The notes: generated from the letters alone by a model not told the origin. Positions 1-23,922 are shown, counted from the stretch's first letter. The stretch: 23,922 nucleotides of DNA from a virus (IMGVR_UViG_3300033153_009691:1-23922), one strand, 5' to 3'. Numbers and translations: made by a program.

Positions 1-2
1 CT

Positions 3-254
3 CCATTCCATGAGAGTTGGAAATTCTTTGAACAGGCAAGTAAAATAGCTAGAAAGGGAATAGCATTTCTAATAAACAACCAAGCATTTAATTCTATGAC
101 ACCAAAAAGGTTTGAGTTATTAAAAAAACGAGGATTTTATTTGAATAAGATACATATAGTTCAGGATTCTCGTTGGTTCGGTCGATATTATTATTTAATA
201 TTTCAAAAGAAAAAAAATGATTTTATGAGTTGGGAAACCAAGACATATAAATAA
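3..254 (+). CDS. Partial: C-terminal end of a probable DNA methyltransferase
   Basis: An open frame enters from the left edge and ends at TAA 252-254, giving 83 residues with no start in the window. The first residues read PFHESWKFFEQA, which would suit the region just after the NPPF/Y catalytic motif of N6-adenine DNA methyltransferases. It is followed by a helix, a hydrophobic strand (GIAFLINNQAF) and a final strand pair (RYYYLIFQKK) that fit the end of a class I SAM-methyltransferase fold. The NP of the motif would lie outside the window, so the assignment is inference from pattern only. It is the most upstream gene of the + strand run and is followed within 10 bases by the next gene. Confidence 0.4.
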   Translation, partial: PFHESWKFFEQASKIARKGIAFLINNQAFNSMTPKRFELLKKRGFYLNKIHIVQDSRWFGRYYYLIFQKKKNDFMSWETKTYK

Positions 255-263
255 TAAAGAATT

Positions 264-515
264 ATGAATATAATAAAACAAAAGAAAAAGGAGTTTGAAA
301 CAGAAGTTAGACAAGGTAAGTTTACAAATAAGTATGGTGATTGGTATGAGACAAAAATAAAGAATCTTTTACAAAATATTCAAGCATTTAATGAAAAAGA
401 AGCTAAACAAAAAGCATTGATTGGATGGGGTAAATCTGTTGCAAAAAGAGGCATTCCTTATGGTTGGGTTGGATTGGCAGATGTTAAAGTAAAAAAAATT
501 ATTTATGCTAGATAA
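264..515 (+). CDS. Small hypothetical protein with duplicated N-terminal segment
   Basis: An 83-residue, Lys-rich soluble protein that I do not recognise. Its N-terminal stretch KKEFETEVRQGKFTNKYG is nearly identical to the N-terminus of the gene at 1014, and the underlying DNA (about 285-339 versus 1031-1086) is also close to identical, so the two share a recent duplication. The start is ATG at 264. The stop overlaps the next gene by 11 bases, which suggests translational coupling. No membrane segment or metal-binding motif is visible. The product is probably an early or accessory phage protein of unknown role. Confidence 0.6.
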   Translation: MNIIKQKKKEFETEVRQGKFTNKYGDWYETKIKNLLQNIQAFNEKEAKQKALIGWGKSVAKRGIPYGWVGLADVKVKKIIYAR

Positions 516-1023
516 AATAATAGAACAAAAAAAGATGAGAGAATTAATAATTGATATAATGCAAGCTGGTTTTGATGTAGCTATGGGTGGAGATGCCTTT
601 GCAACTCAAAAAGAAAATAAAGAATGGCAAAAAAAAGAATATGATAAGGTGTTGGAACAATTTACAAAGAAAATAGAAACCGCCCTAAAAGAAACCATAG
701 AAGCTACAAAAAATGAAGTAGAAAGCGAAATTTTAGAAATTGTAATAAAAAATGCTGGAGTTAAAATAAAAGATATGCCTGCTTTCCCGCCTGCTAAAAT
801 AAAAGTTAAAGATATTATAGGTCTTGTTATTAAAATTGGTATTACTAAAGTTATCAGTGAGATGTTAGTGGAGGAGATAGAAGAACATCATTTGGATGAT
901 TGCCATTCTTTTGATTTAGATGGAAAGCATTATGAATGTTCTTGTGGGAATGATGTATTAGTAAAGGGCTTCAATCAATGTTGTGCCCTACAAAGAGAGA
1001 AAGCAAAAAAACTATGCCAATAA
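505..1023 (+). CDS. Hypothetical protein with Cys/His-rich C-terminus
   Basis: A 172-residue protein of unknown function. The N-terminal two thirds are charged and probably helical (residues about 1-90), followed by a hydrophobic stretch around IGLVIKIGITKVISEML. The C-terminus has HH, C-H and CSCG elements and ends with FNQCCALQREKAKKLCQ, which could bind a metal. The segments LVEEIEE and FNQCCALQRE recur in the next gene. It overlaps both neighbours: 11 bases with the gene before and 10 with the gene after (start 1014). Confidence 0.6.
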   Translation: MLDKIIEQKKMRELIIDIMQAGFDVAMGGDAFATQKENKEWQKKEYDKVLEQFTKKIETALKETIEATKNEVESEILEIVIKNAGVKIKDMPAFPPAKIKVKDIIGLVIKIGITKVISEMLVEEIEEHHLDDCHSFDLDGKHYECSCGNDVLVKGFNQCCALQREKAKKLCQ

Positions 1024-1295
1024 AACAGCTTAAAAAAGAGTTTCAAACAAAAGTTAGACAAGGAAAGTTTACAAATAAGTATGGTGGTATAAATATGATA
1101 AAATCTTGGAATTGGATAGAAAAACGGGTTATCTCAGAAATAATAGAAAGTGTGTTAGTGAAGGAGATAGAAGACGAGGAGGAATTTCAAAATATATCAG
1201 GATTTAGGGCAGAAACTTGTAGTGTTCCAGTAATTTTCAACCAATGCTGTGCCTTACAAAGGGAAAGGGCAAAAGAAATAAAGAGGGAATTATGA
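1014..1295 (+). CDS. Small mosaic protein built from pieces of its two upstream neighbours
   Basis: With ATG at 1014 this encodes 93 residues beginning MPIKQLKKEFQTKVRQGKF. An in-frame ATG at 978 exists, but the start at 1014 aligns with the start of the homologous gene at 264, so I prefer it. The N-terminal 25 residues match the protein from 264. The later segments LVKEIEDEEE and FNQCCALQRERAK match the C-terminal part of the protein from 505. It therefore looks like a recombinant of the two preceding genes, or a member of a small family with interchangeable modules. Function unknown. Confidence 0.55.
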   Translation: MPIKQLKKEFQTKVRQGKFTNKYGGINMIKSWNWIEKRVISEIIESVLVKEIEDEEEFQNISGFRAETCSVPVIFNQCCALQRERAKEIKREL

Positions 1296-1343
1296 TTAAA
1301 AAATGTGGAATGAATGGTTAGAAACTGAATTTTAAGAAACAAA

Positions 1344-1751
1344 ATGAGAGTATCAAAACAAACACTTATTAGAAGAAAATTAATCGCCGAAGGCGAGAAA
1401 CTTTGGTGTCAAGCGTGTCGCAAGAAGTGGGGAACGAAATGTATTCTTTGTGGCAAGCCAGCTACCCAATGTCATCATTTTATTCCAAAGAGCCGTTGCG
1501 CCCATCTTCGTTTTAATGTAAATAATTGTATTCAAATGTGTTTTTCTTGTCATCATAGATTTCATTATACTGGCGACCCCAGAATACCAATAGAAATAAT
1601 TGGTTGGCGTGGAGATGAGTGGTGGCAAGATTTATTTAAAAAATCACAAAAAGTCGGAAAGTATGCTACAATGCGTTTTATTAGGAGTGAAGTTAATAGA
1701 TTAAGGGGTTCACAGACGCGCGAGAATGCCCCACAATCAACGAAAACATAA
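1344..1751 (+). CDS. HNH endonuclease, NinG-like
   Basis: A 135-residue protein with the architecture of a small phage HNH nuclease. A first zinc pair sits at CILCGK (about residues 33-38). The motif CHHFIPKSRCAHLRFNVNN (about 43-61) supplies the catalytic His pair and the conserved Asn, and CFSCHHRFHYTGD (about 66-78) supplies the second Cys pair and terminal His residues. This arrangement resembles the lambda NinG (Rap) family, which cuts branched recombination intermediates, but other HNH families remain possible. The C-terminal 15 residues are Thr/Gln-rich, while an overlapping frame (1700-1810) looks more protein-like, so the real C-terminus may lie in that frame. Confidence 0.75.
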   Translation: MRVSKQTLIRRKLIAEGEKLWCQACRKKWGTKCILCGKPATQCHHFIPKSRCAHLRFNVNNCIQMCFSCHHRFHYTGDPRIPIEIIGWRGDEWWQDLFKKSQKVGKYATMRFIRSEVNRLRGSQTRENAPQSTKT

Positions 1752-1810
1752 AAGATGACCAAATATACCTCTTAATAAATAATGCAATAAGAGAGGGCAT
1801 ATATAAATAA
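1700..1810 (+). other. Open frame without a normal start, overlapping the HNH gene end
   Basis: This frame is open after a TAG at 1697 and runs to TAA at 1808. It has no ATG, GTG or TTG near its beginning. Its translation includes PTINENIKDDQIYLLINNAI and ends GIYK, which is more protein-like than the 15-residue tail in the HNH frame. It may be the true C-terminus of the HNH protein displaced by an indel or a frameshift, a remnant, or chance. No classical slippery heptamer is visible in the overlap. Confidence 0.25.
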
Positions 1811-1816
1811 TATTTT

Positions 1817-2257
1817 ATGGCTCAATTAAATAAATCCATTACAACTGAATTCTGGTATGAAGCGCTTTTAGAAGATGTTAAAAGTATTTTAGTTGAACAC
1901 GAATTTACTGCTAGATGGGCAAGGATTTTACAATATCATCAAACAGGTCAGAGGATATTACAAGACCAAAATAAAGCCCCATTAAAAGATTTGGTGTCAG
2001 GGGTGTCAAGAGATTTAAATGTAAAGCCAAGGACTATTTACAGGGCGGTTCAATTTGCCAAACAATATCCTGATTTAAATCAACTTCCAGAAGGAAAAGC
2101 CATAAGTTGGACAAAAATTGTTCATAAATATCTGCCAAGTCCCAAAACAAAGGCCTGTAATTGTCCCGAAGACCAAAGGTCATATTATTATCAATGTAAA
2201 AAGTGTTTAAAATGGGTAAAATTAGATGCCAAGCCACTTAAAAACACAACTAAATAA
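1817..2257 (+). CDS. Putative DNA-binding protein with helix-turn-helix and C-terminal Cys cluster
   Basis: A 146-residue protein. The central part (about residues 55-80, around VSRDLNVKPRTIYRAVQFAK) reads like a helix-turn-helix. The C-terminal part carries CNCPEDQ then CKKC (about 118-134), a spacing compatible with a small zinc ribbon. I do not recognise a family. It is preceded by an A/T-rich stretch (ATATATAAATAATATTTT) rather than a Shine-Dalgarno site. Bases 1994-2008 inside the gene are an exact reverse complement of a 15-mer in the short leader at 2924-2938, so the gene may be an antisense or operator target. It overlaps the next gene by 32 bases. Confidence 0.55.
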   Translation: MAQLNKSITTEFWYEALLEDVKSILVEHEFTARWARILQYHQTGQRILQDQNKAPLKDLVSGVSRDLNVKPRTIYRAVQFAKQYPDLNQLPEGKAISWTKIVHKYLPSPKTKACNCPEDQRSYYYQCKKCLKWVKLDAKPLKNTTK

Positions 2258-2441
2258 GAAAAAATCCGTCTTTTTAGATGAATTTGTTTGCGAAAAGTGC
2301 GACAAATTCTTTTTTACTTCATCAGATGCAAGAGAAGCATTAAATTGTCCATTTTGTCAGTCAATTATGAGCGCTTGGATAAACGAAAAGCGTATTGAAA
2401 TAACTAAAAAACCCCGAAAAAAGGGCTTTTTAGATGAGTAA
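2226..2441 (+). CDS. Small zinc-ribbon protein
   Basis: A 71-residue protein with two Cys pairs, FVCEKCDKFFF (about residues 20-30) and LNCPFCQSI (about 39-47), the pattern of a short zinc ribbon. The ends are Lys/Arg-rich, so a nucleic-acid-binding accessory role is plausible but unproven. The start ATG lies inside the preceding gene. The last codons cover an inverted repeat (about 2405-2435, CCC and GGG flanked by A and T runs) that could terminate transcription in either direction. A minus-strand small ORF ends one base downstream, so the two genes are convergent. Confidence 0.5.
   Translation: MPSHLKTQLNKKKSVFLDEFVCEKCDKFFFTSSDAREALNCPFCQSIMSAWINEKRIEITKKPRKKGFLDE
2405..2435. terminator. 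Possible bidirectional terminator at convergent gene ends
   Basis: An A-run and CCCC are followed by a short A-rich loop, then GGGC and a T-run. The arms pair as A/T and three G-C pairs with one C-C mismatch, so it is a modest hairpin with a T tail on both strands. It sits where the + strand gene ending at 2441 meets the minus-strand small ORF ending at 2443, the usual place for a shared terminator. Confidence 0.4.
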
Positions 2442-2442
2442 A

Positions 2443-2541
2443 CTAATGATAGATAGCTAGCATTCCAATAAAACTAGCAATGATCGCTAATTTTATTAGA
2501 CCCCATTTTAAAGATTTATCTTCTATGTTTTGTATGGTCAT
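2443..2541 (-). CDS. Predicted 32-residue single-span membrane peptide
   Basis: On the minus strand, ATG at 2541-2539 opens a 33-codon frame ending in TAG at 2445-2443. The peptide has a polar N-terminus (MTIQNIEDKSLK) and one hydrophobic segment (WGLIKLAIIASFIGMLAIYH), the layout of a small membrane peptide such as a type I toxin-like or holin-like protein. It lies just downstream, on its own strand, of a long hairpin (2550-2640) and a TATAAT box (2665-2660). It is the only minus-strand gene I would propose. Function unknown, and the ORF is short enough to arise by chance. Confidence 0.4.
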   Translation of the reverse strand: MTIQNIEDKSLKWGLIKLAIIASFIGMLAIYH

Positions 2542-2549
2542 AAATATAA

Positions 2550-2640
2550 AAACCTGCAAGTTCCTTGCTACCCTTAACTGGACTAATGCCTATCACAACA
2601 TCAGCCCGAAAGTTAAGGATAACAAGCAACTAACAGGTTT
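2550..2640 (-). ncRNA. Long imperfect hairpin, probably transcribed from the minus strand
   Basis: The outer arms, about 27 positions from CCTG at 2553 and CAGG ending at 2637, fold back on each other, and a second 9-pair stem closes on a 10-base loop. Where the + strand would have C-A mismatches, the minus strand gives G-U pairs, which points to function as a minus-strand RNA. On that strand a T-run (TTTTTATATTT) follows the stem directly, then the start codon of the small peptide gene. It may be an attenuator or translation-control structure for that gene, a stable small RNA, or only a bidirectional terminator. No known RNA family is recognised. Confidence 0.45.
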
Positions 2641-2659
2641 GTTTTAGCTGTACCCCCAT

Positions 2660-2665
2660 ATTATA
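2660..2665 (-). promoter_or_regulatory. Candidate minus-strand -10 box (TATAAT)
   Basis: A perfect TATAAT lies on the minus strand 20 bases before the long hairpin, well placed to start a transcript through the hairpin and the small membrane-peptide ORF. The -35 region is poor (TTTTTA at 16-bp spacing), so the site would need an activator or be weak. Confidence 0.3.
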
Positions 2666-2707
2666 TGTTTGAGGCGCTAAATAAAAACCCTTGGCTTATT
2701 ACTTTAA

Positions 2708-2746
2708 CAGCGATAGATGTTAGCGATAGGAAGCAGTGATAGGATA
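2708..2746 (+). repeat. Three tandem 13-bp direct repeats
   Basis: Copies start at 2708, 2721 and 2734, exactly 13 bases apart: CAGCGATAGATGT, TAGCGATAGGAAG and CAGTGATAGGATA. The shared core is AGYGATAG. They lie between the candidate minus-strand promoter and the strong + strand promoter at 2853, so they could be an operator or iteron array. Confidence 0.5.
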
Positions 2747-2852
2747 GCAAGGAGCGCTTACAAGTTATTCAATTGTTAAGAACGACCTTATTACAATTCC
2801 ATTATAGCAAATCAAGAGAGCTTGTCAAGACCCCTACCTGTGGAAAACTTTT

Positions 2853-2880
2853 TTGACAATTAAAATGTGTTATTTATACT
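2853..2880 (+). promoter_or_regulatory. Strong sigma70-type promoter
   Basis: A perfect TTGACA at 2853-2858 is separated by 16 bases from TATACT at 2875-2880, one mismatch from TATAAT. It is the best promoter match I found in the window and points toward the terminase and head genes. Transcription would begin near 2887, where an ATG opens a 24-codon leader frame. Confidence 0.7.
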
Positions 2881-2886
2881 AATAGT

Positions 2887-2961
2887 ATGCAAGCTATATT
2901 AAACAATTCCGCAAATAATTCTGTGACACCCCTGACACTAGCTAGTGTTTTTTTATTATAA
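2887..2961 (+). other. Possible leader peptide / short leader RNA
   Basis: ATG at 2887, at the expected transcription start, opens a 24-codon frame (MQAILNNSANNSVTPLTLAS then VFLL) that runs through the hairpin and T-run at 2935-2955. The same interval could instead be a small RNA of about 65 bases ending at that hairpin. It contains TGACACCCCTGACAC (2924-2938), the exact reverse complement of 1994-2008. Coding potential is weak; the regulatory reading is inference. Confidence 0.3.
2935..2955 (+). terminator. Weak terminator or attenuator hairpin
   Basis: The perfect palindrome ACACTAGCTAGTGT (2935-2948) is followed directly by a T-run. The stem is only five to six pairs with an AGCT loop, so termination would be partial. 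Its position between a strong promoter and the terminase small subunit start (2966) suits an attenuator. Confidence 0.45.
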
Positions 2962-2965
2962 ATAT

Positions 2966-3298
2966 ATGCCATCACCAAACATAAAACAAGTATTCAAGAA
3001 AACAATGGAGGCAGTCAGCAATGGTCAGCAAATAAATCAAACCCAAATTAGCCGTGATTGCGGTTATTCTGAAAGTTCCGCAAGGTCGCAAAAACCCTTT
3101 AGAACAAAAGAATTCCAAGAGCTTTTGGCCCAGATAGATGATAAAGATATATTAAAACGTTTTAAACAGATAGTTAAACAAGGCAAAGATAGGGACAGCA
3201 TTTCAGCCGGCAAAGAGTTATTGCTTCTTAAAAGAAGATATCCTGATAAAACCTTGGTGCATAGTTTAGAGAATGATATTAAAGACATAATTGTCTAA
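2966..3298 (+). CDS. Probable terminase small subunit
   Basis: A 110-residue protein starting MPSPNIKQVFKKTMEA. An upstream in-frame GTG at 2945 would place the start inside a hairpin and T-run, so ATG 2966 is preferred; it is preceded by TATAAATAT, like many starts here. Residues about 25-45 (TQISRDCGYSESSARSQKPF) form a helix-turn-helix of the kind seen in small terminase N-terminal domains, where they bind packaging sites. The middle is helical (LLAQIDDKDILKRFKQIV), compatible with the oligomerisation region. Its place upstream of the large subunit supports the call. The long gap and small gene between them are unusual. Confidence 0.6.
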   Translation: MPSPNIKQVFKKTMEAVSNGQQINQTQISRDCGYSESSARSQKPFRTKEFQELLAQIDDKDILKRFKQIVKQGKDRDSISAGKELLLLKRRYPDKTLVHSLENDIKDIIV

Positions 3299-3400
3299 AA
3301 TCGCCCAAACGTCATAAAAACGGCCTTAAAAAACGCGTTCTAAGAGCTTTATAAAGATAAGTTAATGTTTTATACCTTTATTTTACTATCATTTTATCAG

Positions 3401-3488
3401 CTAATTTACTTTTACTTTACTTCTACTTTACCACTAATTTACTTCTACTTTACTACTATCCCTCCCACACACTCATAACCCTTTTATA
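3401..3488 (+). other. 88-base tract without any G
   Basis: No G occurs on the + strand between the G at 3400 and the one at 3489. The tract is built from T, A and C with a 20-base unit repeated at 3401-3420 and 3434-3453 (one base differs). A C-free, purine-rich bias on the other strand would favour unwinding or an unstructured RNA, as in some origins and loading sites. Confidence 0.5.
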
Positions 3489-3493
3489 GTATA

Positions 3494-3565
3494 GGTTTAC
3501 CCATAAACCCTTGCAGAGGTTTATAAATAAACCTTTACATAAGTTTATAAATAAACCTTTACAGT
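3494..3565 (+). repeat. Three 24-bp iterons with internal dyad
   Basis: Units begin at 3494, 3518 and 3542, exactly 24 bases apart. Each has the dyad RGTTTA-NNNN-TAAACC followed by CTTKCA: GGTTTACCCATAAACC, GGTTTATAAATAAACC and AGTTTATAAATAAACC. Regular spacing near two helical turns plus dyad symmetry is typical of protein-binding iterons or operators. The ligand could be the small terminase, a phage repressor or a replication initiator. Confidence 0.65.
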
Positions 3566-3880
3566 CCCCTATCCCGCTCTCTTAAGCCCTATCTACCTTA
3601 AACAAGCTCCAGTATTAACGGGGGGGGGAGGTATGTCTAGTGTTCATTTAAATGGAAATATAGTTATATGGTAAGCTCATACTATAAATTTATACTACAA
3701 ATCTATACCATAATCCTATATAATAAGCTCATAAGGGTAAGGAAATATAAAAAAGGGGAGAAAAAGAAGGTTTTTTAACTAAAAAAGAGGAAAATAAGAA
3801 AAAAACAGAGAAAATAAGGGCTGGGAAGCCAATAAAATTAAGGAAAATGGACTTTAGACCCTTGGGGAGAGGGATTGCAA

Positions 3881-3980
3881 GAAATTTAGATAAATTTAAA
3901 GAAATTTTTAGATAAATTTTAAGAAAATTTTAGAAACAAATTTTCACTAAATTTTAAACAAATTTTTAAGAAAATAATAT
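3881..3980 (+). repeat. A/T-rich degenerate repeat block, copy 1
   Basis: A run of degenerate units of the form AAATTTTTAAGAAA or GATAAATTTTAAG. It shares an exact 16-mer, AAATTTTTAAGAAAAT (3960-3975), with a similar block at 5762-5777 upstream of the portal gene. It directly precedes the small gene at 3997 and may act as an easily melted or protein-bound promoter region. Confidence 0.45.
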
Positions 3981-3996
3981 AATTAACCTAGAAAAT

Positions 3997-4164
3997 ATGA
4001 CAAAAACAAAAAAGGTTTCTTCAGCCAAAATTGAAGAAAAAAAGAAAGAATTAAAGGCGATTCTTAAAAAAAAGATGCCGGGATGTTTCTTTTCTACTGT
4101 TAGAGAAGATTATGAAGAGGGAAAATTAGATGAATTGATAGAAGAAATTCTGGCAAAGAAATAG
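3997..4164 (+). CDS. Small charged protein between the terminase genes
   Basis: A 55-residue frame (MTKTKKVSSAKIEEKKKELK through DELIEEILAKK) preceded by AGAAAAT directly before ATG, matching other starts in the window. It is Lys/Glu-rich and probably helical at both ends, with a single Cys (PGCFFS). The stop is one base before the large terminase start, so it is probably co-translated with it. No family recognised; a small terminase-associated or regulatory protein is possible. Confidence 0.55.
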   Translation: MTKTKKVSSAKIEEKKKELKAILKKKMPGCFFSTVREDYEEGKLDELIEEILAKK

Positions 4165-4165
4165 A

Positions 4166-5491
4166 GTGTTAGATGAAAAAAAGCTGCAAAAAAAGATTGG
4201 TTGGAAACCGCATAAAAACCAACAAAAAATATTAGATACCAATAAAAAACATACTGTTATTTGCGCTGGAAGAAGATTTGGTAAAAGTATGCTTTGCGGT
4301 TATGTAATAGTGAAAAGAGTAATTTCTGCAATTGAAAATAGGGAAAATATTATTATCTGGAATGTGGCTCCAACATATGATTTATCTGATAAGGTTTTCT
4401 CTTTTGTTAGAAGATGGCTTGGTTCCTTGGGATTTTTAACAAAGAGCAAGGCAAGAATTAGCAATAAACCTCCGCAAAAGATTGTTTTAGGGAGCAACCA
4501 GATTCGCATAGAATGTAAATCCGCCACTGAACCAAATTCTCTTTTAGGGGAAGCTGTTGACCTTCTTATTGTTGATGAATGCAGCAGGATAAATAAAAAT
4601 GTTTATGAACAGAATTTAAGGCCGACCACCACAGATAAACCAAATTCTAGAACATTCTTTATTAGCACACCGTTTGGAAAAAACTGGTTTTATGAATATT
4701 GGATGAGGGCGGATAAACCAGAAGAGAAAGATATGGTTGCTTTCCATTTTACCAGTAAAGATAATCCCTATTGGCATGCATGGGATGAAGAAAAACGGGT
4801 GTTGCCGGAAGATGTGTTTAATCAAGAATATGCCGCGCGCTTCTTAGAAGGAGCTGGCACAGTTTTTAGAGGAGTTGCGAATTGTGTGGAACCCAAACTT
4901 AATGAAGGTGTTCCGCCCAAGTTGGGGCATCGTTATGTTATGGGATTAGATTTAGCTAAACTGCGAGATTTTACTGTGATTACTATTGTTGATAGGCAAA
5001 CACATGAGGTGGTTTTCTGGGATAGATTTAATAGATTGCCCTATACCCTGCAAACCCAACGGATTGTTAAAGCGGCAGAAGCGTATCATGCTAAAATTGT
5101 AATGGATTCTAATAATGTGGGAGCTTCCATAGGAGATGATTTAAGGGCTTATGGATTAACAGTTCAAGATTTCTCTTTTGTTGGAACCAAATCAAAAGAC
5201 CAGAAAAAGAAAGGAAGCAAAGAAAGAATTATTGAACAATTATCTAATTTTATTGAAGAAAAGAATATCTTTATTCCAAGAAAAAAAGAATTAATTAACG
5301 AATTAGAATCTTTTTCTTATGTTTTATCAGATTCAGGCAATCTTAAATACGCTGCCCCCACTGGTCTTAATGATGATTGTGTTGATTCTTTGGCTCTGGC
5401 AGTTTGGGATTTAAAAGGAAAAAAGAAATTAGAAAATATTGCAATAAAAAAATCGTTTCCTAAAAAAAGAAGACGATTTCCATATAGATAA
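4166..5491 (+). CDS. terL: Terminase large subunit
   Basis: A 441-residue packaging motor that would cut concatemeric DNA and pump it into the prohead with ATP. The ATPase domain shows Walker A AGRRFGKS (residues 34-41), Walker B LLIVDE (133-138) with the catalytic Glu, and the coupling motif STP (167-169). The C-terminal RNase H-like nuclease shows VMGLDLAK (D262), IVMDSNN (D314) and NDDCVDSLA (D403/D404 and D407) as likely metal ligands. The length is normal for the family. The start is GTG at 4166, one base after the preceding stop; there is no in-frame ATG nearby. Confidence 0.93.
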   Translation: MLDEKKLQKKIGWKPHKNQQKILDTNKKHTVICAGRRFGKSMLCGYVIVKRVISAIENRENIIIWNVAPTYDLSDKVFSFVRRWLGSLGFLTKSKARISNKPPQKIVLGSNQIRIECKSATEPNSLLGEAVDLLIVDECSRINKNVYEQNLRPTTTDKPNSRTFFISTPFGKNWFYEYWMRADKPEEKDMVAFHFTSKDNPYWHAWDEEKRVLPEDVFNQEYAARFLEGAGTVFRGVANCVEPKLNEGVPPKLGHRYVMGLDLAKLRDFTVITIVDRQTHEVVFWDRFNRLPYTLQTQRIVKAAEAYHAKIVMDSNNVGASIGDDLRAYGLTVQDFSFVGTKSKDQKKKGSKERIIEQLSNFIEEKNIFIPRKKELINELESFSYVLSDSGNLKYAAPTGLNDDCVDSLALAVWDLKGKKKLENIAIKKSFPKKRRRFPYR

Positions 5492-5504
5492 TTTTATAAA
5501 TAAT

Positions 5505-5615
5505 ATGCGAAAAAATAAACCAAAACGCGATGGTAGTGGCAGGGGAATAAGAGCTAATAGGGGTCGCGGGGGTTGCGTCACTACTAGAAAAACAGGTAAA
5601 GGAAAAAGAAAATAA
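5505..5615 (+). CDS. Small basic Gly/Arg-rich protein
   Basis: A 36-residue frame (MRKNKPKRDGSGRGIRANRG then RGGCVTTRKTGKGKRK) too short for most gene callers. It is preceded by TATAAATAAT immediately before ATG, the same start context as neighbouring structural genes. The composition is strongly basic and suggests nucleic-acid contact or a disordered virion component. It lies between terminase and portal genes, where small head proteins are common. Function unknown. Confidence 0.5.
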   Translation: MRKNKPKRDGSGRGIRANRGRGGCVTTRKTGKGKRK

Positions 5616-5619
5616 ATAT

Positions 5620-5781
5620 ATGCCTAAAGCATTTGATAATTGTGTTAAAAGAGGTGGTCGTGTTAGAACCAAAAAACTCAAGGGTGGCAAATATGCGCGC
5701 ATCTGTTTTAAGAATGGTAAATCATATATGGGCCACATTAAGAAAAAAAAGTTTTTAAATAAAATTTTTAAGAAAATTTAA
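5620..5781 (+). CDS. Small basic protein between terminase and portal
   Basis: A 53-residue frame starting MPKAFDNCVKRGGRVRTKKL, with an A/T-rich AAATAAATAT start context. The middle (GGKYARICFKNGKSYMGHIK) reads as a compact beta-type mini domain with two Cys, and the C-terminus is Lys-rich. The last codons merge into the A/T-rich repeat block. Small basic proteins of this style are often seen beside terminase and portal genes in metagenomic phages, but I know no assigned role. Confidence 0.55.
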   Translation: MPKAFDNCVKRGGRVRTKKLKGGKYARICFKNGKSYMGHIKKKKFLNKIFKKI

Positions 5782-5843
5782 ATAAATTTTTAAGATAAAT
5801 TTTAATAAAATTATAATAAAATTTTTAATAAAATTATAAAAAA
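5750..5843 (+). repeat. A/T-rich degenerate repeat block, copy 2
   Basis: Repeated units of AAATTTTTAAGAAA and TTTTAATAAAATTATAA precede the portal gene. An exact 16-mer at 5762-5777 is shared with the block at 3881-3980. No clear -35/-10 pair is visible inside it. It may be a melted or protein-bound control region ahead of the portal gene. Confidence 0.45.
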
Positions 5844-5849
5844 GTAAAT

Positions 5850-7598
5850 ATGCCTGAAGAAATGAAATTACTTCATCAAATTAATAGGGAAAAGGAAGAA
5901 TTTGAATTTGAAAAAATTAAAATTGTTCCCGGATATTCCTTTAATCAAAAGGATACCATTGATATGGCTTATCGTTATTATAATTCCCAATATATGAATG
6001 GGAATGTTGATGAAGACGATAACTATATTTATTTTTTTAATATAGTTAAAAGCCCTTGCCGCGCCACCACTAAAGCAATTGATATTGATACTAAACATAT
6101 TAAAATACAAACTGCCGCTGGAGGCAATCCATTGAGAACGTGGTATTTTGAAAGAGATTTGAAATTTTGGATGAAAGATAAAAGGTTTGGCAAAGTATTA
6201 AATAGAATATTTGATGAGCTTCCAAAATGGGGAAGTGTTGTTATTAAAGTTATTGCAGGGGTTCCGCACTTCGTTGATTTGCGGAATTTTATTGTGCGTC
6301 AAGATGCGGATACTTTAGATGATGCTAATTATATTATTGAACAACATCTTTATTCGCCAGATAAGTTTAGAAAGATTGGAACTAAATTGGGCTGGAATAA
6401 TATTGAAAAAGCAATTAAGGAACATATAAAAACTAAAAAACCTTATATAAAAGTTTATGAAAGATATGGCGATGTTGATGGAAAATATACAAGATTATTT
6501 TATGCCGATGTTGGCGTTGATGGTGTTGATGAAGTTACTGGCGACCCCATACCCTATGATGGGGTTGAACTTAAGCGAACTCCAATAGATAAACATCCCT
6601 ATTGGGAATTTCATTTAGAAAAGATACCGGGTAGATGGCTGGGAATAGGAGTAATTGAAACCTTATTTGATACTCAAATCAAATTAAATGAAGATGTAAA
6701 TCTAGAAGCTAAAGCGGCATATTTATTATCACTTCAATTGTTTCAAACAGGAGATGCATCTATTAACAGTAATTTAATGACCGAAGTGGTTAATGGACAG
6801 GTATTAAATCCTGATGAGCCGATTACTCAAGTGCCAATAGATTTTAGAAATCTTGGTTTTTTTAGGGATTCTAATGAAAAATGGTTAACCAATAGAGATG
6901 AAATTACTTTTGTTAGAGAGGTTATTAGAGGAGAAAGAGCGCCAGCGGGAACACCATTAGGCAGCACTAGGTTGGCAGCGGCAATGGCGGGTGGATACTT
7001 TGACCAGATAATGGAAAATATAGCCGAAGACATTAAAGAGTTTCTTTATAAGGTTATAATTCCACAATTCCAGAAAGAGAACTCTCAAGAACACACCTTG
7101 CGATTAATTGGGGAAGATTTGGACACCTATAATAATATGTTGATAGATATAGAGGTAAATAAGGAATTAGAAAAACTTGCGCTAACTAATAAGATGCCAA
7201 CTGAGGCGCATAAAGATATTTTAAGGGTAAGTATTACAGAAAATATACAACAAGAACAAGAAAAATTAATTAAACTTCCAACGAATTTTTATAAGAATTT
7301 AAAATATAAAATTGACATTATAATTACTGGTGAACAAAAGGATGTTCAGGGACAAGCTCAATTTATATTTTCTGTATTGCAAGCAATTACAGTTGACCCA
7401 ACAATTTTACAAGACCCAACTAAACGAAAGATGTTATTGAAACTAATGGAACTTAATGGATTACAGGGATTTGATTTTATTCCAACAGAAACACCATCAA
7501 TACAAAAACTTACAGAAGGACAACAAGTGGGTGGAGGGGTTAGTCGCCCAGTTACTTTCCAAACACCGCCAATGCGACAGACTGAAAAAACTGTATGA
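5850..7598 (+). CDS. Portal protein
   Basis: A 582-residue protein in portal position between terminase and scaffold, with the length and composition expected. Visible portal-like features are an alpha/beta N-terminal region with strands such as WGSVVIKVIAGVPHFVDLRN (about residues 130-150), the long helical stretch ETLFDTQIKLNEDVNLEAKA (about 270-290), a Gly/Ala-rich helix before FDQIMENIAEDIKEFLYKV (about 380-400), and a disordered Thr/Gln-rich tail. Portals form the dodecameric ring through which DNA enters and on which the head assembles. There is no single catalytic motif, so the call rests on order, size and these patterns. Its stop overlaps the next start by four bases (ATGA). Confidence 0.8.
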   Translation: MPEEMKLLHQINREKEEFEFEKIKIVPGYSFNQKDTIDMAYRYYNSQYMNGNVDEDDNYIYFFNIVKSPCRATTKAIDIDTKHIKIQTAAGGNPLRTWYFERDLKFWMKDKRFGKVLNRIFDELPKWGSVVIKVIAGVPHFVDLRNFIVRQDADTLDDANYIIEQHLYSPDKFRKIGTKLGWNNIEKAIKEHIKTKKPYIKVYERYGDVDGKYTRLFYADVGVDGVDEVTGDPIPYDGVELKRTPIDKHPYWEFHLEKIPGRWLGIGVIETLFDTQIKLNEDVNLEAKAAYLLSLQLFQTGDASINSNLMTEVVNGQVLNPDEPITQVPIDFRNLGFFRDSNEKWLTNRDEITFVREVIRGERAPAGTPLGSTRLAAAMAGGYFDQIMENIAEDIKEFLYKVIIPQFQKENSQEHTLRLIGEDLDTYNNMLIDIEVNKELEKLALTNKMPTEAHKDILRVSITENIQQEQEKLIKLPTNFYKNLKYKIDIIITGEQKDVQGQAQFIFSVLQAITVDPTILQDPTKRKMLLKLMELNGLQGFDFIPTETPSIQKLTEGQQVGGGVSRPVTFQTPPMRQTEKTV

Positions 7599-7825
7599 CA
7601 CCTGAATTAATAAAAAAGATAGAAGAGTTGAAAAAGAATGAAGATATTTGTAAAATTATAAATCTTTGGATAGATGAGGAGTGTAAGAGATTAAAAAATC
7701 CTGATAATTGGATACCATTTAGTGTGGGAGAGGGAAGAGTAGAAGCGGCAAAATCTTTAAAGAGATTATCTAAACAATTAATACAAACCGATATTGAAGT
7801 TAAAAAAAGAATTTCATATCTTTAA
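7595..7825 (+). CDS. Small hypothetical protein between portal and scaffold
   Basis: A 76-residue, largely helical and charged protein (MTPELIKKIEELKKNEDICK at the start). It overlaps the portal stop by four bases (ATGA), so it is probably translationally coupled. It has no membrane segment or known motif. Its position suggests a head-assembly accessory protein, but nothing in the sequence proves that. Confidence 0.6.
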   Translation: MTPELIKKIEELKKNEDICKIINLWIDEECKRLKNPDNWIPFSVGEGRVEAAKSLKRLSKQLIQTDIEVKKRISYL

Positions 7826-7858
7826 AAGGTCGCTCTGACATAAGCGCAAATAAATAAT

Positions 7859-8560
7859 ATGTCTGATGAAAATCAAGAGGAAGTGGAACCTCAAACAAAT
7901 TCTACGGAAGAGGAGGAAACTCCCAAAGAGCCAGAGGCTGCTCCAAAGCCCCAAGGGGAGCCCAAAGAAGCTCCAAACGAGCCATCCGAAAAGGAAAAAC
8001 GTCTTTATGCTCGTTTAAAAAAAGAAGAAGAGGCAAGAAAAAAGCTGGAACAAAAACTCCAGGAAGCCAAAAAGCAAGCTGACCCAACTAATGTTGACAA
8101 AATCTTAGAAGTACAAACCGCTACTAAGGGTTTAGTATCAGATGAGATTGCGGAATTGAAGTTAAGAGCAGAAGCTACTGGCAAGTCTCTATTAGAGGCT
8201 AGAGAAGACGAGAACTTCAAAATTTGGCAGAAAGCCTACAAACAAAAAGTCGAGGAAGAAAAAGCGCCTTCTCCTTCGACTACACAAGGTACCGATGATA
8301 GTGAACCAGAACCAGTTAGCATTCATTCTTTTGGAAAGAATCAACAAGGTTTTTCTCCCGGAGCTAAGGAATTCTTTAAAAACTTAACTCCAGAAGAGAC
8401 CGAACAATGGTTAGATGGACTCACTTTTAATGGTGTTCCAATTGAAAAAATTCCAGGTATGACTCCCAAAGGTATTGCGGCCTTTAAAAAAGAAGTGCCA
8501 GCCGTACCCAAGGAATCCTTAAAGGATATTGTGCCAGGTGAAACACCTAAATTCGAGTAG
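7859..8560 (+). CDS. Probable capsid scaffolding protein
   Basis: A 233-residue acidic protein. Residues 1-45 are Glu/Pro-rich and disordered. About 45-75 form a strong coiled coil (KRLYARLKKEEEARKKLEQK). The C-terminal part contains FSPGAKEFFKNLTPEETEQW and another basic-acidic segment, compatible with a coat-interacting domain. It sits directly upstream of the major capsid gene, the normal scaffold position. Scaffolds guide shell assembly and leave before DNA fills the head. The start context is AAATAAATAAT directly before ATG. Confidence 0.7.
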   Translation: MSDENQEEVEPQTNSTEEEETPKEPEAAPKPQGEPKEAPNEPSEKEKRLYARLKKEEEARKKLEQKLQEAKKQADPTNVDKILEVQTATKGLVSDEIAELKLRAEATGKSLLEAREDENFKIWQKAYKQKVEEEKAPSPSTTQGTDDSEPEPVSIHSFGKNQQGFSPGAKEFFKNLTPEETEQWLDGLTFNGVPIEKIPGMTPKGIAAFKKEVPAVPKESLKDIVPGETPKFE

Positions 8561-8589
8561 TTTGTTAGAAGAAGGAAGAAGAAAAAGAA

Positions 8590-10160
8590 ATGGCTAGTTC
8601 AAATGTATCAAATGACGTTAGCGCTATAACGCCTAACCTTATCTTGGGTGTATAAAATTCTTTCTGATTGACTTGAACCCCTAATCATTGACCATTTTTA
8701 GGGCAACAAGGGCGAAGCTAATTAGTACCTCTTGATACCGAGTTTGTGGTGTGATAGACTAAAAGAAAAAACTATGTCTATTATGTCAAAACTCACAGCT
8801 GCGTATATGGCTGGATATATTGATGGCGAAGGCTATTTAGGGATAATGAAAAGCAACAGACATCCAACTACTGTTGCGCCAACCTATATGCCAGTAATAA
8901 AGGTTACAAGCACCGATGAATCAATTATAATTTGGTTCAAAGAAAGCTTTGGAGGACACATGGATAAAAGAGTATTCGTGGGTAATTCAAAAGATGCCTA
9001 TACTTGGACCCTTACTGGTCAGAAACTAAAAAGGTTTATAGAAAAAGTTTATCCCTATTTAAAGTTAAAAAAGCCACAAGCAGACCTTCTTAAAAAGAGA
9101 TTGAGAATGTACCGCTTGGGTTATAGATACACCCCAGAGGAGGGTAGGATTATGGAAGAACAATATATTCAGATACGCAAGCTAAATAAAAGAGGTAAAA
9201 ACTAATTTTGCACGTTGAGAGACTAAGTGAAAGAACTCCGTAAGGAGATGCGATAGTCCGAACTTATGGGAAACCATAAGCTAACAACAGGAGATTTGGT
9301 CACAGATTATTCAGAAACCACTGTATAAAAGATTAGTATCAATGGAGATTGCCAATACCCGTTTTGTTGATGAAGTGAAAGAAGGTGGTGATACAATTCA
9401 TGTTCAGTATCATGGCGATATGTCTGCAAAGGTATATACTCCAGGTACTGCTATGACTGCGACTGCTCAAGATTGGACAACTGATACTATCAATGTATCA
9501 GCGCATAGGTATACTATGTTTCATGTTGACCCAGTTGAGGGCACACAGGCTAATGTAAATGTTGTTGCGCCGCTAATGAGAGAATCAATGTATCGTATTA
9601 GAGATTTCATTGACCAACAAGTATTTGGCAAAGTACACCTTGGAACAGATACAGATGCCAAAGATGTGGCTGGTGGAACAAGAAATCGTTCTGTGTCAGC
9701 TACATCTGCTAATATCATTCAAATTTTCGGTAATGCTGCAAAGATTTTAAATGCAGCTAATGTTGAGAATGAGGGTGATTGGGCAGCTGTGGTAACTCCA
9801 AAAATTTTGGCAGCAATTCAGCATAAAGCAACTGGTGTTGGTTATAACTTCGCTGATAGCGCGTTAAGAAACGGCTTTGTTGGAAACTTTATGGGTTTCC
9901 AAGTATATTGGTCAAACAATATACAATCAGCAAGTATTCATATCACATCAGCAGAAACCGCTAACGTTTGGAATATTTTTATGGGTAAGAAAAAGACGAT
10001 TGAATTAGTAATGCAAAGAGCGCCAACCGTACAAATTAATAAAGTGTCCGATATGCTCGGTTCACACTATATTGTTTCTACGACCATTGGCACCCAAGTA
10101 TTAACTAAAAATCGTTCACGTTTCTTAAACGTTGAAGTACACAACTCTTACGCTAAATAA
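8590..10160 (+). CDS. Major capsid protein, split by a group I intron (join 8590..8649, 9291..10160)
   Basis: Exon 1 encodes MASSNVSNDVSAITPNLILG and then meets TAA two codons later. Exon 2, from 9291, continues in the same frame with EIWSQIIQKPLYKRLVSMEI and runs to TAA at 10158, giving about 309 residues. The N-terminal PEIWS-like segment, the VKEGGDTIHVQY strand, the extended-arm region, the long helix ESMYRIRDFIDQQVFG and the Ala-rich C-terminal half fit an HK97-fold capsid protein. It follows the scaffold directly. Read without splicing, only a 290-residue fragment beginning near ATG 9342 would be called. An alternative in-frame junction, 8640 with 9291, would drop three residues. Confidence 0.85.
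8650..9290 (+). mobile_element. Group I intron inside the capsid gene
   Basis: The insert is 641 bases and separates two capsid exons that fuse in frame. Its 3' part has group I core signatures: GTTGAGAGACTA (near 9214-9225, R-like) and GAGATGCGATAGTCC (near 9245-9259, S-like). Their GACTA and TAGTC can form P7, with the AACTCCGTAAGGAG hairpin between them as P8 and AACTTATGGGAAACCATAAG as P9. Exon 1 ends in T and the intron ends in G, as group I splicing requires. The CCCTA/TAGGG pair near 8680-8701 could be P2. I could not find a convincing P1, so the 5' boundary is uncertain by about 10 bases. Confidence 0.78.
8774..9205 (+). CDS. LAGLIDADG homing endonuclease encoded in the intron
   Basis: A 143-residue protein starting MSIMSKLTAAYMAGYIDGEG. 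The segment AAYMAGYIDGEGYLGI is a single LAGLIDADG motif with the catalytic acidic residue in the DGEG turn. One motif implies a homodimer. The rest shows the expected strand pattern (MPVIKVTSTDESIIIWF, AYTWTLTGQKLKRFIEKVYP) and a basic C-terminus. A longer TTG start at 8732 would extend into conserved intron core sequence, so ATG 8774 is preferred. The enzyme would cut intronless capsid alleles and spread the intron by repair. Confidence 0.9.
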   Translation: MSIMSKLTAAYMAGYIDGEGYLGIMKSNRHPTTVAPTYMPVIKVTSTDESIIIWFKESFGGHMDKRVFVGNSKDAYTWTLTGQKLKRFIEKVYPYLKLKKPQADLLKKRLRMYRLGYRYTPEEGRIMEEQYIQIRKLNKRGKN

Positions 10161-10167
10161 TAGTCGT

Positions 10168-10210
10168 TTGTTGGGAAATTAGCAGACGCATATTTCCCAA
10201 CAACGTCTGC
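10168..10210 (+). promoter_or_regulatory. Two overlapping, mutually competing hairpins after the capsid gene
   Basis: TTGTTGGGAAAT (10168-10179) pairs perfectly with ATTTCCCAACAA (10192-10203), 12 base pairs. The loop contains GCAGACG (10182-10188), which pairs perfectly with CGTCTGC (10204-10210) just after the first stem. This is a pseudoknot order, but with no bases left to span a 12-pair stem the two stems cannot both form fully, so a switch or partial pseudoknot is more likely. It lies 7 bases after the capsid stop and 2 bases before the next ATG. There is no T-run, so it is not a classical terminator. Confidence 0.6.
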
Positions 10211-10212
10211 AA

Positions 10213-10434
10213 ATGACTATGAATACAATAATAAAAAAGGTTTATCACAAATGGATGAAAAGAAAAATGCTTCATCATTATCGTAAGCAATTTTCTGAAT
10301 TAGAAATAGTTGAAGCAATTGTTACCGAAGATATAATTGCTGGCAACCATAATCGAAGAGAAGAATTAAATCAGACACAGCAAAATATAAAGGCGACAGA
10401 AAAGTTTTTAAGCGCATTAATAAAATTAAAATGA
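10213..10434 (+). CDS. Small helical hypothetical protein after the capsid gene
   Basis: A 73-residue basic, helical protein (MTMNTIIKKVYHKWMKRKML at the start). An alternative start is ATG 10219. It lies between the hairpin structure and the glycan block, and its TGA stop overlaps the glycosyltransferase start (ATGA), so it is coupled to that block. No family recognised; it may be a small head protein or an accessory protein of the glycan block. Confidence 0.55.
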   Translation: MTMNTIIKKVYHKWMKRKMLHHYRKQFSELEIVEAIVTEDIIAGNHNRREELNQTQQNIKATEKFLSALIKLK

Positions 10435-11543
10435 AAATTCTTTACATGCTAAATAGTCCCTATGATTTTAAGGGTGGTTGTTATTTTTATAGGAATTTTA
10501 TTCCGGGAAGACAATTAAAGAAAAAAGGTCACGTTGTTAGAGAGGCTGTATTGGGCAGTTCAATTACTGATGAATTATTAAATTATCCAGATGTGGTTAT
10601 TTTTAGCAGAACTTATGCTGTTGACCCGTTGGCTGTAATGAGAAAATTTAAGAAGGCAAACAAAAGAGTTATTTATGAGGTGGATGATTGTTTGTGGGAA
10701 GTTAATCCAGATAATCCATCAGCGGCAGTGGCAACAGAACAAAGGCACCAATATGAAACTTTAATGAAAGAGGTTGATGCCATTACCACCACAACAGAAA
10801 TACTTAAAAAGAAATTAAGTAAATTAAATAAAAACATTTTTGTTTGTCCTAATGGAATTGATTTAGATTATTTCAAGGAAAGACCCCACGAAAATAAGCA
10901 ACTCGTTATTGGTTATGCTGGAGCCGCTTCGCATTGGGCAGATTTACAATTAACCACTCAAGTATTAGCCGACCTTCAAAAGAAACATAAATTTCAATTT
11001 GTTATTTTGGGAATGACGGGAGCGCCAATAGATGATGAGATGTATGGTTATGACCAGATAATCAATAGGGGATTGCAACCAGAAAAGAATGCGTATATGA
11101 AAGCCGCTCTTAAATGGTATGATATTGTTAAGAAAATGGATTTTATGCATATACCATTTTTTTCACCAGAACTTTATGGAATGGCGTTACAAAGATGTGA
11201 TATGGATATTGGTATAGCTCCATTAAAGGATAATGATTTTAACCACAGTAAATCTTGTGTTAAATTTTATGAATACGCCACATTGGGAACAGTAACGATT
11301 GCATCAAAGGTATTGCCATATAAAAACGAAGTGAATTATTTAGCAAAGAATACTTATAAAAGTTGGTATAAAAAATTGGAAAAATTGATTGTTGATAAAC
11401 CATTTAGAGAGAAATTATTAAAAGAACAAAGAAGGTTTGTTAGAGAAAATCGTCTTATGGGTGAAACCGTTAAAGCGTGGGAAAAAGCCATAGATATTGG
11501 TTCTAAATCAACGGATAAATATATTACCGAAGGGAATGTTTAA
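10431..11543 (+). CDS. GT-B glycosyltransferase, family 4-like
   Basis: A 370-residue protein with the two-domain GT-B layout. The N-terminal acceptor half begins KILYMLNSPYDFKGGCYFYR and includes VDAITTTTEILKKKL. The hinge and donor half carry FVCPNGIDLDYF (about residues 136-147), a Rossmann start LVIGYAGAASHWADL (about 158-172) and the nucleotide-sugar region KFYEYATLGTVTIASKVLPYKNE, the place of the EX7E-like motif in GT4 enzymes (the spacing is not perfect). It should transfer a sugar from a nucleotide donor in the cytosol. It is the first enzyme of the glycan block, overlapping the small gene before it by four bases. The substrate cannot be read from sequence. Confidence 0.82.
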   Translation: MKILYMLNSPYDFKGGCYFYRNFIPGRQLKKKGHVVREAVLGSSITDELLNYPDVVIFSRTYAVDPLAVMRKFKKANKRVIYEVDDCLWEVNPDNPSAAVATEQRHQYETLMKEVDAITTTTEILKKKLSKLNKNIFVCPNGIDLDYFKERPHENKQLVIGYAGAASHWADLQLTTQVLADLQKKHKFQFVILGMTGAPIDDEMYGYDQIINRGLQPEKNAYMKAALKWYDIVKKMDFMHIPFFSPELYGMALQRCDMDIGIAPLKDNDFNHSKSCVKFYEYATLGTVTIASKVLPYKNEVNYLAKNTYKSWYKKLEKLIVDKPFREKLLKEQRRFVRENRLMGETVKAWEKAIDIGSKSTDKYITEGNV

Positions 11544-11545
11544 AT

Positions 11546-12136
11546 ATGTTGCCGAGGGTATATAAAATCAGAATAACAAAGGATAATATAAACCAATTCT
11601 ATGCTTTAGAGTGGCGTAAGGGACAGAAAGTGTTTTGGAAAGATGTGAAAGTATTAGTTAAGAAAATGGTTAAATATGCTAAAGGAAAGAAAAGTAAATT
11701 AACAAAAGTATATCCAGAACGATATGATTTAACCGTATTAACTTATAGCCAAAACAAAAAACCTTGGTGTATCAATGACGGTTCACACAGAATAGAAGCT
11801 ATGAAGATTATTTTAAAAAGAGGACTATTGGATGGATTTGATTTTTATCTTATTCCATCTAATGTTTTAGGAGCTAGAACCAAAGAAGAGGCGTATAAAC
11901 TTAATGAAATAGTTAATAAGGAATTAGATAAATATGGGTTGCCGCATTGGGTTAAAAAGTTTGATTTTGAGAACAGGAATGGAAAACTAATAGCTTGGAA
12001 AAATATCAATCTGATTGATAGCGGTGGACAAGACACTAGGCGACAATATGGTATTGATTGGTTTTTAAATGATGGAATTATCCCAAGGAAGGATTTTGAT
12101 AAACATAATTATAAGAATAAATATAGGAATGAATAA
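11546..12136 (+). CDS. ParB/sulfiredoxin-motif protein of unknown function
   Basis: A 196-residue protein with INDGSHRIEAM at residues about 76-86, the GxHR signature of the ParB/sulfiredoxin-like fold, which binds nucleotides. The remainder (NKELDKYGLPHWVKKFDFEN and the C-terminal GIDWFLNDGIIPRKDF) I do not recognise. In this block it may be an ATP- or CTP-dependent modifying enzyme, or an unrelated DNA-acting phage protein. The start ATG is two bases after the previous stop with a TTAAAT context. Its end overlaps the radical SAM gene by eight bases. Confidence 0.55.
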   Translation: MLPRVYKIRITKDNINQFYALEWRKGQKVFWKDVKVLVKKMVKYAKGKKSKLTKVYPERYDLTVLTYSQNKKPWCINDGSHRIEAMKIILKRGLLDGFDFYLIPSNVLGARTKEEAYKLNEIVNKELDKYGLPHWVKKFDFENRNGKLIAWKNINLIDSGGQDTRRQYGIDWFLNDGIIPRKDFDKHNYKNKYRNE

Positions 12137-13628
12137 GAATGTGCTTCTTATTTCACCGACTTTAATAACTGAAACCCCTATGACATTAGCGATGTTGGCT
12201 CCAATTTTTCAGGAGAAAGGGTTTAAGGTTAAGGCGGCAGTGAATACATTTAAGAAGCCATTAACAATTGAAGATTTCGTAACAAAAGCAGAGGGATGTG
12301 ATATGATTGGAATTAGTATGCTCACCTTTGAGATATTGTTTGTTCATAGATTGATTAAAGCATTAAAGCAAGCTGGTAAATTTGTAATTGTAGGTGGTCC
12401 ACATCCGACAGATTGTCCAGAAGAAATGATTAAAGCTGGCGCTGATGTGGTTGTTGTGGGAGAGGGAGAAGATGTTTTGCGAGAGATATTAGGGGAGTAT
12501 CCCGATATTAAAAAAGGAATAAGAGATAGAAAGCCGCCTGTGGATTTAATAAAGCAACCGATGCCTAATTTAGATATTTTTGACAAAGAAACATTTATGA
12601 CACCAGAGGGATTTATGAAGGGTATTCACAGGATTTATACTAGCAGGGGATGCCCGGGAAAATGCACTTTTTGTGATTGGCAAGTATTTAAACAGAATAT
12701 TAGATTTTACTCCATACCAAAGATTGTTGATGAAATTAAAAGACGAATTGATAATTACGGTATTACGAGTTTTAGTATTGCGGATGACTGTTTTACAATC
12801 AGCAAAAGTAGGGTAATGAAGTTTTGTGAATTAGTTTCAAAAATTACCCCAAAGGTAACTTGGAGAGCTAACGCTAGAGCTAATCTTGTATGGAAAGATA
12901 TGTTGCAGGCAATGAAGGGAAGCGGATGCCATTCTATAGCTTTCGGACTAGAAAGCGGAGACCCAGAAACTCTAAAAAGAATTAACAAAATGGTAACCCT
13001 AGAAGAGAATATCAGAGCTCCTTGGATGGCTCACGAAGCAGAATTAGAAGTATATGGTTGTTTAATGACAGGATTTCCGTGGGAAACAAAAAAGCATTTA
13101 GAAAATCAATTAAAATTTATTTACAATGTTTGGGATGCGGTATCTTTATTTCAAGTATCTGGCAGTTTAATGCCATTTCCCGGAACAGCTATTTATAGGG
13201 AGTTTGCTAAACAATATGGTTTTGAACAATATTGGATGAAGCCAGAATATCAAAAGTTCGGCATTCAAGTTTATCAAAACGCCTTAAATCCATTAGCAGT
13301 AAGCACATTTTATGAAAGATATTTATTTGATGATACTTATATCCAAGAGGAGTTATTTTTCAATTATTCTCCAGAATATAAAGCAAAGGTTAGAGAAATG
13401 GTTTATGAAATAGGGCGGCACAATCTTCCCTTTATGCTTAAAAAGAAACCGTGGAAAGTAAAACCATATTTAAAATTAGCCAAGCTATCAATGTGGGGAT
13501 ATGATTATTTACCGAATGTTGAAAAAAAAGTAGGTGGATGGTTATATAAAAATTTTCACAAACAGGGTCGTAGCAATATAGAGAGATTAAGAGATAAACG
13601 ACGTGGAATATCAAAAGTTAAAACTTAA
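12129..13628 (+). CDS. B12-binding-domain radical SAM enzyme (class B type)
   Basis: With ATG 12129 this encodes 499 residues. A longer frame begins at 12069, but MNKNVLLISPTLITETPMTL is the expected start of the N-terminal domain. Residues about 1-120 form a cobalamin-binding Rossmann-like domain (FVIVGGPHPTDCPEEMIKAG). Residues C175, C179 and C182 in RGCPGKCTFCDW form the CxxxCxxC site for the 4Fe-4S cluster that cleaves SAM. The layout matches enzymes such as BchE and HpnP and various B12 radical SAM methylases. Its substrate here may be a sugar or a phosphonate, but nothing in the sequence decides this. It lies in one block with the sulfotransferase and transferases. Confidence 0.88.
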   Translation: MNKNVLLISPTLITETPMTLAMLAPIFQEKGFKVKAAVNTFKKPLTIEDFVTKAEGCDMIGISMLTFEILFVHRLIKALKQAGKFVIVGGPHPTDCPEEMIKAGADVVVVGEGEDVLREILGEYPDIKKGIRDRKPPVDLIKQPMPNLDIFDKETFMTPEGFMKGIHRIYTSRGCPGKCTFCDWQVFKQNIRFYSIPKIVDEIKRRIDNYGITSFSIADDCFTISKSRVMKFCELVSKITPKVTWRANARANLVWKDMLQAMKGSGCHSIAFGLESGDPETLKRINKMVTLEENIRAPWMAHEAELEVYGCLMTGFPWETKKHLENQLKFIYNVWDAVSLFQVSGSLMPFPGTAIYREFAKQYGFEQYWMKPEYQKFGIQVYQNALNPLAVSTFYERYLFDDTYIQEELFFNYSPEYKAKVREMVYEIGRHNLPFMLKKKPWKVKPYLKLAKLSMWGYDYLPNVEKKVGGWLYKNFHKQGRSNIERLRDKRRGISKVKT

Positions 13629-14358
13629 TTTCATAGTAGCTGGGGCTGTTAAGGGTGGCACAACAGCGCTTCATACATATTTATTAGAACATCCTAATAT
13701 TAGTATGTCGAATCCCAAAGAAACATCGTTTTTTGATAAGCGATTTAAGAGAGGATGGGATTGGTATTGGAATTTTTTTCAAGTAGATAAACATACAAAA
13801 TTATTAGGCGAATCTGCTCCCGGTTATATGACGAATAGGATAAGCCACAAAAGATTAAAAAAACATAATCCCGATTTAAAATTAATATTTATCTTAAGAG
13901 ACCCTTGTGATAGAGCATATTCACTGTATTTGATGCACCAAGACCCACCACATCAAATTTATAGACAAAGAAATGGTCAACCAATGCAATTGCCGCCATT
14001 TGAAGAACATATAAAAAATGATAATAGATATATTTATGAGGGATTATATGCAAAACATATAAAAACCTTGATGAAATATTTTCCTAAAGAGCAAATGTAT
14101 TTTATGAAAAATGAGGATTTATTATATAAAACCCAAGAAACAATGAATAAATTATATAAATGGTTGGGTGTGAGAAAATATAAACTTTCACAAACAAGAA
14201 GATTAATAATTCCAATGGGTGGATTTATTAAGGAGGTAGAAAGATTTCCGTTTTTTTTAAAAGAAAGAAATATAATAATTGATAATTTTATAGAAGATTT
14301 AAATGAACTTGAAAAAATAACAGAATGGGATTTAACTGCGTGGAAAAGATATGAGTAA
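13603..14358 (+). CDS. PAPS-dependent sulfotransferase
   Basis: A 251-residue protein with both cofactor motifs of the Sulfotransfer_1 / heparan-sulfate type family. The 5'-phosphosulfate loop is GAVKGGTTAL (residues 14-23), and the 3'-phosphate site is IFILRDPCDRAYS, with R99 and S107 as the expected contacts. The conserved NPKETSFFD follows the P-loop as usual. It would transfer sulfate from PAPS to a hydroxyl of a glycan. The start is GTG 13603, inside the end of the radical SAM gene (26-base overlap). PAPS must come from the host, since no ATP sulfurylase or APS kinase is in the window. Confidence 0.88.
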   Translation: MEYQKLKLNFIVAGAVKGGTTALHTYLLEHPNISMSNPKETSFFDKRFKRGWDWYWNFFQVDKHTKLLGESAPGYMTNRISHKRLKKHNPDLKLIFILRDPCDRAYSLYLMHQDPPHQIYRQRNGQPMQLPPFEEHIKNDNRYIYEGLYAKHIKTLMKYFPKEQMYFMKNEDLLYKTQETMNKLYKWLGVRKYKLSQTRRLIIPMGGFIKEVERFPFFLKERNIIIDNFIEDLNELEKITEWDLTAWKRYE

Positions 14359-15247
14359 ATATTATTTAACAGATTGGAATAGAGTATTAGCAGATGTCAG
14401 AGAAGTTTTAAAAGATAATATAGTGCAATCTCCCAGTGAGGCAGATAAGATTATAGTTTGGCAGGATGTTATGAGTTTTAGTTTGGGTATTGCTAAAATA
14501 GCCAAGATGCAGAAAAAACCCTTAATACTTATGCAACATGGCAGGTGGGGAACGGGACAATACTTTTATCCATTTTATCAAAAATGTCTTGCAGATCATA
14601 TTTGTGTTTGGGGACAAGAGGTTAAAAATAGGATGATAGAGGTGGGAATTCCAGCTAAAAGAATACATATTACGAGTTCTACAATATTCAAACATTTAAT
14701 ACCGAAGAAAAAACATAAAGGTATAAATATAGTTTTTACGCCAGAACATTGGGATGCTGATGTGCCAGAAAATCACATTGTTTATAAAGAGTTAATGAAA
14801 TATAAAAAAACCCATAATGTTAATATTATAGTAAAAACAGTTAATGAATATGACAAAAAGAATTATGAAAATGTTATTTGGTCGGATAGAAGTAAACCCG
14901 GTCATTTAAAAATATGCGCAGAAGTATTATCAACAGCAGATGTTGTGGTTGGAATAATGGAAGGAACATTTGAATTGTTGGCTCAAGTTATGGATATACC
15001 AGTTATTATTGCTGATATATGGCAACCTAAATCATTTAGGGGAAATGAGGGATATAAAAAATATGAACGTATGCAATCTGATGCTGCTAAATATGTGTCT
15101 TTAAAAGGCTTGCAAGCTGAAATTAGCCAGCAGATAGGGAATCCCGAAGAATTAAAAAAACAACGCCAGAAGGTCGCCCTAAATGAAGCTGGCTTGCATA
15201 TAAAAGACCCATTAAAAGAAATACTTAAAGTAATTAAATATGCCTAA
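14351..15247 (+). CDS. GT-B-like transferase resembling CDP-glycerol or polysialyl transferases
   Basis: A 298-residue protein. It has LILMQHGRWGTGQY (H63, G64), where the His-Gly pair resembles the catalytic region of CDP-glycerol glycerophosphotransferases and related surface-polymer GT-B enzymes. Near residue 200, DVVVGIMEGTFELLAQVMDI gives the donor-side acidic helix typical of the same fold. The protein is shorter than classical TagF and may be a single GT-B unit. A CMP- or CDP-linked donor would fit, given two cytidylyltransferases in the block, but this is inference. It overlaps its neighbours by eight bases on each side. Confidence 0.55.
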   Translation: MSKYYLTDWNRVLADVREVLKDNIVQSPSEADKIIVWQDVMSFSLGIAKIAKMQKKPLILMQHGRWGTGQYFYPFYQKCLADHICVWGQEVKNRMIEVGIPAKRIHITSSTIFKHLIPKKKHKGINIVFTPEHWDADVPENHIVYKELMKYKKTHNVNIIVKTVNEYDKKNYENVIWSDRSKPGHLKICAEVLSTADVVVGIMEGTFELLAQVMDIPVIIADIWQPKSFRGNEGYKKYERMQSDAAKYVSLKGLQAEISQQIGNPEELKKQRQKVALNEAGLHIKDPLKEILKVIKYA

Positions 15248-16553
15248 AATAAACTTACAGCTTGTTAAAGATTTGTGGAATACCAACAGAGCGTTAATCA
15301 GTCCCGATTATGATAATGCTTTGCAATATCTTAGTAAATTAGTTGATTTAAATATTATAGAAATACCCAGTGGAACTAAATGTTGGACGTGGACAGTGCC
15401 ACAACAATGGGATATTAAAGATGCGTGGATTAAATATAATGGCAAAAAGGTGGTAGATTTTCAGAAGGAACCAATGAGCATAATGACTGGTTCTATTGCA
15501 ATTCATAAAAAAGTTCAATTAAAAGAATTACAAAATCATATTCATACAATAGAAGATAATCCCGATATTATACCATATACCTATACTTATTATGAGAAAA
15601 ATTGGGGATTTAATGTGCCATTTAAAAAATTAAAGAAGTTCGATGGTAAAGAATATGAGGTATTTATTGATAGCACCCATAAAAATGGAACATTAAAAAT
15701 AGGTGAACACACAATTAAGGGAAAGAATAATAAAGAAATATTGCTTATAGTTCATTTAGACCATCCATATCAAGCAAATGATGGTTTGTCGCAAGTAGCG
15801 TTAGCAGTAGATACCGCCCATAGAATTAAAAAAGATTATAAATTTGACCACACAATAAAGATATTGTTTGTTCCCGAAACCATTGGTTCAATTGCCTATT
15901 GTTGGAAGAGAGACAAAGAAAAAACCCTAGATAAAATAGATTTTGTTATAACAGCTGATATTGTTGGTAATGATGGAGATATAATTCTTCAGAGAGATTT
16001 TGATAGAAATAGAAAATTAAATAGCGCGGCTTGGTTGGCTTTAAAAGAATGCAATATTAAAGCAGGGAAAAAAGCTATGCCGCAAATGACAGAATGGCGA
16101 GCTATTATAGGGGCAGATGAATATGTTTTTGCTGACCCCAAAATAGATATACCCGTTATCTTTTTTACTAAATATCAACCATCAACTCCAATGAACGCAG
16201 AGGAGGGTTATCCCGAATATCATACTCATAAAGATACTCCAGATATAGTTAAGGGTGAGAATATAAGGGGCGTACAAGATGTTATCTTAAAAACAATAGA
16301 ATTAATGGAGGCAGATTGGATACCCCAAAGAAAGTTTAAGGGACCATTAATGCGTAGTAAGTATAATGTTCAGATGCCCATTAAAACATTTAATAGACAG
16401 TTGGATTATTTAATTTATAGTATTACTGGAAAATATAGTATTATAGAATTAGCAGTAATGAATCATTTAGATTTTAATACCGTGAATGATTTATTATTAA
16501 AATTAGAAAAAGATGGTCAAATCAGTCGGATTAATAATTGCAAAGGGAGATAG
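15240..16553 (+). CDS. DUF4910 zinc hydrolase, M28 aminopeptidase-like, with C-terminal winged helix
   Basis: A 437-residue protein typical of DUF4910 proteins from surface-polysaccharide loci. The N-terminal part includes IEIPSGTKCWTWTVPQQWDI and the regular beta domain IIPYTYTYYEKNWGF. The M28-like core has VHLDHPYQANDG (H175, D181), FVPETIGS (E213), ITADIVGN (D240) and a late EYHTHKD His, matching a two-zinc aminopeptidase site. The last 70 residues look like a winged helix (SIIELAVMNHLDFNTVNDLL). It may deacylate or cleave an amide on a glycan precursor. It overlaps the NeuA-like gene by 41 bases. Confidence 0.78.
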   Translation: MPKINLQLVKDLWNTNRALISPDYDNALQYLSKLVDLNIIEIPSGTKCWTWTVPQQWDIKDAWIKYNGKKVVDFQKEPMSIMTGSIAIHKKVQLKELQNHIHTIEDNPDIIPYTYTYYEKNWGFNVPFKKLKKFDGKEYEVFIDSTHKNGTLKIGEHTIKGKNNKEILLIVHLDHPYQANDGLSQVALAVDTAHRIKKDYKFDHTIKILFVPETIGSIAYCWKRDKEKTLDKIDFVITADIVGNDGDIILQRDFDRNRKLNSAAWLALKECNIKAGKKAMPQMTEWRAIIGADEYVFADPKIDIPVIFFTKYQPSTPMNAEEGYPEYHTHKDTPDIVKGENIRGVQDVILKTIELMEADWIPQRKFKGPLMRSKYNVQMPIKTFNRQLDYLIYSITGKYSIIELAVMNHLDFNTVNDLLLKLEKDGQISRINNCKGR

Positions 16554-17073
16554 TAAAAGATTACAAGGAAAAAATTGGATGGACTTTAATGGAAAACCAA
16601 TGTTTCTTTGGAACTTACTTAAAATGATTTTGATTTTTGATAAGGTTTATGTAAGTTCTGATTATGATTTTATACTTGATACGACTAGAAAATATGGCGG
16701 ATTACCAATTAAGAGACCAAGAAGGTTATGTGGCGACATTCCTAATATATCAGTATATCAGCACGCAGTATTGCAAATGAAGCCAGTACCAGATACAATA
16801 GTGGCGGTACAGGCTAACTCGCCAACTATTGAGAAATGGTTAATTGAACAAGCTAAAAATATTATAGAACAAGAAGATTTTCCAATCAGTGAGTTTAGAA
16901 CAGTTCACCCAGATAAAAGCAGTTATGGAAGTATCTGGGCTTTAAAAGTCAATAAATTGTTTAATTATAAAAATCCTTATAAGCCAAAACCAGATTCTAC
17001 TCTTATAGATGAAAGTATAGATATTCACGATATCAAGGATTATCAAAAAGCATTATGTCAATTAAAATCGTAG
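16513..17073 (+). CDS. NeuA-like CMP-sugar cytidylyltransferase
   Basis: A 186-residue protein. Residues 8-21 read IIAKGDSKRLQGKN, the nucleotide-binding signature of acylneuraminate cytidylyltransferases, followed by the GKPMFLWNL strand-helix. The segment AVQANSPTIEKW matches the second conserved region. It would couple CTP to a nonulosonic-acid-like sugar made by the next gene. It is shorter than standard NeuA (about 220-230 residues), mainly in the dimerisation region. It lies inside a chain of overlaps (41 bases before, 19 after), so dosage with NeuB is probably coupled. No NeuC-like epimerase is seen. Confidence 0.78.
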   Translation: MVKSVGLIIAKGDSKRLQGKNWMDFNGKPMFLWNLLKMILIFDKVYVSSDYDFILDTTRKYGGLPIKRPRRLCGDIPNISVYQHAVLQMKPVPDTIVAVQANSPTIEKWLIEQAKNIIEQEDFPISEFRTVHPDKSSYGSIWALKVNKLFNYKNPYKPKPDSTLIDESIDIHDIKDYQKALCQLKS

Positions 17074-17750
17074 CAGAAATAGGCCACAATGGAAATGGGA
17101 ATATGCGTCTTAATAAACAAATGATAGCAGAAGCTAAAGCTTGTGGAGCCGACATAGCCAAATTTCAACTATACGATACAGATAAGATTAAAAAACCATA
17201 TCAAAGCAGATATTTTGAATTAAAAGCAGCAGAATTAACCGAAGAAGATGTAAAAGAATTATGGAAGGAATGTAAAAAGGTGGGAATAGAGTTTATGGCT
17301 TCTGTCTTTGATACAGAACGGGTTAAATGGTGTGAAGAAATCGGAGTTAAAAGATATAAAATAGCCAGTAGAAGTATTTATGATACGGAACTTATTAAAG
17401 CAATAGAGAAGACAGGCAAGCCAATTATTGCCTCATTGGGAATTTGGAAAGAAAAAGAATTTCCAAAAATTAAAAATGTTGATTTTCTTTATTGTATATC
17501 AGAATATCCAGCATATATTCACGGAGAAGAGTTTCCAATTAAATTTGATAAGTATACAGGATTTAGTGACCATACAATAGGATGTTATTGGGCTCGTGAA
17601 GCTATAAAGCGGGGCGCAACCATTATAGAGAAGCACTTTACATTATCCAAAACATTACCGGGGCATAATCAAAAAGGGTCTGCCGAACCCTATGAATTAA
17701 AGGATTTAGTGGCATATGCTCGTCAAGTAGAACGAGGCATATCATTTTAA
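17055..17750 (+). CDS. NeuB-like PEP-dependent sialic/nonulosonic acid synthase, lacking the SAF domain
   Basis: A 231-residue TIM-barrel protein. VAEIGHNGNGNM (residues 6-17) is the NeuB N-terminal signature, and FSDHTIG and IIEKHFTLSKTLPGHN are the conserved PEP and metal regions. It would condense PEP with an N-acylated hexosamine-type sugar to give a nonulosonic acid. Typical NeuB proteins are about 340 residues with a C-terminal antifreeze-like SAF domain; that domain is absent here, so the substrate site may differ. It follows the NeuA-like gene with a 19-base overlap and is followed after one base by the first LicD gene. Confidence 0.83.
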   Translation: MSIKIVAEIGHNGNGNMRLNKQMIAEAKACGADIAKFQLYDTDKIKKPYQSRYFELKAAELTEEDVKELWKECKKVGIEFMASVFDTERVKWCEEIGVKRYKIASRSIYDTELIKAIEKTGKPIIASLGIWKEKEFPKIKNVDFLYCISEYPAYIHGEEFPIKFDKYTGFSDHTIGCYWAREAIKRGATIIEKHFTLSKTLPGHNQKGSAEPYELKDLVAYARQVERGISF

Positions 17751-17751
17751 G

Positions 17752-18219
17752 ATGTCATTTAAAGAAGGCGCAACAAAAGACTTGAAGGCGATAAAAAAGA
17801 TTTTAGATAAATTAAAAATTCCCTTTTTTCTAAATTATGGAACACTTTTGGGAGCTTATCGAGACAAGGATTTTATCGCAAATGATAGGGATATAGACAT
17901 AGGAATATTAAATTATTTTAATAGAGAAAAGATTTTAGATGCTTTAAAAGCGGAGGGGTTCTATGAAAGAGAAGGACAAGACCATTCAAATATTTGTATA
18001 AAGAGAAATGTTATAATTGATATATATATATTTAAAGAAAGAAACAATAATTATATAGACGGACTTTCTAATTATATTTTTCCCAAAGAATTTGACAAAT
18101 TAAAACCAATAAAATTTTTAGGAATGACATTTTTGAGACCAGATAAAATAGAAAAATATTTACAAAGGTGTTACGGAGATTGGAAAACTCCAGAAAAAAA
18201 ATCAGTAAAAAGAGGATGA
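17752..18219 (+). CDS. LicD/fukutin-family phosphotransferase 1
   Basis: A 155-residue protein with the LicD signature NYGTLLGAYRDKDFIANDRD followed by IDIGI; D45, D47 and D49 are the expected metal-binding acids. The C-terminal YLQRCYGDWKTP is the second conserved LicD block. Family members transfer phosphocholine or similar groups from CDP-linked donors to sugars. Next to PEP mutase genes, a phosphonate group is a reasonable donor, by inference. It is short, close to a minimal LicD fold. Its TGA overlaps the next ATG (ATGA). Confidence 0.82.
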   Translation: MSFKEGATKDLKAIKKILDKLKIPFFLNYGTLLGAYRDKDFIANDRDIDIGILNYFNREKILDALKAEGFYEREGQDHSNICIKRNVIIDIYIFKERNNNYIDGLSNYIFPKEFDKLKPIKFLGMTFLRPDKIEKYLQRCYGDWKTPEKKSVKRG

Positions 18220-18842
18220 ATAGAAAACACGCCCTTGAGGATTTAAAATTAATTCAAGAAATATTTGATAATCATAAAGTGAGATTGATATTGGTTTGGG
18301 GTACCTGTTTGGGATTTGTGAGGGATAAAAATTTTATTAAGTGGGATGATGATATTGATTTAGCAGTTATAGATGATATTCCATTAAAAACCAGAATACA
18401 AATAGGAAAAGACTTGCAAAAAAAAGGATTTTTTAGGCAAGATATAGTTTGGAAAAATGTTGTTAATAAAAGGTGGGAACTTAGTGAAGATGGTTATGGT
18501 GGAGATGAAAAAAGTGGAATTATAGTAATGCAAAGACGCGTTAAAATAACAATATTTTTCTTTGAAGAGGTGGGAGAAATGTTGCAATGTTTTCCAAGGA
18601 GAGATATGTTTCCTCTTATAGAAACACCAAAAAGGTTTTTTCAAAAATTAGATAAAATAAAACATAAAGGTTATGAATACTACATACCAAGTCCTGTTCG
18701 GGAATATCTTTCGCACACTTACAACGAATGGAAAAAACCCAACAGAATTGAACATGGCAAAACTTGGGTCCAAGGGAAAACCGATGAAGAATTGTTTGAA
18801 TATCTTAGAAGCGCATTCGGGATTAAGCGCAAAGATAGTTGA
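18216..18842 (+). CDS. LicD/fukutin-family phosphotransferase 2
   Basis: With ATG 18216 (preceded by AGAGG, one of the few good Shine-Dalgarno sites here) this encodes 208 residues. The motif VWGTCLGFVRDKNFIKWDDD followed by IDLAV places the metal acids at about 44-48. A C-terminal YLSHTYNEWKKP matches the second LicD block. The two LicD copies differ in sequence and length, so they probably act on different positions or donors rather than being a recent duplication. The end overlaps the PepM gene by about 59 bases. Confidence 0.84.
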   Translation: MNRKHALEDLKLIQEIFDNHKVRLILVWGTCLGFVRDKNFIKWDDDIDLAVIDDIPLKTRIQIGKDLQKKGFFRQDIVWKNVVNKRWELSEDGYGGDEKSGIIVMQRRVKITIFFFEEVGEMLQCFPRRDMFPLIETPKRFFQKLDKIKHKGYEYYIPSPVREYLSHTYNEWKKPNRIEHGKTWVQGKTDEELFEYLRSAFGIKRKDS

Positions 18843-19548
18843 AGAAACTGGTTTTGATGGTATTTGGTCTAGTAGTCTATGTGATTCAGCTAGTAGATGT
18901 TTGCCAGATACAGAATTAGTTACTTTAGATGAAAGATTAAATACTATTCAAGAAATGAGAAATGTGACCGATTTACCAATTGTAATGGATTGCGATACGG
19001 GTGGCGCAACAGAACATTTATATTATAGAATTAAAAAATTAGAACGAGCGGGGGTGGATTATTTTGTAATAGAAGATAAGGCATTTCCTAAACGAAACAG
19101 TTTAGATAAAAACGCCAAACATAAATTAGAAGATGTGGATATATTCGCAGATAAGTTAATGGCTGCAAAAGACGCTGTAAGGGACGCAAAAATAATAGCG
19201 AGGGTAGAGTCGTTAATCGCTAAAAAGTCGCTCTATGAGGCATTATTGCGTTCTGAGGCGTATCTGAACGCTGGAGCAGACGGCATCTTAATACATTCCA
19301 AACAAAAAGTGGACGCCACAGAAGTTATGGAGTTTGCGAAGGAATATAAAAAGAAATGGAATAAACCATTAGTAGCGATACCAACAACTTATCAATTACC
19401 CAAAAATCATCCCTTTGATATGATTATTTATGCCAATCATCTTTTAAGGGCTTCTTTAAGAGCAATGAAAGAAACAGCCAAGACTTTAAAAACAGATAAC
19501 ATAGCAACAGTTAAAGAAATATTTAATATAACGGGTTATGGAAAATAA
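18784..19548 (+). CDS. pepM: Phosphoenolpyruvate mutase
   Basis: The enzyme isomerises PEP to phosphonopyruvate, the entry step of nearly all phosphonate biosynthesis. From ATG 18784 it has 254 residues. EAHSGLSAKIVEETGFDGIW (residues 9-28) is the canonical opening, DCDTGG (69-74) supplies active-site acids, and EDKAFPKRNS (97-106) is the EDK-x5-NS signature separating PEP mutases from isocitrate lyase-type relatives. ARVES and AGADGILIHS follow in order. Earlier in-frame ATGs (18754, 18673) lie inside the LicD2 gene; 18784 has AAGGG upstream and is my choice, but 18754 is possible. The adjoining decarboxylase genes, overlapping in series, confirm the role. Confidence 0.93.
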   Translation: MKNCLNILEAHSGLSAKIVEETGFDGIWSSSLCDSASRCLPDTELVTLDERLNTIQEMRNVTDLPIVMDCDTGGATEHLYYRIKKLERAGVDYFVIEDKAFPKRNSLDKNAKHKLEDVDIFADKLMAAKDAVRDAKIIARVESLIAKKSLYEALLRSEAYLNAGADGILIHSKQKVDATEVMEFAKEYKKKWNKPLVAIPTTYQLPKNHPFDMIIYANHLLRASLRAMKETAKTLKTDNIATVKEIFNITGYGK

Positions 19549-19882
19549 ATTTATAGTTGGCGTGCCAGATAGTAAGTTAAAGTTTTGGCTAAAAGATAAA
19601 AGATATTTAATAGCAACAGATGAAGGAGAAGCAGTAGCTATTGGCGCAGGTTACTATTTAGCAACTAATAAAAAGGCGAGTGTATTTATGGGAGCAAACG
19701 GATTTGCTAATGCCCTAGATACTATTACAAGTTTATTAGTGCCATATAAAATACCGATTGATTTAATAATTGCTTTAAGGGAAGATGTAGAATGGCATAG
19801 TATAATGAGTAAGTTAGTAGAACCTATTAACTCTTTAATAAATTATGACAAGAGAACAAGCATTACATACATTGTTGGATGA
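19538..19882 (+). CDS. ppd: Phosphonopyruvate decarboxylase, N-terminal (PYR) subunit
   Basis: A 114-residue protein matching the N-terminal half of phosphonopyruvate decarboxylase. It begins FIVGVPDSKLKFWL, then has IATDEGEAVAIGAGYYLATN, where the Glu of DEG (E29) is the expected cofactor-activating residue, and ANGFANALDTITSLL. It works with the subunit from 19845 to remove CO2 from phosphonopyruvate, driving the unfavourable mutase reaction forward. The two ORFs are in different frames and overlap by 38 bases. It overlaps PepM by 11 bases. Confidence 0.85.
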   Translation: MENKFIVGVPDSKLKFWLKDKRYLIATDEGEAVAIGAGYYLATNKKASVFMGANGFANALDTITSLLVPYKIPIDLIIALREDVEWHSIMSKLVEPINSLINYDKRTSITYIVG

Positions 19883-20327
19883 GATTAAAGACGATTTAGT
19901 AGTTGTATCTAATGGAAAAATTTCAAGAGAAGTATTTGAATTAAGAAAAAAACGAAAAGAACTGAATGATGATTTAGTTGTTCAAGGGGCAATGGGGAGT
20001 GTGATAGGAGTAGGTATTGGAGTAGCTATGCATACTAAAAAGAAGGTATGGGTTTTAACTGGTGATGGCGCATTGCTTATGAAGTTGGGCAGTATCGTTT
20101 CCGCAATGAAACCATGGAATATAGATAACCTAAATATTGTGGTGTTAAATAATGAAAGCCATGCCTCAACTGGGGGACAACCAACCTATTTTTATCTTAT
20201 TAAAGATTATATTAAAAAACATTTTAGAGTAATAGATGTAGAGGGACCACCCAGAAAGAACTTGGGCCGTCCCGATATATCTTGCGCAGAAATAACCAAA
20301 AGATTTATGGAAAAATGTCAATCGTAA
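19845..20327 (+). CDS. ppd: Phosphonopyruvate decarboxylase, C-terminal (TPP-binding) subunit
   Basis: A 160-residue protein matching the C-terminal half of the same enzyme. LTGDGALLMKLGSIVSAM (residues 71-88, GDG at 73-75) with VVLNN (99-103) is the thiamine diphosphate/Mg motif. NDDLVVQGAMGSVIGVGIGV and NESHASTGGQPT are typical of phosphonopyruvate and sulfopyruvate decarboxylases. MTREQALHTLLDEIKDD opens naturally at the domain boundary, so this reads as a genuine two-subunit form rather than a broken gene. Sulfopyruvate decarboxylase is the main alternative, but PepM next door favours phosphonopyruvate. Confidence 0.85.
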   Translation: MTREQALHTLLDEIKDDLVVVSNGKISREVFELRKKRKELNDDLVVQGAMGSVIGVGIGVAMHTKKKVWVLTGDGALLMKLGSIVSAMKPWNIDNLNIVVLNNESHASTGGQPTYFYLIKDYIKKHFRVIDVEGPPRKNLGRPDISCAEITKRFMEKCQS

Positions 20328-20728
20328 ATATATATATTCCTATGACAGCTGACCTATTACACATAGGTCATTTAAAAGCATTGCAACAATGCGCCCAAAG
20401 GGGACGGGTAATCGTTGGTCTTCTTTCAGATGAATGTATAAAGAAATACAAAGGAAAACCACCAATTATTCCATTTGAAGAAAGAAGAGCATTATTAGAA
20501 TGTTTGGCGCCAGTAGATGAAGTTAGAAGGCAAAATACATTAAAACCAGATTTAACTGGAATAAATTATTTGGCGTCTGGAGATGGTTTTGAGCCAGAAG
20601 AAGAACAAGCCGCTAAAGAAGCTAACTGTATATTAGCTAATATAAGTTATTATCAAGGTCAATCAACCACTTTAATAAAACAAAAAGTATGTCAACAGTA
20701 CTCATTACAGGAGGTTGCGGGTTCGTAG
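20315..20728 (+). CDS. HIGH-motif cytidylyltransferase, TagD-like
   Basis: From ATG 20315 this encodes 137 residues. A longer frame starting at 20282 lies within the decarboxylase gene. HIGH at residues 16-19 and GQSTT at 115-119 are the two signature motifs of the glycerol-3-phosphate/phosphocholine cytidylyltransferase family; IIPFEERRALLECLAPVDEV lies between them. The enzyme activates a phospho- or phosphono-alcohol or amine with CTP. Lying directly after PepM and the decarboxylase, and near two LicD genes, a CMP-phosphonate product is the best inference. An ADP-heptose- or nicotinamide-type substrate is less likely. Confidence 0.85.
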   Translation: MSIVNIYIPMTADLLHIGHLKALQQCAQRGRVIVGLLSDECIKKYKGKPPIIPFEERRALLECLAPVDEVRRQNTLKPDLTGINYLASGDGFEPEEEQAAKEANCILANISYYQGQSTTLIKQKVCQQYSLQEVAGS

Positions 20729-21672
20729 GAGCTCATTTTGTAGAAGCAATATTAAAAAAAACAAATTGGAGTGTGGTTGTTTTAGATAAATTAAATTATG
20801 CAGCTAATGGTTTTGATAGATTGAGAGATATAAATGTTTTTGATGATAAACGAGTTAAAGTATTAACTGCTGATTTTATTCAACCATTGTCAAGGGGTAT
20901 TAAAAAAGAAATAGGACAAATAAACTATATTTGGCATTTAGGAGCGGAAACACACGTTGATAGGTCGATAGAAAACCCAAAAGATTTCGTTTTATCAAAT
21001 GTCCTTGGGACAATGCACATACTCAACTTTGCCAAAGAGGTAAAGCCAGATATATTCTTCTATTTTTCAACAGATGAAGTATTTGGTCCAGCGCCAGAAG
21101 GATATTTTCACCACGAAAAAGATTATCATTATCCATCTAATCCCTATGCGGCTACTAAATCGGGGGGGGAAATGTTAGTTAAAGCTTTCGGCAACACCTA
21201 TAAAATACCTTGGATTATTACTAGGACAATGAATATTTTTGGTGAACGTCAACATCCAGAGAAATTTATACCCCTATGTATTAGAAAAATTTTAGCAGGA
21301 GAAGAAATAATTATTCACGGTAATAAGGATAAAACTAAATCTGGCAGTAGAATGTGGATACACGCTAGGAATGTGGCAGATGCCTATTTGTTCTTGACAG
21401 CTTTTGGAGAAAGGGGGGAAGAATATCATATTGTTGGTGAAAAAGAAGTTAGCAACTTAGAAATGGCTCAATTTATTGCCAAGGCCCTAGGAAAAGAATT
21501 AAAATATAAAATAGTAGATTTTCATTCTAGCAGACCGGGACACGATTTAAGATATGCTCTAGATGGTTCCAAGATAGATAAAATGGGTTGGAAACTACCC
21601 AAAACATTTGAACAATCTCTTGAGAAAACAATTAAATGGACTTTAGAAAATAAAAAATGGTTAAAAATATAA
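20689..21672 (+). CDS. NAD-dependent sugar-nucleotide 4,6-dehydratase, RmlB-like
   Basis: A 327-residue extended short-chain dehydrogenase. G8-x-x-G11-x-x-G14 in LITGGCGFVGAHF binds NAD. Y153-x-x-x-K157 (NPYAATK) is the catalytic pair, and STDEVFG (127-133) carries the Asp-Glu pair that distinguishes 4,6-dehydratases from plain epimerases. SRMWIHARNVADAYLFLTAF is the usual substrate-side motif. It would make a 4-keto-6-deoxy sugar nucleotide for the glycan, and no RmlA, C or D partner is in the window. It overlaps the cytidylyltransferase by 40 bases and ends four bases before the adaptor gene, where the structural genes resume. Confidence 0.87.
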   Translation: MSTVLITGGCGFVGAHFVEAILKKTNWSVVVLDKLNYAANGFDRLRDINVFDDKRVKVLTADFIQPLSRGIKKEIGQINYIWHLGAETHVDRSIENPKDFVLSNVLGTMHILNFAKEVKPDIFFYFSTDEVFGPAPEGYFHHEKDYHYPSNPYAATKSGGEMLVKAFGNTYKIPWIITRTMNIFGERQHPEKFIPLCIRKILAGEEIIIHGNKDKTKSGSRMWIHARNVADAYLFLTAFGERGEEYHIVGEKEVSNLEMAQFIAKALGKELKYKIVDFHSSRPGHDLRYALDGSKIDKMGWKLPKTFEQSLEKTIKWTLENKKWLKI

Positions 21673-21675
21673 TAT

Positions 21676-22371
21676 ATGCAATATTCAGACCTTCGCAGTG
21701 ACGTTTATTTCTTATGTAATACAACATCAGCGTCATATGCTACCGCAGATGTCTTGCGGAATATAAATAGGGCATACAATGAGGTAACATATATAATATG
21801 GGATTCACAAGATGCCTGGCGTTTTGATGACCGCAATAACACAGATTTACCATATTTTAGAAAGGATTTAACTCACGGTATCCAAGATTATACAATACCA
21901 TCTACCTTGCAAAAAATAGAACGTATTGAGGTATTGGATAATAATAATAATTGGTGCAGAATTAATCCGTTTGACGACCCAGATGTGGAATCGGCTCTAC
22001 CAGAATATCTTGAAGTGTCTAATTTACCGATAAAATATACATTACAAGGTAATCTTATATCTTTGTATCCACCACCATCATCAGCTCACGTGACCACTAC
22101 TAGTGGTCTTGCTTTTTATGGTTCAAGAGATGTTACGGAGTTTGTGGGTACCGTAGCAACAGCAGTACCTGGTTTTGCTAAACAATTTCATAGAATTCTT
22201 TCTTATTCTGCGGCAATAGATTTTGAACAAGACCCGCAAAAAGTACAACAATTTCTTAGAGATAAAGAACAACTTATTAAAGGATTAAAAAGATTTTATG
22301 GTAAACGACACATAGAAAGACCAAGCAGAATACGTTCAAGGGATAAAAAATTTAGACGTAAATATCTATAA
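21676..22371 (+). CDS. Head-tail adaptor / connector protein
   Basis: A 231-residue protein. The N-terminal half is helical with YATADVLRNINRAYNEVTYI, a pattern seen in gp4/gp6-type adaptors that bind the portal ring. A middle beta region (YTIPSTLQKIERIEVLDNNN) includes the membrane-free strands of these proteins, and the last 40 residues are helical and very basic (GLKRFYGKRHIERPSRIRSR). It is the first structural gene after the glycan block, so the normal head-to-tail order is interrupted only by that block. The start context is TATAATAT before ATG; the stop overlaps the next start (TAATG). Confidence 0.65.
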   Translation: MQYSDLRSDVYFLCNTTSASYATADVLRNINRAYNEVTYIIWDSQDAWRFDDRNNTDLPYFRKDLTHGIQDYTIPSTLQKIERIEVLDNNNNWCRINPFDDPDVESALPEYLEVSNLPIKYTLQGNLISLYPPPSSAHVTTTSGLAFYGSRDVTEFVGTVATAVPGFAKQFHRILSYSAAIDFEQDPQKVQQFLRDKEQLIKGLKRFYGKRHIERPSRIRSRDKKFRRKYL

Positions 22372-23246
22372 TGACCAAAGAACAGGTTAAACAAATTAAA
22401 AAGATAATCGATAAGTTGGAGGATGAGGAAAATACAATATTCACCACTGAAGAATATCAGAAGGTTCTTTTAGAGGTTTTAAAAAGACAGGGGTTTACAC
22501 TTAAAGAATTTAATGAAGCGAATAAAGAAAAATCAATACCTAATGTTTTACTTCAGGGAGAAGAATTAAAAAAAGATGTAAAAATAATAATTGATGACAT
22601 AATAAAGCCAATCAATGAAGCGATTACCAAATTACAAACTAAAAAAATAAAGTATCAAGAATTATTAGGGTTGCCCCATATTCCCACTATAAATGAAATA
22701 CAAGCATTGATACCGCCAATATTAACAAAAGATGATGTATTGGCTATGATACCAGAATTGCCAAAACCAAAAGAGCATCCGCAAACTATTAAGGATTTAA
22801 ATGAAGCCAAAAAAGAAAGAGATGAATTATGGAAAGCAATGGATAAATTAGATAAGAAAAAACTTAAACTTAAAATTAAGAAACGAGATTTATCAGATTT
22901 TGTTAAAAGAACTGATTTGAATGCCTTTGTTCAAACAGAAGAAGTGCATAAATTACAACAGAATTTAAAGAAACTAATAACAGAAGCAGCTGCTCCCGCA
23001 TTATTTAGAATAGATAATTTGATGACCAAATTAAGTGCTCAACCCGTTGATTTAAGCGTTCAATGTGATGGTAGTAATAAAACATTTGATACTCCCTCTG
23101 ATATACAAAGTATTCTTTGGGTTTATCTTAATGGTGGTTTTTTGGCTGAAGGAAATGAATTTACCAGAACTGGCCCAAGAACCATTACCTTAACTTTTGC
23201 GCCTAATTCAGGCGAAGAACTTTGGATTAAATATATATCGGCATAA
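22371..23246 (+). CDS. Coiled-coil virion protein with C-terminal beta domain
   Basis: A 291-residue protein. Residues 1-200 are almost wholly helical and charged, including LNEAKKERDELWKAMDKLDK, a strong coiled coil. The last 70 residues switch to a beta-rich domain: VQCDGSNKTFDTPSDIQSIL, VYLNGGFLAEGNEFTRTGPR and ITLTFAPNSGEELWIKYIS, a motif typical of small phage fibre or tail-tip domains. It is probably a trimeric tail-fibre or tail component. It overlaps the adaptor by one base and ends three bases before the fibre-like gene. Confidence 0.6.
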   Translation: MTKEQVKQIKKIIDKLEDEENTIFTTEEYQKVLLEVLKRQGFTLKEFNEANKEKSIPNVLLQGEELKKDVKIIIDDIIKPINEAITKLQTKKIKYQELLGLPHIPTINEIQALIPPILTKDDVLAMIPELPKPKEHPQTIKDLNEAKKERDELWKAMDKLDKKKLKLKIKKRDLSDFVKRTDLNAFVQTEEVHKLQQNLKKLITEAAAPALFRIDNLMTKLSAQPVDLSVQCDGSNKTFDTPSDIQSILWVYLNGGFLAEGNEFTRTGPRTITLTFAPNSGEELWIKYISA

Positions 23247-23248
23247 AT

Positions 23249-23922
23249 ATGAAAAAAATAATAATAATAACCATTGGATTACTTTTAATCGGCAGCGCGG
23301 TTTGGATGATAAATCATCATAGAGAAGAACCCAATGGTATGGGAGGAGTAGCTGTTTATTGGAAAACATTAACTCATTTTATTCCCAGAACCGCTACAAC
23401 ATCAGATATTGGAGCAGATCAAAAAAGAGTAAGGGTGGGTTATTTTGGTAATATAAATACCGTAACCACCACTTTAAATTATATTGATTATATTTGGCCC
23501 CCTGATAATGGAGATAATTTAGAAGTATTACAAACTGATGGTTCGGGAACTCTGTCGTGGGTGGCGCAGACAGGCGGAGGCGGAGGCGGCGCGTTGGGAC
23601 AATTAGGCGAGTTGACAGATGTATCTACTTCAACCATAGGAGCTGGATATTTTATAGTTAGAAATGCAACCGATAATAGTTGGCAGTCTACAAGCACGAT
23701 TGCCGAGAGTGGCGATGGCATAATAACAGTTGACAATTTAGTAGTGGGCACCACGCTTACTATTCCCGATAATAGCGTAGATGAGGCAGATATTAACTTT
23801 TCAACTGCTTGCGCGGCAGGAAATCATTATTATTTAAATGGGAATGATTTGGCTTGTGAGGCAGATGATAATACCACCTACACGGCTTCTAATCCAGTTG
23901 CCTTAACTGGTACAGTATTTGG
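23249..23922 (+). CDS. Partial: fibre-like protein with N-terminal membrane anchor or signal
   Basis: An open frame from ATG 23249 (context CATAAAT) reaches the right edge after about 224 residues. Residues 1-20 (MKKIIIITIGLLLIGSAVWM) form a signal peptide or membrane anchor, unexpected for a virion fibre. Further on are a poly-Gly linker (GGGGGG), LGQLGELTDVSTS, and NNTTYTAS-type repeats that read like phage tail-fibre or extended beta-repeat proteins. The sequence is Thr/Asn-rich. It may be exported host-surface material encoded by the phage or a fibre with a leader. Confidence 0.65.
   Translation, partial: MKKIIIITIGLLLIGSAVWMINHHREEPNGMGGVAVYWKTLTHFIPRTATTSDIGADQKRVRVGYFGNINTVTTTLNYIDYIWPPDNGDNLEVLQTDGSGTLSWVAQTGGGGGGALGQLGELTDVSTSTIGAGYFIVRNATDNSWQSTSTIAESGDGIITVDNLVVGTTLTIPDNSVDEADINFSTACAAGNHYYLNGNDLACEADDNTTYTASNPVALTGTVF

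Follow-up and report, generated by a model that had tools for sequence, protein, structure and literature searches.

A predicted phosphonate biosynthesis module within the glycan cassette of a tailed-phage head operon

The window analyzed here is the entire IMG/VR virus record IMGVR_UViG_3300033153_009691 (23,922 bases); all features described lie on the plus strand, and the contigs used for comparison are denoted by L and a number. The structural genes follow the Caudoviricetes order of terminase, portal, major capsid and adaptor. The terminase large subunit (TerL, 4166..5491; phrog_2 4.5e-43, PF03237) is followed by the protein in the portal position (5850..7598), the lineage marker with 46-70% identity among lineage contigs, which is assigned by its position and by distant similarity to the gene that follows TerL in phage MW202577. 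Next comes a probable scaffold protein (7859..8560), recognized by its position, acidic N-terminus and conservation across the lineage, and without a match to any family. The major capsid protein (MCP) gene is split into exon 1 (8590..8634; MASSNVSNDVSAITP), which matches the uninterrupted capsid protein of L100, and exon 2 (9291..10160; phrog_267 4.7e-28, and the exon joint). The ~656 nt between the exons (8635-9290) are probably an intron and contain a LAGLIDADG homing endonuclease ORF (8732..9205; PF00961 5.3e-4); an insertion also occurs at this site in L135. A group I intron match (RF00028, 9112-9280) is sub-threshold at 16.1 bits (E 0.18), and an Rfam search of the whole window at the gathering threshold gave no match. 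The SU10-type head-tail adaptor (21676..22371; PF24175 (SU10_adaptor) 2.6e-7) completes the series.

Between the major capsid gene and the adaptor lies a glycan cassette of ~11 kb, and the phosphonate genes are one module within it. A small conserved ORF (10213..10434), present in L100, L005, L104 and others, leads from the capsid gene to the first gene of the cassette, a lineage-conserved glycosyltransferase (10431..11543; phrog_7162 4.2e-42). It is followed by a conserved protein without an assigned role (11546..12136; homologs in L125, L126, L128, L135 and L146), a B12-binding radical SAM enzyme (12129..13628; PF04055, PF02310; best solved relative AprD4; also in L005, L100, L140, L185 and L186), a sulfotransferase (13603..14358; PF00685 1.1e-16) and a second glycosyltransferase of the GT-B fold (14351..15247), whose AlphaFold model (pLDDT 92) matches GT-B glycosyltransferases and epimerases in Foldseek at ~2e-9. 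Further downstream are a DUF4910/DUF2172/M28-like protein (15240..16553; PF16254 8.9e-49), a NeuA-like CMP-sugar synthetase (16513..17073; PF02348 4.7e-11), a NeuB-like nonulosonate synthase (17055..17750; PF03102 3.8e-48) and two LicD-family transferases, LicD1 (17752..18219; PF04991 7.3e-10) and LicD2 (18168..18842; PF04991 9.9e-9), the latter with a likelier start at the ATG at 18216. The phosphonate genes come next, and an extended SDR of the nucleotide-sugar dehydratase-epimerase type (20689..21672; PF16363 3.9e-48) closes the cassette.

The sequence-only reading had placed a PEP mutase (PepM), both halves of a phosphonopyruvate decarboxylase (Ppd) and a HIGH-motif cytidylyltransferase between the capsid and head-tail adaptor genes of a tailed phage. 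Profile matches and the motif bear out both the four genes and their location, and support a genuine tailed phage carrying a genuine PepM/Ppd/cytidylyltransferase set. PepM (18784..19548) passes PF13714 (E=2.1e-47), with PEP mutase 1m1b as its best solved relative (E=6.8e-48). The diagnostic EDKxxxxxNS motif, noted earlier, is indeed present as EDKAFPKRNS, and 11 of the 11 active-site residues examined are kept (W44, S46, D58, D85, D87, E114, K120, N122, S123, R159 and H190 in 1pym numbering). The score against TIGR02320 (279.6 bits), still the top NCBIfam model, lies under the curated cut-off of 319.55, which weakens the formal equivalog call but leaves the motif evidence unaffected.

PpdA (19538..19882), the N-terminal half of Ppd, and PpdB (19845..20327; PF02775), the C-terminal TPP-binding half, match the phosphonopyruvate decarboxylase model TIGR03297 at 8.4e-18 and 1.2e-31, respectively. 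Sulfopyruvate decarboxylase was rejected as an identity because it scores more poorly for both halves (4e-10 and 2.6e-21). Ppd is likewise split into a PYR-like and a TPP-binding half in L005, L007, L127, L129 and L132; the two halves are separated by a further gene in L007, so that the split is stable. The Ppd at 19538-20327 is shortened as well as split, the middle of the usual protein being missing. The cytidylyltransferase (20342..20728; PF01467 4.6e-9) has the fold with an HxGH (HIGH) motif, and its nearest solved chains are ethanolamine-phosphate cytidylyltransferase (3elb) and 5x3d. The latter was deposited as phosphoenolpyruvate phosphomutase and is presumably the cytidylyltransferase domain of Fom1. 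Fom1 acts on hydroxyethylphosphonate (PMC6697681). The phage protein is thus a candidate CTP:2-hydroxyethylphosphonate (HEP) enzyme, with a sequence that does not separate HEP from glycerol-3-phosphate or phosphoethanolamine as substrate. The gapless succession of the four genes holds insofar as they overlap by 11-46 nt, for which the cytidylyltransferase would start at 20282, within PpdB, whereas the alternative start at 20342 would leave a 14-nt gap.

The PepM-PpdA-PpdB-cytidylyltransferase cassette recurs in seven further IMG/VR contigs of the lineage (L005, L127, L129, L132, L184, L185 and L186). L005 (contig 3300024433_001125) carries TerL, portal, scaffold, MCP, the small ORF and the glycosyltransferase, and further on LicD-LicD-PepM-PpdA-PpdB-FeADH-cytidylyltransferase-adaptor, at 27-63% protein identity, where Fe-ADH is an iron-containing alcohol dehydrogenase resembling phosphonoacetaldehyde reductase. 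L129 has the gene order of the window from the M28-like gene to the adaptor, plus Fe-ADH, one LicD rather than two and two extra small ORFs. In L100, the capsid protein is 85% and the glycosyltransferase 84% identical, with the joins around both, and the contig stops before the phosphonate region. A scan for the glycosyltransferase returned ~28 lineage contigs, and in those mapped it follows the MCP gene. L128, L134 and L139 extend from the MCP gene through the adaptor without PepM, the cassette of L139 consisting almost entirely of the first glycosyltransferase. In addition, the PepM carriers do not form one group in the portal tree, which suggests a module that can be exchanged or has been lost several times. 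The phosphonate block noted earlier is real but belongs to a larger and variable cassette.

Phylogenetic analysis grouped the PepMs of the window, L005, L127, L129 and L132 into one viral clade (100/94), apart from the sampled cellular PepMs. Together with L006 and L007, these five fall on one side of a branch (99/95) opposite 41 other rows, 38 of which are genome-set or fecal-record sequences. The cellular sample was drawn from a single pattern scan and comprises its top 80 matches, and a closer cellular relative could exist. The tree was repeated without the PepMs of Vibrio phage Va2 and the EDN-type viral PepMs, at which the first version had very long branches; in the earlier tree, the neighbors of the lineage PepMs were those of Nitrospinaceae, Falkowbacteria and Lokiarchaeota.

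PepM occurs more widely among viral contigs. A scan with a single sequence returned nothing, and scans with alignments returned homologs first in 15 and then in 30 more IMG/VR contigs, 45 in all apart from the window, including several near-duplicates and contigs not all verified as viral. Terminase genes are found on L005, L007, L009, L013, L015, L016, L182, L185, L186, L187, L190 and L201, the last with a T4-type capsid gene as well. The viral-classed contigs L192-L200 and L202-L207, up to 189 kb, contain a set of cytidylyltransferase, PepM, Ppd and Fe-ADH. Among those searched with PF03237 and phrog_2, several large PepM contigs within L192-L207 gave no terminase match and are therefore not claimed as phages. 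PepMs with an EDN/QDD motif form a group (L011-L018), and an AEP-transaminase type is represented by L011 and L019. In L015 (8111-11592) and L016 (8516-12435), the genes for PepM (EDN/QDD), PpdA, PpdB, Fe-ADH and cytidylyltransferase precede terminase and portal, and they are accompanied by genes for two B12 radical SAM proteins and a CDP-alcohol phosphatidyltransferase; a phage phosphonolipid is possible in this lineage. The fecal 'Bacteriophage sp.' records MT837901 and MT836947, with cytidylyltransferase-PepM fusions nested among Firmicutes and no phage genes seen, were set aside.

The phosphonate biosynthesis set described by the sequence-only reading is genuine as to PepM, Ppd and cytidylyltransferase, but does not include the reductase encoded by most relatives. 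A search of the whole window contig with eleven relatives and a profile found no Fe-ADH, which leaves the HEP pathway incomplete on the window, a fragment beyond which the remaining phage genome lies. In most relatives, Fe-ADH is placed between PpdB and the cytidylyltransferase (PepM-PpdA-PpdB-FeADH-cytidylyltransferase in L005, L127, L129, L132, L184 and L185). The L005 protein has the phosphonate-associated TIGR03405 as best model (1.1e-44), and those of L005, L006 and L007 each pass Fe-ADH in Pfam. Relatives with Fe-ADH thereby complete the route from PEP via phosphonopyruvate, phosphonoacetaldehyde and HEP to CMP-HEP, and, by analogy with them, HEP is the expected intermediate and product in the window phage. 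The extended SDR is a poor candidate for the reductase because L106, with no PepM in its visible part, has a 55% identical SDR in its cassette. Very short Fe-ADH proteins (161-168 aa) are encoded near the phage phosphonate genes of L182 (9519-10004) and L186 (3513-4019), elsewhere in the cassette, which indicates that the Fe-ADH gene moves. No Fe-ADH is found within the available stretch of L187.

The transfer step is suggested by LicD2. Besides its LicD profile match, its model (pLDDT 78) has an FKRP-like fold, the best solved matches being FKRP structures (2.6e-7), some of them bound to CMP or to CDP-ribitol together with a sugar acceptor. FKRP is a CDP-ribitol phosphotransferase whose acceptor is a sugar. 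LicD-like phosphotransferases have already been linked to bacterial phosphonate clusters (PMC6697681). The conversion of CMP-HEP and a glycan into HEP-glycan is therefore the natural reading. A crude hydropathy scan of the cassette proteins of the window and L005 gave no credible membrane helix; one PpdB stretch that passes the scan aligns with a conserved segment of the TPP domain. Furthermore, no flippase, polymerase or polyprenyl-phosphate transferase was seen in the cassette. Together with the location in the head operon, this favors cytosolic protein glycosylation, with a virion protein as the likeliest acceptor.

In the pathway proposed here, PepM and the split Ppd, whose identities follow from sequence, would convert PEP into phosphonopyruvate and this into phosphonoacetaldehyde. 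A reductase from elsewhere in the phage genome or from the host would yield HEP, in keeping with the sister phages, most of which encode the enzyme, and the HIGH cytidylyltransferase would form the CMP conjugate. A LicD/FKRP-like transferase would then put HEP on a sugar made by the cassette glycosyltransferases and CMP-nonulosonate enzymes, the acceptor most likely being a glycan on a virion protein, formed in the cytosol while particles assemble. That the cassette is a virus-encoded phosphonoglycan cassette leading from PEP to HEP-glycan, likely on a virion protein, is in our judgment an evenly balanced proposition. The more specific proposal, that this tailed-phage lineage makes its own C-P compound at head assembly and coats capsid or neck proteins with a HEP-bearing glycan, is more tentative. 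More generally, some viruses probably build phosphonate-decorated glycans, and perhaps do so on their own particles.

Decoration of either virions or the infected cell surface had been suggested before; glycan tailoring stands as the likely use, and the dearth of membrane proteins makes the virion the likelier site. The main rival invokes identical chemistry, with the phosphonoglycan placed on the surface of the infected cell, for instance against superinfection or grazing. Cellular PepM clusters mainly tailor cell surfaces (PMC6697681, PMC8931226), and in the second phage lineage (L015 and L016) the pathway genes stand next to one for a membrane CDP-alcohol phosphatidyltransferase. However, the cassette genes of the window sit within a late head operon and encode neither membrane helices nor a visible flippase or polymerase, and we regard this alternative as rather unlikely, although it is the strongest one. 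Decay of the phosphonate module in the window phage is less probable still. Loss of Fe-ADH would make phosphonoacetaldehyde a dead end while the remaining glycan cassette still works, and the whole contig is indeed devoid of the gene that most relatives have. Yet PepM, PpdA, PpdB and the cytidylyltransferase are all open, the PepM active site is intact, the Fe-ADH gene is mobile, and the contig is only a fragment.

A further alternative is that the enzymes feed a diffusible phosphonate instead of a glycan, by a fosfomycin-like early pathway with the B12 radical SAM protein as methyltransferase. The first fosfomycin steps employ PepM, Ppd, Fe-ADH, a HEP-cytidylyltransferase and a B12 radical SAM enzyme, and the phage genes recall this set. 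However, the nearest families of the radical SAM protein are ApyD, HpnJ and AprD4 rather than any known phosphonate methyltransferase, leaving a Fom3-type role unsupported; it is missing from L127, L129, L132 and L184, and LicD and glycosyltransferase genes adjoin the module, so that this alternative is very improbable. Finally, an assembly chimera joining phage sequence to a bacterial phosphonate cluster, signaled by the chimeric joins at the block edges that had been a concern, found no evidence in its favor and is to all intents excluded, as both joins recur in independently assembled contigs at roughly 40-85% protein identity and the closest PepMs sampled are viral.

The preferred phosphonoglycan reading is best compared with the bacterial phosphonyl tailoring (Pnt) clusters, which place, for example, AEP on surface glycans and share PepM, Ppd, cytidylyltransferase, LicD-like transferases and glycosyltransferases with the phage (PMC6697681). 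In contrast to these, the phage cassette lies in a tailed-phage head operon, its Ppd is split and minimal, its cytidylyltransferase is separate from PepM, and it appears to be of the hydroxyethyl rather than the aminoethyl type, judged by the Fe-ADH of its relatives and the absence of an AEP transaminase among the cassette genes. The early fosfomycin pathway (Fom1, Fom2 and FomC) similarly combines PepM with a HEP-cytidylyltransferase domain, Ppd and Fe-ADH, but the phage cassette has no recognized later fosfomycin genes and is adjoined by LicD and glycan genes, and the window lacks Fe-ADH. Mycobacteriophages have been proposed to modify their capsid with their own glycosyltransferases (PMC11256854). 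Whereas such phage virion glycosylation likewise relies on phage glycosyltransferases, the window phage has a whole biosynthetic cassette. We know of no phosphonate genes reported for virion glycosylation systems such as those of mycobacteriophages.

A phage-borne PepM has precedents in the annotated PEP mutase of Vibrio phage Va2 (MW073017) and in the dozens of IMG/VR contigs with PepM homologs. Va2 (L004, 1089-7194) encodes a PEP mutase with an EDKx6NS motif and a full-length Ppd-like TPP enzyme, adjoining ribonucleotide reductase genes; its PepM is 27% identical to that of the window, and the viewed stretch has no cytidylyltransferase, LicD or head genes. No description of such a phage cassette was found by literature searches on phage PepM or phage phosphonate biosynthesis, which covered subscription journals thinly. 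The head-operon phosphonate cassette is thus real, recurrent and, as far as found, undescribed, while every component family is already known.

The making of C-P bonds is regarded as a cellular ability. Its presence in the structural operons of phages would make viruses a direct source of environmental phosphonates and would give phosphonoglycans a part in the biology of virions. Should the HEP-glycan on capsid or neck proteins prove true, viruses would be dedicated phosphonate producers whose particles bear a hydrolysis-resistant decoration. Furthermore, the compact five-gene module (PepM, PpdA, PpdB, Fe-ADH and cytidylyltransferase) with its adjoining LicD makes the poorly known phosphonate transfer step testable on small soluble proteins.

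The host is possibly a member of the Patescibacteria, as weakly suggested by distant portal relatives found by profile, with the genome bins taken at face value, in 4 of 380 Patescibacteria genomes, one of these matches being weak, and in 1 of 279 Nanoarchaeota, compared to 0 of 297 Bacteroidota and 0 of 300 Bacillota. L114 (11589-19162), a contig assigned to a Patescibacteria bin, follows the same plan without PepM: its MCP and adaptor genes enclose glycosyltransferases and a DegT-like aminotransferase.
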